Part shown: positions 1 to 64,000 of the stretch, piece by piece
Layout: each line of letters begins with the position of its first letter
How positions within the stretch are numbered: the first letter of the stretch is position 1
NCBI RefSeq assembly: GCF_003097495.1
Contig: NZ_QEOP01000002.1
Location: 1,054,001 to 1,118,000 of the forward strand
From: Amnibacterium flavum
GTDB taxonomy: Bacteria; Actinomycetota; Actinomycetes; Actinomycetales; Microbacteriaceae
Direction: 5' to 3'
Length of the DNA stretch: 64,000 bases
Made by a program: the position numbers and the translations under genes
The notes under the pieces: generated by a model
The model's database searches: none
Seen by the model: the letters and a program-made list of their open reading frames with translations, nothing else
Told to the model about the DNA's origin: nothing

Positions 1-837
1 GCCGTCGAGATCGTCGAGTAAGGGCTCCTGCACATCGTGCAGCAGCAGGTGGCCAAGCTCGTGGAACAGCGAGAACCACAGGTGGTCATCGGCCAGGTGC
101 CGCACGCTGAGGACGAGTGCGGCCCGGCCGGACCGGGTGCGGAACGCGGCGCCGCTGATCGGGCAGCCCTTCGGGGCGCGCACGATCACGGCTGCCACAC
201 CCGCGGCTGCAAGGACCCTCTGTAGCTCGGGGATGAATCGCTCAGGGTTGGGCTGGCGGCTGAGGGCTCGTAGGGCTGGGATTGCGGCGCGTACGGCCGT
301 GGGATCCCAGGCCTCAAGGGGTAGGGATTCGGCTTCAATCTCCGCCTGACGCAGCCAGGCCGCGACGGCCGCCTCATCAGACTCGAACGTTTCGGAAGCG
401 CGATACCTCGCCTGCTCGACGGCCGCGCCGAAACGGCTATTCCAGTCGTCGGCGTCGACGACGTCAAAGAACGCCGAGCAGGCCGCGACGCGCTCGCGCC
501 AGTCGCGGCCCAGAGGGCTGATCCAACCGAAGGCGGCCATTTGATCAAGCGGCATCCGCTGGAAGATCTCGTCCAAACCGAGAGCGTGGAGCCCCTCACG
601 ATACCTCTGCTCTCGGGTCAACCAAAAGTCAGAGGAGCCGCCCAACGTCGCCGCGAGCTGGCCCGCGAGATCAGCGCCAATCTCGCGCTCACCGACGACG
701 ATTCGCCGCACTTCGGGGTCGGGCAAATCGAGGCGATCGGCGAGATCCTCCACTGACCACAGGCGCCGTTGTAGCGCGGTCAGGATGGTTTCTCCGGGCG
801 CGGAGACCCAGCGCGGCTCGAAGGAGATGTTCGTCAC
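1..837 (-). CDS. HTH (HigA-like)-ImmA/IrrE metallopeptidase fusion, C-terminus cut by window edge
   Basis: Open from a GTG at 837 to the window edge: 279 codons visible with no stop, so the C-terminus is missing. Residues about 15-80 look like a HigA/XRE helix-turn-helix: a DLADRLDLP recognition region followed by GERxIGADLAGQLAATLGG and DFWLTREQRY, the latter being the usual HigA tail. Residues 259-263 are HELGH, the zinc-binding HExxH motif of the ImmA/IrrE (peptidase M78) family, followed by LLLHD. Proteins of this architecture act as antitoxins or as protease-type regulators that cleave repressors. The GTG start overlaps the stop of the upstream gene by four bases (GTGA), so the two are translationally coupled in the toxin-then-antitoxin order typical of higBA. 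The start is set by this coupling. The HTH-peptidase assignment is firm; the antitoxin role is inference. Confidence 0.8.
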   Translation of the reverse strand, partial: MTNISFEPRWVSAPGETILTALQRRLWSVEDLADRLDLPDPEVRRIVVGEREIGADLAGQLAATLGGSSDFWLTREQRYREGLHALGLDEIFQRMPLDQMAAFGWISPLGRDWRERVAACSAFFDVVDADDWNSRFGAAVEQARYRASETFESDEAAVAAWLRQAEIEAESLPLEAWDPTAVRAAIPALRALSRQPNPERFIPELQRVLAAAGVAAVIVRAPKGCPISGAAFRTRSGRAALVLSVRHLADDHLWFSLFHELGHLLLHDVQEPLLDDLDG

Positions 838-1151
838 GAGGCACCACCTATCTTCTTGATCGAGACTAGCTGGACGCGAGTGACCCTGGACAGATCGACT
901 CGGTGATTCCCGACACGGACTCGCGCAGTGTCGACTAGGCAGGTGATCGTCACTCGCTCGCTGGCGTCGAACGTGACCGTGCCAGCCTCGTAGCCGAGGT
1001 CATAGAGGAAGCCGAGGTCCTCAAGGGAGGTGGCCGCAACGAGGTCCTCGAGGACCTGCTTGGCCGCCTCGACCTCACCCGCGTCCAAGGCGCCGGGAGA
1101 CGGCTCGGTCCAGTATGCACGCAATGTCGGAGACTGAAAGCTCAGCTCCAT
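834..1151 (-). CDS. Small protein, candidate HigB/RelE-like toxin
   Basis: A 105-residue protein starting at ATG 1151 with a G-rich ribosome site (GGGGGTGG) just upstream; a GTG at 1157 would add two residues. I do not recognise the family with certainty. The region VLEDLVAATSLEDL near the N-terminal third resembles the helical start of HigB/RelE-fold toxins, which is followed by beta strands as here (GTVTFD, VTITCLVDTARVRVG, TRVQLVSIKK). The usual HigB signature WRI-CF is not visible. The main argument is context: it directly precedes and overlaps a HigA-like HTH/ImmA gene. It could instead be a substrate or accessory protein of the peptidase. Confidence 0.5.
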   Translation of the reverse strand: MELSFQSPTLRAYWTEPSPGALDAGEVEAAKQVLEDLVAATSLEDLGFLYDLGYEAGTVTFDASERVTITCLVDTARVRVGNHRVDLSRVTRVQLVSIKKIGGAS

Positions 1152-1217
1152 AACCACCCCCGCTCACCACGCAAACCGGCAACCTCGTGTGAGGCTTACA
1201 GGCCCCTGGCCGCGACC

Positions 1218-1805
1218 CTAGTGCGCACCGCTGGCCGGTGCGGTGTTCGACAGACTTGCGAAGCTCATCTTCGGACTCCCGTAGACGCCGAAGTTCTGCA
1301 CGTGCAGCCGGGCGATCTCGGGCACGGGCACATCATCACGCAGCTGTCGCGCGGACGGTGACCTGGTCACCGCGGCACGCTAGCCGCGTGAGGTGAAGAA
1401 TCCTCTCACTGCCGGTCGGAGAGCCTGGCAGATGAGCTCAGCCCCGAAACGATCCGATTTTCTGTAGAAACTGGATCATCCCGTTGACGGGTGATCGAGC
1501 TTCATCGCGAAAAAGGATCGCAGCCTCGAGTATCTCGTTCGCCTTCCACTACTCCGGGACCTTCCTTCTGCGTTCGCTCGATCTCCGCTGCCGCATCGGT
1601 CGTGAACCCCGGGTTGGCTCCCGCGCCGACCTCGTATCGGCGTTGGCAGGTCGCAGCGTCACCGGACTCATCCCCAGGAGCCCTGCCTCATGCCTGACGG
1701 CGCCCATCATCGTTGGATGCGACGGCCGCGTCTCCGCGAGCATCCGGAACACCCGCTCACGCATTTGCGGCGGATGTTTCCCGTTCGTGGTGTTCCATCC
1801 CGGCC
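1218..1805 (-). pseudogene. Degenerate IS3-family transposase (orfA + start of orfB)
   Basis: Reading the minus strand from about 1805 gives recognisable IS3-family transposase pieces in three successive frames. First MRERVFRMLAETRPSHPTMM, then GLLGMSPVTLR (typical orfA HTH). After a frame change comes QRRYEVGAGANPGFTTDAAA, and after another KANEILEAAILFRDEA, the end of orfA, followed by MIQFLQKIGS, the start of orfB. Further on, FFTSRG-stop-RAAVTRSPSARQLRDD and PEIARLHVQNFGVYG-PKM match the start of the IS3 orfB. An amber codon stands where Tyr is expected, and the catalytic DDE core is absent. So this is a dead, truncated element with at least two frameshifts and one in-frame stop. No terminal inverted repeats were identified. 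The rest of the gene-free stretch (1806-2146) shows nothing I can support. Confidence 0.75.
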
Positions 1806-2146
1806 TGAAGAAAGGAATGAAAATCAGGTCGATTCAGAAGCGGATGGACGGACCGGTGCGCGTACGACGAGACCGAGCCTTATCCAGCTCAGGGGCATAT
1901 TCGGAGGGGCAAACACGGGGGAATTGCAGCGAAGACGACCCCGTCGGGGCCGCACGACAAGCTTACGAAAATGTGACCCTTCTCCATCTGGTCAGCCGCT
2001 GCGGAGGGCCCCCAACACTCCACACGCGCGGACGATGCGCAACCCCGGTCGCTGATCCACGGGAACGCGGCCAAGTTTTCGCAGATCCAGAGTTCGAGCG
2101 ACCCCGGTTACATCGGCAGTCGTCGCGCCGCTGCTACAGTCGCCCC

Positions 2147-2467
2147 ATGCCTGCGGGAACCGTTCTTCACGCTCTGCGAGCCTTTGTGGCCGAGCGCGAG
2201 TGGGCGCAGTTCCATACGCCGGAGAATCTCGCGAAGAGTATTTCGATCGAGGCGGGTGAGCTTCTCGAATGCTTCCAATGGGGCGGCGACTACAACGCTG
2301 ATGATTTGCGGGGTGAGCTCGCTGATGTGCTCACCTACTGCATCCTGCTTGCCGACAATCTCGGACTCGACGCGGACGAGATAGTGCTCGATAAGCTTGC
2401 GAGGACTCGTGCGAAGTACCCGGTGGAGAAGTCCCGGGGCCGGAGCGCCAAGTATGACGAACTCTAG
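2147..2467 (+). CDS. MazG-like nucleotide pyrophosphohydrolase
   Basis: A 106-residue single-domain all-alpha NTP pyrophosphatase of the MazG/RS21-C6 superfamily, which hydrolyses (d)NTPs to the monophosphate plus pyrophosphate. Seen directly: the metal-binding pattern EAGELLECFQW (ExxE) at about residues 36-46, followed by GELADVLTYCILLADNLG, the second acidic pair (ExxD). ATG 2147 is chosen because homologous sequence begins there; the reading frame is open further upstream but that part lies over the IS remnant and has no protein-like sequence. Its stop lies 14 bases inside the next gene, a GIY-YIG/DUF2075 protein, so they are probably co-translated. MazG enzymes beside helicase-like genes suggest nucleotide-pool depletion or sanitising in phage defence, but no function is proven here. 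Confidence 0.85.
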   Translation: MPAGTVLHALRAFVAEREWAQFHTPENLAKSISIEAGELLECFQWGGDYNADDLRGELADVLTYCILLADNLGLDADEIVLDKLARTRAKYPVEKSRGRSAKYDEL

Positions 2468-4178
2468 GATTGAGCGGATTCCGTTCTCGGAAGACGCCGT
2501 CAGAGTCTTCGCCGAGAGTGACCCGCTACACAAGAACTGGCCCGTCGTCTACCTTCTCGAGGGCGGAGCCCAGGTCTACGTAGGTGAGTCCCTAGATGCG
2601 AGTTCTCGCATGCGGCAACACCTTGCCAACCCGCGGAAGAGTTCGTTCGAGGCCGTGCGAGTCGTGCTCGATAACACATACAACAAATCGGTCTGCCTCG
2701 ACCTTGAAGCCTTCCTCATCAACGCCCTCAACGGTGACGGCCGACTCAATGTCACGAATCTCAACGCGGGGATCGTCGACCGTGACTATTACGACCGGGA
2801 GCGCTATCGGCGCTCCTTCCTTGACGTATTCGAGCAGTTGCGCGCGGCAGGAGTGTTCGACCGCCGCATAAAGGAGATAGAGAACAGCGACCTCTTCAAG
2901 CTCTCGCCGTTTAAGGCCCTCAACGCCGATCAGGCTGTCGCAATCGAAGGCATCCTTGAGGCGTTGTTCGAAGATGTAGAGAAGGGCAGCGCCGGCCCGA
3001 TCGTAGTTCAAGGAGATCCTGGAACCGGCAAGACAATCGTGGGAGTGACCCTCGCCAAGCTGCTGCAGGACATCAAGCGGGCAGACGAAGCGGACGTCAT
3101 CGATGGAGATTCCCTGTTCAGCGACTTTTTTACCAAGGGCTATGCCGACCAGATTGCCGGCTACCGTATCGGGGTGGTTGTACCGCAGCAGTCGCTGCGC
3201 GCATCGATCAAGCGCGTTTTCCGGAACACGCTCGGACTTCAAGCGGACATGGTCCTCAGCCCCTTCGAGGTGGGAGCATCTGAAAACTTCTACGACATCC
3301 TCATCGTCGACGAGAGTCATCGCCTCAATCGCCGGTCGAATCAACCGTCCGCAAGATTGAATCAACGCTTTCGTGAGATAAATGAGCGGCTTTTCGGATC
3401 CGACGATGTCGCTTGGACGCAGCTCGACTGGATCCGTGCGCGGAGCCAGCACCAGATCCTCTTGCTCGACGCGGGACAGAGAGTGAAGCCGGCCGATCTT
3501 CCCGAAGATGCTCTGCAGCACGTTGTAGCCATTGCGCGCCATGAAGACCGCCACTTCCCACTCGCGTCCCAAATGCGAGTTCTCGCTGGGCAGGACTACA
3601 TCGATTACGTTGGGCGCATCCTGCATGGTGCCCAGCCCAGCAGGGTCGATTTCCCCGGTTATGACCTCAGGTTCTTCAACGATTTCGGCCAGATGCATGA
3701 CGAAATCCGCCTGAGGGACGCTGAACACGGGCTCGCGCGTCTCGTGGCTGGCTTCGCCTGGGAGTGGCGCAGCAGGCGGTCGAAGGACCTCTTCGACATA
3801 GAGATTGACGGTCGCAAGTTGCGGTGGAACCAGACTGACAAAGACTGGATCAGTTCGGAGACCTCGCTGGAAGAGGTTGGCTCGATCCATACCGTTCAGG
3901 GGTACGACCTCAACTACGCGGGCGTGATCATTGGGCCCGACCTGCGCTTCGACACAGGGGCCGGGCGGCTATACATCGACCGGAATTCCTACTTCGACAA
4001 GAAGGGCAAGGAGAACAATTCCGCGCTTGGGATTACCGTTACTGACGACGACCTCCTTGAGTTCATAGCCGCGGTCTACTTTGTTCTGCTTACGCGCGGA
4101 ATGCGTGGAACCTACCTTTACGTGCACGACCTAGCTCTCGGGGACCACATGCGTAAGTTCTTCCCCGCGGCTCGCTGA
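2454..4178 (+). CDS. GIY-YIG nuclease-DUF2075 (SF1 helicase-like) protein
   Basis: A 574-residue protein starting at ATG 2454, inside the end of the MazG gene; longer upstream starts would run into MazG. N-terminal domain (about 28-120): VVYLLEG (GIY position 32-38) and VYVGES (YIG position 41-46), then an SSRMRQHL helix and an Glu in CLDLEAFL as likely catalytic residue. From about 155: the DUF2075 P-loop domain, with Walker A GDPGTGKT at 187-194, Walker B LIVDESH at 283-289, a later Gln/Gly-rich motif IHTVQGYDL and the motif VI-like FVLLTRGMRGTYLYVHD near the C-terminus. DUF2075 proteins are predicted nucleic-acid helicases/translocases often found in defence loci. Base composition is lower in GC than the surroundings (35 of 60 bases at 2881-2940). 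Role inferred: nucleic acid sensing or cleavage coupled to MazG. Confidence 0.85.
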   Translation: MTNSRIERIPFSEDAVRVFAESDPLHKNWPVVYLLEGGAQVYVGESLDASSRMRQHLANPRKSSFEAVRVVLDNTYNKSVCLDLEAFLINALNGDGRLNVTNLNAGIVDRDYYDRERYRRSFLDVFEQLRAAGVFDRRIKEIENSDLFKLSPFKALNADQAVAIEGILEALFEDVEKGSAGPIVVQGDPGTGKTIVGVTLAKLLQDIKRADEADVIDGDSLFSDFFTKGYADQIAGYRIGVVVPQQSLRASIKRVFRNTLGLQADMVLSPFEVGASENFYDILIVDESHRLNRRSNQPSARLNQRFREINERLFGSDDVAWTQLDWIRARSQHQILLLDAGQRVKPADLPEDALQHVVAIARHEDRHFPLASQMRVLAGQDYIDYVGRILHGAQPSRVDFPGYDLRFFNDFGQMHDEIRLRDAEHGLARLVAGFAWEWRSRRSKDLFDIEIDGRKLRWNQTDKDWISSETSLEEVGSIHTVQGYDLNYAGVIIGPDLRFDTGAGRLYIDRNSYFDKKGKENNSALGITVTDDDLLEFIAAVYFVLLTRGMRGTYLYVHDLALGDHMRKFFPAAR

Positions 4179-4326
4179 TTTCGCTCACCTGCATCGCCGG
4201 CGAAGCGGAGGGAGCGACGCGCGCGTCACTGCACTCAGCGTGTTGACTGGCGGTTGGCGTCTGCGTTACGCACTCAGCCCCCTCCTATATCGCTGAGTAT
4301 CGTTGAGACCGATCGAGGAGGTCACC

Positions 4327-4881
4327 ATGAATGGATCATCCAGGACTGATGGGTTCGGCACCGCAGGCGCCAACCCCGTTGACGGCATGTGGCAGGCGTT
4401 CGAGCAGCTGCGCACGCGCCTTGAGAAGAATTTCGAGAAGAGCGCCGGCAGTCGTGTCGGCCGCGGCGACGTGCGCGCCGCCGTGCTCGCACTTCTCGCC
4501 GAGCAACCGATGCACGGCTACCAGATCATCCACCAGATCGAAGAGCGCAGCGGCGGACGCTGGAAGCCCAGCGCCGGCTCCGTCTACCCGACGCTTCAGC
4601 TCCTTGCCGACGAGGGCCTCATCACGGCGGAAGAGTCCAACGACCGCAAGACCTACTCGCTGACCGAAGCCGGTCGCGACGAGGTCAACCGGTCCGGAGT
4701 GTCCGCACCGTGGAGCGCCAAAGAGGATGAGAAGACCGGATCCCTGCCTAAGGCCGGCATCGAGCTCGCCCAAGCCGCCGCTCAGGTCGGCCGCACCGGG
4801 ACCGACGCCCAGACCCAGCAGGCCGTCGAGGTGCTGAACGACGCGAGGCGCAAGCTCTACGCGATCCTCGCCCAGAGCTGA
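4327..4881 (+). CDS. PadR-family transcriptional regulator
   Basis: A 184-residue protein. ATG 4327 is preceded by GAGGAGG seven bases away, which beats the upstream TTG at 4303. The winged-helix PadR domain covers roughly residues 48-118: DVRAAVLALLAEQPMHGYQI, then GGRWKPSAGSVYPTLQLL (recognition helix), then the wing DRKTYSLTEAGRDEV. A shorter C-terminal helical part (QAVEVLNDARRKLYAIL) probably dimerises. An N-terminal stretch of about 45 residues rich in polar residues precedes the domain. The next gene, a UbiB-type kinase, begins 5 bases downstream, so the two form an operon. PadR proteins commonly repress their own promoter; no operator could be singled out in the 148-base upstream gap. 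Confidence 0.9.
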   Translation: MNGSSRTDGFGTAGANPVDGMWQAFEQLRTRLEKNFEKSAGSRVGRGDVRAAVLALLAEQPMHGYQIIHQIEERSGGRWKPSAGSVYPTLQLLADEGLITAEESNDRKTYSLTEAGRDEVNRSGVSAPWSAKEDEKTGSLPKAGIELAQAAAQVGRTGTDAQTQQAVEVLNDARRKLYAILAQS

Positions 4882-4886
4882 CCGGA

Positions 4887-6620
4887 GTGGCATCGCCCCA
4901 ACCCGAACGGGCAGGAAACACAGCGGGCGCGGGCGCAGTGCCAGCAGGCACTGGCCGCGCCCGCTATCGCCGCATCCTCCGATTCGCCGCCCGGCACCTC
5001 GCCGCCACCTGGTGGTGGGAGATCTTTCTTCCGCGCATCGGCCTCAGCCGACTGAGCGAGCGCACCCGCACCCGACGGATGAAGCGCATCGCCCGACGTT
5101 TCCACGACCTCGCCCTCGACCTCGGCGGCCTCATGATCAAGGTCGGCCAGTACATGTCGTCGCGCCTGGATGTGCTGCCCCCCGAGATCACCAAAGAGCT
5201 GGAAGGCCTTCAGGATGAGGTGCCCGCCGTGCCCTTCCCGGCCGTCCGCACCCTCGCTGAGGCGGAACTGGGACGAACTCTCGCGAGCGCGTACGCGTCG
5301 TTCAACGAGACGCCGATCGCATCCGCGTCGCTCGGTCAGGCCTACCGCGCCCGCCTCACCCCGGAGCTGGCTGAGGAAGCGGGATTCGAGGACGTGGTCG
5401 TCAAGATCCAGCGCCCCGGCATCGACACGATCGTCGAGGTCGACCTCGCCGCGTTGCGCCGTGTCGGCGGATGGCTGAGCCACATCCGACTCGTCTACAC
5501 CCGCGTCGACATGCCCGCTCTGGTGGAGGAGTTCGCCGCCACCAGCCTCGAAGAGATCGATTACCTGCACGAGGCCGCCAGCTCCCAACGCTTCGCCGAG
5601 GTCTTCAACGGCGACGCCCGCGTCGGCGTCCCGGGAATCGCGTGGGAACGCAGCACCCGCCGGGTACTCACGCTCCAAGACGTGACGGCGATCAAGATCA
5701 CCGACGTGGAGTCGCTGCGCGCGGCCGGCATCGAGCCGTCCGAGGTGGCGGAGGTGTTCGCCACGGTCATGTTCGACCAGGTGTTCACCGACGGCTGGTT
5801 CCACGCCGACCCGCACCCCGGCAACATCTTCGTCACTCCGCTGCCCGACGGCACCGGGGGAGAGGGTCGGGCCTGGAAGCTCACCTTTATCGACTTCGGC
5901 ATGATGGGCCAGGTCCCGCCGACCCTCCGCGCCGGCCTGCGCAAGCTGCTCATCTCGGCAGCGACTCGGGACGGAAGCGGACTTGTCGACGCGATCCGCG
6001 ACGTCGGGATGCTGCTGCCCTCCGCCGACACCGTCGAACTCGAACGAGCGATGACGGCGCTCTTCGGCCGGTTCGGCGGCATGGGCTTCGCCGAACTGCG
6101 CGAGGTGGATCCGCGCGAGTTCCGCGACTTCGCGAAGCAGTTCAACGACGTGGTCCGCTCGCTGCCGTTCATGCTGCCGGAGAATCTGCTCCTCGTCATC
6201 CGCGCCATGTCGCTCACGTCGGGTGTGTGCAGCGCGCTGGACCCGCAGTTCAACCTCTGGGACTCGGTCGAGCCCTACGCGCGTCAGCTCCTGCGCGACG
6301 AACGCGGCAATGCGGTACAAGACGTGGCACGCCAGGCGCTCGACATCGTGACGACGGCGGCGACGCTGCCGAAGCGACTCGATGGGTTAATCACGCGGAT
6401 TGAGGATGGCGATCTCGCCGTTACTGCTCCCAGGCTCGAGCGACGGGTGGCTTCGCTCGATAAGACGCTGCGGCGGATTGGGTCGTCTCTGGTGTTTGCG
6501 GGGCTAATCGTGGCCGGGGCGATTGTCCGGCCGGATGACACAGTGCTGGGGACCGTGTTGATGGTTGCATCCGTCATACCGCTGCTAGGTGTCGTGTTCG
6601 GCGGGCGTCGCGGAGCCTGA
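4887..6620 (+). CDS. ABC1/UbiB (AarF)-family atypical kinase, membrane-associated
   Basis: A 577-residue protein of the ABC1/UbiB/COQ8 kinase-like family. Visible signatures: the family-specific LMIKVGQYMSSR (KxGQ) at about residues 80-91, EIPxE-like LQDEVPAVPF, the SASLGQAYRA Ala-rich nucleotide loop, VVVKIQRPG with the ATP-binding Lys, ADPHPGNIF as catalytic loop, and FIDFGMMG as DFG motif. Two hydrophobic helices end the protein (SSLVFAGLIVAGAIV and TVLMVASVIPLLGVVF), anchoring it in the membrane. UbiB proteins assist quinone or isoprenoid-lipid metabolism; substrate here unknown. GTG 4887 lies 5 bases after the padR stop; its ribosome site is weak, so translational coupling is likely and an internal start cannot be excluded. 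Confidence 0.9.
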   Translation: MASPQPERAGNTAGAGAVPAGTGRARYRRILRFAARHLAATWWWEIFLPRIGLSRLSERTRTRRMKRIARRFHDLALDLGGLMIKVGQYMSSRLDVLPPEITKELEGLQDEVPAVPFPAVRTLAEAELGRTLASAYASFNETPIASASLGQAYRARLTPELAEEAGFEDVVVKIQRPGIDTIVEVDLAALRRVGGWLSHIRLVYTRVDMPALVEEFAATSLEEIDYLHEAASSQRFAEVFNGDARVGVPGIAWERSTRRVLTLQDVTAIKITDVESLRAAGIEPSEVAEVFATVMFDQVFTDGWFHADPHPGNIFVTPLPDGTGGEGRAWKLTFIDFGMMGQVPPTLRAGLRKLLISAATRDGSGLVDAIRDVGMLLPSADTVELERAMTALFGRFGGMGFAELREVDPREFRDFAKQFNDVVRSLPFMLPENLLLVIRAMSLTSGVCSALDPQFNLWDSVEPYARQLLRDERGNAVQDVARQALDIVTTAATLPKRLDGLITRIEDGDLAVTAPRLERRVASLDKTLRRIGSSLVFAGLIVAGAIVRPDDTVLGTVLMVASVIPLLGVVFGGRRGA

Positions 6621-6729
6621 GCTGCCCGCACGATCACGTGCCGCGTCGCCATCATGATGAGGCGACGGCATCGTCAGATCGACCCGACCGCCATAATGAG
6701 CTCGCGCTTCCGTATTCGGATGACACGAC

Positions 6730-7737
6730 ATGGTAGGGGCATCGGCTTTGGCTGACTTTCACACCGAGGCATGGACGCTTCAACCCGGTGATTTGATGAC
6801 TCGCGCTGAGCGGCAGGCTCTCTACGGCGGTGGAGTCCAGGGAGGCATTGAGCCTTCCACGACGTCTTCGATGATCTTTCTGTACACAGATCCCGCAAAG
6901 GGACTGGCTCATGGCTACAGCTTCGACGGTTGGGACGCTGAGCGAAACGTTTTCTTCTACACCGGAGACGGTCAGAACGGGCCGCAGACCTTTTCGGGCA
7001 AGAACGGTTCTGTCCTTAACCACGTGCAAGCCGGTCGAAGGATTCAGCTTTTCTCTGCCGAAGGGCTAGTCGCCGGTAGCCAAACTAAAGCTCAGCGCTA
7101 CCTGGGGGAGTTCGTCGTCGACCCTTTACGTCGTTTTGAACGGGAGACCTCGGTCGACCGAAACGGCACTCTTCGATCCGTCATCGTCTTCAGACTGCTC
7201 CCAGTTGGTAGCGTCCTACGGAGGAGCCGAGAAGACAGTTCGTTCCCCATCAGCCCGGAAAATATGGTGGCCACGGAGTCGCCGTTGGAGGGACCGCTCG
7301 ATGACGTCGTGGACCGGGTCCTTCTCGAGCGGACACTGGCACCAACCTTTGCTCATCAAGCAACCGACGTGTTGCGGATGTCCATCAGACGTGAGGCGGC
7401 GATGGTGCTCCGGCTCACACAGCACCTCGAATCGCTTGGTCACGAGGTAGTCCGCAACCGGATAACGCCCGCGGGTAGCGCTTTCTCCCTCTACACCGAC
7501 GTGTTCGATGCCTCGGAGTCCGTCCTGTACGAAGCCAAATCGGTTGCTGACAGGGCTTCGTCACGGCTGGCGGTGGGACAGCTGCTGGATTACAAGCGAT
7601 ACATGAGCGACAACGTGAGGCTGAGTGCCTATCTTCCGGGGAGACCCTCGGGCGACCTTCCCCGGCTCTTCGACTCCACCGGGATCGGGCTGAGCTACGA
7701 AGAAGGCCGGGCGATCTCTCTTGCCTTCGAGCGTTAG
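6730..7737 (+). CDS. ScoMcrA-type SRA-like reader fused to PD-(D/E)XK nuclease (predicted type IV restriction enzyme)
   Basis: A 335-residue protein. The N-terminal part (about 20-165) matches the SRA-like base-flipping domain seen in ScoMcrA-type and HNH restriction enzymes: the core YTGDGQNGPQTFSGKNGSVL at 77-96, then RIQLFSAEG and the strand RYLGEFVVD. Such domains read modified or phosphorothioated DNA. The C-terminal part (about 215-335) looks like a PD-(D/E)XK nuclease: Asp257 in TDVFD, Glu268 and Lys270 in LYEAKS, and the helix AVGQLLDYKRY with Gln284, as in Mrr-type folds. The combination predicts cutting of modified foreign DNA. ATG 6730 is the first start after a 109-base gap. GC is lower than in neighbours, consistent with transfer. 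A second nuclease gene follows 102 bases downstream. Specificity cannot be read from sequence. Confidence 0.75.
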   Translation: MVGASALADFHTEAWTLQPGDLMTRAERQALYGGGVQGGIEPSTTSSMIFLYTDPAKGLAHGYSFDGWDAERNVFFYTGDGQNGPQTFSGKNGSVLNHVQAGRRIQLFSAEGLVAGSQTKAQRYLGEFVVDPLRRFERETSVDRNGTLRSVIVFRLLPVGSVLRRSREDSSFPISPENMVATESPLEGPLDDVVDRVLLERTLAPTFAHQATDVLRMSIRREAAMVLRLTQHLESLGHEVVRNRITPAGSAFSLYTDVFDASESVLYEAKSVADRASSRLAVGQLLDYKRYMSDNVRLSAYLPGRPSGDLPRLFDSTGIGLSYEEGRAISLAFER

Positions 7738-7839
7738 GCCCGGGGATTGAATCGACGCGCGCTAGGACTGGAGGCCCGCAAAGGGGGTCTTCTAATGAGG
7801 TTTTCCAACTCCTAGCTTCGGGAGAGGGGGAAATCGGTT

Positions 7840-8721
7840 ATGAAACGCATTCCATGGCTCGTGCGGCGCCGCGCCGACCGTGTTGTAGAACGCTGGACGT
7901 CGCTAGACGCAAACCCCGAGGCAGCCGACGAAGTGATCGAACGAGACATTCGCCGCTGGATCGGTCCCGCCGCCGACGAGCTTATGGACTACGCGCAGGA
8001 CCGGCCACTCCGGCAATACGTTGCCCTCGTGACGGCATTCAGCGGGACCGTTGTCATCGTCGTCTTCTGCCAGACGTTGATGGATAGCGGCCTTGGGGAG
8101 CACATCTGGTGGTTCGGAACGATAGTGGCGCTCGTGTTCTTCGGCCCTGCTACCCACCTCATCAAACCGCTGAAGACGTCGACCACTCGCGCACGCATCC
8201 GCAGCCATATTGGTCATGCGGCCACCACGGCTCTACTTCGTCGTCGGGCATTCGTAGTTAAGGCACCGACTCAACGGACCGAAGGCGTGAACGCCCGCGA
8301 AGCCGAGTTCCTTACAGCTGAATGGATGGCCCACCTCGGTGCGCCGGAGGCGCGAGTCACCCAGTATCGGCATGACGGCGGCATCGACGTTGTGACCCAT
8401 TGCTTCGCGGTTCAGGTGAAGAACCGAACCGACAAGGTGCCGGTGACCGTTATCCGCGAGATTCAGGGTGCGGCACAACGTGACAATAAGCTGCCCATGG
8501 TGTTCGCGGCGAGTCATTTCACCCGTCCCGCGAGGGCAGAGGCCCGCGAGATGGCGATCCCGCTGTTCATTTTCCGAGCGAAAGAAGGCCGGCTGGTGGC
8601 AGCCAACCCGCAAGCGCTCCACTACCTGCAGAACGGGTTGCATGTGCCACTCCCCGAGGCGCTCCGAGTCCGACCGCGAGTGGACAGTATCAACCGGCGT
8701 CCGGCTACTACGAGCGATTGA
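7840..8721 (+). CDS. Membrane-anchored Mrr-like restriction endonuclease
   Basis: A 293-residue protein. ATG 7840 follows a strong GGGAGAGGGGGA ribosome site. Residues about 59-80 and 88-106 form two transmembrane helices (VALVTAFSGTVVIVVF and IWWFGTIVALVFFG) joined by a very short loop, so both the N-terminal part and the nuclease face the cytoplasm. From about 150 there is an Mrr_cat-type PD-(D/E)XK nuclease: acidic residue in AREAEFL, Asp183 in HDGGIDVV, and Gln192/Lys194 in FAVQVKN, the D-QxK form used by Mrr, followed by a helix with REIQGAA and a strand MVFAASHFT. Family knowledge: Mrr enzymes cut methylated DNA; membrane-tethered forms are thought to act in abortive-type defence. The gene follows another nuclease gene in the same direction. 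Confidence 0.8.
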   Translation: MKRIPWLVRRRADRVVERWTSLDANPEAADEVIERDIRRWIGPAADELMDYAQDRPLRQYVALVTAFSGTVVIVVFCQTLMDSGLGEHIWWFGTIVALVFFGPATHLIKPLKTSTTRARIRSHIGHAATTALLRRRAFVVKAPTQRTEGVNAREAEFLTAEWMAHLGAPEARVTQYRHDGGIDVVTHCFAVQVKNRTDKVPVTVIREIQGAAQRDNKLPMVFAASHFTRPARAEAREMAIPLFIFRAKEGRLVAANPQALHYLQNGLHVPLPEALRVRPRVDSINRRPATTSD

Positions 8722-8835
8722 GGAGGGAGCAGCAGAGTCAGCCACGGCGATTCGCGGCCGAGCTAGGTCGTTGCATTCTCTGCGTGTAATGCATGCCGAG
8801 AAACCGAACGTTGGGCACAAGTAAGCGTGCCTCCT

Positions 8836-8856
8836 ATCGCTTCGCTCAACGGGCGG
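8836..8856. repeat. Single copy of the palindromic intergenic repeat
   Basis: One unit, ATCGCTTCGCTCAACGGGCGG, ends six bases before the stop codon of the leftward antiporter gene and lies between two convergent genes. It belongs to the same family as the clusters at 10521, 12191, 17488 and 19345. Confidence 0.75.
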
Positions 8857-8861
8857 CGGGG

Positions 8862-10448
8862 CTACTCGTCCTCCGAGGTCGCCCTCGACAGGCGAATCTC
8901 CTCCAGGTCGATGCGGGATTGGATGCGGCGCAGGATCGTGTCGTCGATCTCGTTGCTGTTGCGGAGTTTGATTACCGCTGAGCGCTTCACCGAGAGCAGG
9001 GCCAGGCGGAGCGGAGCTTCGCGGTCGACGTCGGCTGCCGCGCCCTGAGCCTCGGACTCCTCGCCGTCGTGCTCGAACTCCTCGAGTCGCCTCGTGTACT
9101 CCTGGTTCAGCAGGTCGCGCAGCTCGTCGGGCGCATTCAGACGTTCCGCCTCAGCCGGGAGGGCCTCGACCACCGCCTTGAGTGCTGTCACCTCAGCCAG
9201 CTTGAACTCAGCGGCCTCAGTCGGGTCGGGCGGCAGCTGACCGAAGCGGACGATCGCCGCCATCGTCGAACCCTGCACGATCAGGGTCACCAGGATGACG
9301 ATCGTCGTCACCGCGATGATCAGGTCGCGGCCCGGGAAAGCGTCGCCGTTCTCCAGCGTGGTCGGCAGAGCTAGCGCGGCAGCCAGCGACACCGCCCCGC
9401 GAAAGCCCGCCCACGCGATCGGCAACCGTTGGCGGGCACCCACGCGACGCAGACGCTGCGACGGACGCCGGTCGAGCACTCGAATGATGTACGGAGTCGT
9501 GTACCCCCACACGATCCGCACCAGGATCACCGCCAGAGTCACGAGTAGACCGAGGGCGAGCGCGACATCCCAATCACCGTCGATGTCCTCGACAACGGAG
9601 TGGAGTTGCAGGCCGACGAGCACGAACAAGGTGCAGTTCAGCAGAAAACTGGTCAGACCCCAGAACGAGTACGCCTGATTGCGCGCGCTCGCCATGATGA
9701 CCGTGGGCCCGAAGTGCCCGACGACCAGGCCGGTGGTCACGACGGCGACAACGCCCGACACATGCACGAGTTCAGCCGGCAGGTAGGCGAGGAACGGCGT
9801 CAGCACGCTGATCGTGTTGACGAGCAGGCGGCCCCGAACAAGCTTGCGCAGACCAATCGCGAGGAAGGCGATCGCGGCGCCGATCGCGATTCCGCCCGCA
9901 TAGGAGGCGACGAAGCGGAGGGTGCCCTCTCCGAAGTTGATGTCGCGCTCGAGCACCGCGGCCGCCACCGCAACCGAGTAGAGGGCGAGCGCGGTGCCGT
10001 CGTTGATGAGGCTCTCGGTGCGGAGGATGGTCTGGAATCGGCGGGGGAGTCGGCCGGCGACCGACGCCATCGCGGTCGCGTCGGTGGGTGCGACGATGGC
10101 GCCCAGCGCGATCGCGACGGACCAGGGGAGTCCGAACGCGTGCCCGATCAGCGCAACCACTCCGGCGGTGACGAGGACCAGCGGGATGGACTGGAGCAGG
10201 ATCACGCGCGCGTTGCGGCGGATCTCACGCCACGACGTGTTCAGCGCCTCCCAGTACAGGAGCGCGGGCAGGAAGAGGAGGAGCACGAGATCGGGTGGCA
10301 GCTCGACCTCGCTGAAGAGCGGGATGAAGCCGAGGATCCCGCCGAGGACCAGCAGCACGATGGGCGGGCTCACGTGGATGCGTTCCGCGATCCAGCCGCC
10401 GACCACGATCACGCTGCCGACGAGGACTGCAAGTTCTAAGCCGTTCAT
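8862..10448 (-). CDS. CPA1-family Na+/H+ antiporter
   Basis: A 528-residue membrane protein; ATG 10448 has GAGGGG eight bases upstream. About 12 hydrophobic helices fill residues 1-410, followed by a cytoplasmic tail of roughly 115 residues rich in Glu and Arg. CPA1/NhaP signatures seen: GGILGFIP, LFLPALLYWEALNTSWRE, the ion-binding APTDATAMASV and LINDGTALALY (the Asn-Asp pair), and FRGAVSLAAALALP. The family exchanges cytosolic Na+ or K+ for H+ and supports pH and salt tolerance. The tail may be regulatory. The gene is divergent from the polyphosphate kinase gene, with a repeat cluster occupying the shared upstream region, which is an unusual place for such repeats. Confidence 0.92.
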   Translation of the reverse strand: MNGLELAVLVGSVIVVGGWIAERIHVSPPIVLLVLGGILGFIPLFSEVELPPDLVLLLFLPALLYWEALNTSWREIRRNARVILLQSIPLVLVTAGVVALIGHAFGLPWSVAIALGAIVAPTDATAMASVAGRLPRRFQTILRTESLINDGTALALYSVAVAAAVLERDINFGEGTLRFVASYAGGIAIGAAIAFLAIGLRKLVRGRLLVNTISVLTPFLAYLPAELVHVSGVVAVVTTGLVVGHFGPTVIMASARNQAYSFWGLTSFLLNCTLFVLVGLQLHSVVEDIDGDWDVALALGLLVTLAVILVRIVWGYTTPYIIRVLDRRPSQRLRRVGARQRLPIAWAGFRGAVSLAAALALPTTLENGDAFPGRDLIIAVTTIVILVTLIVQGSTMAAIVRFGQLPPDPTEAAEFKLAEVTALKAVVEALPAEAERLNAPDELRDLLNQEYTRRLEEFEHDGEESEAQGAAADVDREAPLRLALLSVKRSAVIKLRNSNEIDDTILRRIQSRIDLEEIRLSRATSEDE

Positions 10449-10520
10449 GTGCGTCCCCTCGGCGGTTCGTATGTGCTTTCGGTGGGTCGAAATAGATGCT
10501 GGCACGGATGCGGGGGTTAT

Positions 10521-10770
10521 ACGTATCGCTTCGCTCAACGGGCGGGAGTGGGTCGAGGCCTTCGTATCGCTTCGCTCCATGGGCGGGCGGCGGCGGCTCG
10601 CTCTACGGGCGGGATCGAGGTTTAGTCCCTGCGTTTCGCTTCGCTCAACGGGCGGGCAGGCGGCGGCTCGCTCTACGGGCGGAGTCGAGGTCTAGCCCTT
10701 CGTTTCGCTTCGCTCTACGGGCGGGGTGGGTCCAGCCCTTCGTATCGCTTCGCTCAACGGGCGGGCGGGG
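10521..10770. repeat. Palindromic repeat cluster, divergent intergenic region
   Basis: The 354-base region between the antiporter (leftward) and PPK2 (rightward) holds about seven units, five full and two shortened, all in the same orientation: CGTATCGCTTCGCTCAACGGGCGG and close variants (CTCCATGGGCGG, CTCTACGGGCGG, GTTTCGCTTCGCTC). Spacing is irregular. Because both flanking genes start here, these copies lie in promoter or leader regions rather than behind genes. I saw no other feature in this gap. Confidence 0.85.
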
Positions 10771-10802
10771 GCGTGTGCAGGCCGCTTCGGTATGGTGCGG
10801 GG

Positions 10803-11627
10803 ATGTCTGAGACGAACAGGGTCGACTTCGGGTTCGAGCTCTCCGAGGTCGATCCCTCGAGCACTCCCGGATTCCATGGATCGAAGAAGGACGGCGAGAA
10901 GGCGCTCGCCGACGAAGCGAAAGAGCTGTCCGATCAGCAGGAGCGGCTCTTCGCGGCCAGCAAGGGCGGCAGCAAACGCAGCGTTCTGCTTGTGCTGCAG
11001 GCCATGGATACGGCGGGCAAGGGCGGGATCGTCCGTCACGTCGTGGGCCAGGTTGATCCGCAGGGCACCTCGCTGCACGCGTTCAAAGCGCCGACCGAGG
11101 AAGAACGCGCCCACGACTTCCTCTGGCGGGTCGAACGGCAGCTGCCTCAGCCGGGCATGATCGGGGTCTTCGACCGATCGCACTACGAGGATGTCCTGAT
11201 CGGTCGGGTGCGCCAACTCGCTCCGGCCGCAGTGATCGAGGAGCGGTACGAGCAGATCGTCGAATTCGAACGCCTGGTCGCCGAGAGCGGCACGGCGATC
11301 ATCAAGGTGATGCTGCACATCTCGCGCGAGGAGCAGGGCGAGCGCCTGCTGGAGCGGCTCGATCGCCCGGACAAGCACTGGAAGTTCAACCCGGGCGACA
11401 TCGATGAGCGCCAGTACTGGGATGCCTACATGGAGGCGTACCAGATCGCGTTGACCCGCACCTCGACCGAGCAGGCGCCCTGGCATGTGATCCCGGCGAA
11501 CCGCAAGTGGTACGCGCGGCTCGCGGTGCAGCGACTGCTGCGCGAGGCGCTGAAGGGGATCGACCCGCAGTGGCCCGCCGCCGACTTCGATGTCGATTTC
11601 GAGAAGGCGCGGCTCGCCGCGAGTTGA
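10803..11627 (+). CDS. ppk2: Polyphosphate kinase 2 family protein
   Basis: A 274-residue PPK2-family polyphosphate:nucleotide phosphotransferase. Seen: the Walker A-like LQAMDTAGKGG at about 65-75, the Walker B-like GVFDRSHYEDV with Asp124, the lid Arg region (KVMLHISREEQ, RLDRPDKHWKF), and WHVIPANRKWYARL near the C-terminus, all hallmarks of the family. The enzyme transfers phosphate between polyphosphate and ADP/GDP or AMP. Length fits single-domain PPK2. ATG 10803 is chosen; an earlier in-frame start at 10773 lies in the last repeat copy. The class (I, II or III) cannot be settled from motifs alone. Confidence 0.92.
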   Translation: MSETNRVDFGFELSEVDPSSTPGFHGSKKDGEKALADEAKELSDQQERLFAASKGGSKRSVLLVLQAMDTAGKGGIVRHVVGQVDPQGTSLHAFKAPTEEERAHDFLWRVERQLPQPGMIGVFDRSHYEDVLIGRVRQLAPAAVIEERYEQIVEFERLVAESGTAIIKVMLHISREEQGERLLERLDRPDKHWKFNPGDIDERQYWDAYMEAYQIALTRTSTEQAPWHVIPANRKWYARLAVQRLLREALKGIDPQWPAADFDVDFEKARLAAS

Positions 11628-11788
11628 CCCGACCGCTCCGCCGAGAGCGTGAGTGTGCTGCCAAGTCTGCGAAAGCGGTGCCGACGGGCCCGTCCTTCAG
11701 GCTGGGCTGATTCGATGCACGGGTCGGCCGTTCGTGCCGACCGAGGTCCGACCGCGAGCCGGGCCGAACGATCGAAGGAGATTCGTCC

Positions 11789-12187
11789 ATGACCGACATC
11801 ACGCTCACCCAGGCTCAGACAGTCGTCGCCGCCGCACTCGCCAAAGCCGAGGAAGCCGGCACACTCATGAACATCGCCGTCGTCGACGCCGGCGGCAACC
11901 TCAAGGCCTTCGCCCGCATGGATGGCGCGTGGCTCGGCAGCATCGACATCGCGCAGAAGAAGGCGCGCACCGCGCGGTTCTTCAACATGGAGTCCGGCGC
12001 CATCGGCGAGCTCTCGCAGCCGGGTGGGTCGCTGTTCAACATCGAGGTGTCCAACGGCGGGCTCATCACGTTCCCGGGTGGGATCCCGCTCGAGGTCGGC
12101 GGCGAGATCATCGGTGCGATCGGGGTCAGCGGCGACACCGTTGAGAACGACCGCGCGGTTGCCCTTGCGGGGACCGAGGCGCTGTAG
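11789..12187 (+). CDS. GlcG/HbpS-family protein
   Basis: A 132-residue cytosolic protein (no signal peptide) with the family's repeating alpha/beta pattern: [51 protein letters not shown], the [20 protein letters not shown] segment and [17 protein letters not shown] at the end. GlcG/HbpS proteins include haem-binding sensors and accessory subunits of diol or glycolate metabolism, but this stand-alone form has no defined role. The start has GAAGGAG nine bases upstream. It ends at a convergent region holding three repeat copies. Confidence 0.88.
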
Positions 12188-12190
12188 CCC

Positions 12191-12410
12191 GACCCGCCCG
12201 CGGAGCCCGTCGAAGCGAAGGGGCCAGCCAACTCTCGGATGTCGAGTAGGCCGAAGCCCGTACCGAGACCAGCCAGCCCTGCGGCTGCCAAGGCCTCGAT
12301 ACGCGCTGGGGCGCTACTCGACCTCCGAAGCCCCATTCGCTTCGACGGGCTCAGCGGGCGGCCTTGCCCGGTCCCCGTTCGCTTCGACGGGCTCAGCGGG
12401 CGGGGCCTGG
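12191..12410. repeat. Palindromic repeat copies, convergent intergenic region
   Basis: Three units lie between the GlcG-like gene and the leftward ABC ATPase gene: one inverted copy near 12195 (CGCCCGCGGAGCCCGTCGAA) and two forward copies near 12337 and 12380 (CGCTTCGACGGGCTCAGCGG). The inverted copy faces the two forward ones, so long hairpins are possible. Both adjacent genes end here, so a transcription termination or mRNA-end role is plausible. Confidence 0.8.
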
Positions 12411-13229
12411 TCAGTCGAGGGGGCGGAGGAGGCGGTTCAGGAACTCGCGCGTCCGGGGTTCGCGCGGGGCGGTGAAGAGGTCGGCCGGGGCGCCGCGTTC
12501 GACGACGACGCCGCCGTCGAGGAAGGCGACCTCGTCGGCCACCTCACGGGCGAACGAAAGCTCATGAGTGACGACCACCATAGTCCAGTCCTCGTGGGCC
12601 AGTTCGGACATGATCGAGAGCACGTCGCCGACGATCTCCGGATCGAGGGCCGACGTGGGCTCGTCGAACAGCAGCAGCTTCGGCTTCAGCGCCAGGGCGC
12701 GCACGATACCGACTCGCTGCTGCTGACCGCCGGACAGCTGGAAGGGGTAGACATCGCGCTTCGACTCGAGACCGACACGAGCGAGAAGCGCCTCGGCATC
12801 GGCGATCGCCGCATCACGGGGCCGGCGCTGCACGACGACGGGTCCCTCGATCACGTTCTCGAGGACGGTCTTGTGCGGGAACAGGTTGTAGTGCTGGAAG
12901 ACCATGCCCGACGCGTCGCGCAGCCGGGCGCGTTCTGCCGCTCGGGCCCGCGGGGCAACATCGGCCCCGAAGTCGACGCGGTCGCCGTCGAGTTCGATCA
13001 CCCCGGAGTCGGGCGGGGTAAGAGCGTTGAGAGAGCGCAGCACGGTGGTCTTGCCGGATCCGGATGGCCCGATGAGCACGAGCACCTTGCCGCGCCGCAC
13101 CTGCAGGTCGACGCCCTTCAGCACCTCGAGCTCGCCGAACGCCTTGCGCAGGCCGGTCGCCCGCAGCAGCGGGACACCGGTGCCGCCGGTGGAACCCGGA
13201 ACGGACGGCCGATCAGGTGTGAGCGACAT
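12411..13229 (-). CDS. Polar amino-acid ABC transporter, ATP-binding subunit
   Basis: A 272-residue ABC ATPase of the GlnQ/HisP/TcyC group. Seen: Walker A GPSGSGKTT at about 54-62, Q-loop SGMVFQHYNLFPHKTV, signature LSGGQQQRVGIVRAL, Walker B LLLFDEPTSALDPE and the switch His in VVVTHELSFARE. About 20 residues rich in Pro/Gly/Thr precede the domain. It overlaps the permease gene by 17 bases, and the binding protein lies further upstream, so the three genes form one leftward unit. It powers uptake of an amino acid, probably cystine to judge from the binding protein. Confidence 0.92.
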   Translation of the reverse strand: MSLTPDRPSVPGSTGGTGVPLLRATGLRKAFGELEVLKGVDLQVRRGKVLVLIGPSGSGKTTVLRSLNALTPPDSGVIELDGDRVDFGADVAPRARAAERARLRDASGMVFQHYNLFPHKTVLENVIEGPVVVQRRPRDAAIADAEALLARVGLESKRDVYPFQLSGGQQQRVGIVRALALKPKLLLFDEPTSALDPEIVGDVLSIMSELAHEDWTMVVVTHELSFAREVADEVAFLDGGVVVERGAPADLFTAPREPRTREFLNRLLRPLD

Positions 13230-13875
13230 AGCGATCCAGTCTCTTCTCGAGCCGACCCTGGACGGCGGACAGGCCGAGGCAGATCACCCAGTACACGACG
13301 GCGGCCTCGATGTAGAGCAGCATGAACTCCTGGCTGAACGCCGCGATCTTCTGCGCCTCGCGGAACAGCTCGGTCACCAGGATGAGCGACGCGAGCGAGG
13401 TGTCCTTCACGAGGCTGATGAACGTGTTCGACAGCGGCGGCACCGACACCCGGGCGGCCTGCGGGAGGATGATCCGCCGCAGCGTGAGCGACCTGGACAT
13501 GCTGACCGTGTAACCGGCCTCCCACTGTCCGGCGGGCACCGAAAGGATTGCGGCCCGGATGATCTCGGCCCCGTATCCGCCGACGTTGATCGAGAACGCG
13601 ATGACGGCACTCGGCCAGGGCGGGATCGTCAGACCGAGCGACGGAAGACCGTAGAAGATCACGAACAGCTGGACGAGCAGGGGAGTGCCGCGCACGACCG
13701 AGATCACGAACCGGGCGGCGGCGGAGAGCACCCGCACCTTCGAGATGCGGGCGAGCGCGATGCCGAGCGCGAGAACGAGACCTAGCGCGAACGAGATCAG
13801 CGCGAGCGGGACGGTACCGAGTACCGCCCCGCGCACGATGGGCCCGAGCGAATCCCAGGCGAGCTGCCAGTCCAT
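13213..13875 (-). CDS. Polar amino-acid ABC transporter, permease
   Basis: A 220-residue HisM/TcyB-type permease with about five transmembrane helices (for example GTVPLALISFALGLVLALGI and YIEAAVVYWVICLGLSAVQ). The coupling loop motif EAGYTVSMSRSLTLRRIILPQA matches the EAA loop that docks on the ATPase. The segment RGTPLLVQLFVIFYGLP is typical of polar amino-acid permeases. One permease gene is present, so it would act as a homodimer. It overlaps the ATPase and lies 21 bases after the binding-protein gene. Confidence 0.92.
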   Translation of the reverse strand: MDWQLAWDSLGPIVRGAVLGTVPLALISFALGLVLALGIALARISKVRVLSAAARFVISVVRGTPLLVQLFVIFYGLPSLGLTIPPWPSAVIAFSINVGGYGAEIIRAAILSVPAGQWEAGYTVSMSRSLTLRRIILPQAARVSVPPLSNTFISLVKDTSLASLILVTELFREAQKIAAFSQEFMLLYIEAAVVYWVICLGLSAVQGRLEKRLDRYVAHT

Positions 13876-13896
13876 GACCGAAGGCTAGACGCCGAT

Positions 13897-14733
13897 CTAC
13901 TCGCTGACGTCCTCGCCGAAGTACTTGTCGCTGATCTCGGCGAGGGTGCCGTCGGCGCGAAGCTCGTCGAGGGCCGCGTTGATCGCGTCGACCAGGTCGT
14001 CGCTGCCCTTGCGCAGTGCGAACGCGTTCGTCGAGACGTCGTCGCTCTCCGCCGCGATCTTGAGACCGTCGGTGTCGCCGTTCTTCTTCGCGTCGAGGAA
14101 GGTCAGCTCGTCGTTGACGGTCGCGTCGACTCGTCCCTGCTTCACGAGCTCGACGGCCTGGGCCCAGCCCTCGACGGGCTCGACGGTGGCGCCGGCGCCC
14201 TCCGCGATGTCGTACCAGTTGCTGGTCAGCGACTGCGCGGTGGTCTTGCCGGCGAGGTCGTCGAACGAGGCGATCGCGCTGCCCTCGGGGACGATGAGGA
14301 CGCCGGGCGAGATGGTGTACGGCTCACTGAAGTCGTACTTGGCAGTGCGCTCGTCGTTGATCGACACCTGGTTCGCGATCAAGTCGAAGCGCCCCGCCTC
14401 GAGACCTGCGAAGATCGCGTCCCACTGGGTCTCCTGGAACTCGACGTCGACACCGAGCTTGTCGGCGACGGCGGTGATGATCTCGACGTCGTAGCCGGTG
14501 AGGTCGCCCGATCCGTCTTCGTGGTAGCTGAACGGGCGGTAGGTGCCCTCGGTGGCGACGACGAGCTTGCCGGCGTCCTTCACCTCCTGCAGGCTCAGGC
14601 CGTTGCTGGACCCTGCGGCGGAGTCGTCGCCCGAGTCGGTGCCGTCGGCTGGTCCGCCCGCGCAGCCGGCGAGGACGAGGGCCGCCGCTGTTGCGGCGAA
14701 GAGGGCGGAAAGAGTGCGTGTCTTGTGGAGCAT
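13897..14733 (-). CDS. Amino-acid (cystine-type) ABC transporter, binding lipoprotein
   Basis: A 278-residue lipoprotein: signal peptide with lipobox LAGC, Cys24 as lipidation site, then a low-complexity Asp/Ser/Gly linker. The mature part is an SBP_bac_3 domain: LVVATEGTYRPFSYHEDGSG, LTGYDVEIITAVADKLGV, WDAIFAGLEAGRFDLIANQV and YDFSEPYTISPG. The TEGTYxPFS and IANQVSINDER pattern is like TcyA/TcyJ cystine-binding proteins, so cystine is the likeliest ligand, though other polar amino acids are possible. First gene of the leftward transporter unit; its ATG is preceded by GGAAG and a promoter should lie in the 219-base gap to the divergent DUF2510 gene, but I could not pick one with confidence. 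Confidence 0.9.
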   Translation of the reverse strand: MLHKTRTLSALFAATAAALVLAGCAGGPADGTDSGDDSAAGSSNGLSLQEVKDAGKLVVATEGTYRPFSYHEDGSGDLTGYDVEIITAVADKLGVDVEFQETQWDAIFAGLEAGRFDLIANQVSINDERTAKYDFSEPYTISPGVLIVPEGSAIASFDDLAGKTTAQSLTSNWYDIAEGAGATVEPVEGWAQAVELVKQGRVDATVNDELTFLDAKKNGDTDGLKIAAESDDVSTNAFALRKGSDDLVDAINAALDELRADGTLAEISDKYFGEDVSE

Positions 14734-14952
14734 GGGATCTTCCTGGTGCGGTGGAGCGGGTGCTGTGTCGAGACGCCCGGTTCGGCGCCCGGATCAGGCT
14801 AGGCGAGAAGTCGTTGACCCATCCCCATATGACGGCGCATGACAGCGGACTCGAAGCGAGAGCGGCGTGGCGACGAAGCCACGGCGTGTCGAACAGCCCC
14901 GGGTAGCGGGCGGAGGGCCATGCTCATCGCAACTGGTCCATTAGAGGAGCTC

Positions 14953-15849
14953 ATGGCCGAGCCCGGTTGGTACGACGACCCCCGAGACGCGCGTGCCATC
15001 CGGTGGTGGGACGGCGAGCGGTGGTCTCTGCATACGGCTCCGAAGCCCCCGCGAGCTGCGCCTCCGACCGCCGCTTCGGCGGCGGTGGCGTCGCCTTCGC
15101 CCGCGCCGCGGGCCGAGAACCCGACCCCGGCGTCGCCTCAGCACGACATCTACGCGCGACAGACCGTCGCCGTGGCGACTCCGGCGGCCGGCTCCCCGGG
15201 GCTGCGACGCGCGAGCGGACTCTCCCGGCGGAACCTGATCCTCCTCGTGGCTCTCGCGGTGCTCGTCCTCATCGTGGGTGTCACCGGGCTCGCGAATGCG
15301 GCATCGTCGCTCGGTGGGCAGCCGAGGGGCATCGCCGCCGTGCCGCTGGAAACCGCCAAGCCCACCCCGTCGCCGACACCGACGGGTCCGAAGATCACCT
15401 ATCAGACGGCCACCGAAACCGCCGTCGTCCCGTTCAACCGGCTCAGTCAGGACGACCCGAGCCGCGACTCGGGGACAACCGCCATCGTGGTCCCCGGGGT
15501 CGACGGAACACTCACCCGGACCTTCCGCGTCACTCTCGAAGACGGCGTCGAGGTGAAACGGGAACTGACGGGGGAGTCCGTGACTCTGGCACCCATCGAC
15601 GAGGTCACCGCCGTCGGCACCTATGTGGCTCCGCCTCCGCCTCCCGCGCCGGTGGCCGCGGCGCCCGAACCGCAGGGCGGCGGATGCGATCCGAACTATG
15701 CGGACGGTTGCGTTCCGGTATCCAGCGACGTGGACTGCGCCGGTGGCAGTGGCGACGGACCCGCCTACTTCTCCGGCACGGCGCGGGTCGTCGGATCCGA
15801 CATCTACGACCTCGACCGAGACGGCAACGGCATCGCCTGTCAGAGCTGA
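14953..15849 (+). CDS. DUF2510-TM-G5-excalibur surface protein
   Basis: A 298-residue membrane-anchored protein. ATG 14953 is preceded by AGAGGAG, so the longer frame from 14839 is rejected. Domains in order: DUF2510 at 3-28 (EPGWYDDP, WWDGERW), a Pro/Ala-rich linker, one transmembrane helix at about 93-116, a Pro/Thr spacer, a G5-like domain at about 150-222 (FRVTLEDGVEVKRELTGE), a Pro-rich hinge, and an excalibur domain from about 245 with four Cys and the Ca-binding-like end DLDRDGNGIACQS. G5 domains bind amino sugars of the wall and excalibur domains are extracellular in Gram-positives, so this protein probably links membrane and cell wall. Exact function unknown. Confidence 0.85.
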   Translation: MAEPGWYDDPRDARAIRWWDGERWSLHTAPKPPRAAPPTAASAAVASPSPAPRAENPTPASPQHDIYARQTVAVATPAAGSPGLRRASGLSRRNLILLVALAVLVLIVGVTGLANAASSLGGQPRGIAAVPLETAKPTPSPTPTGPKITYQTATETAVVPFNRLSQDDPSRDSGTTAIVVPGVDGTLTRTFRVTLEDGVEVKRELTGESVTLAPIDEVTAVGTYVAPPPPPAPVAAAPEPQGGGCDPNYADGCVPVSSDVDCAGGSGDGPAYFSGTARVVGSDIYDLDRDGNGIACQS

Positions 15850-15917
15850 CCGAGGTTCCGGCCGGTCGGAGGGCATCCGGCGCACCTGACGTCGGTGCCG
15901 TCTGGAATCCTGGTGGC

Positions 15918-17483
<1,566 letters not shown>

Positions 17484-17487
17484 GCCG

Positions 17488-17855
17488 CGCCCATTGAGCC
17501 CGTCGAAACGGAGAGACTGCGCTTCGACGAGCTCAGCGGGCGGGCAACCCCGCCCATTGAGCAAAGCGAAATGAAGGCCCCTACGCATCGCTGCGCTCAG
17601 CGGGCGGGCCGACCATTGAGCCCGTCGAGATGGAGGGCCTGCGCTTCGACAAGCTCAGCGGGCGGGCAACCCCCGCCCATTGAGCGAAGCGAAATGAAGG
17701 GGCCCACGCATCGCTGCGCTCAGCGGGCGGGCCGCCCATTGAGCCCGTCGAAATGGAGGGCCTGCGCTTCGACGGGCTCAGCGGGCGGAGCAACTCCCGC
17801 CCATTGAGCGCAGCGAAATGCAGGGCCTGCGCTTCGCTGCGCTCAGCGGGCGGCG
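17488..17855. repeat. Palindromic repeat cluster in alternating orientation
   Basis: The 373-base convergent gap between the carboxylesterase and the leftward APC permease consists almost wholly of 12 repeat units arranged as six facing pairs. Inverted units begin CGCCCATTGAGC and are followed by CCGTCGAA or an AAGCGAA variant; forward units read TTCGACGGGCTCAGCGGGCG or CGCTGCGCTCAGCGGGCGG. Starts are near 17488, 17521, 17551, 17585, 17611, 17640, 17675, 17709, 17733, 17764, 17799 and 17829. Each pair can fold into a stem, and pairs with the GACGGG core alternate with pairs with the GCTGCG core. No gene is seen here. Confidence 0.9.
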
Positions 17856-17856
17856 G

Positions 17857-19203
17857 CTACTTCTTGGCCTCTGCTCGTTTTCTGCCGTAGCGGGCGATGA
17901 GGAACAGCACCGAGCCGACCGCGACGTACGCCGCCGCGCCCAGCCAGACGACTCCGGTCTGCTGAGTGAGGAGCACGATGCTGGCGATGATGGCCAGCAC
18001 CGGGACCGCTCGCGGCACGCTGAAGTGCTTGTGATCGACCTTGTCCTTCTTGAGCACGAGCACGCTGATGTTCGCCGACACGAAGACGAGCAGCAGAAGC
18101 AGCACGGTCGTCTCGGCCAGGGTGGCGACGTCACCGACAAAGCTCAGTGCCATGGTGGCCAGCCCGACCGAGATGATCGACACCCAAGGGGTGCCGCGCT
18201 TCGCCAGAACTTTGTCGAAGACATCCGGGAGCAGGCCCGACTCGGCGAGGCCGAATCCGACGCGGCTCGCCATCACCATGAACAGGAGGGCACCGTTGGC
18301 GATCGCGACGAGGGCGATGAGTCCGAACAGCCAACTGGGCACCGCGGCCCCGCTCGCGGCGACCACATCGAGCAGCGGCCCGCTGGACTCGGCCAGGTCG
18401 GCGGGCGGCAGCACCATTACCGCGCCGAGCGCGATGGCAAGGTAGACGACGGCAGCGGTGGCGAGGGCTCCGAAGAGAGCGCGCGGGTACACCTTCGACG
18501 GGTTGCGCACCTCCTCGGCCATGTTGGCTGCCGACTCGAAGCCGAGGAACGAGAAGAACGCGACGATCGATGCGGCGAAGGCCCCCTGCAGCGGCGGCAC
18601 GTCAGCGGCGAACTCGAGCGCGCGGGCGGGGTCGCCCTGCCCGCCGCCGATGAAGATCCCGGCGCAGACGATCACGATGACGAGTCCGCTCACCTCGATG
18701 ACCGAAGCCACGAGGTTCGCGGTCAGCGACTCCCGCACGCCGCGCAGGTTGATGAGGGTCAGAGCCGCGATGAAGATCAGCGCGGCCGGGATCGCCGGCA
18801 CCGCGATGAGGGCGCTCAGGTAGTCGCCGGCGAACGCGTTCGCGAGCGACGCGGCGGTCGTGATCCCGGACGCCATCATGAGGAATCCGACGAGGAACGA
18901 GACATAGGGGATGCCGAACGCACGGTCCGCGTAACGGGCCGCCCCGCCGGCGTGCGGGTACTTGGTGATGAGCTCCGCATAGGTGCCGGCGGTCAGCAGT
19001 GCGACGACGAGCGCGATCAGCAGGGGGAGCCAGATGACGCCGCCCACGTCAACCGCCATCGTGCCGACCAGCGTGTAGATGCCGGCGCCGAGGGTGTCGC
19101 CGACGATGAACGCGAACAGCAGCGGCCCGGTGATGACCTGCTTGAGCTTGCTGCCTCTCTTCTCGGACGTCGCGGTGTCGGACGGGTTCGCGGTGTCGGT
19201 CAT
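17857..19203 (-). CDS. APC-family amino-acid permease
   Basis: A 448-residue protein with about 12 transmembrane helices. Family signs: FAFIVGDTLGAGIYTLVG in helix 1 with the GxGI-like substrate loop, TAGTYAELITKYPHAGGAARYADRAFG, FFSFLGFESAANMAEEVRNPSKVYPRAL (helix 6 region) and a Lys/Arg-rich tail. It belongs to the APC superfamily of amino acid/polyamine transporters; ligand not predictable. ATG 19203 is chosen because the sequence before it (to 19347) lies outside the conserved part and reads as low-complexity. The stop lies immediately beside the repeat cluster at 17488-17855. Confidence 0.9.
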   Translation of the reverse strand: MTDTANPSDTATSEKRGSKLKQVITGPLLFAFIVGDTLGAGIYTLVGTMAVDVGGVIWLPLLIALVVALLTAGTYAELITKYPHAGGAARYADRAFGIPYVSFLVGFLMMASGITTAASLANAFAGDYLSALIAVPAIPAALIFIAALTLINLRGVRESLTANLVASVIEVSGLVIVIVCAGIFIGGGQGDPARALEFAADVPPLQGAFAASIVAFFSFLGFESAANMAEEVRNPSKVYPRALFGALATAAVVYLAIALGAVMVLPPADLAESSGPLLDVVAASGAAVPSWLFGLIALVAIANGALLFMVMASRVGFGLAESGLLPDVFDKVLAKRGTPWVSIISVGLATMALSFVGDVATLAETTVLLLLLVFVSANISVLVLKKDKVDHKHFSVPRAVPVLAIIASIVLLTQQTGVVWLGAAAYVAVGSVLFLIARYGRKRAEAKK

Positions 19204-19344
19204 CCGCACAGTCCACCGTCTCCGTCGCGCCCGCTGCAAGGTGTTTCGGGATCTGTCAGCAAGCTCTCCCGACCGCGAAACACGCTCGAGACATGGAGGG
19301 CGGTCGAGGCTTCGGGCGGGGGATGCGAGGCGGGACGCGGGGCG

Positions 19345-19880
19345 CATTTCGCTGCGCTCAATGGGCGGGGCCGTCCGCGCTGCCGAGCCTGCCGCCGCTC
19401 ATTTCGACGGGCTCAATGGGCGGCGAGGCGCCCGCCCGCTGAGCGCAGCGAAGCGCAGGGACCTCGGCTGCGGACGCTCATTTCGCTGCGCTCATTGGGC
19501 GCGGCCGTGCGCGCTGCCGAACGTTCCGCCGCTCATTTCGACGGGCTCAATGGGCGGCTAGCTGCCCGCCCGCCCGCTGAGCCCGTCGAAGCGCAGGGAC
19601 ACTCGGCTCGGACGCTCATTTCGCTGCGCTCAATGGGCGGGGCCGTGCGCGCTGCCGAACCTCTCGCCGCTCATTTCGACGGGCTCAATGGGCGGCTAAG
19701 TGCCCGCCCGCTGAGCGCAGCGAAGCGAAGGGGCCCTCCGGCGGCCAGCGCCGCCCGCTGAGCCTGTCGAAGCGCGCCGGCCTCTGCTCCCGGCGCTCAT
19801 TTCGCTGCGCTCAATGGGCGGGGCCGCACGCACTGCCGAGCCCGTCCGCTCATTTCGCTGCGCTCAATGGGCGGGGCCTG
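19345..19880. repeat. Large palindromic repeat cluster
   Basis: Twelve units fill most of the 749-base gap between the APC permease start (19203) and the end of the kinase gene (19953). Forward units read CATTTCGCTGCGCTCAATGG or CATTTCGACGGGCTCAATGG plus GCGG; inverted units read CGCCCGCTGAGC followed by GCAGCGAAGCG or CCGTCGAAGCG. Approximate starts: 19346, 19398, 19430, 19480, 19533, 19570, 19616, 19672, 19704, 19752, 19798, 19851. Many steps are close to 50 bases and a three-unit block (forward GCTGCG, forward GACGGG, inverted) recurs three times, which points to growth by tandem duplication. The remaining 19204-19344 holds only the permease leader. Confidence 0.9.
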
Positions 19881-19952
19881 CCGCCCCCACGGGCCCGCGG
19901 GAGACGGAGTCGACCGTCGGGCACCACCAGTTGGCAGTGCCCGACGGGACCT

Positions 19953-20894
19953 CTAGCGCTGGACCTCGCCCATCGAGGTCAGCAGGTTCAGGTCGTCGCG
20001 GGTGGGGAGACCCTCCCAGTCGCCCTCGACGGTCACCGAGAACGCACCGCACTGCGACGCCGTCTGCAGCATCTGCTCCGGCGACGCCTTCGCGATCCAC
20101 TCGGCTAGATACCCCGCGGTGAACGCATCGCCGGCACCGATCGGGTCGAGCTCGTCCATCACGTACAGCGGCGCCGTGAAGCGGGTGCCGTCGATCACCG
20201 CGACCGCGCCGGCACGCCCGCGCTTGATGACGACCTGCTGCGAGCCCAGGGCTGCCAGACCCTCGGCGAGCTGCCAGTCGTCCTCGCCGTCGACGATGAG
20301 CCCCGCCTCGGAGTGCCCGGCGAAGACGATGTCCGCCCGCGCCGCGATCGAGCGCAGGACGGGTGCCGCTTCCTCGGCCGACCAGAGACCGGTGCGGTAG
20401 TTGACGTCGAACGAGACAGTCGTCCCGGCTGCGGACGCCACATCGATGGCATGCTCGACCGCCGCGCGCGCGGAGTCGCTCAGCGCGGGAGTGATGCCGG
20501 TCACGTGGAGGATCTCCGCCTGCTCGACAGCCGCGTCATCGACATCGGCGGGGGCGTATCGCGAGCCGGCGCTCGCGGCCCGGTAGTACTGCACCCGGCT
20601 CAGCCCCGCGGTGCGGCGCTCCTTGATCAGGAGTCCGGTGTTGGCGGTCCCGTCGACGATCGCATCCGTCAGGACGCCCTCACCGCGGAGAACCGAGGTG
20701 ATCAGACGACCGAACTCGTCGTCGCCGACCCGGCCCGACCACTCCGCTGCGACCCCGAGGCGAGCGAGACCGATCGCGACGTTCGCCTCGGCGCCGGCGA
20801 TGCCGAGCTTCATCAGCGGGGAATGCCGCAGGGGACCCGTCGTGGTGGACGAGATGCGCGCCATCGCCTCGCCGAGCGTGTAGACCTCAGCCAC
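19953..20894 (-). CDS. kdgK: 2-keto-3-deoxygluconate-type sugar kinase (PfkB family)
   Basis: A 313-residue ribokinase/PfkB-family kinase. Seen: N-terminal GIAGAEANVAIGLARLG substrate region, and the C-terminal signature DELDPIGAGDAFTAGYLAE with the catalytic Asp and anion hole GAGD. The Tyr-rich RVQYYRAASAGSRYAPADVD segment matches KDG kinases, which bind the carboxylate of 2-keto-3-deoxy sugar acids. It overlaps the upstream KDPG-aldolase gene by 8 bases and is last in an 11-gene leftward operon. Kinase plus aldolase form the lower Entner-Doudoroff step: phosphorylation at C6, then cleavage. The stereochemistry of the substrate (gluco, galacto or another) is open. Confidence 0.85.
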   Translation of the reverse strand: MAEVYTLGEAMARISSTTTGPLRHSPLMKLGIAGAEANVAIGLARLGVAAEWSGRVGDDEFGRLITSVLRGEGVLTDAIVDGTANTGLLIKERRTAGLSRVQYYRAASAGSRYAPADVDDAAVEQAEILHVTGITPALSDSARAAVEHAIDVASAAGTTVSFDVNYRTGLWSAEEAAPVLRSIAARADIVFAGHSEAGLIVDGEDDWQLAEGLAALGSQQVVIKRGRAGAVAVIDGTRFTAPLYVMDELDPIGAGDAFTAGYLAEWIAKASPEQMLQTASQCGAFSVTVEGDWEGLPTRDDLNLLTSMGEVQR

Positions 20895-21525
20895 GATCGG
20901 ACACCGCCTCGACAGCGCGACGTGCGCGCGCGGCGAGGGCGTCGAGCGAGCCGCCGGTGAGCGCGTCGCCGATCAGCGGCGAGCCGAGCCCCACGGCGAC
21001 GGCGCCCGCCGCCAGGTAGTCGGCGATCATGTCGAGATCGACGCCGCCCGTGGGAACGAGCGGGATGTAGTCGAGAGGTGCGAGCACGTTCTTGAGGTAG
21101 GACGGGCCGCCCATCGCGCTCGCCGGGAACACCTTCACGGCGGTCGCGCCGGCACGGTAAGCGGTGACGATCTCCGTCGGTGTGAGCGCGCCCGGGTACC
21201 ACCCCATCCCGGCGGCGATCCCGGCCTCGCCGACGAGCAGGTTCGTGTCGGGGGAGACGAGGAACTCCGCCCCCGCCGCCTTCGCCTGCTCAACATGCTC
21301 GACCGTGAGGACGGTTCCGACCCCGACGAGCACCTCCGGACGGGAGGCGAGCGCGGTGATGGCGTCCTGCCACCCCGGGGTGTTCGTCGTGATCTCGAGA
21401 CAGCGCACGCCGTTCTCGATGAGGGTCTCGGCCACCGGGATCACTCGGTCTTCGCGGCCACCCCGGAGGATCGCGATGATCGGACTCTCCTGGAGGACGG
21501 TGGGCAGCAGGGCCGACCTGTTCAT
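20887..21525 (-). CDS. eda: KDPG/KHG-type aldolase
   Basis: A 212-residue class I aldolase of the 2-dehydro-3-deoxyphosphogluconate/4-hydroxy-2-oxoglutarate family. Seen: PIIAILRG start strand, the Glu in RCLEITTNTPG, GVGTVL, FLVSPDTN, and the Schiff-base Lys in ATAVKVFPAS followed by LVPTGGVD phosphate-binding loop. It cleaves 2-keto-3-deoxy-6-phosphonates into pyruvate and an aldehyde. It overlaps the aminotransferase gene by 4 bases (ATGA) and the kinase by 8, so these three are tightly coupled. The family also accepts 4-hydroxy-2-keto acids, which matters for guessing the operon's substrate. Confidence 0.9.
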   Translation of the reverse strand: MNRSALLPTVLQESPIIAILRGGREDRVIPVAETLIENGVRCLEITTNTPGWQDAITALASRPEVLVGVGTVLTVEHVEQAKAAGAEFLVSPDTNLLVGEAGIAAGMGWYPGALTPTEIVTAYRAGATAVKVFPASAMGGPSYLKNVLAPLDYIPLVPTGGVDLDMIADYLAAGAVAVGLGSPLIGDALTGGSLDALAARARRAVEAVSDRG

Positions 21526-22667
21526 CGCATGGCTCCGATCCGCTCGATGCCGCGAGCGATGTCATCGCTGTCGGCTGCCAGAGAGAGTCTGGCCCACCCT
21601 TCGCCGCCGGCTCCGAACGCGGTGCCCGGCGCGATGGCCACCTGGTGCTCCTGCAACAACCGCACAGCCCAATCCTCCACGCTTCCTCCGGTCCGATCCG
21701 ACACGTCGATCCAGATGTAGAACGCACCCCGCGGCTCGACGAAGGGGATGCCGACCTCGGTGAGCTTCTCCATGGCGAGCACACGTCGCGATGCGTAGGT
21801 GTCGCGCATGAACGCGACCTGATCCTGGGGGCCGGTGAGCGCCGCGATCGCCGCGGCCTGGGCCGGGGCGTTCACACAGGCGACCATGGGCTCCTGCAGC
21901 TTCGCGGCGGTGGCGGCGACCCCGGGAGGCGTGACGAGGTATCCGACGCGCACACCGGTCATCGCGTAGGTCTTGGAGAAGGAGAACGCCGAGAGCACGA
22001 CGCCCTTCTCATCGAACCGGGCGGGGGACACGTGCTCGACCCCGTAGGTGAGCGCGTCGTAGCACTCGTCGGAGAGCAGCCAGATGTCGTTGCGCTCGGC
22101 GAAGCGCACGAGCTCCTCGATGACCTCTCCGGGGATGACCGTGCCGAGCGGGTTCGAGGGAGAGTTGACGAGCAGCACCCGGGTGCGCGGGGTGATGAGT
22201 TCCTGCAGCTCGGCGATGTCGGGGATGAACCCGCGCTCGGGCTTCAGCGCGTAGCGGACGGGAGTGGCCTGCAGCAGGCCGACGGCCATGGCGTAGTTCG
22301 GCCAGCCGGGATCGGGGATGAGAACCTCGTCGCCGGCCGCGATCGTCATCGACAGCGCGAGGTGCAGCGCTTGGGCTCCTCCGGCACTGACCACGATCTG
22401 GCTGGGGGACGCGTGGATGCCGTTCTGCTCGCGAACCTTCACGCTCAGCGCCTCGAGAAGTTCGGGCACCCCGGCGTTCGGCACGTAGTGCGTGTCGCCC
22501 GTCTCATAGGCGTTCTCGGCCGCGCGGAGCACATGCTCCGGGGGTACGAAGCTCGGTTCGCCCACGTGCATGCCGATGAACGGTTTGCCGGACGCCCAGG
22601 CGGCGTCCATGACACGTCGGATGCCCGATCGGGGCATGCGGTCGGCGGCGGGAGTGACGAGAGGCAT
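21522..22667 (-). CDS. Class I/II PLP-dependent aminotransferase
   Basis: A 381-residue fold-type I aminotransferase of the AspC-like group. Seen: HVGEPSFVPPEHVLRA, THYVPNAGVPELLEAL, SAGGAQALHLALS (PLP phosphate), NSPSNPLGTVIPGEV, DECYDAL (Asp to pyridine N), the Schiff-base Lys in SAFSFSKTYAMTGVRVGY, and RGAFYIWIDVS with Arg for the substrate carboxylate. It swaps amino and keto groups of a 2-amino acid. Placed directly before a KDPG-type aldolase and KDG kinase and after an M20 deacylase and importer, it probably makes the 2-keto acid that those enzymes use. The ribosome site AGGAGC precedes the ATG. No dehydratase gene is present, as would be expected in a normal sugar-acid pathway. Confidence 0.9.
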   Translation of the reverse strand: MPLVTPAADRMPRSGIRRVMDAAWASGKPFIGMHVGEPSFVPPEHVLRAAENAYETGDTHYVPNAGVPELLEALSVKVREQNGIHASPSQIVVSAGGAQALHLALSMTIAAGDEVLIPDPGWPNYAMAVGLLQATPVRYALKPERGFIPDIAELQELITPRTRVLLVNSPSNPLGTVIPGEVIEELVRFAERNDIWLLSDECYDALTYGVEHVSPARFDEKGVVLSAFSFSKTYAMTGVRVGYLVTPPGVAATAAKLQEPMVACVNAPAQAAAIAALTGPQDQVAFMRDTYASRRVLAMEKLTEVGIPFVEPRGAFYIWIDVSDRTGGSVEDWAVRLLQEHQVAIAPGTAFGAGGEGWARLSLAADSDDIARGIERIGAMR

Positions 22668-22745
22668 GGTGGTGCTGGTGCTCCTAGCGGTGGTTCAGGT
22701 GGTGGTGCGGATCAGGTGCGGGTGGTGCCGGTCGGATGGCGCGGG

Positions 22746-23666
22746 TCAGCGGGTGAGGGACAGCAGTCGGGCGACGGTCCCGCCGAGCACGTCGTCGCGT
22801 TCGGACGGGAAGAGGTCGGGGAGGGCGATGTCGACCACACCCGCCGTCGCGTCGTACCCGGGCTGCCGATCGATCCATGGGGAGTCGGACCCCCACATGG
22901 TGCGATCGGTGCCGAAGGCGGCGACGAGGCGACGCCCCGGAACCGCGAGGTCGGCGTAGGGGTACGGATCGGCCGACAGGGCGTAGTGGCCCGAGAACAT
23001 CAGGTGGAACCGCGGGTGGCGCGCCAACGCCTCGACCCGCCGCAGTTCGGACTCGGGGAAGGGGTCGACGAATCGGGGGCGGGCGAACTCGTCGACGCCC
23101 ATGTCGTGGGGGGCGAAGCCGAAGTGGTTGAGGACGACAGCGAGTCCGGGCAGCTCGCGGCCGACTTCGTCGAGCAGTCCGGTCTGATCGGGGCCGACGT
23201 AACTCCACAGGGCGACGCCGTCCTGCTCGAGACGAGCGAGCACCGGCCACATGGGGGAGTCGCGGATCGGAGCGCCCGGGTCACCGAGCCACATGGTGCG
23301 GAGTGCGCGGAACGGGAAGCCGACCCGGCGTCCGAGGTACGCCTCCACGGGATCGACGCCGATGCGCCCCTGTTCGGCGGGTGAGGCGACCGCGACCGCG
23401 GAGAACGACGCCGGCAGCGCGGCGAGGCTCGCGGCGACGTAGTCGTCGTGCGCATCGAGGGGGACGAGGACGGCGCCGTCGATGCCGGCGGCCGCGAGTC
23501 GTCCGAGGTAGTCGGCGAGCGGGGCGGTCCGGTCGGCGGGAGCGAGCTCGTCAACCCCGCGCGGCGACTCCGCGGCGGGCAGGAAGACGTGCGCGTGCGC
23601 GTCGATCCGGAGCGGCGCCTCGTCCCTCGCGTCGCTCGTTGCAGTGGTGTCCGCCGTCACCGTCAC
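22746..23666 (-). CDS. Amidohydrolase family 2 (TIM-barrel) protein
   Basis: A 306-residue metal-dependent hydrolase. The N-terminal metal motif is RIDAHAHVF at about residues 19-27; FSGHY and WGSDSPWID supply later metal ligands, as in the amidohydrolase_2 family (lactonases, decarboxylases, PDC hydrolases). The start is the GTG at 23666, which overlaps the permease stop by four bases (GTGA); the frame stays open far upstream but that is the shadow of the permease. In this operon a lactonase for a sugar-acid lactone, or a cyclic amide hydrolase, would fit; decarboxylation is also possible. The natural reaction cannot be told from sequence. Confidence 0.85.
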   Translation of the reverse strand: MTVTADTTATSDARDEAPLRIDAHAHVFLPAAESPRGVDELAPADRTAPLADYLGRLAAAGIDGAVLVPLDAHDDYVAASLAALPASFSAVAVASPAEQGRIGVDPVEAYLGRRVGFPFRALRTMWLGDPGAPIRDSPMWPVLARLEQDGVALWSYVGPDQTGLLDEVGRELPGLAVVLNHFGFAPHDMGVDEFARPRFVDPFPESELRRVEALARHPRFHLMFSGHYALSADPYPYADLAVPGRRLVAAFGTDRTMWGSDSPWIDRQPGYDATAGVVDIALPDLFPSERDDVLGGTVARLLSLTR

Positions 23667-24658
23667 CGCCGCCGCTTCGCGACGAAGACCGCCACCGCGG
23701 CGATGATGATGACGCCGCGGATCAGATCGGTGATGGTCGAGGGGAACTGCAGCAGCGTGATCGAGTTGGTGATCAGCGACAGCAGCGCGACGCCGCCCAT
23801 CGTTCCGAGCAGTGTGCCGCGACCGCCGAGCAGCGAGGTGCCGCCGATGACGACGACCGTGATGGCGGACAGCTCGAGGCCGTCGCCGGCCGTGGGGGAG
23901 CCGATCGACGAGCGCGCGGCGAGCAGGATCCCCGCGACTGCGGCGAGAAGTCCGGAGGTGACGTAGACCCAGATGAGAACCCGGTTCGTGCTGATACCCG
24001 CAGCGCGGGCCGAGTGCAGGTCGCCGCCGACCGCGAAGACCTGCTTGCCCCAGACGGTGCGGTTCAGCAGGAACCAGATGATGGCGATCGCGAGTGCGAG
24101 CACGACGAAGGAGAGCGGGATGGGGCCGAGCTTGCCGAAGGCGAACTCGGTCAGCGCCGAGGTGACCTGGCCGGCGGGCGTGCTGCTGATCCAGAGTGCC
24201 GCACCGCTGACGAGGTAGAGCATGCCGAGCGTGACGATGAACGGCGGCATGTTCAGCTTGGTGACGAGCAGCCCGTTGATGGTGCCGAGGAGGGCTCCTA
24301 GCGCGAGCATTCCGAGGATGACGGGGAAGGTGCGGATCGGGTAGCCGTCGATCAGCACCGCGGTCAGCAGGGTCGTGATGGTGACCATCGAGCCGACCGA
24401 CAGGTCGATCCCGCCCGACAGGATGACGGTGTGCTGCCCGAGCGCGACGAGTCCGAGGACGACGGCCGAGGTGAGGAGTGCGGCGATGTTGCCGGTGCTC
24501 CAGAAGGCGCCGCCGCGCATGACCGACAGCACGACGATGAGGACGGCGACGATCACCCAGACGGCTGCGCCGCGGCGGACCGCGGTGGCGACCCAGTCGC
24601 GGACGGTGCGTCCGGCGCTCGGTGCGGGTGCGGGCGAGGGGGCGAGGGTTGCGGTCAT
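23663..24658 (-). CDS. RbsC-type ABC transporter permease (second)
   Basis: A 331-residue permease of the branched-chain/ribose type with about 9-10 transmembrane helices. Seen: GQHTVILSGGIDLSVGSMV, the family signature in helix 2-3, PPFIVTLGMLYLVSG, WGKQVFAVGGDLHSARAAGI (coupling loop contacting the ATPase) and VVVIGGTSLLGGRGTLLGTM. A 25-residue Pro/Ala-rich head precedes the first helix. Its ATG overlaps the ATPase stop (ATGA). A different permease of the same family lies in this operon (27387-28418), so the importer is probably a heterodimer, which is not the usual ribose-type homodimer. Confidence 0.92.
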   Translation of the reverse strand: MTATLAPSPAPAPSAGRTVRDWVATAVRRGAAVWVIVAVLIVVLSVMRGGAFWSTGNIAALLTSAVVLGLVALGQHTVILSGGIDLSVGSMVTITTLLTAVLIDGYPIRTFPVILGMLALGALLGTINGLLVTKLNMPPFIVTLGMLYLVSGAALWISSTPAGQVTSALTEFAFGKLGPIPLSFVVLALAIAIIWFLLNRTVWGKQVFAVGGDLHSARAAGISTNRVLIWVYVTSGLLAAVAGILLAARSSIGSPTAGDGLELSAITVVVIGGTSLLGGRGTLLGTMGGVALLSLITNSITLLQFPSTITDLIRGVIIIAAVAVFVAKRRR

Positions 24659-26151
24659 GATTCGGTTCCCAACGCAAGGTGCATGATCTTCTCCGAGCTC
24701 TCCGGATCGCGGGCGACCTCGCCGACGACCGCTCCGTCGCGGAAGACGAGGACTCGGTGGGAGAGTCCGATCACCTCGGGCAGCTCGCTCGAGGCGACGA
24801 GGATCGCCATCCCCTGGGCGGCGAGCTCGGTGATGATGCGGTAGATCTCGCTCTTCGCGCCGACGTCGACGCCGCGCGTCGGTTCGTCGAGCAGCAGCAC
24901 CCGCGGCCCGACGCGCAGCCACTTGGCGATGACGATCTTCTGCTGGTTCCCGCCCGACAGCTGCTTCGCGAGCTGCGCTCCGCTCGATGAGCGGATGCCG
25001 AGACGGTCGCGCTCCTCGGCATAGGCGGCCGCTTCTCTGGCTCCGCTGATCCAACCGGCGGTGCTGATCGAGCCGAGGGCGGTGAGGGTGGTGTTCTGGC
25101 CGACGGGCAGCTCGAGCACGAGGCCGTCGCGTTTGCGCTCTTCGGGCACGAGGACGACGCCGGCGCCGATGGTCGCACCGAGGGAGGCGCGGAGGGGGCG
25201 ACCTCCGACGGAGACGCGGCCGTCACCGCGCTGGCGCACGCCGGCGAGGGTCTTGAGCAGTCGGGATCGGCCGGATCCGACGAGTCCGGCGAGACCGACG
25301 ATCTCGCCTGCGCGGAGTTCGAGGCTGACCGGCACGCAGTCCGCGCCGCGCGGCACGACGCCTTCGACCGAGAGGACGACCTCGTCCCTCCGGTCGGCAG
25401 GGTCGGGGAACACGGAGTCGACCTGGCGGCCGACCATCTCGCGCACGATCCGCTCCATCGGGTACTCGCTCGCGGGACCGGTGGAGACGAAGCGGCCGTC
25501 GCGCAGGATCGTGACGTCGTCGGCGAGGTCGCGGACCTCGTCGAGGAGGTGGGTGATGTAGACGACGGCGGTGCCCTCGGCGACGATCGAGCGCACCACG
25601 GTGTGGAGCGCCTCGAGCTTGTCGCCCGACAGCACGGCCGACGGCTCGTCGAGGATGAGCACATTGCTCTTCGAGACCAGCGCTCGGGCGATCTCGACGA
25701 GCTGCTGGTTCGCGAGCGACAGGTCGCCCGCGATGGTGTTCAGGTCGAGCCCGCCGAGCGTCACACGCTCGAGGGCCCGCCGGGCGTGCTCCCGCTGCTC
25801 CCGCAACCGGAGCACGCCACGGCGTGCGGACTCGTGTCCCAGCATCACATTGTCGAGCACGCTCATCTCGGGGAGCACGGTGAGCTCCTGGTAGACGGGC
25901 GTGACACCGACCGCGAGCGCGTCGCGGGGGCTGCCGAAGCTCATCTCCTCGTCGCCGACGATGACGGCACCGCTGTCGGGTGCCTGGTCGCCGGTGAGGA
26001 TCTTGATAAGGGTCGACTTGCCCGCGCCGTTCTCTCCGAGGAGCGCGTGGACGCGTCCCGGAGCGCACGCGAAGGTGACGTTCTCGAGGGCCCGGACACC
26101 CGGGAAGGACTTCGTCACTTCCCGGGCGCCGAGGGCGATGGTGGGGGCCAT
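24655..26151 (-). CDS. RbsA/MglA-type ABC transporter, duplicated ATPase
   Basis: A 498-residue tandem ABC ATPase. First half: Walker A GENGAGKST at 39-47, LSLANQQLVEIARAL signature, Walker B VLILDEPSAVLS, with THLLDE. Second half: degenerate P-loop GLVGSGRSRLL, signature LSGGNQQKIVIAKWL, Walker B VLLLDEPTRGVDVG. This pattern (first signature altered, second P-loop degenerate) is normal for the sugar-type RbsA family. It sits 39 bases after the binding-protein gene and overlaps the permease gene. The Walker B Ser-Ala-Val-Leu-Ser substitution of the usual D-loop is family-like, not a defect. Confidence 0.93.
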   Translation of the reverse strand: MAPTIALGAREVTKSFPGVRALENVTFACAPGRVHALLGENGAGKSTLIKILTGDQAPDSGAVIVGDEEMSFGSPRDALAVGVTPVYQELTVLPEMSVLDNVMLGHESARRGVLRLREQREHARRALERVTLGGLDLNTIAGDLSLANQQLVEIARALVSKSNVLILDEPSAVLSGDKLEALHTVVRSIVAEGTAVVYITHLLDEVRDLADDVTILRDGRFVSTGPASEYPMERIVREMVGRQVDSVFPDPADRRDEVVLSVEGVVPRGADCVPVSLELRAGEIVGLAGLVGSGRSRLLKTLAGVRQRGDGRVSVGGRPLRASLGATIGAGVVLVPEERKRDGLVLELPVGQNTTLTALGSISTAGWISGAREAAAYAEERDRLGIRSSSGAQLAKQLSGGNQQKIVIAKWLRVGPRVLLLDEPTRGVDVGAKSEIYRIITELAAQGMAILVASSELPEVIGLSHRVLVFRDGAVVGEVARDPESSEKIMHLALGTES

Positions 26152-26190
26152 GAGCCTTTTCCTTCTACTGCTCGATCAGGGTCGAGGTGA

Positions 26191-27390
26191 TCAGGCGTTG
26201 CAGATGCCGAGCGACACGAGGAGATCCTCGGGTGCACTCGAGGGCACGAGCAGACCGCCGTCGCAGTCCTCACGGGCGTACTGCGCTCCGTCTTCGTTGG
26301 TGAACGAAGGCGAGTCGATGTACACCTTGTTGAGCACCGGCTCACCCTTGAGGAGGTCCACTGCCGTGTCGAGGCAGGTGGAGCTCATCTCGGGCGGGAA
26401 GGTCGACAGCGCGTACTTGACGTCGGTTCCCTCTGCGGCCTGGATGAAGTCGTTGATGGCGTCACCGGTGATCGGCGGCACCTCCTTGCCGGCTTCCTGG
26501 TAGGCCTGGATCACACCGACGCTGCCGTAGCCCGAGTCGGACCAGATGGCGTCGAGGTCGGGGTAGCTGGCGATCAGGTTCTGCGCGACGGTCTTCGCGA
26601 CGGTGGGCGACCACTCGGTGTACTGGGTGGTGACGACCTCGATGCCGGGGTACTTGGCGAAGGTCTTCTCAGCGGCGGCCTTCTGGTACTCGGCCGTCGG
26701 AACGCCGGCGAGGCCGGACAGGATCGCGACCTTGCCCTCTCCGCCGATCTGCGAGGCGATCCACTCGGCGTACGCCGAGCCGAGGAGGTCGTACTGGCGG
26801 GTCACCGTCGAGGTGGCGCCGGCGCTGTCGGGCAGGACGCCCGAGCAGAGGACGACGGGGATGCCGGCGTCGGTGGCGGCCTTGACCTGGCCCGAGATGC
26901 CCTCGCCCATGGGGACGACGACCATGGCGTCGGGGTCCTGGCTGGTGAGCTGCTCGATGTTGTCGACCTGGGTGGTCGCATCGCCGTTGGCCGATGCGTA
27001 GAGCACGTCGACGCCGAGCTCGTCGGCGTGGTACTCGAGCGCCTCTTCGCTCAGGACGCCCCACGAGTTGTTGGGTCCCTGTGCGGCGAAGGCGATGCGG
27101 TAGGTGTCGTCCTGCTTGGGCTCGGCCTCCCAGACGGTGGCGTCGACCTCGCAGACCTCTTCCTCGACCGGCTCGAAGTCGGTGAGCCCGAATGCGTCGG
27201 CCACCGAGCTCCAGGACTCGGCGTACGAGGCCTGGGCCTCGTCGGCGTTGATGCAGTCTTCGGCCGCGGCGGTGGTGCCTTCGCCTTCACGCTCGGCGCT
27301 ACAGCCGGCGACCGCGATGAGGGTCGCGAAGCCGACGGAGGCGGCGAGGATGCGGACGGCGCCGCGTCGACGGAACGCTGTGTTCGTCAT
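26191..27390 (-). CDS. Sugar-type ABC transporter binding lipoprotein
   Basis: A 399-residue lipoprotein; lipobox VAGC puts the lipidated Cys at residue 30. The mature part begins with an unusual acidic region of about 70 residues with several Cys (EDCINADEAQ, EEEVCEVDATVWEAEP), then a periplasmic-binding-protein I fold of the ribose/galactose type: YRIAFAAQGPNNSWGVLSEE, DPDAMVVVPMGEGISG, GIPVVLCSGVLPD and DAIWSDSGYGSVGVIQA. The extra Cys pairs (also STCLDT, EDCDGG and LGICNA) suggest disulfides outside the membrane. It is longer than typical RbsB (about 300). Its ATG overlaps the upstream permease stop (ATGA). The ligand is unknown; the operon suggests an acylated amino or sugar acid. Confidence 0.9.
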   Translation of the reverse strand: MTNTAFRRRGAVRILAASVGFATLIAVAGCSAEREGEGTTAAAEDCINADEAQASYAESWSSVADAFGLTDFEPVEEEVCEVDATVWEAEPKQDDTYRIAFAAQGPNNSWGVLSEEALEYHADELGVDVLYASANGDATTQVDNIEQLTSQDPDAMVVVPMGEGISGQVKAATDAGIPVVLCSGVLPDSAGATSTVTRQYDLLGSAYAEWIASQIGGEGKVAILSGLAGVPTAEYQKAAAEKTFAKYPGIEVVTTQYTEWSPTVAKTVAQNLIASYPDLDAIWSDSGYGSVGVIQAYQEAGKEVPPITGDAINDFIQAAEGTDVKYALSTFPPEMSSTCLDTAVDLLKGEPVLNKVYIDSPSFTNEDGAQYAREDCDGGLLVPSSAPEDLLVSLGICNA

Positions 27391-28418
27391 TGCTTTCCTT
27401 TCATTGATGTTGCTCTGGTGGTGGGGGAGGGGAAGAAGAACCGGCGACCCTGCAGGAAGACGGCGAGGAGGATGACGGCGCCCGAGACGACGAGCTGCGC
27501 ACCTCCGCCGGCGCCGAGCTGGATGAGCCAGGTGAGGAGGACGGCGAGGAGGACGACGCCGAGAACGGTCTGGGCGATGCGCCCCTTGCCGCCGGTGAGC
27601 GCGATGCCTCCGATGACGGCGGCGGCGACCGAGTCGAGGTCGAGGTTGCGGACGAGGGCCGCGTCGACGAAGCCGATGAAGCTCGCGTTGACGAGGCCGG
27701 CGAGCACGCCGGTCAGTGAGGAGATCAGGTAGCAGGCGGCGATCACGATCCCGGTGCGGATGCCCGACATGCGGGCCGCGTCGCCGTTGAGTCCGGTCGC
27801 GTAGACCCGTCGCCCCGCGGTGGTCCTGCCCAGGACCAGACCCGTGGCGAGGGCGAGGATGGCAAACACGATGAGCGGCACGGGGATGAAGTCGAAGAGG
27901 CGGCCGCCACCGAGCCAGGACAGGGCGGGCGGGATGTCACCGGACGGAGCACCGCGGGTCCAGGCGATGATGACGCCCTGGATGAGCACGAATGACGCGA
28001 AGGTCGCAACGAACGGCGGGACGTTGCGCAGGACCACGAGGCCCGCGTTGACGAGTCCGACGGCGAGACCGGCGAGCACGGAGAGCACGATGCCGACGAC
28101 GAGCTTGTCGTCGCTGCCTGCGCTGTAGGTGGCGAGCACGACGGAGGTGAGAGCCATCACGCCGCTGATCGAGAGGTCGATGCCGCCGACGAGGAGAACG
28201 AGGGTCTGGCCGATCGCGGCGATGCCGATGAGACCGACCTGGAAGAGGACGAGCCTGCTGACCTCGAAGGAGAAGAACTGCGGGGTGGTGATGGCGGCGA
28301 GGATCAGCACGACGACGAGCCCGGCGAGCGGGGCGATGAAGCTCGAGGCGCGGGCGAGTCGGCCCGGCCCGGCCTCGGTCGGCGGTGCGGGTGGGGTCGT
28401 GACGGGTGCTGTCGTCAT
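27387..28418 (-). CDS. RbsC-type ABC transporter permease (first)
   Basis: A 343-residue permease with about 9-10 transmembrane helices. Family marks: GQTLVLLVGGIDLSISGVMALTS, VPPFVATFASFVLIQGVI, GRRVYATGLNGDAARMSGI (coupling loop) and AVIGGIALTGGKGRIAQTVLG. It starts at ATG 28418, overlapping the M20 gene's stop, and ends inside the binding-protein start. Together with the second permease it should form the membrane channel of one importer. The Pro/Thr-rich first 25 residues are cytoplasmic. Confidence 0.92.
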   Translation of the reverse strand: MTTAPVTTPPAPPTEAGPGRLARASSFIAPLAGLVVVLILAAITTPQFFSFEVSRLVLFQVGLIGIAAIGQTLVLLVGGIDLSISGVMALTSVVLATYSAGSDDKLVVGIVLSVLAGLAVGLVNAGLVVLRNVPPFVATFASFVLIQGVIIAWTRGAPSGDIPPALSWLGGGRLFDFIPVPLIVFAILALATGLVLGRTTAGRRVYATGLNGDAARMSGIRTGIVIAACYLISSLTGVLAGLVNASFIGFVDAALVRNLDLDSVAAAVIGGIALTGGKGRIAQTVLGVVLLAVLLTWLIQLGAGGGAQLVVSGAVILLAVFLQGRRFFFPSPTTRATSMKGKQ

Positions 28419-29623
28419 GCGCGGTCCTCTCGCGGCGAGGGGCAGAAGTCCTCGATGAGGTTTCGGTAGAGGTCGACGCTGCGGCGGACGGCATCGACCG
28501 ACACCCATTCGTCGGCGCCGTGGGCCCGGACGAGGAGTCCGGGGCCGAGAGCGGGGAGGCAGGGGAGCCCGTCGCGGGCGAACCAGCTGGTGTCGGTCGT
28601 TCCGGGGAAGACCGAGAGGGGAAGGGCCGCCCCGAAGGCGGTCTCGGTGGCGCGGGCGAGCGACACGACCAGCGGGTCGGACGCGGCGACCTGCGTGCCC
28701 TCGATCCAGTGGTTGGGCGCGTTGTCGAAGTCGATCTCGACGTGTGCACCCGACTCGGCGAGCCACGGCGCGATCGCCGCGCGCAGGTCGGCGAGCAGTT
28801 CGACGTCGGTCATCCCGGGGAGGGTGCGGACCTCGATCGTCGAGCTGACCGACTGCGGCAGCACGCCGTAGCCCCAACCGCCGGAGAAGGTCATGGCCGG
28901 GTTCACGGTCGCCGCCCAATCGCGGAGACCGTCGGCGTCGGCCGGGATGGCGGGGCTCGCAGTGCGGCGGAGCGCCGACAGGGCGTCCGCGAGGTCGGCA
29001 CCCGCGTTCGGCCGCCCGAGCATGGCGGAGAGACTGGAGTGACCCTGGATGCCGTGGGCGGTGATCCGGAATCGACCCAGCCCGCGGCTGACCAGGTGCA
29101 GGCTGTCGTAGTCGGAGTGGATTCCTCCCGGCTCGCCGATCACGAGGGCGTCGGCTCCGAGGTCGAGGACTTCGGAGAGATGCTTGGCGCCGAACACGGC
29201 ACCGTTCTCCTCATCCGCCGTGAACAGCAGGGTGAGCCTGCCGGCGGTGACGGTGCCCGCGGCGACGACCTGTCCCGCGGCGACGACCATGGCCGCGACG
29301 GCGCCCTTCATGTCGGCGGAGCCGAGCCCGTAGAGGCGGTCGCCGTCGACATCCGCTGCGAACGGGTCGACGGTCCAGTGCGCCTCGCCGACGGGTTTGG
29401 TGTCGATGTGCCCCGACAGGACGAGGTGGGACCCGCCGGGACCGAAGTCGATGGTGACGAGCAGGTTCGGCCGACTCGGATCGAGCGCGATGACCTCGGC
29501 CCGGGGAAGTCCGGCTTCCGCGAGGGCGCCCTGGAGCACCGCAGCGACGGCGAGCTCGTCGCCGTCCAGCACAGGGCTGGGCGTCTGCACGAGCTGTCGT
29601 GTCAGTGCGATGACGTCGGTCAC
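28415..29623 (-). CDS. M20-family metallopeptidase/deacylase (ArgE/DapE-like)
   Basis: A 402-residue M20 hydrolase, usual length for ArgE/DapE. Zinc and catalytic residues seen: LSGHIDTKPVG (His and catalytic Asp), GLGSADMKGA (bridging Asp), TADEENGAVFGAKH (catalytic Glu followed by Glu ligand), ALVIGEPGG (Glu ligand position), and GTTDTSWFARDG; the dimerisation domain contains GIQGHSSLSAMLGRPNA. Enzymes of this family remove acyl groups from N-acyl amino acids or cut dipeptides. It precedes a transporter and aminotransferase, fitting deacylation of an imported N-acyl amino acid before transamination. The start ATG has GAGTC/GGGGG upstream and stands 66 bases after the PNPOx gene. Confidence 0.9.
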   Translation of the reverse strand: MTDVIALTRQLVQTPSPVLDGDELAVAAVLQGALAEAGLPRAEVIALDPSRPNLLVTIDFGPGGSHLVLSGHIDTKPVGEAHWTVDPFAADVDGDRLYGLGSADMKGAVAAMVVAAGQVVAAGTVTAGRLTLLFTADEENGAVFGAKHLSEVLDLGADALVIGEPGGIHSDYDSLHLVSRGLGRFRITAHGIQGHSSLSAMLGRPNAGADLADALSALRRTASPAIPADADGLRDWAATVNPAMTFSGGWGYGVLPQSVSSTIEVRTLPGMTDVELLADLRAAIAPWLAESGAHVEIDFDNAPNHWIEGTQVAASDPLVVSLARATETAFGAALPLSVFPGTTDTSWFARDGLPCLPALGPGLLVRAHGADEWVSVDAVRRSVDLYRNLIEDFCPSPREDRA

Positions 29624-29689
29624 GGGGGAGTCTCCGGGGGAAGGAAGCAGGAAGCGCGGGGAGCGGCGGGAGGTAGAGCGGAGGAGCGG

Positions 29690-30178
29690 CTACTCCTTGT
29701 ACTTGTCCGCCCACTCGACGCCCTGCCAGGTCTGCAGGCTGATCGGGTCGAGGCGGATGAGCCAGCGCTGCTTGTCGAGCGTCGGGGCCAGATACTTCGG
29801 GCCGTTCTCACCGAGATAGCGGGTCGACATGCGCTCGGCGATAGGAACCCAGGCCCCGCCGACGTTCGGGGTCTCGACGACGACCGCCTTGCACTGGGCG
29901 GAGACCTTTCGCTGCCCGCCGTCCTCGTCGATCGTGACCGCGCAGCGCTCGTTGTCCGCGAGGAACTGGGCCCACGCCGACCTCTTGCGGGCGACGACCC
30001 AGAAGGAGGAGCCGTCCCACTCGTGCCAGCACGGAACGACGTACGGCCAGCCGTTGCCGTCGAGGCAGGCGAGGCGGGTGATGATGCCCTCGCCGAGGAA
30101 CTCGTCGAGCTCTCCGCCGCGGAGGGCTCCGATCTTGCCGCGCCAGGTCTCGTCCTGGGGACTCTGCTGCTCGCTCAT
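29690..30178 (-). CDS. PNPOx-like flavin-binding-fold protein
   Basis: A 162-residue protein of the pyridoxamine 5'-phosphate oxidase-like split beta-barrel fold: GIITRLACLDGNGWPYVVPCWHEWDGSSFWVVAR is characteristic (strand pairs, Trp and Arg), then SAWAQFLADNERCAVTIDED and KVSAQCKAVVVE. Members bind FMN, F420 or haem and act as oxidoreductases or in reductive degradation. True PNPOx activity is unlikely because the family is diverse. ATG 30178 overlaps the IclR stop (ATGA). It may oxidise or reduce the operon's substrate, or be a sensor; not clear. Confidence 0.8.
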   Translation of the reverse strand: MSEQQSPQDETWRGKIGALRGGELDEFLGEGIITRLACLDGNGWPYVVPCWHEWDGSSFWVVARKRSAWAQFLADNERCAVTIDEDGGQRKVSAQCKAVVVETPNVGGAWVPIAERMSTRYLGENGPKYLAPTLDKQRWLIRLDPISLQTWQGVEWADKYKE

Positions 30179-31047
30179 CGGGCGATTCCTTCCTGCTGCG
30201 CCGCGGGGGCGGTCTCGGTGTCGGGGAATGGGGGTGCGGCGTCCGGGCCGCGGTAGCCGACGCGGGCGGACAGCTCCATCGCGGCGGCGACGACGCGCGG
30301 CGCGAACCGGTCGACGTGGTCACGCGTGAAGCGGTAGGCGGGGGCGGAGACGCTGATGGCGGCGACCACCTGCCCGAGGTGGTCGCGCACCGGGGCGGCG
30401 ACGCAGCGGACGCCCTCCTCGTTCTCGATCTCGTCGATCGCGTAACCGCGGTCGCGAATGGCGTCGAGCTCGATGGAGAGGGCGTCGCGGTCGGTGATGG
30501 TGTTCTCGGTGCGCCGGACGAGGTCGCCCTGGAGGAGGCTCTCTCGGCGTTCGGGCGACGAGTAGGCGAGGAGGGTCTTGCCGATCCCCGTGCAGTGGAG
30601 CGGGTTGCGGGAACCGATCCTGGCGGCGGGCCTGACCGGCTGGGGACTGCTGACCGCGGCGACGTAGAGGACCGTGTTGCGGTCGAGGACGCCGAGGAAG
30701 CTGGTCTCGTTCGTCTCGTCGACGAGGTCCTCGATGATGTCGAACGCGAGCCGGGAGATGTCGAGCGTGTTGAGGAACGCCTGGCCCCAGCCGGCGACGC
30801 GGGGACCGAGCTCGTAGAGACCGCGCGCCTCGACGCGCACGATGTCGAGCTCGACGAGCACGTCGATGAGGCGGACGGCGGTGGCGTGGGGGAGTCCGGT
30901 CGAGGCGGCGATATCGGTGAGGCGAAGGGGGCGCGGACTGGCCGCGAGGAGGTCGACGATGGCGATGCCTTTGACCAGACCCTTGGCGGATCCGGAAATG
31001 GACGAGAGGTCCATATTCGTTTCGGACATGTCGTCCATATTGGCCAT
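30175..31047 (-). CDS. IclR-family transcriptional regulator, head of operon
   Basis: A 290-residue regulator. The winged HTH lies at about 20-85: SGSAKGLVKGIAIVDLLAAS, LRLTDIAASTGLPHATAVRLI (recognition helix), then the wing RGLYELGPRV. The C-terminal ligand-binding domain has ETSFLGVLDRNTVLYVAAVS, RNPLHCTGIGKTLLAY (conserved in IclR) and GVRCVAAPVRDHLGQVVAAISVSAP. Four in-frame ATG codons lie near the N-terminus (residues 1, 4, 7 and 12); the first has GAGGGG four bases upstream and is used here. As first gene of the 11-gene leftward operon it is likely autoregulated and responds to the operon's substrate or product. Confidence 0.9.
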   Translation of the reverse strand: MANMDDMSETNMDLSSISGSAKGLVKGIAIVDLLAASPRPLRLTDIAASTGLPHATAVRLIDVLVELDIVRVEARGLYELGPRVAGWGQAFLNTLDISRLAFDIIEDLVDETNETSFLGVLDRNTVLYVAAVSSPQPVRPAARIGSRNPLHCTGIGKTLLAYSSPERRESLLQGDLVRRTENTITDRDALSIELDAIRDRGYAIDEIENEEGVRCVAAPVRDHLGQVVAAISVSAPAYRFTRDHVDRFAPRVVAAAMELSARVGYRGPDAAPPFPDTETAPAAQQEGIAR

Positions 31048-31134
31048 CCGACCCCTCGAAGCAGAGGTTGCGATGGCTGATTTAACAGACCCGTTACAAA
31101 CGAAGCGCCCTTCGGGATACCGGTGCGCGCCGCT

Positions 31135-31176
31135 GTCACGGTGCCCGTGACCCGCGAGAGAGCTACCTGATCAGGT
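31135..31176. promoter_or_regulatory. Operator-like inverted repeats between IclR operon and hydrolase-ABC gene
   Basis: The 161-base divergent gap carries two perfect inverted repeats: GTCACGGTGCCCGTGAC at 31135-31151 (7-base arms, 3-base centre) and ACCTGATCAGGT at 31165-31176 (12-base palindrome), 30 and 33 bases before the rightward gene. Either could bind the IclR regulator or another dimer; no experimental link. Confidence 0.4.
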
Positions 31177-31208
31177 CATCAGCGCACTGCTAGCGGAGCG
31201 GGAGCAGA

Positions 31209-34058
31209 ATGGCCACCTCACGAGGGAGTCGATCACCGACCATGCATCGCATCGCACCGGCCGTCGCCCTGATCGCCGCCGTCCTGGTCGGCGCTCTCGT
31301 TCCCGCAGTCTCCGCCCAGGCGATCAGCACAGCGACGCCCGAACCGACGGACAGCGCCACCGTCCCGGATGAGAGCGCCTTCGTCGAGGTGGCCGCGGGC
31401 CCGGGACAGCCGGGCACCATCGAGATCGATACGAGCACCTACCTGCCGGACGTCACTCCCGCCCCCGCCGTGCTCCTCGCCCACGGGTTCGGGGGTTCGA
31501 AGCTCGACCTCGCCGCTCAGGCCGTCCATCTGCGAGACCTCGGCTACGTCGTCCTCACCTACACCGCGCGGGGGTTCGGCGAGTCCGGCGGTCTGATCTC
31601 GCTCGACTCGCTCGACTACGAGGTCGCCGACGCCCGCGCCCTCGTCGATGTTCTCGCCGAGCGCGACGATGTCATCCGGGACGGCGCCGACCCCGAGGTC
31701 GCCGTCGCGGGCGGTTCGTACGGGGGAGCGCTCGCCCTCATGCTCGGCGCGACCGACCCGCGGATCGACACGGTGGTCGCGGCGATCACCTGGAACGATC
31801 TGGCGAGCGCGCTCGTACCGAATGCGGTACGGCCTGATGCGGCGAGCGCCGAGGGAGATACTCCCGCGCCGCTCGAGACCGATCAGCCGGGTGTCTTCAA
31901 ACAGGCGTGGGCGAGTCAGCTCTTCGGCGCGGGCGCGTCGCCCGACAGTGCCTGCGGTCGTTTCACGCCGGAGCTCTGCGAGCTGTACAGCGGCCTGATC
32001 GCGGGCTACCCGCTCGACGACGGTGCGCTCGCGCTGCTCGATCGGTCGTCACCGGCGAGCGTTCTCGATGAGATGACCGCCCCGACTCTTCTGCTCCAGG
32101 GCACCCAGGACTCGCTCTTCGGACTCGACCAGGCCGACGCGAACGCCCGGCAGATCGATTCCGCGGGCGCCGACGTGAAGGTGGTCTGGTTCGAGGGCGG
32201 TCACGACGCGGGCGGCCAGGCCTCAGGCGCCGGGGAGTCCACCGAGGAGACGACCGACGCATGGTTGGCGGAGCACCTGCCCGTCGATGGCGGATCGGCC
32301 GCGGACGACGCTGCGGGATCCACCTTCGTCTACAGCGTGCCGTCGAACTCCACCCGTTCCGCGGAGACCCAGGAGGCCCCGTCGTATCCGGGGCTGAGCG
32401 GAGCGGACGGGGTGGTGAGCACCGACGTCCCGATCGGCGGAGTGCCCACGACGATCGCCAACCCGCCCGGGGGCCTCCCCGCGGTGATCACGTCCTTGCC
32501 AGGTCTCGGCTCGCTTCTCGGCGGACTGGGCGCGGCGGCCCTCTCGGCACCCCAACCCGGCCAGACCGCCGCTTTCGTCTCCGCCGAGCTCACGGATCCC
32601 GTCACCCTCGTGGGTTCCCCATCCGTGACGGTGCGGGTGTCCCGCGGCTCCGACACCGTCGACTCCGACGTCCCCACTGGCGGCGCCCCGGCGGATTCGG
32701 GGGCCGTGCTCTTCGTCGCGCTGTACACGGTCGACGGTGACAACCGTCGACTCGTGGGCGGCACGGTTGCGCCGGTCCGCATCGCCGACCTGGCTGCCGA
32801 CGGGACGCCCGTCTCGGTGGACGTGGCACTCCCGGCGAGCGCCGCGACCTTCACCGCAGGAACGCGGCTCGCCGTCAGCGTCGGCACGACGGATGCCCTC
32901 TACCGCTCCGAGCCGGCAGCGGCCCGCTACACCGTGGATGCGACCGGCGTCATCGCGCTGCCGACCGTCCCCACCGCGACGACGACCGACGCCAAGGGGG
33001 TCGCGCCGGCCGGGACCCTCCTCGGCATCGCCGGGGTTCTCGTCATCGCCGCCCTCCTGGGTCTCGTCGCTCTGGTGCGCGGCCGCCGACGTGCCCGGAT
33101 TCCGGCCTCATCGCCCGCTATCGCCGACCCGGCAGCCCCCGATGCGCCACCGCTCGTGCTGCGTGGACTGGTGAAGAACTTCCGCAACGGGCAGAGAGCC
33201 GTCGACGATCTGTCGTTCACCGTGCGGAAGGGCCAGGTCCTCGGACTCCTCGGGCCGAACGGCGCGGGCAAGACGACGACGTTGAGGATGGCCGTCGGTC
33301 TGCTGCGACCCGATGCGGGCACCTCCGAGATCTTCGGCGAGACCGTCCGCACGGGGGCGGCCGTCCTCACGAGGGTGGGGACCTTCATCGAGGGTCCCGG
33401 GTTCCTCCCCCATCTGTCCGGACGCCGCAACCTCGAACTGTTCTGGGCGGCGTCCGGTCGTGCGCTCTCCGAAGCCCGGATGGATGAGGCGCTCATGATC
33501 GCCGACCTCGGTCCTGCCATCTCGCGGAAGGTGCGCGGCTACAGCCAGGGCATGCGGCAGAGGCTCGCGATCGCTCAGGCCATGCTCGGCATGCCCGAGC
33601 TCCTCATCCTCGACGAGCCGACGAACGGACTCGATCCGCCGCAGATCCACGCCCTGCGAGGGGTGCTCAGAAGGTATGCCGAGAGCGGGCGGACTGTCAT
33701 CGTCTCCTCGCATCTGCTCGGCGAGGTGGAGCAGACCTGCACCGATGTCGTCGTCATGGCGAGGGGCCGACTGATCGCCGCAGGAACCGTCGCCGAACTC
33801 GCGGGCGAGGCGGGCGAGGTGACCTTCGAGGTGACGGACGGGGAGGCGGCGCTGGCGGTCGTCTCGTCGCTCGAGGTGGAGGACGCGCGGCTCACCGCTG
33901 CGACGACCCTGCGCGTAGCCCCCGGCTCGGTCGATACCGAATCGATCGTCGCTGCGCTCGTGGCGGCGGGCGTCGGGGTCCGCAGCGTCGTGCGCGGCCG
34001 CCACCTCGAGGAGACGTTCCTCGACCTCGTCGATCCCGGAAGCACGGTACGGAGATGA
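31209..34058 (+). CDS. Secreted alpha/beta hydrolase fused to ABC-2 type ATPase
   Basis: A 949-residue fusion. Start ATG 31209 with GGGAG upstream. Residues about 13-37 form a signal peptide or anchor (IAPAVALIAAVLVGALVPAV). Residues about 65-350 are an alpha/beta hydrolase of the X-Pro dipeptidyl-peptidase/CocE-like type: LLAHGFGGSKLDLA, TARGFGESGG, nucleophile elbow AGGSYGGA with Ser170, and PTLLLQGTQDSLFG plus WFEGGHDAGG for Asp and His. A beta-rich part follows (to about 590) with Pro/Gly linkers, then a transmembrane helix at about 601-623 and an Arg-rich stop-transfer. From about 645 an ABC ATPase: Walker A LLGPNGAGKTTTL (about 682), signature YSQGMRQRLAIAQAML, Walker B LLILDEPTNGLDPP and SSHLLGEV. 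Topology predicts enzyme outside, ATPase inside. The permease gene overlaps its end. Confidence 0.88.
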   Translation: MATSRGSRSPTMHRIAPAVALIAAVLVGALVPAVSAQAISTATPEPTDSATVPDESAFVEVAAGPGQPGTIEIDTSTYLPDVTPAPAVLLAHGFGGSKLDLAAQAVHLRDLGYVVLTYTARGFGESGGLISLDSLDYEVADARALVDVLAERDDVIRDGADPEVAVAGGSYGGALALMLGATDPRIDTVVAAITWNDLASALVPNAVRPDAASAEGDTPAPLETDQPGVFKQAWASQLFGAGASPDSACGRFTPELCELYSGLIAGYPLDDGALALLDRSSPASVLDEMTAPTLLLQGTQDSLFGLDQADANARQIDSAGADVKVVWFEGGHDAGGQASGAGESTEETTDAWLAEHLPVDGGSAADDAAGSTFVYSVPSNSTRSAETQEAPSYPGLSGADGVVSTDVPIGGVPTTIANPPGGLPAVITSLPGLGSLLGGLGAAALSAPQPGQTAAFVSAELTDPVTLVGSPSVTVRVSRGSDTVDSDVPTGGAPADSGAVLFVALYTVDGDNRRLVGGTVAPVRIADLAADGTPVSVDVALPASAATFTAGTRLAVSVGTTDALYRSEPAAARYTVDATGVIALPTVPTATTTDAKGVAPAGTLLGIAGVLVIAALLGLVALVRGRRRARIPASSPAIADPAAPDAPPLVLRGLVKNFRNGQRAVDDLSFTVRKGQVLGLLGPNGAGKTTTLRMAVGLLRPDAGTSEIFGETVRTGAAVLTRVGTFIEGPGFLPHLSGRRNLELFWAASGRALSEARMDEALMIADLGPAISRKVRGYSQGMRQRLAIAQAMLGMPELLILDEPTNGLDPPQIHALRGVLRRYAESGRTVIVSSHLLGEVEQTCTDVVVMARGRLIAAGTVAELAGEAGEVTFEVTDGEAALAVVSSLEVEDARLTAATTLRVAPGSVDTESIVAALVAAGVGVRSVVRGRHLEETFLDLVDPGSTVRR

Positions 34059-34945
34059 CCCAATCGGATGTCGAGACCTGGAGTCCCGGACCCGTCACGT
34101 CGGCGAGCGCCCAGCGTCGGGCGCCGCTTCCCGTCCGGGTCGAGCTCGCCCGCCAGTTCACGCAGTGGCGGGTGCGCGGAGTGCTGCTCGTGCTCGCCGC
34201 CCTGCCGATCATCGTTCGTCTCGCCTTCCTCATCGGCGGCGACGGGGACACGGGGTCGGACAGCAGCCAGGGTCTGCCCGACTTCGCCGCGCAGGCGCAG
34301 TCGAGCGGAGTCAACTTCGCCGCGTTCACGCTGTCGGTGACCGGCGGATTCCTGCTCACACTCGTCGTGGCCCTGCTGTTCGGCGACATGGTCGCCAGCG
34401 AGGCGTCGCGCTCGACTCTCAAGTACCTGCTCACCATCCCGGTGTCGCGCGGGCGGCTCCTCCGCACCAAGATCGTCGTCTCGTTGCTGCTCCTCGCGTT
34501 CGGGCTGCTGCTGCTCGCGGGCATGTCGCTGCTCGTCGGAGTCCTCTCGTACGGGACGGGCGGTCTTCAGATCCCCCTGGGCACCCAGCTGGGCTTCGGC
34601 GAATCGATCGCCCGGATCGCGGGCGCGACAGCGGTCATCGGGGTCAATCTGCTGTGGGCAGCCGGTCTGGGGACGCTTCTGACCGTTCTGACCGACAGCC
34701 CGCTGGGTGCCGCCGGGGGAGTGGTGCTCACCTCGATCGTGTCCAGCATCCTGAACGCGATCCCCGCCCTCGGGGATGTCAGCGAGTTCCTGCCCACCCA
34801 CTACTCGACGGCGTTCCGTCAGCTGTTCGCGAGCCCCGTCGACTGGGAGCCCGTCGCCGATTCCGTGCTCGTCTCCCTGATCTACGCCGTCGTATTCGTG
34901 ACCTTCGCCGGCTGGTGGTTCGGACGCAAGGACATCTCGAGCTGA
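34055..34945 (+). CDS. ABC-2 type transporter permease
   Basis: A 296-residue permease with about six transmembrane helices (VLLVLAALPIIVRLAFLI, GGFLLTLVVALLFGDMVA, VVSLLLLAFGLLLLAGMSLLV and others). The stretch ASEASRSTLKYLLTIPVSRGRLL is typical of ABC-2/NatB-like exporters just before the second helix pair. A large outer loop follows the first helix (GGDGDTGSDSSQGLPDFAAQ). It begins at ATG 34055 overlapping the fusion gene's stop (ATGA), so the two are one exporter; substrate might be a peptide, antibiotic or lipid. Family knowledge gives export or resistance; nothing in the window names the cargo. Confidence 0.88.
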   Translation: MTQSDVETWSPGPVTSASAQRRAPLPVRVELARQFTQWRVRGVLLVLAALPIIVRLAFLIGGDGDTGSDSSQGLPDFAAQAQSSGVNFAAFTLSVTGGFLLTLVVALLFGDMVASEASRSTLKYLLTIPVSRGRLLRTKIVVSLLLLAFGLLLLAGMSLLVGVLSYGTGGLQIPLGTQLGFGESIARIAGATAVIGVNLLWAAGLGTLLTVLTDSPLGAAGGVVLTSIVSSILNAIPALGDVSEFLPTHYSTAFRQLFASPVDWEPVADSVLVSLIYAVVFVTFAGWWFGRKDISS

Positions 34946-35032
34946 GGATCAGCCGCAGAATCCGCCGAGCGGATCTCAACGTCGGCGCCGTTCCGTCCTA
35001 ACGTGGGAATCGACCTCGACGAAGGGATTGCG

Positions 35033-35869
35033 ATGACGAACCCACCGCGTACCTATCTGCAGGGCGTCCCGAGCTGGATCGACACGGAACAACCCGATCC
35101 TGACCAGGCCGCAGAGTTCTACGCCGCCCTCTTCGGCTGGGAGTTCCATCAGGTCACCCCGGCCGCGGCACCCGTCGTCTACCTCGTCGCCACCCTCGAC
35201 GGCGAGGATGTCGCAGGGCTCGGCGGAGTGCCCGACGGGGCCACGGAGACGGCCTGGAACACCTACATCGCCGTCGATGACGCCGACCTCTCGGCGCGAC
35301 GCGTAGAGGCCGCCGGCGGCAGCATCGTGGTTGCGGCTGAGGACGCGGGACCGGGTGGCAGGAGCGCGACCGTGGCCGACCCCGCCGGGGCGCGATTCCG
35401 ACTCTGGCAGGCTCGGCGCAGGCTCGGAGCCCAGATCGTCAACGCTCCCGGCAGCTGGAACTTCAGCACCCTGCACACTCCCGACCCCGATGCGGCGCTC
35501 GCTTTCTACGGCGAGGTGTTCGGCTGGGAAGCGCTCGGCAGGGATCCGGGGCTCGGCGACGTGATGGTCGCGGTCCCCGGTTACGGAGACCACCTCGAGG
35601 CGACGGTCGACCCTGATATCCGGGACAGGCAGGCCTTCGCTCCTGACAGGTTCGAGGACGTGGTCGCCTGGGTCGGGTCGACATCCACGGGGGAGACCGC
35701 GGGCTGGAAGGTCCAGTTCACCGTCGCCGATCGGGATGCCGTCCGGACAGCCGCGGTCGCATTCGGTGGGACGGTCGTCTCGACGCGCGACACCGACTGG
35801 ACCCTGGAGGCCCTCATCGAGGACCCCCAGGGAGCGCGGTTCGTCGCGAGTCAGTTCCTCGGCGGCTGA
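35033..35869 (+). CDS. VOC (glyoxalase/bleomycin resistance) tandem-domain protein
   Basis: A 278-residue cytosolic protein with two VOC domains: about 10-130 (SWIDTEQPDPDQAAEFYAAL, ATVADPAGARFRLWQ) and about 145-275 (FSTLHTPDPDAALAFYGEV, EDPQGARFVASQF). ATG 35033 has GAAGG upstream, so the GTG at 35003 is rejected. Proteins of this group are dioxygenase-like or hydroxylase-like VOC members; the usual metal-binding His/Glu set is partly missing in the first domain, so it may bind small molecules rather than catalyse. Stand-alone gene after the exporter pair. Confidence 0.85.
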   Translation: MTNPPRTYLQGVPSWIDTEQPDPDQAAEFYAALFGWEFHQVTPAAAPVVYLVATLDGEDVAGLGGVPDGATETAWNTYIAVDDADLSARRVEAAGGSIVVAAEDAGPGGRSATVADPAGARFRLWQARRRLGAQIVNAPGSWNFSTLHTPDPDAALAFYGEVFGWEALGRDPGLGDVMVAVPGYGDHLEATVDPDIRDRQAFAPDRFEDVVAWVGSTSTGETAGWKVQFTVADRDAVRTAAVAFGGTVVSTRDTDWTLEALIEDPQGARFVASQFLGG

Positions 35870-36019
35870 TTCGCAGCGTCTCTGCGCCCAGTCCGGGCCG
35901 GGGGAGTAGCCCGGGGACGAGCTGTCGAGTGGGCAGCCGCGGCCTTCCTGCGCGATGCCGGGTCGCAGTGGCGGGAGCAGATCATCGTGCCCGCCGTTCC
36001 AGCGTCGGCTGGCAGCCGG

Positions 36020-36514
36020 TCAGTCGACGACGACCTCGTTCAGGCGACCGGTCGCGACGTCGAACACGAAGCCGCGGATCGAGTCCTTGATCGGGATGAA
36101 CGGACTGGACCTGATCCGCCGGATCGACTGGGCCACATCGGCGTCGGCGTCGGCGAAGGACTCGGCGGCCCACGGCGGTCGGATCCCGGTGTCCTCCTCG
36201 ATCGACTGCTTGAACGCGTCGTCGGTGAAGGTGAGCATCCCGCAGTCGGTGTGGTGGATGAGCACGATCTCCTTCGTCCCGAGCAGCCGCTGGCTGATCG
36301 CGAGCGACCGGATCTCGTCCTCGGTGATCACGCCGCCCGCGTTGCGGATGACGTGCGACTCGCCGTCGCCGAGTCCGAGCACCGCGTACACGTTGATGCG
36401 GGCGTCCATGCAGGCGACGACGGCGATCTGCTTGGACGGGGGAAGGGGCAGCGGGCCCGAGAAGGTGGAGGCGTAGGTCTCGTTGTTGGCGAGCAGTTCG
36501 TCGGTGACAGTCAT
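36020..36514 (-). CDS. Beta-class carbonic anhydrase
   Basis: A 164-residue beta carbonic anhydrase. Zinc and catalytic residues: CMDAR with Cys35, Asp37 and Arg39, then VLIHHTDCGML with His88 and Cys91, the normal Cys-His-Cys ligand set. It hydrates CO2 to bicarbonate for carboxylation and pH balance. ATG 36514 is chosen as the start (MTVTDELLANN); the longer frame upstream reads as low-complexity Arg/Pro. The short size fits the Rv1284/type IV-like mycobacterial subgroup. It stands alone, convergent with the VOC gene. Confidence 0.93.
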   Translation of the reverse strand: MTVTDELLANNETYASTFSGPLPLPPSKQIAVVACMDARINVYAVLGLGDGESHVIRNAGGVITEDEIRSLAISQRLLGTKEIVLIHHTDCGMLTFTDDAFKQSIEEDTGIRPPWAAESFADADADVAQSIRRIRSSPFIPIKDSIRGFVFDVATGRLNEVVVD

Positions 36515-36622
36515 GCCCTCGACGCTAGGGACACGGCGGGGCACGTCGACCCGTGTTACGCAATGGGTCGGGCGGCATCCCTCCCGCGGCACCGACTCGA
36601 CGGCGCGCGGCGTCGGGTGTCG

Positions 36623-37552
36623 TCAGCGGTAGCGCCGGGGGACCGTCCAGTGACTCCCGAACTCGATGTCGTAGCTGTCGGGGGAGAAGGGGCTGTCGCC
36701 GCCCGCGGGGTAGCTCGTCAGCTCCCCGAACACGATCCGGCCTCCGACGTCGTAGAGGTCGACGCGCACGAAGTCGGTCTCGGCGCCGAGCGTCTCGGCC
36801 ACCGCGATCATCTCGGCCAGACGCTCCGGTCGAGCGGGAACCGGATCGGCCCACGCGGGGCCGCCGCTGAGAGGCAGGTGCTCCCACGCGGGAGTGAAGA
36901 AGTCCTGGGTGCGGGCGCCGAACCGCGACTGGTCGACCTGGATGTACCGGCAGGTGCCGTGGAACACGAACAGCTTGGAGTCGGCCGGGATCTCTCCGTT
37001 CGGCCCAGCGAGCATCTCCTCGACGAGGATCCGAGGTCGCACCCGGCCGTACGCCCACTCCCGGTTCGGTCCCTGGCCGTACAGCTTGGTCGTCCAATTC
37101 GCCGCGATCGGCGCCAGGTCGCCGAGCAGGCCGGGTCGTGGCCTCACGTGCCGGTACATCCAGCTCCACCGGGCCTCCGGCAGCTCCGCATCGAAAGGGG
37201 CCCCGGGCGAGACGACGATGCAGGCGCCGCTGCCGTGCGTCGGTTTGACGACGTAGCTCTCAGGAAGGTCGAGGTCGACCAGCCCGCCGGGATCGTCGAG
37301 GATCGCGTACGCGGTCGGCAGGAACGCCTCGCCGACGCGATCGGCCACGTACTCGCGCACCGCCGCCTTGTCGGCGAACACCACGAGCAGCGGCCGGTGG
37401 TCCCGCAGCATCTTGTAGCGCACCTTCGCGGTGAACGACCGGGGGCTGCGGGTGCGCAGCAGCCGCCAGGACCGGACGAGACGGCTCCGCTCGCGCCATC
37501 GCGGCCTCGGTCGGGCCGGCGAGGCGGGAGGCGGATCGGCCGAGGTGGACAC
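36623..37552 (-). CDS. TupA-like ATP-grasp family protein
   Basis: A 309-residue protein of the TupA-like ATP-grasp type. Seen: FTAKVRYKMLRDHRPLLVVFADKAAVREYVADRVG (N-terminal domain), LPESYVVKPTHGSGACIVV with the ATP-binding Lys and Gly-rich loop, RILVEEMLAGPNGEIPADSKLFVFHG with the metal-binding acidic residues, and VRVDLYDVGGRIVFGELTSYPAGG, close to the Glu-containing ATP-grasp end. Family members attach amino acids or peptides to polymers (TupA: teichuronopeptide) or act in capsule/wall modification. Surrounding genes give no clue. An N-terminal 35 residues are Pro/Arg-rich and basic. The GTG start is provisional since ribosome binding is weak. Confidence 0.78.
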   Translation of the reverse strand: MSTSADPPPASPARPRPRWRERSRLVRSWRLLRTRSPRSFTAKVRYKMLRDHRPLLVVFADKAAVREYVADRVGEAFLPTAYAILDDPGGLVDLDLPESYVVKPTHGSGACIVVSPGAPFDAELPEARWSWMYRHVRPRPGLLGDLAPIAANWTTKLYGQGPNREWAYGRVRPRILVEEMLAGPNGEIPADSKLFVFHGTCRYIQVDQSRFGARTQDFFTPAWEHLPLSGGPAWADPVPARPERLAEMIAVAETLGAETDFVRVDLYDVGGRIVFGELTSYPAGGDSPFSPDSYDIEFGSHWTVPRRYR

Positions 37553-37722
37553 GGAGCACAGTCTCGCCCATGCGGCGCGGTCAGCCGGACGTCTCGAGCG
37601 ACGGTAACGTCATTGCGGCGGGATCGTACGCCGTCCGCACAGCCGGTACACGGCTAATAAGCGAACGGCTGGGAGATGATTCCAAGAGTCGCGCGCGCGA
37701 CTCGTGTGGACAGGGAGTGGTA

Positions 37723-38754
37723 TTGGACGGCAATGCGACGACGAGGCACCGCAATGTGTCTCTCCTTTCGGTGACCAGCACGGTCGCTCCGAGAGTGACC
37801 ACGTCGGAGCAGATCGACGCCAAGCTCGCGCCCGTCCTCAAACGACTCCGCCTGCCGACAGGGCTCCTCCAGCGCGTGGCGGGCATCTACGAGCGCCGTA
37901 ACTGGGATGACGCCGAGGGAGGCGACGGCTTCAACGAGGCTGCGATCGCCGCGGGAAAGCGTGCGCTGGCCCAGGCCGGCATCCGGCCCGACGAGGTCGG
38001 TCTGCTGATCAACACCTCCGTCACCCGCAAGCACCTCGAGCCCTCGGTCGCGGTCCGCCTCCACCACGGGCTCGGCCTGCCGTCGTCGGCCATCAACTTC
38101 GACATCGCCAACGCCTGTTTGGGCTTCGTCAACGGGATGAGCCTCGCCGCCCAGATGATCGATTCCGGGCAGATCAAGTACGCGATCGTGATCGACGGCG
38201 AAGACGCCGACGAGATCCAGGTCAACACCATCGAACGCCTCGGGCGCGAGGGCATCGAGCGCGACGACTTCATGAGCGAGTTCGCGAGCCTCACCCTCGG
38301 CTCCGGCGCTGCCGCCGCCGTGCTCGGCCCCGCCGACGCGCACCCCGAAGGTCACCGCATGCTCGGTGGGGTCACCCGTGCGGCCACCGAGTACAACGAA
38401 CTCTGCGTCGGCAGCGTCGAGGGCATGTTCACCGACGCGAAGGCGCTGCTGAAGGGCGGACTCGACCTGGTGGTCTCCGCCTGGAAGGAAGCCACCCGCG
38501 ACTGGAACTGGAAGGGCATGGACCGCTACGTCCTGCACCAGGTCTCGGATGTCCACACGAACGCCATCATCCGAGCCGTCGGCATCGACCGCTCGCGTGT
38601 GCCGCTGACCTATCCGAAATTCGGCAACGTCGGGCCCGCATCGATCCCGATGACGCTGGCCGAGGAGGCGCCGACTCTCAAGCGCGGCGACCGCGTGCTC
38701 ATGATGGGCGTCGGGTCGGGCCTCAACACGGCGATGATGGAACTGGCCTGGTGA
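37723..38754 (+). CDS. oleA: OleA, thiolase-like head-to-head fatty-acyl condensing enzyme
   Basis: A 343-residue thiolase-superfamily enzyme. Nucleophilic Cys132 in NFDIANACLGFVNGM and Glu106 in HLEPSV, 26 residues apart exactly as in OleA; MDRYVLHQVSDVHTNAII supplies the His and TYPKFGNVGPASIPM the Asn. OleA joins two long-chain acyl-CoAs head to head to give a beta-keto acid. Downstream genes oleBC and oleD overlap by 4 bases each, confirming the assignment. The start is TTG 37723 with AGGGAG six bases upstream; a GTG at 37717 is an alternative. Longer upstream frames to 37570 read as Arg-rich noise. A beta-ketoacyl-ACP synthase III identity is ruled out by the operon. Confidence 0.93.
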   Translation: MDGNATTRHRNVSLLSVTSTVAPRVTTSEQIDAKLAPVLKRLRLPTGLLQRVAGIYERRNWDDAEGGDGFNEAAIAAGKRALAQAGIRPDEVGLLINTSVTRKHLEPSVAVRLHHGLGLPSSAINFDIANACLGFVNGMSLAAQMIDSGQIKYAIVIDGEDADEIQVNTIERLGREGIERDDFMSEFASLTLGSGAAAAVLGPADAHPEGHRMLGGVTRAATEYNELCVGSVEGMFTDAKALLKGGLDLVVSAWKEATRDWNWKGMDRYVLHQVSDVHTNAIIRAVGIDRSRVPLTYPKFGNVGPASIPMTLAEEAPTLKRGDRVLMMGVGSGLNTAMMELAW

Positions 38755-41468
38755 CACTCGCCCGCGGAGGGCCCCGTGCCGCCGCGTCGCCGCCCCCTCT
38801 CGGGCTGCCCGGCCTCGACCCCGCCTGGTCCCGTCTCGTCGACAGCACGGACGCGTTGACGGGTTCGAGCGTCACCTGGCACCTCCTCGACACCGGTGCG
38901 GCACTCGAGGCTCTCGGCGCCACACCCGTCGGCACGATCGTCGCCGTCCACGGCAATCCCACCTGGTCGTACCTCTGGCGGCGGCTGGCTGCCGAGACGC
39001 TGCGCCGGGCGGGCGAAGGCGGGCCGGCGTGGAGGGTGATCGCGCCCGACCAGCTCGAGATGGGGTTCTCCGAACGCACCGGCGCCACCCGCCGACTCGC
39101 CGACCGGGTCCGCGACATCGGTGCCCTCACCGACGTACTCGACCTCGACGGTCCCGTCGTCGCCCTCGGACACGACTGGGGCGGCGTCGTCGCCATGGGC
39201 TGGGCGGTCGACCACCCTGGGCAACTCAGTGCACTCACCCTTCTGAACACGGCCATCCATCAGCCCGAAGGCAGCCCGATCCCCGCTCCACTGCGGCTCG
39301 CGCTCGCACCCGGCGTGCTGTCAACGGCCTCCACGGTCACGCCCGCCTTCCTCGACACGACCCTCGCGCTCGGGCACCCGGTCCTGACCGCCGGGATCAA
39401 GCGCGCCTACCGGGCGCCCTACCTGCATCGCGACCGCCGCGCGGGCATCGCCGGGTTCGTCGCCGACATCCCCGCCACGGCGTCGCACTGGAGCGCGGTC
39501 GAGCTCGACCGCATCGCCGAGGGCATCCGCCACCTCGGTGTCCCCTCGCTCCTGCAATGGGGGCCCGAGGACCCCATCTTCAGCGACCGCTACCTCGACG
39601 ATCTGATCGACCGGATGCCGCACAGCGACGTCCACCGCTACGAGGGCGCCGGCCACCTGATCGCCGAAGACGTCGACTACGCGGGCGCGCTGCTCGACTG
39701 GCTCGACGCCCGGCGCGAGACGCCGGCACCCGCATCCGCCGTCACCGGTGCCGGTGCGGGTGCGGCTGGGTCCGCGCGTCGCCCGCTCTGGTCCAACCTC
39801 GACGCGCTCTCGGCGAGCGCCGAGACCGCGCTGGTCGAACTGGCCCCGCCTTCCGGATCCGAGCCGCGAACGATCAGCTGGTCGCTCCTGTCGCGCCGCG
39901 TGCGGGAACTCGCCTCGGGGCTCGCCGCAGCGGGTGTCGGTGCCGGCGATCGCGTCTCTCTGCTCGTCCCACCGGGCGCCGATCTCACCGCCGCGCTCTA
40001 CGCCTGCCTGCGCATCGGCGCCGTCGTCGTGGTCGCCGATGCCGGTCTCGGCATCCGCGGGCTCACCCGCGCGGTTCGAGGCGCCCATCCCGACGTCGTC
40101 ATCGGTGCCGCACAGGGCCTGGCCGCGGCGCGAGCGCTCGGCTGGCCCGGTCGGCGCATCTCGACCACCCGGCTCGGGCCCGCCCAGCGAGCGGTTCTCG
40201 GCGTCACGACCTCCCTCCCCGATCTGGCACGGCGGGGTGCGGCTTCCGAACTGCCCCCGGAGCCGTCGGCGGATGCCGTCGCCGCGGTGCTCTTCACCTC
40301 GGGCTCGACGGGTCCCGCGAAGGGCGTCGTCTACACCCACGCCCAGCTCGAGGCGCTTCGCGACCTGCTCGCCACCCAGTACGGCGTGGGGGTCGGAACC
40401 GGACTCGTGGCGGGCTTCGCCCCGTTCGCGCTCCTCGGCCCCGCGTTGGGCGCGCGCACCGCGACACCCGACATGGATGTCTCCGCACCCCGCACCCTGA
40501 CCGCCGAGGCCGTCGCGGCCGCCGTGGCGGCCGTGCAGGGGCGGGTGGTATTCCTGTCGCCCGCTGCCATCGCGAACGTCGTCGCCACAGCGGACGGGCT
40601 CGCCGACGACGATCGGGCGGCGCTCTCGGGCGTGGAGCTCGTGCTCTCCGCCGGTGCCCCGGTCTCCGTCGAACTGCTCGACGGCATCACCGCCCTTATG
40701 CCCGGCGCGACCGCGCACACGCCCTACGGCATGACAGAGGGTCTGCTGATGACCGACATCACTCTCGATGGGATCCGGGCCGCCGGGTCGGCGAGCGCCG
40801 TGCCGACGAGGGATGCCGAGATCACGGCCGGGGGAGTGTGCGTCGGACGTCCTGCCCCCGGTGTCTCGGTCCTCATCGCCCCGCTCGACGCCGACGGCGC
40901 CGCGACAGGCCTCCCTGCCGCGGCGGCCGGTGTGACCGGCGAAGTCGTCGTCTCCGCACCGCATCTCAAGCAGGGCTACGACCAGCTCTGGCTCACCGAC
41001 GAGGCCGCGGTCCGCGACACCGCGGAACTGTCGCCGTCTCGGGGCGGCGACGCCCGCTGGCACCGCACGGGCGACGTCGGCCACCTCGACGCCGATGGGC
41101 GGCTGTGGATCGAGGGTCGGCTTCCGCACGTGGTCGTGACGGCCGATGGCGTCGTCACGCCCGTGGGGCCCGAACAGCGGATCGGCGCCGTCGCCGGGGT
41201 CGCACGGGTCGGCATCGCCGGTGTCGGGCCGCGCGGCACCCAGCAGGTGATCGCGATCGTCGAGACCGTTCCCGCCGCCCGCCGCCCCGGACTCGCCGCA
41301 CCCGAGCTCGCCGCCGCAGCCCGGAGCGCAGCCGGCGTTCCACTCGCCGCCGTGCTGGTCGTCCCACGGCTGCCGACCGACATCCGGCACAACTCCAAGA
41401 TCGATCGCGCCCGACTGTCGCGGTGGGCGGAGCGAGTGCTCGCCGGCGGACGGATGAGCGCACCATGA
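38751..41468 (+). CDS. oleBC: OleBC fusion: beta-lactone decarboxylase plus beta-lactone synthetase
   Basis: A 905-residue fusion. Residues about 20-325 are an alpha/beta hydrolase of the haloalkane-dehalogenase-like OleB type: oxyanion region VHGNPTWSYLWR, nucleophile Asp142 in LGHDWGGVV, and the His in YEGAGHLIAED. A Pro/Ala/Gly linker (about 325-350) leads to the OleC part, an AMP-ligase fold: LFTSGSTGPAKGVVYTH as P-loop A3 at about 513-530, THYGM-like HTPYGMTEGLL (A5), RTGDVGHLDADGRLWIEGR (A7-A8) and the Lys in HNSKIDRARL. OleC closes the beta-hydroxy acid to a beta-lactone and OleB releases CO2 to give the cis-olefin. Fusion of B and C is known in Micrococcus-type actinobacteria. GTG start overlaps oleA by 4 bases. 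Confidence 0.93.
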   Translation: MTLARGGPRAAASPPPLGLPGLDPAWSRLVDSTDALTGSSVTWHLLDTGAALEALGATPVGTIVAVHGNPTWSYLWRRLAAETLRRAGEGGPAWRVIAPDQLEMGFSERTGATRRLADRVRDIGALTDVLDLDGPVVALGHDWGGVVAMGWAVDHPGQLSALTLLNTAIHQPEGSPIPAPLRLALAPGVLSTASTVTPAFLDTTLALGHPVLTAGIKRAYRAPYLHRDRRAGIAGFVADIPATASHWSAVELDRIAEGIRHLGVPSLLQWGPEDPIFSDRYLDDLIDRMPHSDVHRYEGAGHLIAEDVDYAGALLDWLDARRETPAPASAVTGAGAGAAGSARRPLWSNLDALSASAETALVELAPPSGSEPRTISWSLLSRRVRELASGLAAAGVGAGDRVSLLVPPGADLTAALYACLRIGAVVVVADAGLGIRGLTRAVRGAHPDVVIGAAQGLAAARALGWPGRRISTTRLGPAQRAVLGVTTSLPDLARRGAASELPPEPSADAVAAVLFTSGSTGPAKGVVYTHAQLEALRDLLATQYGVGVGTGLVAGFAPFALLGPALGARTATPDMDVSAPRTLTAEAVAAAVAAVQGRVVFLSPAAIANVVATADGLADDDRAALSGVELVLSAGAPVSVELLDGITALMPGATAHTPYGMTEGLLMTDITLDGIRAAGSASAVPTRDAEITAGGVCVGRPAPGVSVLIAPLDADGAATGLPAAAAGVTGEVVVSAPHLKQGYDQLWLTDEAAVRDTAELSPSRGGDARWHRTGDVGHLDADGRLWIEGRLPHVVVTADGVVTPVGPEQRIGAVAGVARVGIAGVGPRGTQQVIAIVETVPAARRPGLAAPELAAAARSAAGVPLAAVLVVPRLPTDIRHNSKIDRARLSRWAERVLAGGRMSAP

Positions 41469-42430
41469 AGGTGCTCGTCACCGGCGCCAGCGGACTCCTC
41501 GGCGGAGCGGTCGCCGCGGCCATCGCGTCCGCCGGCCACGACGTGCGAACCTTCCAGCGCCGCCCCGCCCGGATTCCGGGGACGGTCGACGTACTCGGCT
41601 CCGTCACCGACCGCACGGCGGTCGACGCCGCGCTCGCCGGAACGGACGCGGTCGTCCACCTCGCCGCGAAGGTGTCGCTCGCCGGAGACCCCGCGGAGTT
41701 CGAGGCGGTCAACGTCGGCGGCACCCGCGACCTGATCGGTTCCGCCCGCGCGCACGGAGTGCGCCGCCTCGTCTTCGTGTCGTCCCCCTCGGTCGCGCAC
41801 ACGGGCGAATCGATCGTGGGCCTCGGCGCCGATCCGGCGGACCCGTCGACCGCCCGCGGGGAGTACGCCCGCACCAAGGCCGTCGCCGAACGACTCGCGC
41901 TCGCCGCGGACTCGGACTCCCTCCACGTCGTCGCCGTCCGCCCCCACCTCGTCTGGGGCCCGGGCGACACCCAGCTGGTCGCGCGCATCGTCGAGCGGGC
42001 TCGAACGGGCCGGCTTCCGACGCTCGGCTCCGGAGCCGCGCTGATCGACACGACCTACATCGACAACGCCGCCTCGGCGATCGCGGCCGCGCTCGAGCGG
42101 GTCGATGCGATCCACGGCAATTCGTACGTCGTCACCAACGGCGAACCGCGACCGGTCGCCGAGATGCTCGCCGGCATCTGCCGGGCCGCGGGGGTGCGGC
42201 CGCCGCGCTGGCACGTGCCCGCCCGGGTGGCTCGTGCCGCCGGGGGAGCCGTCGAAGCCGTCTGGCGGGTGCGTCCCGGTGAGGACGAGCCGCCGATGAC
42301 GCGCTTCCTCGCCGAGCAGCTGTCCACCGCTCACTGGTTCGACCAGCGTGCGACCCGTCGCGACCTGCAGTGGACTCCCGCCGTCAGCCTCGACGAAGGG
42401 CTCGCCCGGCTGGCGATCTCCTACCGCTGA
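41465..42430 (+). CDS. oleD: OleD, NADPH-dependent beta-keto acid reductase
   Basis: A 321-residue SDR-type enzyme of the extended 3-beta-HSD family. N-terminal nucleotide fold VLVTGASGLLGGAV; the catalytic Tyr and Lys stand in GEYARTKAVAERL (Tyr134, Lys138), with LVFVSSPSVAHTGE before. It reduces the OleA product 2-alkyl-3-keto acid to the 3-hydroxy acid that OleC turns into a lactone. Overlaps oleBC by 4 bases (ATGA). With these three genes the whole head-to-head olefin pathway is present. No tight downstream gene; a DUF1761 gene follows after 55 bases. Confidence 0.92.
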   Translation: MKVLVTGASGLLGGAVAAAIASAGHDVRTFQRRPARIPGTVDVLGSVTDRTAVDAALAGTDAVVHLAAKVSLAGDPAEFEAVNVGGTRDLIGSARAHGVRRLVFVSSPSVAHTGESIVGLGADPADPSTARGEYARTKAVAERLALAADSDSLHVVAVRPHLVWGPGDTQLVARIVERARTGRLPTLGSGAALIDTTYIDNAASAIAAALERVDAIHGNSYVVTNGEPRPVAEMLAGICRAAGVRPPRWHVPARVARAAGGAVEAVWRVRPGEDEPPMTRFLAEQLSTAHWFDQRATRRDLQWTPAVSLDEGLARLAISYR

Positions 42431-42485
42431 GCGTCGCAACCGCCGGGGGCTGGTGCCGTCCCGCCGTGGGGCCTACGGTGTGCGG

Positions 42486-42908
42486 ATGGTCCCCGAAATC
42501 AACTACCTCGCCGTCATCGCCGCGACGCTCTCGACGATGATCGTTGGATCGATCTGGTACACGCCGAAAGTGTTCGGCACACTCTGGATGCGGCTCGCCA
42601 AGGTGCCGCCGGTGACAGGAACCCGCGCAGCGATCGCGCCGATCATCGCCACGCTGATCGTGAGTTTCGTGACCGCGTGGGTGCTGGCGGGATCGGTCTA
42701 CATCTCGCAGCAGTTCTACGGTGGATCGTTCCTCGGCAACGCGATGATCACGGGCCTGGTGCTGTTCGCTGGCTTCACGGCAGCGCGGTTCATCACCCAT
42801 GACGCGTTCGAGCGCCGACCCGCACCGCTGACCGTCTTGAACATCACGCACGAGCTGGTGACGATCGTCATCATGGCGTTCATCATCGGCATCTGGCCGC
42901 CCGCCTGA
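42486..42908 (+). CDS. DUF1761 membrane protein
   Basis: A 140-residue integral membrane protein with four hydrophobic helices (LAVIAATLSTMIVGSIWYTP, IAPIIATLIVSFVTAWVLAGS, NAMITGLVLFAGFTAARF, ELVTIVIMAFIIGIWPP). The SIWYTPKVFGTLWM segment matches DUF1761. ATG 42486 follows GTGCGG and stands 55 bases after oleD, so it may be transcribed with it. Function unknown; the longer frame upstream runs inside oleD. Confidence 0.85.
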   Translation: MVPEINYLAVIAATLSTMIVGSIWYTPKVFGTLWMRLAKVPPVTGTRAAIAPIIATLIVSFVTAWVLAGSVYISQQFYGGSFLGNAMITGLVLFAGFTAARFITHDAFERRPAPLTVLNITHELVTIVIMAFIIGIWPPA

Positions 42909-42933
42909 GCGACCTCGGAACGGACTGCGCCGG

Positions 42934-43326
42934 TCAGCCCTGTCCGCTGACCTTCTCCGCCTCGATGGTGAGGATGATCCGCGTCTGATCGCGTCCGCCG
43001 TACCAGGGGTAGGGCTGGTCGGTGTACTTCTGCGAGAGGGCGTCGATGTGCTCGGCGCCGCCCTCCGTCGACATGGAGACGACGCGGCCGCGCACCTGGA
43101 TGTACCGGAACGGGTTGTCGGGATCCTGCACGGCGAGAGCGACTCGGGGATCGCGCTCCACGTTGCGGACCTTCAGGAACCCGACGACCGTGTTGATCAG
43201 CACGTGCTCGCCGTCGGTGTCCACCCAGGTCTCGGTGACCTGGGGGGAACCGTCGGCCATGATCGTGGAGATGAAGCACGGGCTGCGCTTCCCCAGCAGG
43301 TCGAGAAGGTCAGGGGTCATCGGCAT
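42934..43326 (-). CDS. PNPOx/FDOR-type flavin/F420-dependent oxidoreductase family
   Basis: A 130-residue single-domain split-barrel protein of the TIGR03618-like group: PCFISTIMADGSPQVTETWVDTDGEHVLINTV, FLKVRNVERDPRVALAVQDP, and FRYIQVRGRVVSM are typical strands. Such proteins bind F420 or FMN and reduce small molecules. ATG 43326 follows GAGGAG seven bases upstream; the frame beyond it is shadow. It is convergent with the DUF1761 gene and divergent from the next small gene. True substrate unknown. Confidence 0.88.
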   Translation of the reverse strand: MPMTPDLLDLLGKRSPCFISTIMADGSPQVTETWVDTDGEHVLINTVVGFLKVRNVERDPRVALAVQDPDNPFRYIQVRGRVVSMSTEGGAEHIDALSQKYTDQPYPWYGGRDQTRIILTIEAEKVSGQG

Positions 43327-43495
43327 GGCGGTCTCCTCGATGCCGGTCCGGTCGGCCGGCGATTGCTGCCAGTCTCGCCGAGCGCGGCCGTGAGCTTGCC
43401 GCACGCCGCCTGGGTCACCGGCCGGCCGGGCTCGGCTCTCAGCGGCACGGGCCAGGATGAGCTCGGGGCGGACGAGGAACGGGAGCCGGGCGCGC

Positions 43496-44026
43496 ATGGT
43501 CGATGAGGTGGAGGCGGATCTCGCCGAACTGCTGCAGCGAACGATCGCCGCGCTCGAAGCCTCCGGCGCGCACGACGAGGCATTGGGGGAGTACCGCCGG
43601 AAGAAGGGCCTGCTCGGGCTCGGCGGCTCGGTCGTGCTCGTCCCCGTCGGCAGGGCATGGCGCGTCGGCCGACTCCTGCTGACCCGTGACGGTCGCATCT
43701 TCGATGTCGGCACCACCACCCGCGCCGTCGACCCCCGGCATCCGAACTACCAGTCGGTGTCGGGCGAGGATCGCCGCGACGACCGGCGGGCCGCGTTCGA
43801 GGGCGACTTCGCGGAGGGCGAGGTCGTCAACCACGACTTCACGCCCATCGCGGTGGACGCGCAGGCGCTCTCCGCCGGCTCCGGTCCCCTGAGCGTCCAG
43901 GACGGCCGGCTCGTGATCGAGTGGGCCAAGGGGCAGAAGGCCGTGCCTCTCGCCGGCTACCTCGTCGAACGTGTCGCACTGCTGCGCAAGCGAGACGGCT
44001 GGGACGAACCCGACATGGCCGGCTAG
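43496..44026 (+). CDS. Conserved actinobacterial protein, function unknown
   Basis: A 176-residue cytosolic protein. I recognise its general form from Microbacteriaceae genomes, but not its function; homologues are sometimes labelled glutaminase without evident basis. Visible parts: N-terminal helices DEVEADLAELLQRTIAALEA, a beta-rich core (VVLVPVGRAWRVGRLLLTRDGRIFDVG), and a segment EWAKGQKAVPLAGYLVERVALLRK. Start ATG 43496 has GGGAG upstream; ATG 43457 would add 13 Arg/Ser-rich residues and is less likely. The gene is convergent with the hydrolase gene, their stops overlapping by 4 bases. Confidence 0.65.
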   Translation: MVDEVEADLAELLQRTIAALEASGAHDEALGEYRRKKGLLGLGGSVVLVPVGRAWRVGRLLLTRDGRIFDVGTTTRAVDPRHPNYQSVSGEDRRDDRRAAFEGDFAEGEVVNHDFTPIAVDAQALSAGSGPLSVQDGRLVIEWAKGQKAVPLAGYLVERVALLRKRDGWDEPDMAG

Positions 44027-44937
44027 CCCGGCTCCCGCCACCGGACACGCGCCTGCGCGAGCACCGCTTCGACGATCTGCACCGTGAGGTCCGGATGCCG
44101 CATGTGCACATTGTGGAACCGGTCCTGCGTCACCTCATGGCTGCTGCCGGGGTACCGCTGGGAGATCGTTCGGTGCAGGCGCGTCCACCCCGGGCCGTAC
44201 GTCCCACTCGTGAGCATGGCGACGGGCAGGTCGCGTCCCGTCCGACCCCTCGTGCCGACGGCGAGTTCACCGGCCGCCTCGGCCGCGACCGGCAGCACGG
44301 CGCGCATCTCCTCGATCGCGTCGCCGAGATAGAGATCCTTGACCGCACGCTTCCACTCACGGGCCGATGCGCCGTCGAGGAGGCGCAGGAACCGTGAGCG
44401 GCCGGGATAGAACGGCAAGGCGCCGGCAGCCGTGAGCCTCCCGAACCAGTCCCGGGGCAGCGCTCGCCGCAGCACCGCGGCCGCTCCGATGTAGAGCCGG
44501 TAACCGACCCTGCGGAGAGCGTCGGTGCCGAGCAGATCGGGCGTCGCGTCCAGCAGCACGAGGCCCGCAACGCGCGCCGCGTTGCGTTCCGCGAAGACCC
44601 GGGACAGCAGCGCGCCGAACGAGTGCCCGACCAGAACCACCCGCGCTTCGGGGACGAGCGAGTCGAGCACACCGGTGAGTTCGGCGATCAGACCCTCGAG
44701 CGTGCGCGGCGATCCCGCTTCGCTGCCGCCGATACCGGACCGCTCGAACGCCAGAACCCGATGTCGCCCGGCCAGCCGGGCCTGCACCGGCAGCCAACTG
44801 CGCACCGTCTCGCCCGCGCCCGTCAGGAGCACGACAACGGGATCCGCGTCTCGGGCGACTCCGTTGTCGAAGAATTCCACGGTCCGTCCGGCGACCGTCG
44901 TGCACTGCGACTCGAGCGGGGCGAACGGCGCGGACAC
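44023..44937 (-). CDS. Alpha/beta hydrolase
   Basis: A 304-residue alpha/beta hydrolase: LLTGAGETVRSWLPVQARLAG (oxyanion hole), FERSGIGGSEAG, nucleophile elbow VLVGHSFGALLSR with Ser, then RFHNVHMRHPDL with the probable His, and LLDATPDLLG. No signal peptide, so cytosolic. It belongs to the AB hydrolase 1 superfamily with broad ester or lactone activity. The GTG at 44937 is the only reasonable start in frame, although its GGGAGG stands too close for an ideal ribosome site, so the start is not certain. Divergent from the SDR gene after 33 bases. Confidence 0.85.
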   Translation of the reverse strand: MSAPFAPLESQCTTVAGRTVEFFDNGVARDADPVVVLLTGAGETVRSWLPVQARLAGRHRVLAFERSGIGGSEAGSPRTLEGLIAELTGVLDSLVPEARVVLVGHSFGALLSRVFAERNAARVAGLVLLDATPDLLGTDALRRVGYRLYIGAAAVLRRALPRDWFGRLTAAGALPFYPGRSRFLRLLDGASAREWKRAVKDLYLGDAIEEMRAVLPVAAEAAGELAVGTRGRTGRDLPVAMLTSGTYGPGWTRLHRTISQRYPGSSHEVTQDRFHNVHMRHPDLTVQIVEAVLAQARVRWREPG

Positions 44938-44970
44938 CTCCCGATGCTAGGCCGGTTAGAGTTCCGAGTC

Positions 44971-45807
44971 ATGAGCATCGTCGCGGTGACCGGAAGCACA
45001 GGAGCCCTCGGCGGGATGACCGCCCGTCTGCTGGCCGATGCCGGAGTGGAGCAGCGGCTGATCGTGCGGGACACCTCCCGGGCACCGGTCCTGGCAGGGG
45101 CCACGACGGCGGTCGCCGCGTACGGGCACGGCACCGCCGCCGCGTTGGCGCTCGCCGGGGTCGACGTCCTGTTCATGGTCTCCGCCTCCGAGAGCGCCGA
45201 CCGGATGGCCGAGCACCGCTCGTTCATCGAGGCGGCGACGGAGGCGGGCGTCGGACACATCGTCTACACCTCGTTCGTCGGCGCCTCACCGGACTGCACC
45301 TTCACCCTCGGCCGCGACCACTACGCGACGGAGCAGCTCATCCGAGCTTCGGGAGCATCGTTCACGTTTCTGCGCGACAACTTCTACCTCGACTTCATGG
45401 AGGCCCTCGTCGGCGACGACGGCGTCATCCGCGGACCGGCGGGAGACGGGCGCGCCGCCCTCGTCGCGCGGGCGGACATCGCCCGCGTCGCAGCGGAGGT
45501 CGTCCGCGATCCCTCCGCCCACGTCGACACGACCTACGACATGACGGGCCCCGAGGCCATCGACATGACGGATGTCGCACGCATCATCTCCGCCGCGCGC
45601 GGCCGCGAGGTGACGTTCCACGACGAGACGATCCCCGAGGCGCACGAGTCGCGGGCCAAATGGAACGCACCGTCCTGGCAGGTCGACGCCTGGATCACCA
45701 CCTACACCGCGATCCGCGCGGGCGAGCTCGCGGCGGTCAGCTCCGACATCGAGACGCTGACGGGCCGACCGCCGCTGACCCTGGCCGAACTCCTCAGGGA
45801 GCCGTGA
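44971..45807 (+). CDS. NmrA/SDR-like NAD(P)-binding protein
   Basis: A 278-residue atypical SDR of the NmrA/QOR2-like group: VAVTGSTGALGGMTARLLA nucleotide motif, RLIVRDTSRAPVLAG, DVLFMVSASESADRMAEH, GHIVYTSFVGASPDCTFTLGRDH and FTFLRDNFYLDF. The substrate-binding half includes MTGPEAIDMTDVARI. Such proteins act as NADPH-dependent quinone reductases or redox sensors. ATG 44971 is the first start after the divergent hydrolase. It is convergent with the amidohydrolase gene, with only 4 bases between stops. Confidence 0.88.
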   Translation: MSIVAVTGSTGALGGMTARLLADAGVEQRLIVRDTSRAPVLAGATTAVAAYGHGTAAALALAGVDVLFMVSASESADRMAEHRSFIEAATEAGVGHIVYTSFVGASPDCTFTLGRDHYATEQLIRASGASFTFLRDNFYLDFMEALVGDDGVIRGPAGDGRAALVARADIARVAAEVVRDPSAHVDTTYDMTGPEAIDMTDVARIISAARGREVTFHDETIPEAHESRAKWNAPSWQVDAWITTYTAIRAGELAAVSSDIETLTGRPPLTLAELLREP

Positions 45808-45811
45808 CCTC

Positions 45812-47485
45812 CTAGGAGGCCAGCGCCGCTGCCCGCTCGTGGACCTTCTTGCCCTCGAAGTAGGTGAGGTCGACCTTCGTCTCGTGGATCTCGCGCGGCG
45901 CGACCTCGAAGATGTTGCGGTCGAGCACGATGAAGTCGGCGCTGAGTCCGACCTCGATCGTTCCCGTTACGTCGCTGAGACCCATCGCCTGCGCGGGGTT
46001 GCGGGTGAAGGCGACGACCGCCTGCTCAACCGTCAGTTTCTGGGAGGGGTTGAGCTCTCCGGGCACCGACGGGTCGATGTTGGCGCGCGTGACGAGGGTC
46101 TCGATCGCAAGCCACGGGTCGGGGGTGGGAAGCACGCAGGGCCAGTCCGACCCGGCGGAGAGCAGTGCACCGGTGTCGACGAAGTCCTTCGTCACCCAAC
46201 TGCGGTCGACCGTCGCCTGCGGGATCTGCTTGGCGATGCTCTCCTGGATGACGCCGGGATACCAGAGGTACGGCGAGGCATCGGGCACGACGCCGAGCTC
46301 GGCGAAGCGGGGCACGTCGACCGGGTCCACGAACTCGACGTGCGCGATCTGGAAGATCGGGCCCGGGCCGCGCTCGGCGCGCACCTTCTCGACGGCGTCG
46401 AGCACGAGTCGGACCGACGCGTCGCCGGTCGCGTGCAGCTTGCCGCCGAGGTTGTTGTCGTAGCAGTACTCGACTCCGGCGACGAGCTCTTCGAGGGTCC
46501 AGTAGGACTCTCCGACGAAATCAGGGTCCTCGTGCTCGTGGCAGATGTAGGGGTGCAGCATCGCGGTCGTGCGGGTCATCGGAACACCGTCGAGCACGAA
46601 CTTCAGGAAGTCGGGGCGGACGTGCTTACTGCCGTGAGCGCGGCCGATGGCGTAGAGCTCCTCGCCGACAGGACCGGCCTCGATGAACGGGCGGGTGGGC
46701 ATCGAGCCGACGATCCAGGCGGAGATCACCCCGTCCTCTTCGAGGGCTGACAGCGCCTTCCAGCTGTACTCCATCGTCGCGGCGTCCTGCACGGCGGTGA
46801 TGCCGTAGGAGTTGATGACCTCCATGGCCTTCTTGAGCGACACCTTGTTGCGGGCGTCGGGGTCGACGGTGTGCGCGACGAATGCGGTCTCCGCCTCGCC
46901 CGATGCGAGCTCCTGGAGTACGCCGGTCAGAGCCCCCGATGCGTCGCGCACGTAGCTGCCGCCCTCGGGGTCGGGGGTGTCGGCGCCGACGCCCATGAGT
47001 TCGAGCGCCCGCGAGTTGACCCACCGGTTGTGCATCGAGTCGTCGCGCAGGAGCACGGGTCGACCGCCGCTGGCCGCGTCGAGTGCGGCGAGGTCGTCGA
47101 CGTTCATGACGTCGTCCATGACGGTGCTGCCGACGATCCCTCCGACGATCCACTCATCGGGTCCGAAGTCGGCGGCCCAGTCGACGATCTTCGCGAAGAT
47201 CTCCTCCTTGCTGTCGGACGGCAGCAGTGGCAGCTCCCACGCGGCCTGTCCTCCACCGAGGCCGAGGTGGATGTGACCGTCACTCAGCCCGGGCATGACG
47301 AGTCGGCCGGCGGCGTCGACGATCTCGGTGGCAGGGCCGGCGAGAGCACGGATCTCGGCCTCGCTGCCGATCGCGGAGATCTTGCCATCGGTCACGGCCA
47401 CCGCCTCGACCCACGGCTGGCCGATCGCTGCCGTGTAGATGGGCCCGCCCGTCACGATGAGGTCGGGGGTTGTCGTCTCGGACAT
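45812..47485 (-). CDS. YtcJ-like metal-dependent amidohydrolase (amidohydrolase_3)
   Basis: A 557-residue amidohydrolase: two-lobed metal site with LVMPGLSDGHIHLGLGG (HxH), HATGDASVRLVLDAVE (His ligand), AHVEFVDP (His) and SAGSDWPCVLPTPDP (Asp ligand), ending in VGLSADFIVLDRNIFEVAP. Members hydrolyse N-substituted formamides, cyclic amides or related bonds. ATG 47485 has AAGGAG six bases upstream. It lies 95 bases after the membrane-protein gene and reads the same way as the amine-oxidase operon, so it may be its last member. If so, it could act on formylated or acylated amines, but this is a guess. Confidence 0.88.
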   Translation of the reverse strand: MSETTTPDLIVTGGPIYTAAIGQPWVEAVAVTDGKISAIGSEAEIRALAGPATEIVDAAGRLVMPGLSDGHIHLGLGGGQAAWELPLLPSDSKEEIFAKIVDWAADFGPDEWIVGGIVGSTVMDDVMNVDDLAALDAASGGRPVLLRDDSMHNRWVNSRALELMGVGADTPDPEGGSYVRDASGALTGVLQELASGEAETAFVAHTVDPDARNKVSLKKAMEVINSYGITAVQDAATMEYSWKALSALEEDGVISAWIVGSMPTRPFIEAGPVGEELYAIGRAHGSKHVRPDFLKFVLDGVPMTRTTAMLHPYICHEHEDPDFVGESYWTLEELVAGVEYCYDNNLGGKLHATGDASVRLVLDAVEKVRAERGPGPIFQIAHVEFVDPVDVPRFAELGVVPDASPYLWYPGVIQESIAKQIPQATVDRSWVTKDFVDTGALLSAGSDWPCVLPTPDPWLAIETLVTRANIDPSVPGELNPSQKLTVEQAVVAFTRNPAQAMGLSDVTGTIEVGLSADFIVLDRNIFEVAPREIHETKVDLTYFEGKKVHERAAALAS

Positions 47486-47580
47486 CGGTTCTCCTTGGCT
47501 TGGATCAGATGAGGGCTTGGATCTGGGAGGGGACTTGGATCGGTGGTGCGCTGTTAGGGGGCGCGGATGTATGGAGCGGG

Positions 47581-48165
47581 TCAGGTGGCGACGGCCATCG
47601 CGAGGACGGCGGTCGTCATGATGCCGACCTCCCCGAGACGAAGGAGGCGTCCGCGATCGAGTCGGAGCGAGGTGGACGGCGTCGGCCGGGATGCGCGCGG
47701 GAGTGCGCGGGAGTCACTCTGGCGTACCGGGGTGATGTCGGGGCTTACCGGGATGATCTCGTGACGCACGAGTGCGATCCCGGCGACGAGAACGCTCGCG
47801 GCGAGTACGACCAGAGCGATCTGAACACCAGGGGTGCCGCTGCCCGCGTGATCGGTCATGCCGTGCCTCGCGCCCGGCGATGCGGCGCTGGAATGTCCGA
47901 GCACGGCGAGCCCGGCCATCGCGACCGCGGACATGCCGCGGTGCGCGGCCATGAGCCGGTGCCGGCTCCGCGCGAAGAGGACCCCGGCTACGACGAGCAC
48001 CCCCGCGACGACGAACGGTGGAACCGCCGAGGCGGGAACCGAGAGAGCGACCATGGCGGCGGTCATCAGGATGGCGGGGAGCCACTCGGTCGCGATGGAG
48101 CGCGCACCGCTCAGGCCCACGCAGACGAGCGCGCCCACCGCGAGAGCGATCATCGCCGCATCCAT
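47581..48165 (-). CDS. Small polytopic membrane protein next to copper amine oxidase
   Basis: A 194-residue protein with about five hydrophobic helices (AMIALAVGALVCVGLSG, WLPAILMTAAMVALSVPA, VPPFVVAGVLVVAGVLF, MSAVAMAGLAVLGH, IALVVLAASVLVAGIALV) and a basic tail followed by a last helix. Met and His residues are frequent on the loops (MAAHRGMSAVAM, HGMTDHAGS), which recalls copper-handling proteins and DUF5134-like proteins, but I cannot name the family firmly. ATG 48165 is favoured by AGAAGG eight bases upstream over the GTG at 48174. It begins 32 bases after the amine-oxidase stop, in the same operon, so a role in copper supply to the oxidase is a reasonable but untested idea. Confidence 0.65.
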   Translation of the reverse strand: MDAAMIALAVGALVCVGLSGARSIATEWLPAILMTAAMVALSVPASAVPPFVVAGVLVVAGVLFARSRHRLMAAHRGMSAVAMAGLAVLGHSSAASPGARHGMTDHAGSGTPGVQIALVVLAASVLVAGIALVRHEIIPVSPDITPVRQSDSRALPRASRPTPSTSLRLDRGRLLRLGEVGIMTTAVLAMAVAT

Positions 48166-48197
48166 CCCCGCCACCCTTCTGCCGTGTCTCTATCCGG

Positions 48198-50255
48198 TCA
48201 GTGACCGTGACCCGCGTTACCGTGACCCGCGTGGTCGTGGCCCGCGTGGTCGTGGCCCGCATGTCCGGCGTGATCGATGGCGGAGTGCGCCGCTTCGGAA
48301 CGTCCCGCGAACTCGGTGGACGCATCGCCGGGCACGGCGCAGTGGTCGGTCGAGGAGGCCGGCACGTTGAGCGTGGGGTTCCGGTCGAAGAACCCGTACG
48401 GCTTGAGAGTGAACTTGGCGTAGTCCACGGGCATGATCGGCCAGTCCTCGAGCCGCGGCAGGTGGGTGGGGCCGAAAGTGTGCCAGAGCACGATGTCCTC
48501 ACCGTCGACAGCGCGATCCGATGCCGCGTAGGCGGGCAGGCCCTGGCCGAGCGCGCTCTGGTTCACGAAGTCGCCCGCCGGGTACTTCTCGTCAGGGGAG
48601 TACGCCGTGACCCAGAGGTTCTTGGTCGCGAATGCGGCACGTGATGCGATGACCGACGACGGGTCCGCCATGAGCGTCGGCGACCCCTCCGGGATGAGCG
48701 CGTAACCGGTGGGCCCGCCCATCCGGTTCGAACTCGTCGTGCTGACGACATGCCAGGTGCGGTTCACCGCGCCGTCCGCGACGCGCTGCGCATCGGATTC
48801 GGTTTCGAGGCGGGTCGCCTTGCCGGTGAAGGCGTTGCCCCACGGGTTGGTCTCGCTGATGGGGAGGCGCACCACGTCGACCTCGTCGACAGCGTTGCTG
48901 ACTCCGTCGATCGCCATGTCGAGGCGGGCGCAGAACAGGTGCTGGTGGTACGGCGCCCCGAGTCCGGGCGCGATGTTCGTGGCGAACTGGCTGCCCTCCT
49001 CCGGGTAGGCGGAAGTGAAGAGGAACCCGGTCAGCTTCGCCTCGCACTCGATGGTGCCGTCGAGGTAGAGGTACCAGTAGAAGCCGTAGTCGTAGTTCCC
49101 CACCGTCGTGAAGAACGAGATGACGAGTCGACGCTGGCGGCGGACGTTCTCCTCGCCCGTGAACAGATCGGTGTGCTTCCAGAGGGTCCCGTAGTCCTCC
49201 TCGTGGATGCAGATGCCGTTCTCGATGGTGCGCGGGTTCCCGAACTCGTCGGCGAGCGTGATGTCGAGATAGGTGATGTCGCCCACGCAGTCGCAGCCGA
49301 GCTGGAGGGAGTTCGTGTAACGGCCGAACAGGTACTCGCCGGTGTCGAAGTAGTTCTGCCAGTAGCGCACCGGGGACGGGTCGGCGTAGGGCACGACCAT
49401 TTCGGCGATCGAGGCGCGGTAGACGATGGGTCGGACGTTTCCGTGGTCGTCGTAGCCGATCCGGTGCAGGACGAGACCTTCGCGCGCGTCGAACGACACG
49501 TCGAGCGACCAGTTCGCCCATTCGATATGACCATCATCGATCGTGAACGACGACCCCTCGGGCTGACTGATCACGATCGGCTTGAGGCCCTCGAGGGGCA
49601 GGCCGGTCAATTCGGGGTCCGTGTAGTTTCCGTGCTCTGCCGGCACGGGGAAGAGCCGGTCGTCGATGATCTTGTGAACGCTGCGGGCGATGAGGTCGAC
49701 GTAGGCGACGAGCCCATCGATGGGGTGCGCCCAGCAGTGGTCCTGAGGGAAGTCCTGACGGAACGCGAGCACGCGCATGAGGCGCTTGCCCTTCTCGTCC
49801 TCGAGCCCCAGGTTGCCGGCCGACAGCGGCGCCAGGGCCACGGTGTCGGGGTCGATGTCGCGGCGGCCGAGGGCGGTACGCCACTCGTCGTCGGCGAGCA
49901 GGATGTCGTTGATGACCTCGAACTCCTCGTTGAGGATCGCGATCTCGCCGATGCTGCGATCGAGCTCGAGGTTCGAGACGATGCTGCGCTCGTCGAGCGA
50001 CACCCGGACGTCGAGCGAGCGGCCGTCCGAGACGTCGAGCAGGAGGACGCGGACGCGGCGGTCGACGGTCCCGCCCGAGAGGATCTCATCCTTGTGCGGT
50101 TCGTCGAGGCCGACGTAGGCGAATCGGGTCGTATCCGTGACGAGGCCCGCCTCGGTGAGGATGTCGCGGACGGCGGTGATCTCGGAACCGTCGAGCGAGC
50201 GGAGGGGCTGGCGGCCGACCGTCGACGGGGCGGCTGCTGAGGTGGTGAGAGTCAT
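48198..50255 (-). CDS. Copper amine oxidase (topaquinone) with His-rich C-terminal tail
   Basis: A 685-residue quinoprotein amine oxidase resembling Arthrobacter-type enzymes. The topaquinone precursor is Tyr388 in TTVGNYDYGF; the catalytic Asp is Asp304 in NYFDTGEYLFG; copper ligands are His437 and His439 in PYHQHLF and His598 in FGPTHLPRLEDWP. It oxidises primary amines to aldehydes with release of H2O2 and ammonia. No signal peptide is seen, so it is cytoplasmic like other actinobacterial forms. The C-terminal 24 residues (662-685) carry nine His in HAGH/HDH units; this tail goes beyond the catalytic domain and could hold copper. It starts at ATG 50255, overlapping the permease stop, within an importer operon. 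Confidence 0.92.
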   Translation of the reverse strand: MTLTTSAAAPSTVGRQPLRSLDGSEITAVRDILTEAGLVTDTTRFAYVGLDEPHKDEILSGGTVDRRVRVLLLDVSDGRSLDVRVSLDERSIVSNLELDRSIGEIAILNEEFEVINDILLADDEWRTALGRRDIDPDTVALAPLSAGNLGLEDEKGKRLMRVLAFRQDFPQDHCWAHPIDGLVAYVDLIARSVHKIIDDRLFPVPAEHGNYTDPELTGLPLEGLKPIVISQPEGSSFTIDDGHIEWANWSLDVSFDAREGLVLHRIGYDDHGNVRPIVYRASIAEMVVPYADPSPVRYWQNYFDTGEYLFGRYTNSLQLGCDCVGDITYLDITLADEFGNPRTIENGICIHEEDYGTLWKHTDLFTGEENVRRQRRLVISFFTTVGNYDYGFYWYLYLDGTIECEAKLTGFLFTSAYPEEGSQFATNIAPGLGAPYHQHLFCARLDMAIDGVSNAVDEVDVVRLPISETNPWGNAFTGKATRLETESDAQRVADGAVNRTWHVVSTTSSNRMGGPTGYALIPEGSPTLMADPSSVIASRAAFATKNLWVTAYSPDEKYPAGDFVNQSALGQGLPAYAASDRAVDGEDIVLWHTFGPTHLPRLEDWPIMPVDYAKFTLKPYGFFDRNPTLNVPASSTDHCAVPGDASTEFAGRSEAAHSAIDHAGHAGHDHAGHDHAGHGNAGHGH

Positions 50256-51277
50256 GAGGAAACTTTCTCTGCGGTCGTGGTGTCCGATGAACGAAGAAGG
50301 GTGCGCGCCTCGAGCACGACGAGCCGCTGGCGCAGCTTGCCGGTGACGAGTGCGAGACCGATGGCGGCGATGAGGGCGAGACCGCTCGCGACGTCCTGCC
50401 AGAAGCTGGGCACGTTGAGCAGGACGAGCGCGTTGTTGAGCAGGCCGAGAAAGAGCACTCCGATGAGGACACCGAAGATCGACCCGGATCCTCCCGTGAG
50501 CGCGACGCCGCCGAGCAGCACCGCTGTGATGACCGTGAGCTCGAAGCCCTGACCGAGCTGACCGGCGGGGGCGCTGTTGAGCCGTGCGACCGTGATGGCA
50601 CCGGCGAGACCCGCCATCGCTCCCGAGAAAAGATACAGGGCGAACGGGATCGCCTTCACCTTGATGCCCGACAGATAGGCGGCTTCGCGGCTCACTCCGA
50701 TCGCGTAGACGTGGCGCCCGGCCGGGGTGCGACTGAGGAACAGCGACGACAGGATGAGCACGATCACGGCGATCCAGATCGCGAGCGGCACCGTCGCGAG
50801 CGTGCCGACACCGAGATAGCCGAACGCGTCGCCGAATCCGCTGACCGGCAGGGGAGCGAGCAGCTGGGCGACACCACGGACGGCGAGCAGAGATCCGAGG
50901 GTCGTCACGAATGCGGAGAGCCCGAACACGGTAGTGAAGATTGCGTTGGCGAGCCCGACGACCATGCCGACGACGATCGCGGCGATGATCGCCGCCGCCG
51001 GGTCTCCGCCGCCGGCCATGATGCTGCCGGCGACGACTCCGCTGAGCGCGAGCACCGATCCGACGGAGAAGTCGATGTAGCCGGCGATGAACAGCATCGC
51101 CATCGGAGCGGCGACGATCGCGATGATCGCCGCGTCGAGTCCGACACCGCGCAGGTTGCCGGGGTTCAGCACGGCTCCGGTGAGGAGCTGCACAACCACG
51201 ACGAGCACGATCAGGAGCAGGAGCAGGGGGTTCTCGGCGACGAAGTAGAGCAGGCGTCGCCCGGGATGCATTTTCAT
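50252..51277 (-). CDS. RbsC-type ABC transporter permease
   Basis: A 341-residue sugar-type permease with about 9-10 transmembrane helices: PMAMLFIAGYIDFSVGSVLALSG (the GG-IDLS-like motif with Tyr), SAFVTTLGSLLAVRGVAQL, GRHVYAIGVSREAAYLSGI coupling loop and VITAVLLGGVALTGGSGSIFGVLIG. The first helix pair starts about residue 15. It overlaps the ATPase gene by 4 bases and the amine-oxidase gene by 4, so channel, ATPase and oxidase are made together. A single permease gene is present, expected to dimerise. Confidence 0.92.
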   Translation of the reverse strand: MKMHPGRRLLYFVAENPLLLLLIVLVVVVQLLTGAVLNPGNLRGVGLDAAIIAIVAAPMAMLFIAGYIDFSVGSVLALSGVVAGSIMAGGGDPAAAIIAAIVVGMVVGLANAIFTTVFGLSAFVTTLGSLLAVRGVAQLLAPLPVSGFGDAFGYLGVGTLATVPLAIWIAVIVLILSSLFLSRTPAGRHVYAIGVSREAAYLSGIKVKAIPFALYLFSGAMAGLAGAITVARLNSAPAGQLGQGFELTVITAVLLGGVALTGGSGSIFGVLIGVLFLGLLNNALVLLNVPSFWQDVASGLALIAAIGLALVTGKLRQRLVVLEARTLLRSSDTTTAEKVSS

Positions 51278-52824
51278 GCCGCCTCGGTCTCTCGTGTAGT
51301 GGTTCGGTTCCCAGGGGATGGACTCGCGGTGGCGTCGGAGTGGTCGTCCGCGTCCGACGGGTGGATCGTGGACAGCAGTTCTTCCGCCGTGGTGCCGGGG
51401 ACGTCGACGATGCCGGTCACGGCGCCGTCGGCCATGAAGGCGCAGCGGTCGGCGAGCGCGATGACCTCTTCGGGCTCGTTGGTGGAGACCAGGATCGCCA
51501 TGCCTTTCTCACGGGCGAGGTCGCGCAGCACGGCGTAGATCTCGGTGCGGGCGCCGACGTCGACACCCTGTGTCGGGTCGTCGACGAGCAGGATCCGGGC
51601 ATCGGATGCACTGGTCACCCAGCGGGAGATGAGGATCTTCTGCTGGTTGCCGCCCGAGAATCGTTCGGCGGGGAGAGCCGGGTTGTGCGGCTTGAGCGAC
51701 ATGAGCGATGCGGCTTCGTCGAACACCTCGCGCTCGCGGGTCGGTGACCGGAATCCGAGTCGCGCGAGCATCGCCATGGCCCGGGTGACGCTGTTCTCCT
51801 GCGCGGGCAGCGACAGGAACAGCCCCTGCGAGTGCCGGTCGGCGGGGACGAGTGCGACCTGCGCGGCGAGGGCGGCTCCGGGACTGCCGAGCGTGACGGC
51901 CTCACCGCTCAGTTCGACCTCCCGTCGCGAGGAGGGGCGGCTGCCGTAGACGGATTCGAGGAGCTTCGTCCGGCCGGCCCCCATGAGCCCGTAGAGGGCC
52001 ACGATCTCGCCGGGAAACACCTCGAGGTCGACCCCGTCCGCTGCGGCGGGGACACGCAGTGCAGGCACTCCGCTCCGGTCGACGTTCGACGCTTCGGCGG
52101 GAGCTTCCCCGGCGGAGTCGCTGATCGCGCGGACCAGGTCGCCCTTCGCGGTACCCGCCATGTGCGCCGCCCACACGGCGCGGCCGTTGCGGAGGACGGT
52201 GACGCGGTCGGCGAGGGTCATGACCTCGTTCAGCAGGTGGGTGACGTAGAGGATGGCGAGCCCCTCGGCCCGGAGCTGCAGGACGAGCCGGCCGAGTGCC
52301 GCTGCCTCCACCGGGGAGAGGGCGGCGGTGGGCTCGTCGAGGATGAGCAGCTTCGCGTCGCGCTGAATCGCCTTCGCGATGGCGACCATCTGCCGCCCTC
52401 CGCTCGACAGCGCACCGACGGGGATATCGGGGTCGATGTCGGCTCCGATCCGGGCGAGCGACTCGGCGGCGACGATCCGCTGGCTCCTGGACCGGACGAA
52501 CAGTCCGGCCGTGAGCTCGTTCCCGAGGAACAGGTTCTCGCTCACGGTGAGTCCGTCGATGAGTCCAAGGTGCTGGTAGATGACCGAGATGCCGGCGTCG
52601 ATCGCCGAACGGGGAGTGAGGTTCTCGAGCGGCCGACCGTCCAGGGCGATGGTCCCGGAGGTCGGCCGCACGCTCCCGCCCAGGCACTTGATGAGAGTCG
52701 ACTTGCCGGCTCCGTTGTGACCGAGCAGCGCGTGCACCTCTCCGGATTCGACCGTGAGGTCGACCGAGTCGAGTGCCGTCGTCGCGCCGTACCGCTTGGT
52801 CAGGCCGGTGAGTTCTACCGTCAT
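51274..52824 (-). CDS. RbsA-type ABC transporter, duplicated ATPase
   Basis: A 516-residue tandem ATPase. First half: Walker A LLGHNGAGKSTLI, signature LSSGGRQMVAIAKAI, Walker B LLILDEPTAALSPVE. Second half: degenerate P-loop LYGLMGAGRTKLLE, signature FSGGNQQKILISRWV, Walker B ILLVDDPTQGVDVG. A Ser/Thr/Pro-rich tail of about 25 residues ends the protein. It stands 59 bases after the binding-protein gene. The substrate is taken from the neighbouring amine oxidase to be an amine, which would be unusual for this sugar-type transporter family; purine-nucleoside or autoinducer-like ligands are known alternatives. Confidence 0.92.
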   Translation of the reverse strand: MTVELTGLTKRYGATTALDSVDLTVESGEVHALLGHNGAGKSTLIKCLGGSVRPTSGTIALDGRPLENLTPRSAIDAGISVIYQHLGLIDGLTVSENLFLGNELTAGLFVRSRSQRIVAAESLARIGADIDPDIPVGALSSGGRQMVAIAKAIQRDAKLLILDEPTAALSPVEAAALGRLVLQLRAEGLAILYVTHLLNEVMTLADRVTVLRNGRAVWAAHMAGTAKGDLVRAISDSAGEAPAEASNVDRSGVPALRVPAAADGVDLEVFPGEIVALYGLMGAGRTKLLESVYGSRPSSRREVELSGEAVTLGSPGAALAAQVALVPADRHSQGLFLSLPAQENSVTRAMAMLARLGFRSPTREREVFDEAASLMSLKPHNPALPAERFSGGNQQKILISRWVTSASDARILLVDDPTQGVDVGARTEIYAVLRDLAREKGMAILVSTNEPEEVIALADRCAFMADGAVTGIVDVPGTTAEELLSTIHPSDADDHSDATASPSPGNRTTTRETEAA

Positions 52825-52883
52825 GTCGTCGTCTCCGCTGGAAGTGCCTGGGCTGGGGCGGTGGGTCGGGGCGAGCCGTCGGA

Positions 52884-53873
52884 TCAGCCGCCGAACTCGG
52901 TGATGTAGTCGCTGAGGTTGTCGGTGTCGGCCGTCAGCAGCGTGATCGGCGTCTCGTAGTCCTCACCGCTTCCATCGGCGAGAGCCAGCGGGAGGTCGAT
53001 GATCGCGTAGCCGATGTCCTTGGCCGAGACGGAGACCTCCGCACGGAAGAACGCGCCTTCCTGCATGCGCTGGAGTCCGAAGGCGTTGCCGTCGAGGCCG
53101 CCCACGTAGGTGTTCGGGTCCATCGCGTCACGGCCGGCCGTGGTGAGCGCCTGGTACGCCCCCTGCGCGGCGTCGCCGGCTGCAGTGAGGACGACGTTGA
53201 GGTCGGGGTACTGGGCGACGACCGCCGTGGTGATCGACAGGCCCTGCTCGGGCGTGATGCCCGCCTGCTGGGCGACGATCTCGGCGTCGGGTGCTGCGGC
53301 GGCGAGGCCGTCCATCATGCCCTGGGTGCGCTGCTGACTGAAGGTCATGCTGGTGTCCTCGATGATCAGCACCTTGCCCTCGCCGCCGAGCTGCTCGGTG
53401 ATCCACTCGCCGGCGTGCGTGCCGAGGGCTTCACCCGATGCGTAGGCGTTGAGGCCGAGCAACGCGTCCTGCGTCTCGAGCGGGTTGGCGTAGCTGACCC
53501 AGAACTTGCCCGAGTCCATGTACTGGCCTGCGATGCTCTCGAGGCTCGCCGGGTCGGCGGGGAACGACACGACGGCGTCGACGTCGCGCGACAGGTAGGT
53601 CGTGAGGTTGGTGACCTGCTTGGTGAGGTCCATGTCGTCGTTGGTCAGCTCGAGCTTCACTCCGAGCTCGTCGGCCCGCTCCTGGGCGTACTTGACGACC
53701 GCGCTGTAGACGGGGAGAGCGGTGAACGGGTAGTCGAACAGGATCGTGTCGACCTCCTTCGTCTCCGCAGCGTCGGCGGAGTCGGCGGGGGCGTCGTTGA
53801 TTGTGCCGCAGCCCGCCAGGGCGAAGGCGGAGGTGAGGGCGAGAGCGGAAAGACCGATGGTGCGGATGCGCAT
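52884..53873 (-). CDS. Sugar-type ABC transporter binding lipoprotein
   Basis: A 329-residue lipoprotein with lipobox LAGC and lipidated Cys22. The fold is periplasmic-binding-protein I: DTILFDYPFTALPVYSAVVKYAQERADELG, DVDAVVSFPADPASLES, GQYMDSGKFWVSYANP, GEGKVLIIEDTSMTFSQQRTQG and LNVVLTAAGDAAQGAYQAL. ATG 53873 is preceded by GGAGTCC-like purines and begins the lipoprotein signal; the longer frame is not signal-like. First gene of the leftward amine operon, facing the TetR gene across a 312-base region with two operator-like sequences. Ligand unknown. Confidence 0.92.
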   Translation of the reverse strand: MRIRTIGLSALALTSAFALAGCGTINDAPADSADAAETKEVDTILFDYPFTALPVYSAVVKYAQERADELGVKLELTNDDMDLTKQVTNLTTYLSRDVDAVVSFPADPASLESIAGQYMDSGKFWVSYANPLETQDALLGLNAYASGEALGTHAGEWITEQLGGEGKVLIIEDTSMTFSQQRTQGMMDGLAAAAPDAEIVAQQAGITPEQGLSITTAVVAQYPDLNVVLTAAGDAAQGAYQALTTAGRDAMDPNTYVGGLDGNAFGLQRMQEGAFFRAEVSVSAKDIGYAIIDLPLALADGSGEDYETPITLLTADTDNLSDYITEFGG

Positions 53874-54008
53874 AGGAGTCCTCGTCGGGGGAGTGGGAGC
53901 TGCAGAACGGCGCCAGGAGGGCGCACTGAGGTACACGTGCTGTGGAACGCGGTGGAGCCAGGAGCGCCGGGGCTTGGAGCTATTCGCCGCCGGTTATCCG
54001 AGTATTTG

Positions 54009-54066
54009 GTACACGCGTACGGAATAGATTTCCGTCGCGTAACGGTCTTATTTCGTACACGCGTAC
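54009..54066. promoter_or_regulatory. Paired operator-like sequence between TetR gene and amine-oxidase operon
   Basis: The identical 12-mer GTACACGCGTAC (near-palindromic) occurs at 54009-54020 and 54055-54066, 46 bases apart, flanked in both cases by TT on the left. It overlaps a TACAAT hexamer at 54063-54068 that could be the -10 of the TetR gene. The rest of the 312-base gap (53874-54185) is AT-richer around these copies and shows no gene. Binding by the adjacent TetR protein is inferred. Confidence 0.6.
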
Positions 54067-54185
54067 AATGTTTCCTGCGTGTATCGGACCCCGCCGCGCA
54101 GCGCCGGAAGGCGAGCGCCTGAGCGCTACAGTCGAGGGACGCGAGGCCGCCTCAGTACCCGGCCTCCAGAGAAGCACTGGGAATC

Positions 54186-54776
54186 ATGCCGAAGTTCGTC
54201 GATCACGATCAGCGCCGCGAAGAGCTCATCGAGGTGGTCTGGCAGCTCATCGCGACGGAGGGCCTCGAGGCCGTCACCACTCGCCGGATCGCCGAGGTCT
54301 CTGGCCGCGCCAACGGCACCCTGCTCTACTACTTCCCCAACAAGGACGCCGTCATCACCGCCGCGTTCCGGTATACGTTCGATTCGACCAACCGCCGCGC
54401 CGACGCCGCCGACGACCACCGCTACGGCCTCGCCGGTCTTCGCACCCTCTGCCTCGAGATCATGCCGCTCGACGAGATCCGTCTCATGGAGGCCCGGATC
54501 GTGCTCACGTTCTGGCAGCAGGCCATGTCGTCGACGGAGAACGCCGACACCTACGCGGGCATGATGAACGACTGGCGCTCCGAGATGACGGCGCGCATCC
54601 ACGAGGCGCAGCGCGATGGGTTCGCCTCGACCGGACTCGATGTGGCGAGCACCGTCGACGAGTTGCTGTCCATGCTCATGGGGTTGCAGGTCATGAGCGT
54701 TCTGACCCCGGCAGACACCACGCCCGAGCGTCAGCTCGCCCAGCTCGACTCATTCATGGCCCGCCTCACGGCCTAG
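54186..54776 (+). CDS. TetR-family transcriptional regulator
   Basis: A 196-residue TetR protein. N-terminal HTH at about 8-55: RREELIEVVWQLIATEGLEAVTTRRIAEVSGRANGTLLYYFPNKDAVITAAF. The C-terminal all-alpha ligand-binding part (about 70-196) includes MEARIVLTFWQQAM and VDELLSMLMGLQVMSV. It lies 312 bases upstream of, and divergent from, the amine-oxidase importer operon, so it is the likely regulator of that operon and of itself, probably binding the repeated 12-mer between them and released by an amine or product. Start ATG 54186 is first in frame with homologous sequence. Confidence 0.9.
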   Translation: MPKFVDHDQRREELIEVVWQLIATEGLEAVTTRRIAEVSGRANGTLLYYFPNKDAVITAAFRYTFDSTNRRADAADDHRYGLAGLRTLCLEIMPLDEIRLMEARIVLTFWQQAMSSTENADTYAGMMNDWRSEMTARIHEAQRDGFASTGLDVASTVDELLSMLMGLQVMSVLTPADTTPERQLAQLDSFMARLTA

Positions 54777-54789
54777 TCCGCGACGACTG

Positions 54790-55809
54790 ATGCCCTCCTA
54801 CCGCGTCACCCTCGCCATTGGCCGACTCCGGGCGGGAGTCGCACCGGATGCACTGCTTCCGGCGGTCGCGGCGGCGGCCGCCGAGCTCACCGTGCTCGAG
54901 GCGTCGAGTGTCAACGTGGTGTCGGGCGAGGCTCGACTCACCGTGCGCTTCACCGCCGACGACGACGAGATCGCCCTCCAGATCGGCAACGCCGTGGCGC
55001 AGACGGCTGAGACTCTCGCCGAGATCGGCGACGAAAAGATCACCCGCCGGACCGGCAGCCGGTGGAACACGATCGCCACCGGCCACACTGAGGCGACGCT
55101 CCGTAGCGGGTACTCCGCCCAGCAGGTGCGCGACGCCGAAGCACCGCACCTCGCCGCGGGCGAACCGCTCATGCAACGGGCAGCGGCAGGGCTCGCTGCC
55201 GTCACCGCCGACGCGCTCGGGCGGCGGGCGCAGAAGTCCTCCGAACCCGTGCGCCAGCGGATCGTCATCCTCACCGGTCCCGGCAACAACGGAGGAGACG
55301 CGCTCTACGCCGGCGCCGAGCTCGCCAAGCGGGGCACGGAGGTCGTCGTCGCCCCGATCTCGGAACGCCTGCACCCCGAGGCGCTCGCCGCCGCACGCCG
55401 GGCCGGTGCGACGGTCCTTGCCGTCGCGGACGTCGACGCCGCGCTCGCCGCGGCCGACGGTGCCGACGGTGCCGACGCGATCCTCGATGGTCTCTTCGGC
55501 ACCGGATCGGCGGGCCGGCCGACGCCTTCCCTCAGCGGACCGGCGGCTGCGCTCGTCGCGGCTCTCCTCCCGATCCTCGACCGACCGAACCGGCCGACGG
55601 TCATCGCGGTCGACATCCCGAGCGGCATCGACGCCGACACCGGTGCCGTCGACGGCCCCGTCCTGCCTGCGGACGTCACGGTCACGTTCGGCGCCTTCAA
55701 GGCCGGCCTCCTGCGCGAGCCCGCCGCCTCCCTGACGGGACGGATCGAACTGGTCGACATCGGTCTCGCGGACCAGCTCGCGCGGGTCGTTCCGCTTCTG
55801 CGACGATGA
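54790..55809 (+). CDS. nnrE: NAD(P)H-hydrate epimerase with N-terminal extension
   Basis: A 339-residue protein. Residues about 107-339 form a YjeF_N/NnrE epimerase: GYSAQQVRDAEAPHLAAGEPLMQRAAAGLA, then VILTGPGNNGGDALYAGAELA (Rossmann-like nucleotide site), DAILDGLFGTGSAGRP and VAVDIPSGIDADTGAV (catalytic Asp). It epimerises damaged NAD(P)HX. Residues 1-106 are an extra alpha/beta-like domain (YRVTLAIGRLRAGVAPDALL, then SSVNVVSGEARLTVRFTADDDEIALQIG) that is not part of a normal NnrE. I cannot name it. No YjeF_C dehydratase is present, so the dehydratase must be elsewhere. The gene stands 13 bases after tetR; ribosome site weak. Confidence 0.88.
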   Translation: MPSYRVTLAIGRLRAGVAPDALLPAVAAAAAELTVLEASSVNVVSGEARLTVRFTADDDEIALQIGNAVAQTAETLAEIGDEKITRRTGSRWNTIATGHTEATLRSGYSAQQVRDAEAPHLAAGEPLMQRAAAGLAAVTADALGRRAQKSSEPVRQRIVILTGPGNNGGDALYAGAELAKRGTEVVVAPISERLHPEALAAARRAGATVLAVADVDAALAAADGADGADAILDGLFGTGSAGRPTPSLSGPAAALVAALLPILDRPNRPTVIAVDIPSGIDADTGAVDGPVLPADVTVTFGAFKAGLLREPAASLTGRIELVDIGLADQLARVVPLLRR

Positions 55810-55900
55810 CCCCCGCACCCCGCGCTCGGCTGTCGACGCCGCGAATCGGATAACGTCGGCGACGAGACGCACGAGCGCTCCCGAACCGTGAGGACATCTC

Positions 55901-56905
55901 ATGTGGCCTACCGCCGAACTCCACATCCACATCGAGGGCACCATCGAGTCCGACCTTCTGGTGCGCTTGGCGCGGCGCAACGACATCGCGCTGCCCACCT
56001 ACGACCCCGATGAGCTCACCGCGAGGTACGTGTTCGCCGACCTCCAGTCCTTCCTCGACATCCACTACTCCAACCTCACGGTTCTGCGCACCGAGCAGGA
56101 CTTCTACGAGCTCGGGCTCGGCTACCTGAACCGGGCAGCCCAGGCCGGGGTGCGCCGCGCCGAGATCTTCTTCGACCCGCAGACGCACGTCGGCAACGGC
56201 GTGCCGTTCGCCGATGTGATCGGCGGACTCTCCGCCGCCATCGCCGAAGGGGAGCGCACACTGGGCGTCTCCGCCGACCTGCTCCTGTCCTTCCTCCGCG
56301 ACCGCGGCCCCGAGGCCGCCGAGGAGATCTTCCGGACCGCGATGCCGTTCCGCGACAAGTTCATCGGCGTCGCGCTCGACTCGACGGAGGTCGGCTACCC
56401 GCCGTCGTTGTTCACCGACGTCTACGCGATGGCGGCGGCCGAAGGCCTGCACCGTGTCGCCCACGCGGGGGAGGAGGGCGGACCCGACTACGTGAGGGAG
56501 GCTCTCGACCTGCTCGGCGTGGAACGCATCGACCACGGCAACCGCGCCCTCGAGGACCCCGAGCTCGTGGCTCGCCTTCGCGACGAGCGCATTCCGCTCA
56601 CCGTGTGCCCCCTCTCGAACGTGGCCCTCCGCACCGCCCCCGCCGACCTCTCGGAGCACCCGTTGCGCACGATGCTCGACGAGGGTCTCGTCGTCTCGAT
56701 CAACAGCGACGACCCGGCCTACTTCGGCGGATACATCGACGAGAACTTCCGCGCCGTCACCGAAGCGCTCGGTCTCACCCGGGGGCAGCAGGCGACGCTC
56801 GCCTACAACTCGTTCGAGTCGGCGTTCCTCGAGCCGGGTGTCCGGCAGGTCTACCTGGACGAGGTCACCGCCAACCTGACGGACAACGCTTCGTGGGATT
56901 CGTAG
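55901..56905 (+). CDS. Adenine/adenosine deaminase family protein
   Basis: A 334-residue amidohydrolase of the adenosine-deaminase superfamily. Zinc site: His8 and His10 in ELHIHIEGT, His in AHAGEEGG (plus Glu), catalytic His in RIDHGNRAL, and Asp in INSDDPAYFGG. The ELHxHIEGT form is more like adenine deaminase (Aah1 type) than adenosine deaminase, in which ELHLHLDG is common. It turns adenine (or adenosine) into hypoxanthine (inosine) in purine salvage. Start ATG 55901 is the only start near the beginning of the fold. Divergent or co-directional neighbours give no direct clue. Confidence 0.88.
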   Translation: MWPTAELHIHIEGTIESDLLVRLARRNDIALPTYDPDELTARYVFADLQSFLDIHYSNLTVLRTEQDFYELGLGYLNRAAQAGVRRAEIFFDPQTHVGNGVPFADVIGGLSAAIAEGERTLGVSADLLLSFLRDRGPEAAEEIFRTAMPFRDKFIGVALDSTEVGYPPSLFTDVYAMAAAEGLHRVAHAGEEGGPDYVREALDLLGVERIDHGNRALEDPELVARLRDERIPLTVCPLSNVALRTAPADLSEHPLRTMLDEGLVVSINSDDPAYFGGYIDENFRAVTEALGLTRGQQATLAYNSFESAFLEPGVRQVYLDEVTANLTDNASWDS

Positions 56906-57022
56906 CCGACCCTGTGTAGGCCCTTCCATCTGCCTGGGAGCAACCTGAGCAGTCCCGATCGAAAGCCTCGGAACTGCGAAACTGGATGCCAACTGAAGAC
57001 CGACTGAAAGGCAGAAAGCACT

Positions 57023-57292
57023 ATGGGCTTCTTCGCATTCCTCATCCTCGGACTCTTGGCAGGAGCCATCGCCAAGCTGATCCTTCCGGGGCGCCAGGGC
57101 GGCGGCTGGCTTGCCACCCTCGTGCTCGGTGTCATCGGCGCTCTCCTCGGAGGGTGGCTGGGCGGACTGCTCTTCAACGCCCCCCTCGAGAACTTCTTCG
57201 ATCTCTCGACCTGGATCGTCGCGATCGTCGGTGCTCTCATCGTCCTCGTGATCTGGGGCCTCATCACCGGTCGCCGCAGCAGCCGGGCCTGA
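57023..57292 (+). CDS. GlsB/YeaQ/YmgE-family small membrane protein
   Basis: An 89-residue protein with three hydrophobic, Gly-rich helices (FAFLILGLLAGAIAKLILPG, WLATLVLGVIGALLGGWLGGLLF, IVAIVGALIVLVIWGLITG). The pattern matches the transglycosylase-associated/GlsB family, membrane proteins linked to envelope stress. Start ATG 57023 has AAAGGCAGAAAG upstream. A hairpin terminator follows 30 bases after its stop. It appears to be monocistronic. Confidence 0.9.
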   Translation: MGFFAFLILGLLAGAIAKLILPGRQGGGWLATLVLGVIGALLGGWLGGLLFNAPLENFFDLSTWIVAIVGALIVLVIWGLITGRRSSRA

Positions 57293-57322
57293 TCTGAGGG
57301 GCCCGCGCAGCACGGGTCCCGC

Positions 57323-57354
57323 GAAGGGCGTCGCCATCACTGGCGGCGCCCTTC
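57323..57354 (+). terminator. Rho-independent-type hairpin after GlsB-like gene
   Basis: GAAGGGCGTCGCC (57323-57335), loop ATCACT, and GGCGGCGCCCTTC (57342-57354) form a 13-base stem with one G-T wobble, followed by GTCGTTC. A T-rich tail is weak, as is common at this GC content. Confidence 0.7.
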
Positions 57355-57383
57355 GTCGTTCTCCGCGGGCTTACCCTTGAGCT

Positions 57384-57632
57384 ATGGCCGAGACCGCATC
57401 CATCACCATGTACGGCGCCGACTGGTGCAGCGACTGCCGCCGCTCGAAGAGGCTGCTCGACAAGGTCGGGGCCGACTACGAGTACATCGATGTCGAGGCG
57501 ATCGAGGATGCGACCGAGAAAGCCCGTTCCATCAGCGGCCGCACCAACATCCCCGTCATCGTCTTCCCGGACGGCAGCCACCTCGTCGAACCGAGTGACG
57601 CCGAGCTGGGCGCCAAGCTCGCCGAGGTCTGA
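57384..57632 (+). CDS. Glutaredoxin-like/mycoredoxin-type protein
   Basis: An 82-residue thioredoxin-fold protein: SITMYGADWCSDCRRSKRLLDKVGADYEYIDVE with the redox motif CSDC in place of CPYC or CGYC, then NIPVIVFPDGSHLVEPS (cis-Pro region). In actinobacteria such proteins work with mycothiol (mycoredoxins) to reduce disulfides. Ser-Asp between the two Cys is unusual compared with the CGYC common in Mrx1. ATG 57384 follows the preceding terminator by 29 bases. A small hairpin (ACCGC, loop GTTCT, GCGGT at 57635-57649) follows its stop. Confidence 0.88.
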   Translation: MAETASITMYGADWCSDCRRSKRLLDKVGADYEYIDVEAIEDATEKARSISGRTNIPVIVFPDGSHLVEPSDAELGAKLAEV

Positions 57633-57884
57633 CCACCGCGTTCTGCGGTCTCAGAGCATGCCGCACCCCCCCGTCGGGCACGCAGGGCGGTGTCGGTTCG
57701 GCGGCGAATCGAACGATTCCCCCTCCGACCGATTGGTCGTGACGGCGAGAGAACCCGGGACTGCGATCCAGACGGCGGACGCCCATATCCCGCGCTGATC
57801 GCAGCACTCCTCAGGGGGCACCGAAGCGCGCGCTCCCGCCCACGCGACGCGGTTGTGTAACGCGGATGTAAACAGTCGAAAAGA

Positions 57885-57927
57885 TGTCTTTCCGGACACT
57901 TGACGATGTCCAAATGGACACCATAGT
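57885..57927 (+). promoter_or_regulatory. Promoter and operator-like inverted repeats of carbohydrate-type ABC operon
   Basis: In the 424-base gap before the operon: TTGACG (57900-57905, -35), 16 bases, then CATAGT (57922-57927, -10). Two inverted repeats of one type bracket it: TGTCTTTCCGGACA at 57885-57898 and TGTCCAAATGGACA at 57907-57920, with arms TGTC(C)/GGACA and centres 22 bases apart (two helical turns). The second lies between -35 and -10, so a repressor there would block transcription. The operon's own MarR gene is the candidate. The part 57650-57884 shows no other clear feature. Confidence 0.65.
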
Positions 57928-58056
57928 GTCGATCCCACCGAGCCGCGTCCTTCCTGATACCGCCCCACGGGTGAGTGAAGGGGGCGCGAACGCTTCTCCT
58001 CTCATTTCCCCCTGCGCCGCATCGCGTCGCTTCGCCATGCCCGAAATAGGAGCACT

Positions 58057-59421
58057 ATGCCGAAACTCACCCTCCGCCGCAGCGCCCGGACGATGGTCGC
58101 GCTCACCGCCGGTACGATCGCCCTCGCCCTCACCGGGTGCGGCACCTCGGCGCCGGCCGGCGGCGACGGTGGATCCGCGACCGAAGGCACCGTCGAGTGG
58201 TGGGGGTGGGTGCCCGAGAAGGGTGTCGCCCCGGCCTACATCGAGGCCTTCAACGAGGAGTACCCGGACATCAAGGTCAACTACAAGCTCCTCACGATCG
58301 ACGGGTACCAGGCCGCGATCCGTCCAGCGCTCGCCTCCTCCGCCGGGCCCGATGTCTTCGACGTCGCCTCGGGTGCGATGTTCGAGCAGTTCAAGGACTT
58401 CGGCGTCGACCTCGGCCCCGCGGCAGAGGAGGAGCTGGGGGCCGACTGGCAGTCGCAGGTGTCGCCAATCGGTGTCAGCTCGTTCACCGACGACAACGAC
58501 GAGCTGAAGGCCCTCTCCGTGGGCCTCGGCTTCGCCGGCCCCGTCTGGATCAACCAGGACATCTTCGACGAGTACGGCCTCACCGCCCCGACCGATTTCA
58601 CCGAATGGAAAGAGGTGTGCGCCGTGCTCGAGAAGAACGGCGTGGGCTGCTTCATCCAGGGAGCGCAGCAGGTGGCCTTCAACCAGGACACGCTCCAGGC
58701 GATCGCGGACACCATCAACCCCGGCCTGTTCACCAAGGCGACCCGCGGCGAGGCGAAGTGGACGGACCCCGACCTCGTCGAGGCACTCACCGCGTGGAAG
58801 TCGATGTTCGACGACGGCATCATGCAGGAGGGAGCGCTGGGTCAGCAGCAGTATCCCGACGCCAACAACGGGTTCCTGTCGGGCAAGTACGCGATGGTGC
58901 AGATGGGGTACTGGTACAGCCAGTACACCAAGGCCGACACCATGACGGCTGCCATCGGCGCCGCAGGTGTCGCGGAGGCGGTTCCCTTCACGACAGTGCC
59001 GATCCCCTTCCCGTCCGCTGTGGACGGAGGAACCCCCGGCGCCCTGTTCGGCAGCCCCGACTACGGGCTCGCCGTCAACGCGAAGTCGAAGGTCCGCAAC
59101 GCCGCCACCACGTTCGCCCTGTGGCTCTCGTCGGCGACGGCGGGTCAGCAGATCGTGGCCGACTCGCTCGCCGACGTCCCGTCCCTGAACGGGGTGTCGC
59201 CTCAGCTCAGCGGACTCGTCGACGAGAGCGTGCAGCTCCCGGCCCTCCAGGACCTGATCACCCAGGCCGGCACGGTGACCGAGGACCGACTGCTCTCGAA
59301 CGCCGATCTCGCAACAGCCATCGGCGTCGCGGGGACGACGGTCGCCGCAGGAGACGCGACGCCCGCCGAGGCCGCCAAGACTCTGCAGGCAGCCGCGGAG
59401 AAGGCCGGCGTCACCTTCTGA
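58057..59421 (+). CDS. Carbohydrate-type ABC transporter, extracellular binding lipoprotein
   Basis: A 454-residue SBP_bac_1 lipoprotein; lipobox LTGC with Cys28. The mature part begins GTVEWWGWVPEKGVAPAYIEAFNEEYPDIKV, typical of sugar-binding proteins of the MalE type, with later FLSGKYAMVQMGYWYSQYT and GGTPGALFGSPDYGLAVNAK. It delivers a ligand to the two permeases downstream. ATG 58057 follows an AGGAGC site. First gene of a five-gene rightward operon with its own promoter and operators. No ATPase gene is in the operon, so a shared MsiK-like ATPase must serve, as is common in actinobacteria. Confidence 0.92.
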   Translation: MPKLTLRRSARTMVALTAGTIALALTGCGTSAPAGGDGGSATEGTVEWWGWVPEKGVAPAYIEAFNEEYPDIKVNYKLLTIDGYQAAIRPALASSAGPDVFDVASGAMFEQFKDFGVDLGPAAEEELGADWQSQVSPIGVSSFTDDNDELKALSVGLGFAGPVWINQDIFDEYGLTAPTDFTEWKEVCAVLEKNGVGCFIQGAQQVAFNQDTLQAIADTINPGLFTKATRGEAKWTDPDLVEALTAWKSMFDDGIMQEGALGQQQYPDANNGFLSGKYAMVQMGYWYSQYTKADTMTAAIGAAGVAEAVPFTTVPIPFPSAVDGGTPGALFGSPDYGLAVNAKSKVRNAATTFALWLSSATAGQQIVADSLADVPSLNGVSPQLSGLVDESVQLPALQDLITQAGTVTEDRLLSNADLATAIGVAGTTVAAGDATPAEAAKTLQAAAEKAGVTF

Positions 59422-59472
59422 TCCCGCGAGGGACCACACGGTATCCGGCAGGCGACGAGGGAGAAGACGACG

Positions 59473-60423
59473 ATGGCGATGACCGACGAGGCACGGGACA
59501 CCCGGCGCAGACCGTCGCCGCCGACGCGAGCAGGCGGCGGCGCGGTCCCGGGCCGCCGCCTGCACTACTCGGGCTACCTGTGGATCCTTCCGGCGATGGT
59601 GCTGTCGGTCGGGCTGCTCTACTACTGCATCATCTACACCGGCTACATCTCGACGCTCGACTGGAACGGGAGCAGCCCCGTCCAGACGAGCGTCGGGTTG
59701 CAGAACTACCTCGACATCCTGCAGGACCCGATCTTCTGGGGCGCCATCCTGCACACGGTCATCTACTTCGTCGGGACGTTCGTCGTCCAGACCACCCTCG
59801 GACTCGTCTTCGCGGTGCTCCTGCACTCGAGAGTCCAGCTGAAGTCGGTCTACAAGGTGATCATCTTCGTCCCCGTCGTGCTCGCACCGGCGGTGATGGC
59901 ACCGGTATTCCGGCAGGCGTTCTCCGCCGACGGGCAGTTCAACGGGCTGCTCGAACTTGTCGGCCTCGGATTCCTGAGGCACGCCTGGCTCGCCGAGTCG
60001 GAGACCGCATTGCCGACCGTGCTGGCGATCACCATCTGGGGTTCGACCGGGCTGACCTTCATCCTCTACTTCGCCGCCATGGGGCAGATCGACCCGGACG
60101 TCCTCGACGCCGCCAGGCTCGACGGTGCCGGGAACATCCGGACCCTGGTGAGCATCATCCTTCCCGAGGTGCAGGGCACAACGGTGGCGCTGCTGATCCT
60201 CACCGCGATCGGCTCGTTGAAGCTGTTCGACGTCCCGTTCCTCGTGACAGCCGGAGGCCCGAACTACTCGACCGAGTTCCTCGGCACCTACATCTACCGG
60301 TCGAGCATTCAGGAGGGACATGTCGGCTACGCCGCCGCGCTGTCCGTGATGCTCCTGATCCTGGCCGTGTCGATCGCCATCCTCCTCAGCAGGCGGAACC
60401 GGCAGAACAGCGAGGCGATCTGA
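59473..60423 (+). CDS. Carbohydrate-type ABC permease (MalF-like)
   Basis: A 316-residue permease with six transmembrane helices (WILPAMVLSVGLLYYCIIYTG, TVIYFVGTFVVQTTLGLVFAVLL, VIIFVPVVLAPAVMAPVF, TVLAITIWGSTGLTFILYFAA and others). The EAA loop is PDVLDAARLDGAGNIRTLVSIILPEV. It has a basic Pro/Arg-rich head of about 35 residues. Stands 51 bases after the binding-protein gene; its stop shares one base with the start of the next permease. Confidence 0.92.
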   Translation: MAMTDEARDTRRRPSPPTRAGGGAVPGRRLHYSGYLWILPAMVLSVGLLYYCIIYTGYISTLDWNGSSPVQTSVGLQNYLDILQDPIFWGAILHTVIYFVGTFVVQTTLGLVFAVLLHSRVQLKSVYKVIIFVPVVLAPAVMAPVFRQAFSADGQFNGLLELVGLGFLRHAWLAESETALPTVLAITIWGSTGLTFILYFAAMGQIDPDVLDAARLDGAGNIRTLVSIILPEVQGTTVALLILTAIGSLKLFDVPFLVTAGGPNYSTEFLGTYIYRSSIQEGHVGYAAALSVMLLILAVSIAILLSRRNRQNSEAI

Positions 60424-61211
60424 TGTTCGAGGCGCACACGCGGCGAGGTCGGCTGCTCCTGCAGCTCGTTCTGACGCTGCTCGCCATCCCCTTCCTCCTG
60501 CCGCTCGTCTGGATGGTCCAGGGCTCGCTCGCCGGCCAGGGCTGGAAGAACTACACGGACATCCTCGCCCTGCCCGAGCTCCCGCTCTTCTTCCGCAACA
60601 GCGTGATCATCGCGGTCCTCACCATCGCGGTCGTCTACCTGTGCACGATGCTCGCCGCCTACGGTTTCGCCAAGCTGCACATCCGCGGCCGCGAGGTCTT
60701 CTTCTGGCTGCTGCTGGCCTGCCTCACCCTGCCCGAGGTGGTGCTGATCACGCCCCTGTTCACGACGACGCTGCAGCTCGGCTTCTACAACACCTACTGG
60801 GCCGTGGTCCTGCCGCTCGCCGCACTCCAGGTCCCGTTCGCCGTCCTGCTGGCCCGCACCTTCGTCGCCGGCATCCCCGATGAGCTGATGGAGGCGGCAC
60901 GGATGGACGGCGCGAGCACCGCCCGCACGTTCTGGAGCGTGATCCTGCCGCTCACCCGGCCGATCGGAGCCGCCATCATCGTGCTCACCCTGATCTCGGC
61001 ATGGAACGCGTACCTGCTGCCTCTCGTCTTCCTGCTCGATTCGAGCAGCCAGACCATCACGATCCTCCCGCAGTTCTTCGTCGGCCAGTTCAGCAACGAC
61101 CAGACGAAGGTCCTCGCCGGTGCCGCGATCGCCGCGATCCCCGAGATCGTCGCCTACCTCTGCCTCCAGCGTCTCTTCGAGCGCGGCCTCGCCGCCGGCG
61201 CGATCAAATGA
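60423..61211 (+). CDS. Carbohydrate-type ABC permease (MalG-like)
   Basis: A 262-residue permease with six transmembrane helices: LLLQLVLTLLAIPFLLPLVWMV, VIIAVLTIAVVYLCTMLAAYGFAKL, FFWLLLACLTLPEVVLITPLF and others. The EAA loop is PDELMEAARMDGASTARTFWSVILPLTRP. ATG 60423 overlaps the previous stop by one base (TGATG), the usual coupling. Together with the MalF-like protein it forms the heterodimeric channel. Confidence 0.92.
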   Translation: MFEAHTRRGRLLLQLVLTLLAIPFLLPLVWMVQGSLAGQGWKNYTDILALPELPLFFRNSVIIAVLTIAVVYLCTMLAAYGFAKLHIRGREVFFWLLLACLTLPEVVLITPLFTTTLQLGFYNTYWAVVLPLAALQVPFAVLLARTFVAGIPDELMEAARMDGASTARTFWSVILPLTRPIGAAIIVLTLISAWNAYLLPLVFLLDSSSQTITILPQFFVGQFSNDQTKVLAGAAIAAIPEIVAYLCLQRLFERGLAAGAIK

Positions 61212-61246
61212 CGTCCACTCCCGCCCGATCAGAACCGAGGTCCACC

Positions 61247-62206
61247 ATGAGCAACCTTCCCGACTACGACGACCTCCCCGTCTCGCCCGACAAGCCGCCG
61301 CATTCGGCGTGGGGCGTCTGGGGCGACGACGACGAGGTGGGGGCGATCAACCTCCTCACCTCGGACCGGGTCATCGAAGGAGCCTCCCTGGTGAGGAAGG
61401 GGGCGGTCTTCCCCCTCAACTGGGACCTCGAGCTCCCCGACCCGCCGTTCTACGGCCGCGGTCCGCTCCGCCACACGATCGTGGACCAGGGCGACGGGCA
61501 GGACGACTTCTATGACGCGTTCTACCCGCAGCAGTCGAGCCAGTGGGACGGGCTCAGCCACGTGGGCCACTCGGACCACGGGTACTACAACGGTCGCACC
61601 CCCGCCGACTTCACCGGCAGACCCGGGTCGAAGAACGGAGTCGAGCACTGGGCACGGCGGGGGATCGTCGGCCGCGGGGTCCTCCTCGACGCGGAGCGCC
61701 ACTTCGCCTCGACCGAGAGACCGATCGTGCCGGACGAGACGCGCGACATCACCGTCGACGACCTGCGCGCGATCGCGGACGCTCAGGGCACGGAACTCCG
61801 CGAGGGCGACATCCTCCTCATCCGCACCGGGTGGATGCAGTGGTACGACCAGACGACGCCCGCACAGCGGGCCGACATCGCGACGGTGGCCGTGGCCCAG
61901 ACCATGGGAGGGCCGGGGCTCGAGGCCAGCCGCGAGATGGCCCGCTTCCTCTGGAACACCCACGTCGCGGGTGCCGCCACGGACACCTCCACATTCGAGG
62001 CGTGGCCGCATCGGTTCCGTCCCGGCGAGTACCTGCACATGGATGTGCTGGCGCTTCTGGGTATCCCGATCGGCGAGATGTGGTACTTGGACGCCCTCGC
62101 CGCGGACTGCGCGAGCGACGGGGTCTACGAGTTCATGCTCACCTCGGCGCCCTTGAACAAGATCGGGGGAGTGGCGTCGCCACCGAACGCCCTCGCCATC
62201 AAGTAG
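61247..62206 (+). CDS. Cyclase-family (KynB-like fold) metal hydrolase
   Basis: A 319-residue protein of the cyclase/kynurenine-formamidase-like family: WGDDDEVGAINLLT, KGAVFPLNWDLELPDPPFYGR, metal motif SQWDGLSHVGHSDHGYY (in place of HxGTHxDxP), GVLLDAERHF, EGDILLIRTGWMQWY, and EYLHMDVLALLGIPIGEMWYLD. Some members are lactonases or amidases acting on ring compounds. ATG 61247 has GAGG upstream and marks the usual start; an ATG at 61208, overlapping the permease stop by four bases, would add 13 residues and is an equal option for coupling. It shares the operon with a sugar-type importer, so it may hydrolyse the imported compound. Confidence 0.85.
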   Translation: MSNLPDYDDLPVSPDKPPHSAWGVWGDDDEVGAINLLTSDRVIEGASLVRKGAVFPLNWDLELPDPPFYGRGPLRHTIVDQGDGQDDFYDAFYPQQSSQWDGLSHVGHSDHGYYNGRTPADFTGRPGSKNGVEHWARRGIVGRGVLLDAERHFASTERPIVPDETRDITVDDLRAIADAQGTELREGDILLIRTGWMQWYDQTTPAQRADIATVAVAQTMGGPGLEASREMARFLWNTHVAGAATDTSTFEAWPHRFRPGEYLHMDVLALLGIPIGEMWYLDALAADCASDGVYEFMLTSAPLNKIGGVASPPNALAIK

Positions 62207-62317
62207 CGGGTCGTGGACACTGCCGACCGCAGGGTCGCCGCCGTCCTCAGCGCGCCGCCGAGATCGCCCGGACGGGGTAGATCCTCGACCCCCGCCAGTC
62301 GTTATCCTGGGCGGACC

Positions 62318-62866
62318 ATGACAAGCACGGAACACGGCGGCCGCACCCTCGCGCCGCAGGACCGGGTCTCGACCGACCGCGACGTCGCGGCACTGCCGTA
62401 CCGATCCGATCTCATGGCCAGCCTCGGAGCCCTCCTGAACCTCTGGGACTCGCCCGACTTCCACCTCGAGATCCGGCTGTCCGACGGAGACGTCCTCGAC
62501 GAGCCCTGCCACCGGATGATCCGCCACCTCAGCTTCCGCGGTCCGATGCGCCCCTCGGCGCTCGCCGATGAGCTCGGCACCGGGCGCTCGAACGTCAGCA
62601 AGATCGTCGGCCGCCTCCAAGCCGGAGGTCTGGTGGAGCGGCAGGCCGACGAGGGCGATTCGCGCGCGAGTCGCGTGTGCCTGACCGAGTCCGGACTCGC
62701 CGTGGCCCAGCGGCTCTACGACCTGGGCGATCGGCTGGCGGAGCAGGTCGTGCGCGACTGGTCTCCCGAGGATGTGGCGACCTACACCCGCCTGACCGAG
62801 CGCTTCGCGAGGGGCGCCCTGACCCAGGCCGAGGAAGTCCGCCGCAGGGGGGTCGATCAGGTCTGA
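62318..62866 (+). CDS. MarR-family transcriptional regulator
   Basis: A 182-residue MarR-type regulator. Winged HTH at about 65-125: MIRHLSFRGPMRPSALADELGTGRSNVSKIVGRLQAGGLVERQADEGDSRASRVCLTESG, with the wing DSRASR. The N-terminal 30 residues are polar and the C-terminal helices probably dimerise. ATG 62318 is used; upstream frame is low-complexity. Same direction as the importer operon, 111 bases after the cyclase gene; it may be co-transcribed and repress the operon through the TGTCC-type inverted repeats at 57885-57920. Confidence 0.9.
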   Translation: MTSTEHGGRTLAPQDRVSTDRDVAALPYRSDLMASLGALLNLWDSPDFHLEIRLSDGDVLDEPCHRMIRHLSFRGPMRPSALADELGTGRSNVSKIVGRLQAGGLVERQADEGDSRASRVCLTESGLAVAQRLYDLGDRLAEQVVRDWSPEDVATYTRLTERFARGALTQAEEVRRRGVDQV

Positions 62867-62972
62867 TCAGCGCGTTCACCCCGGCTTCCTCCAGCACTGC
62901 GAACCGGGAACGCTAGGCTGATGCCGTCCCCGGATCGCCGGGTCGACACCGCGATCGCCGAAGGGGGCTCGA

Positions 62973-63299
62973 GTGGGCAAGCTGACCTACGATTCCACCC
63001 TCACCGTCGACTTCGACGACCGGGTGCTCGCCCACCTCCAGCTCGTGATCGGCGCGAAACTGCGGCGCGGTGAGTCGTTCTTCTTCCTCTGGAAGGACGA
63101 CCCGCAGATCGGCGACGGACGCAGCAGCCTGTGGATGCATCCCGCGATCCCGCTCTACTTCAAGTTCGTGGGCAGCAGACCTCCCTCCATCAACCCCGAG
63201 TGGGTCAACGCGCTGATGCTGACCGCGAACAGCGCGCAGGGCATGCGGATCGTGCCGGAGCCGCCTCCCGCTCAGCCGGGAGTCGAGGCTCCGCAGTGA
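62973..63299 (+). CDS. DUF7882-type small protein
   Basis: A 108-residue protein: MGKLTYDSTLTVDFDDRVLAHLQLVIGAKLRRGESFFFLWKDD, then GDGRSSLWMHPAIPLYFKFVGSRPPSINPEWVNALMLTANSAQG. This is the form seen in many Microbacteriaceae and often labelled ATP-dependent DNA ligase without the ligase motifs; no KxDG motif is present here. Function unknown. GTG 62973 starts the conserved sequence. A second small gene follows after 13 bases. Confidence 0.78.
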   Translation: MGKLTYDSTLTVDFDDRVLAHLQLVIGAKLRRGESFFFLWKDDPQIGDGRSSLWMHPAIPLYFKFVGSRPPSINPEWVNALMLTANSAQGMRIVPEPPPAQPGVEAPQ

Positions 63300-63312
63300 G
63301 ACACGACCGCCG

Positions 63313-63525
63313 GTGAAGCGCATCGACATCATCTACGACGGCGAGCAGTACAGCGTCGGTCAGAGGGACCTCGACGAGGTCAAGGGCGTCATCGAACGCG
63401 CACTCGCAGGTGGGGGCCCGACCTGGCTCCGGGTCAATCGCGGGGAAGGTCGACCCCAGCCGGCTGAGCTGCTGATCATGCCGGGAGTACCGCTCGTTCT
63501 CATCCCGCTCGACCCCGACGAGTAG
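63313..63525 (+). CDS. Small conserved Microbacteriaceae protein
   Basis: A 70-residue protein beginning MKRIDIIYDGEQYSVGQRDLDEV. It follows the DUF7882-type gene by 13 bases. The parts IERALAGGGPTWLRVNRG, GRPQPAELLIMPGVPLVLIPL give a beta-alpha-beta pattern. Its start and core resemble the protein encoded on the other strand at 63563-63910 (MRRIHYADGS..., GARADAQFLIGPASQI), suggesting one small family. GTG start. Function unknown. Confidence 0.65.
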   Translation: MKRIDIIYDGEQYSVGQRDLDEVKGVIERALAGGGPTWLRVNRGEGRPQPAELLIMPGVPLVLIPLDPDE

Positions 63526-63562
63526 CCCGCGACGTCCCGTGCGGCCGACGCGTCATCGCCGG

Positions 63563-63910
63563 TCAGATGTAATCCATGCACGGCTCCGATGACGCGGCAT
63601 CGTCCAGCATCGGAGACGCGGCCAGCGTATCCGCGCCGGGTGCCCGCAGCCCCGCCCTGCGGCTCAGATCAGCGACGAGGTCAGCATCCTCGGGTTCGGG
63701 CCAGCTGTTCTCGACCGGAAGAGAGAGGATCTGACTCGCGGGCCCGATGAGGAATTGAGCGTCCGCCCGAGCGCCGGACTCGGTGACCACCGGGATCGTG
63801 ACGAGGTCGGAGCCACCGCATACCGCGAGCGCCTGCGCGTAGGAGAGAAGGGCGGAGGCGGTGGTGTCCGCAGTGAGCACGGAACCATCTGCATAGTGGA
63901 TTCGTCTCAC
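63563..63910 (-). CDS. Small conserved protein, relative of neighbour
   Basis: A 115-residue protein starting GTG 63910 with MRRIHYADGSVLTADTTASALLSYAQALAV and continuing GGSDLVTIPVVTESGARADAQFLIGPASQILSLPVENSW. Its first 70 residues mirror the arrangement of the preceding 70-residue protein, and the rest is an acidic, Pro/Asp-rich tail (PEDADLVADLSRRAGL, SEPCMDYI). No family known to me. It is convergent with the 70-residue gene, 37 bases between stops. Confidence 0.6.
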   Translation of the reverse strand: MRRIHYADGSVLTADTTASALLSYAQALAVCGGSDLVTIPVVTESGARADAQFLIGPASQILSLPVENSWPEPEDADLVADLSRRAGLRAPGADTLAASPMLDDAASSEPCMDYI

Positions 63911-63929
63911 GGGGCGGAGCCTTTCGGAA

Positions 63930-64000
63930 GTGATGGCATCGACGATCCTCGCCGGATGTTCGTTCTGCGCCGAGCAGGAGCGCTGTTCGGACGAGACGCG
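63930..64000 (+). other. Possible start of a rightward gene cut by window edge
   Basis: GTG 63930 immediately followed by ATG 63933 opens an in-frame stretch to the end of the window, beginning MASTILAGCSFCAEQERC. GGAA lies just upstream. Only 22 codons are visible, with three Cys; too short to judge. Confidence 0.25.

Follow-up and report, generated by a model that had tools for sequence, protein, structure and literature searches.

How does an operon that encodes a kinase and an aldolase for 2-keto-3-deoxy acids obtain such an acid, if none of its 11 genes encodes a dehydratase? This question is raised by positions 19953-31047, minus strand, of the window, by which we mean the whole analysed stretch of 64,000 nucleotides from Amnibacterium flavum. 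A sequence-only reading had suggested that an imported N-acyl acid is deacylated and that the aminotransferase-like enzyme then converts the freed 2-amino-3-deoxy sugar acid (or gamma-hydroxy amino acid) to the keto acid. Tentatively, and with somewhat less than even confidence, we propose that the operon serves to take up an N-acyl 2-amino-2-deoxy sugar derivative and to degrade it by a non-phosphorylating oxidative route.

Gene set and its recurrence

All 11 open reading frames are intact, i.e., in frame and with start and stop codons. The Pfam search covered 10 of the 11 proteins (all except the ABC ATPase) and matched each of them, with the profiles IclR_C, PNPOx_N, Peptidase_M20, BPD_transp_2 (twice), Peripla_BP_4, Amidohydro_2, Aminotran_1_2, KDPG/KHG Aldolase and PfkB. 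The ABC ATPase was assigned via NCBIfam, where again 10 of 11 proteins, all except IclR, were searched. The families named from the letters alone are thus borne out. Among the NCBIfam matches listed, solely TIGR01182 (eda) passed its cut-off (180.3 versus 156.05 bits). Six of the ten gene junctions are 4-base overlaps, so that the earlier statement that most genes are coupled in this way was a fair one; the others comprise one 8-base overlap and gaps of 66, 39 and 78 bp.

For comparison, the best 80 of 141 confirmed loci were kept. Matches to all 11 proteins co-occur in seven further non-redundant loci, and because of this joint recurrence the gene set is not due to chance; it is shared with a few distant actinobacteria. 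Reduced and damaged versions are found as well. Two Geodermatophilus operons and L105 lack aldolase and kinase, and L103 lacks the PLP enzyme in addition to these two. In L105, which was omitted from the PNPOx alignment, the PNPOx and M20 genes are broken; in L093, where the contig ends, the PLP gene is frameshifted and there are fragments of further genes. In L060 and L067, the ABC system found alongside PNPOx, PLP enzyme and amidohydrolase is of the peptide type, and no M20 match lies within the stretch seen; L067 also carries amidase and RidA-family genes. The gene run of L114 has a short-chain dehydrogenase at one end and a zinc dehydrogenase at the other, and a neighbouring gene is nearest to 2,4-didehydro-3-deoxy-rhamnonate hydrolase; these neighbours speak for the pathway preferred below. 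In L109, the operon is followed by an F420 glucose-6-phosphate dehydrogenase gene (644.5 bits, curated equivalog cut-off 420), which is probably housekeeping and was discarded as pathway evidence. A DapA-family fragment in L102 was rejected as a substitute aldolase, since the match spans profile positions 117-276 of 289 only.

Importer and enzymes

The importer is of the CUT2 sugar type according to NCBIfam and PDB matches. Like the whole operon, its genes lie on the minus strand: permease 1, ribose type (27387..28418, BPD_transp_2 93.4 bits), the lipoprotein substrate-binding protein of CUT2/ribose type (26191..27390, 399 aa, Peripla_BP_4 164 bits), a double ATPase of AraG/RbsA type (24655..26151, NCBIfam AraG 493 bits, below the cut-off of 689) and permease 2 (23663..24658, BPD_transp_2 138.5 bits). 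The best PDB matches of the binding protein are 4rsm, 4rs3 and 5hko. At the 12 positions aligned with ribose contacts, the window protein has no basic residue, so that, by this alignment, a neutral ligand is more plausible than an N-acyl acid. The import of an N-acyl acid, as proposed before, loses ground here, although more distant homologs keep one Arg: it is retained at the ribose Arg141 position in L104, L115, L114 and L103. In L018 and L056, an Arg adjoins the Arg90 position.

The amidohydrolase-2 protein (22746..23666, 306 aa, Amidohydro_2 90.4 bits) has its GTG start codon at 23666, overlapping the stop codon of the permease gene. Its structure model has a pLDDT of 93.9. In the PDB comparison, 8 of the top 13 matches (ranks 1-5, 9, 10 and 13) bear the label COG3618 or pyrone-dicarboxylate hydrolase, those at ranks 6-8, 11 and 12 (6uvz, 4mup) are presumably their kin, and a decarboxylase first appears at rank 14. 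The fold and the HxH...H...D pattern are shared with COG3618 lactonases such as L-fucono-1,5-lactonase and LigI, although identity to the five best structures is only 19-22%. The metal-site residues H14, H169 and D249 are invariant and H12 is nearly so. Scores against curated lactonase models stay far below the cut-offs (4-sulfomuconolactone hydrolase, 26.1 against 500 bits; L-fucono-1,5-lactonase, 20 against 400 bits). The model thus places the protein nearest to COG3618-type lactonases and predicts lactonase activity, in good agreement with the earlier suggestion that it may open a lactone.

The deacylase of the M20 family, ArgE/DapE type (28415..29623, 402 aa, Peptidase_M20 114 bits; TIGR01910 156.3 bits, below the cut-off of 217.6), retains H72, D104, E138, E139, E164 and H368 in 12 of 13 rows, the remaining row being a broken gene. 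We take these residues to be the two-metal ligands and the catalytic Glu, and the earlier assignment as an M20 deacylase is upheld by their presence. From its sequence, the enzyme is predicted to strip an N-acyl group.

The PLP enzyme (21522..22667, 381 aa, Aminotran_1_2 224.9 bits) belongs to the aminotransferase class I family, which is presumably of fold-type I. Its PLP-site residues are retained, and by NCBIfam and homology comparison its nearest relatives are ordinary aminotransferases. Aspartate aminotransferase of the Thermus type was rejected, as the side-chain Lys is missing: the window has Ala98, and all 15 rows carry A, M, V or I. This Lys109 presumably recognises the side-chain carboxylate; the aligned PDB row carries Ser there. 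This kinship speaks against our supposition that the enzyme is an ammonia-lyase, or else an aminotransferase only if that supposition fails. In the available text of PMC10367076, GntC is an annotated aminotransferase that carries out elimination, which provides a precedent; the window protein reaches 279 bits against the GntC model, below the cut-off of 415.

The kinase (19953..20894, 313 aa, PfkB) has Thermus KDG kinase 1v19 as its best PDB match (208 bits) and scores 215.1 bits against the curated KDG-kinase equivalog NF040938, below the cut-off of 400. Tyr103, Arg105, Arg167 and Asp256, which we take to be the residues holding the keto acid in KDG kinases, are invariant in the eight aligned rows, whereas Tyr104 is replaced by Asp in three. 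In the KDPG/KHG-type aldolase (20887..21525, 212 aa), the Schiff-base Lys131 and Glu44 are invariant (8/8 aligned rows), and it is the sole PF01081 member detected in the genome. Sequence comparison therefore supports a kinase of KDG type and an aldolase of KDPG/KHG type, as the sequence-only reading had it.

The PNPOx/F420-type split-barrel protein (29690..30178, 162 aa, PNPOx_N 37.1 bits) was modelled with a pLDDT of 88.9, and its best PDB folds are F420, flavin or heme split barrels. It scores 34.7 bits against the F420-dependent PPOX oxidoreductase model TIGR03618, below the cut-off of 79.05. A plasmid search with this protein gave no match. The operon holds no C1 dehydrogenase gene, a point against the pathway preferred below.

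Origin of the keto acid

In the preferred pathway, each substrate being a putative one, the ribose-type ABC system would take up an uncharged N-acyl amino sugar or the corresponding lactone. The amidohydrolase would open the lactone to an N-acyl hexosaminate, from which the M20 enzyme would take off the acyl group. The PLP enzyme would then act as an ammonia-lyase, expelling the hydroxyl at C3 before the nitrogen, and yield 2-keto-3-deoxygluconate or -galactonate, so that a separate dehydratase would be unnecessary. Phosphorylation by the kinase and cleavage by the aldolase would give pyruvate and glyceraldehyde 3-phosphate.

A related route is known from the ong cluster of Pseudoalteromonas prydzensis, which acts on oxidised chitin and leads from GlcNAc1A via GlcN1A and KDG to KDG-6-P; its authors suppose that KDPG aldolase acts next (PMC9537276, available text). 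Both systems would share deacylation, PLP-dependent nitrogen loss and a KDG kinase in the cluster, and neither has a dehydratase, as far as that text describes ong. The proteins differ. According to the same text, the deacetylase OngB has a D-aminoacylase fold and the deaminase OngC is a fold-type III PLP enzyme, in contrast to Peptidase_M20 and fold-type I here, and ong comprises a sodium symporter, a beta-hexosaminidase, RidA and a MurR/RpiR regulator. The operon, unlike ong, has an ABC importer, lactonase-like and PNPOx-like proteins, IclR and an internal aldolase. RidA is essential in ong, and a RidA-family gene occurs in L067. The claim that the PLP enzyme must transaminate a 2-amino-3-deoxy sugar acid is not supported, because it calls for an unlikely substrate, whereas ammonia loss from an ordinary 2-amino-2-deoxy aldonate gives the same product by this published route. 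The sequence of deacylation, PLP enzyme and 2-keto-3-deoxy acid survives as the best reading; obligatory transamination does not.

Kinase and aldolase match those of the lower Entner-Doudoroff branch (KdgK and Eda) in family and in catalytic residues; here this branch would be fed by a PLP enzyme instead of a dehydratase. M20 and class-I PLP enzymes usually take L (2S) alpha-amino acids. For this reason a 2S epimer, e.g., N-acetyl-D-mannosaminate, is the more likely substrate series over the 2R N-acetylglucosaminate of ong. GlcNAc1A was accordingly ranked second as the exact substrate, still as a candidate, and the window's genome gave no match to LPMO_10. A known ammonia-lyase on a phosphorylated acid is also reported to yield a 2-keto-3-deoxy acid; the lyase proposed here would use the non-phosphorylated acid. 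A bolder version, which we regard as improbable, would make the operon a stereochemical counterpart of ong. A new family of fold-type I 2-amino-2-deoxyaldonate ammonia-lyases would work with an M20 deacylase on the 2S (mannosaminate) series and the PNPOx/F420-type protein would oxidise the sugar to the lactone, giving a complete actinobacterial oxidative N-acetylhexosamine pathway in which the keto acid is the first intermediate to be phosphorylated. The known lyase for phosphorylated acids is presumably a PLP-using enzyme of a SelA-like family, unlike the PLP enzyme of the operon.

True transamination of a deacylated N-acyl gamma-hydroxy amino acid or 2-amino-3-deoxy sugar acid, followed by phosphorylation and cleavage, is unlikely but the best of the alternatives. 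It agrees with the aminotransferase family and retained PLP site of the enzyme and with the KDG/KDPG type of kinase and aldolase, and KHG-type aldolases take 4-hydroxy-2-keto acids. However, a simple gamma-hydroxy amino acid would make the kinase superfluous, the absence of basic residues from the compared binding-protein positions speaks against an acid, and a free 2-amino-3-deoxy sugar acid is, to our knowledge, uncommon in nature.

Dehydratase genes are absent from the operon but not from the genome, where a profile search for dehydratase families found seven MR_MLE_C and two ILVD_EDD matches, one of the latter expected to be an ordinary IlvD. The argument from the missing dehydratase is weakened by these matches and by the two Geodermatophilus operons without aldolase and kinase. 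Both facts would suit an imported conjugate, with M20 enzyme and aminotransferase working on an amino-acid half, kinase and aldolase on a sugar-acid half, and a dehydratase provided from elsewhere. Aldolase and kinase would then form a separable module, present in the seven further loci. We consider this rather improbable, since the window has a 4-base overlap between the PLP and aldolase genes and PLP enzyme, aldolase and kinase are linked in other clusters, too. Among loci of at least 12 kb, 14 of 66 have the PLP enzyme near matches to both KDPG-type aldolase and PfkB kinase, eight of them outside this operon type, and on the tree (paralog L107 omitted, window row added) this linkage requires at least eight changes. 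The 14 include two strains of one species (L030, L039) and two near relatives (L024, L026). The count omits eight duplicate or short-copy loci (L001, L002, L003, L013, L094, L022, L029, L016), and the omitted loci include the positive Naasia locus L016/L003 and a partly seen locus of G005.

Relatives of the PLP enzyme adjoin amidase, hydantoinase, aspartate-dehydrogenase-like or enolase-type dehydratase genes; close relatives in L017, L019 and L111 adjoin hydantoinase or amidase genes (Hydantoinase_B confirmed in L111). A pathway for N-acyl or cyclic, hydantoin- or lactam-like amino acids with incidental aldolase and kinase would accommodate these neighbours, the peptide-type ABC, amidase and RidA genes of L067 and the cytosine/purine-type permease in L102, but is slightly less probable still given the CUT2 importer, the lactonase-like amidohydrolase model and the co-occurrence of aldolase and kinase in seven further loci. 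Degradation of acyl-homoserine lactones (lactonase, acylase, homoserine, aldolase) is a misfit to the sugar importer and KDG-type kinase, PMC12746152 on vitamin B2 degradation cites COG3618 chemistry and has no such gene set in its available text, and B6 degradation was likewise considered and set aside.

A search of open-access papers found no description of this operon. The enzyme kinds are known individually; no description of their combination was found in that search. If the preferred reading is true, direct deacylation and deamination to 2-keto-3-deoxy acids evolved at least twice, one origin lying in D-amino-acid and the other in L-amino-acid enzymes. An uncharacterised clade of the aminotransferase family would gain a function, as would a lactonase and a PNPOx-like family conserved together with it. 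The reading would also caution against naming all such PLP enzymes transaminases and would provide a marker of actinobacteria that recycle oxidised amino sugars.

Repeats at iclR and a probable transcript end

The IclR-family regulator (30175..31047, minus strand, 290 aa; IclR_C 170.6 bits, HTH_IclR 49.2 bits) carries two inverted repeats at its start. Copy 2 (30998..31014) is a perfect ATGGAC-N5-GTCCAT, the sole exact match in the window's genome (Naasia), while copy 1 (31022..31038) matches at 10 of 12 arm positions. The pair with its 24-bp spacing is kept in all seven loci compared, the window included. We suppose from this sequence pattern that the twin repeats are candidate IclR operators, through which the regulator would control the operon from its own start; the true start of iclR may be an internal Met overlapping them. 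A wider IclR regulon in the window's genome was rejected, as six sites with at most one mismatch compare with four for a reversed-pattern control. Over eight genomes, the same threshold gives 48 sites versus 29. G034, where the operon is present, has 13 versus 2, and G007, in which no close operon was found, has 8 versus 2. A promoter scan did not find a sigma-70-like site. Directly 3' of the last stop codon, a hairpin (19908..19952, minus strand, -34.2 kcal/mol, z -6.09) probably marks the transcript end, without a U run.

Anatomy and distribution of the operon

The operon occupies 31047 to 19953 of the minus strand with eleven complete ORFs, in the order IclR regulator, PNPOx-like protein, M20 protein, permease, binding protein, ABC ATPase, second permease, amidohydrolase, class-I PLP enzyme, KDPG/KHG-type aldolase and PfkB kinase. 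Six of the ten junctions are 4-base overlaps and one is an 8-base overlap, while gaps of 66, 39 and 78 bp make up the rest; a hairpin (-34.2 kcal/mol, z -6.09) lies 3' of the final stop codon. The 11-gene operon and its coupling mostly by 4-base overlaps, both proposed in a sequence-only reading, are thus borne out. Among the matches listed, the aldolase alone scores above an NCBIfam cut-off, and annotation is therefore no guide to the operon's substrates.

The search of relatives for the same gene set, suggested by that reading, recovered matches to all eleven proteins together in seven further loci: L014 and L015 (Phycicoccus), L016 (Naasia; proteins 73-86% identical to those of the window by tblastn), L109 (a further genome of the Microbacteriaceae family), L104 and L115 (Nitriliruptor-type genomes, with L022 and L029 duplicating these two places) and L114 (G1126, from a different family of the class). 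The IclR match of L104 and L115 is on the opposite strand and just 33% identical. In these two loci and L114, gene order differs: kinase and aldolase come after the second permease, then the amidohydrolase and, behind it, the PLP enzyme. Partial sets also occur. Two Geodermatophilus operons carry all but aldolase and kinase, with a dnaX-like gene next; L093 (Pseudonocardia) is damaged and at a contig end; L103 lacks PLP enzyme, aldolase, kinase and IclR; and L105 holds no more of the set than PNPOx, M20, amidohydrolase and PLP enzyme. L060 and L067 combine PNPOx, PLP enzyme and amidohydrolase with a peptide-type ABC system; in L102, PNPOx and PLP enzyme are accompanied by a distant M20 (25%), an MBL-fold hydrolase and a permease of cytosine/purine type. 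The genes that vary least are therefore those for PNPOx, M20, amidohydrolase and PLP enzyme, and the aldolase-kinase pair is separable from them as a module.

The operon is a conserved unit, yet rare. The PNPOx protein is matched at E 1e-25 in 8 of 396 sampled genomes of the phylum (its own counted), three of them with other contexts (L106-L108). At 1e-35 it is found in 2 of 394 sampled genomes of the class (its own counted) and in 2/39, 1/24 and 2/66 genomes of three other classes, counts that take in the genomes that prompted looking there. Within the family, 4 of 398 genomes have a close PLP enzyme (1e-125), again with its own counted. In L106 and L107, the PNPOx relative (43% and 40% identical) adjoins what we read as glutamine-synthetase-like and second-type amidohydrolase genes; given these neighbours, the PNPOx family may also serve other nitrogen-compound pathways.

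The predicted route and its enzymes

The operon is real, and the best fit to its anatomy is a variant route in which an amino-sugar acid is directly deacylated and deaminated. In the main explanation, which we consider possible but somewhat short of probable, an N-acyl 2-amino-2-deoxy sugar derivative would be imported, delactonised, and directly deacylated and deaminated into a KDG-type acid, which would then be phosphorylated and cleaved. The sequence-only reading had combined deacylation with transamination of an assumed 3-deoxy substrate. Its deacylation fits the anatomy and is retained, while its transamination gives way to elimination. A transaminated 2-amino-2-deoxyaldonate becomes a 2-keto aldonate that retains its C3 hydroxyl and is no substrate for KDG kinase or KDPG aldolase. 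A PLP lyase is favoured over a transaminase because elimination is simpler, spares the assumption of a 3-deoxy substrate, and has a precedent in the oxidised-chitin (ong) cluster of Pseudoalteromonas prydzensis.

In that cluster, OngB deacetylates GlcNAc1A, OngC yields KDG and ammonia, and KdgK phosphorylates (PMC9537276); OngB and OngC are both described as of D-amino-acid type (PMC12017989, PMC9537276). The operon as proposed shares deacylation, PLP-dependent deamination and KDG kinase with this pathway, but the two ong-defining enzymes (deacylase and PLP deaminase) have folds unrelated to its own, which places it outside the ong family. If our reading is right, it is a second, non-orthologous version of a rare ong-like route. 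The D-amino-acid type of the ong enzymes matches glucosaminate, whose configuration is 2R; for M20 and class-I PLP enzymes, L-type is the norm, and the operon substrate is therefore predicted to be the 2S epimer.

GntC, annotated as a class I/II aminotransferase, has been shown to be able to eliminate a hydroxyl (PMC10367076). The closest solved structures to the window's PLP enzyme are aminotransferases, and Lys232, Asn172, Asp200, Tyr203, Arg360 and Tyr61 are kept in every row compared except the frameshifted L093. The enzyme has Ala at the position aligned with what we take to be Lys109 of Thermus AspAT. By elimination on a 2-amino-2-deoxyaldonate, it would supply a 2-keto-3-deoxy acid to kinase and aldolase.

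In PDB, the kinase is matched best by Thermus KDG kinase (1v19, 208 bits), and the YYR..SAGS and NYR..LW stretches of the two align; Tyr103, Arg105, Arg167 and Asp256 are kept in all eight rows, and Tyr104 is replaced by Asp in three. Lys131 and Glu44 of the aldolase, the sole PF01081 match in the genome, are likewise kept in 8/8 rows, and the M20 ligand positions in 12 of 13, the exception being the broken gene of L105. The genome also has seven MR_MLE_C and two ILVD_EDD matches, so further KDG routes may supply the same kinase and aldolase.

The AlphaFold model of the amidohydrolase (pLDDT 93.9, built from 15 sequences) matches Foldseek ranks 1-13 at TM 0.64-0.74 and 15-22% identity. Eight of these are labelled COG3618 or pyrone-dicarboxylate hydrolase (4dlf, presumably L-fucono-1,5-lactonase, 4do7, 2ffi, 4i6k, 4d8l, 4di8, 4dia, 4di9), and the remaining five (6uvz, 4mup) we take to be kin; a decarboxylase first appears at rank 14. 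Scores on NCBIfam lactonase models are far under cut-off. Oxidation to the lactone has no gene in the window operon, unless it is carried out by the PNPOx-like protein, a split barrel whose nearest folds are F420, flavin and heme proteins and which gave no match in a PDB sequence search at 0.01. The L114 gene run is flanked by a short-chain and a zinc dehydrogenase, and dehydrogenases of this type could make the lactone. Two FAH-family genes are close by, one nearest 2,4-didehydro-3-deoxy-L-rhamnonate hydrolase (253 bits against a cut-off of 500). A profile search found no LPMO_10 in the window genome, and oxidised chitin is therefore no obvious source.

The binding protein is of CUT2 type. 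At 12 positions aligned with what we take to be the ribose-contact sites of RbsB, it has no Lys or Arg, against two in RbsB. One Arg is kept among these positions in L104, L115, L114 and L103, and in L018 and L056 an Arg adjoins another of them.

Linkage of PLP enzyme, aldolase and kinase elsewhere

Aldolase and kinase matches (at least 60 bits, more than half of the query; loose for PfkB, stricter for the aldolase) are both present in 14 of the 66 PLP-enzyme loci that span 12 kb or more, all drawn from the best PLP-enzyme matches (80 of 141 confirmed loci retained) rather than from a random sample. Six are of the window's operon type. The eight others (L024, L026, L030, L039, L043, L046, L084, L089) have neighbours that include tungsten aldehyde oxidoreductase, DUF917/S-Me-THD, hydantoinase-like, xanthine-dehydrogenase-like or D-threonine-aldolase-like genes. 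The 15 linked rows (window counted) require 10 changes on the tree, at least 8 of them forced, versus a shuffled mean of 14.1. PLP-enzyme relatives adjoin an enolase-type dehydratase and FAH hydrolase in L069, an aspartate-dehydrogenase-like gene in L027, and hydantoinase genes in L019 and L111; the family as a whole is therefore without a single function.

Several gene arrangements were seen in passing. Firmicute clusters L024, L026, L043 and L049 carry a double ABC ATPase, ferredoxin-like genes, an aldehyde ferredoxin oxidoreductase (Pfam-confirmed in L043) and the PLP enzyme, and the first three additionally DUF917, KDPG-type aldolase and KDG-type kinase. L084 (4863-11772, Nocardioides MAG) holds DUF917 (S-Me-THD), HyuA-like, KDG-type kinase, SnoaL-like, F420-type LLM oxidoreductase, PLP enzyme and aldolase genes. 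The window's own genome has two paralogs of the PLP enzyme (G000:C2:522914 and C1:1398510, i.e. L110 and L111; 47% and 45%), one alone and the other near HpcH-like aldolase and hydantoinase genes.

Twin repeats at the iclR start and the operon's surroundings

Two inverted repeats, ATGGAC-N5-GTCCAT, stand at the iclR start with a spacing of exactly 24 bp in all seven loci compared (window, L014, L015, L016, L018, L056, L109), and we regard the pair as a candidate IclR operator. It scores 20-22 of 24 arm positions, lowest in L016 and L018 (20). Among 249,886 placements scored on both strands of the six non-window loci, 12 reach at least 20, namely the six repeat-pair sites counted on both strands, and the next score is 17. 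The repeats overlap codons, and the conserved triplet reads TCC at 13 of the 14 sites and CCC at the remaining one, against a 29% share of TCC among the operon's serine codons, which suggests conservation at the DNA level. The pair is absent from the more distant L102-L105, L114, L115, L060, L067 and L093 (best score 14-17); in L103, L105, L102, L060, L067 and L093 a linked IclR match was not found or the locus is damaged.

The window genome holds a single copy of the exact repeat; with one mismatch allowed it has 6 sites versus 4 in the reversed control, and thus nothing there points to a larger regulon. G034, a genome with the operon, has 13 operator-like copies with at most one mismatch (2 in the reversed control), and G007, without a close operon, has 8 sites with one mismatch allowed (2 in the control).

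Short dispersed repeats cluster immediately downstream of the operon (17676-19871), flanking an amino-acid permease gene on either side. The cluster contains 10 copies of CCCATTGAGCGCAGCGAAATGAGC with up to three mismatches, where none is expected; CGCTTCGACAGGCTCAGC has 8 copies in the window with up to two mismatches, five of them at 17520-19774. Divergent from the operon, a 949-residue ORF (31209-34058) joins an S15/alpha-beta hydrolase with a PepX_C-like part and an ABC ATPase domain in a single polypeptide.
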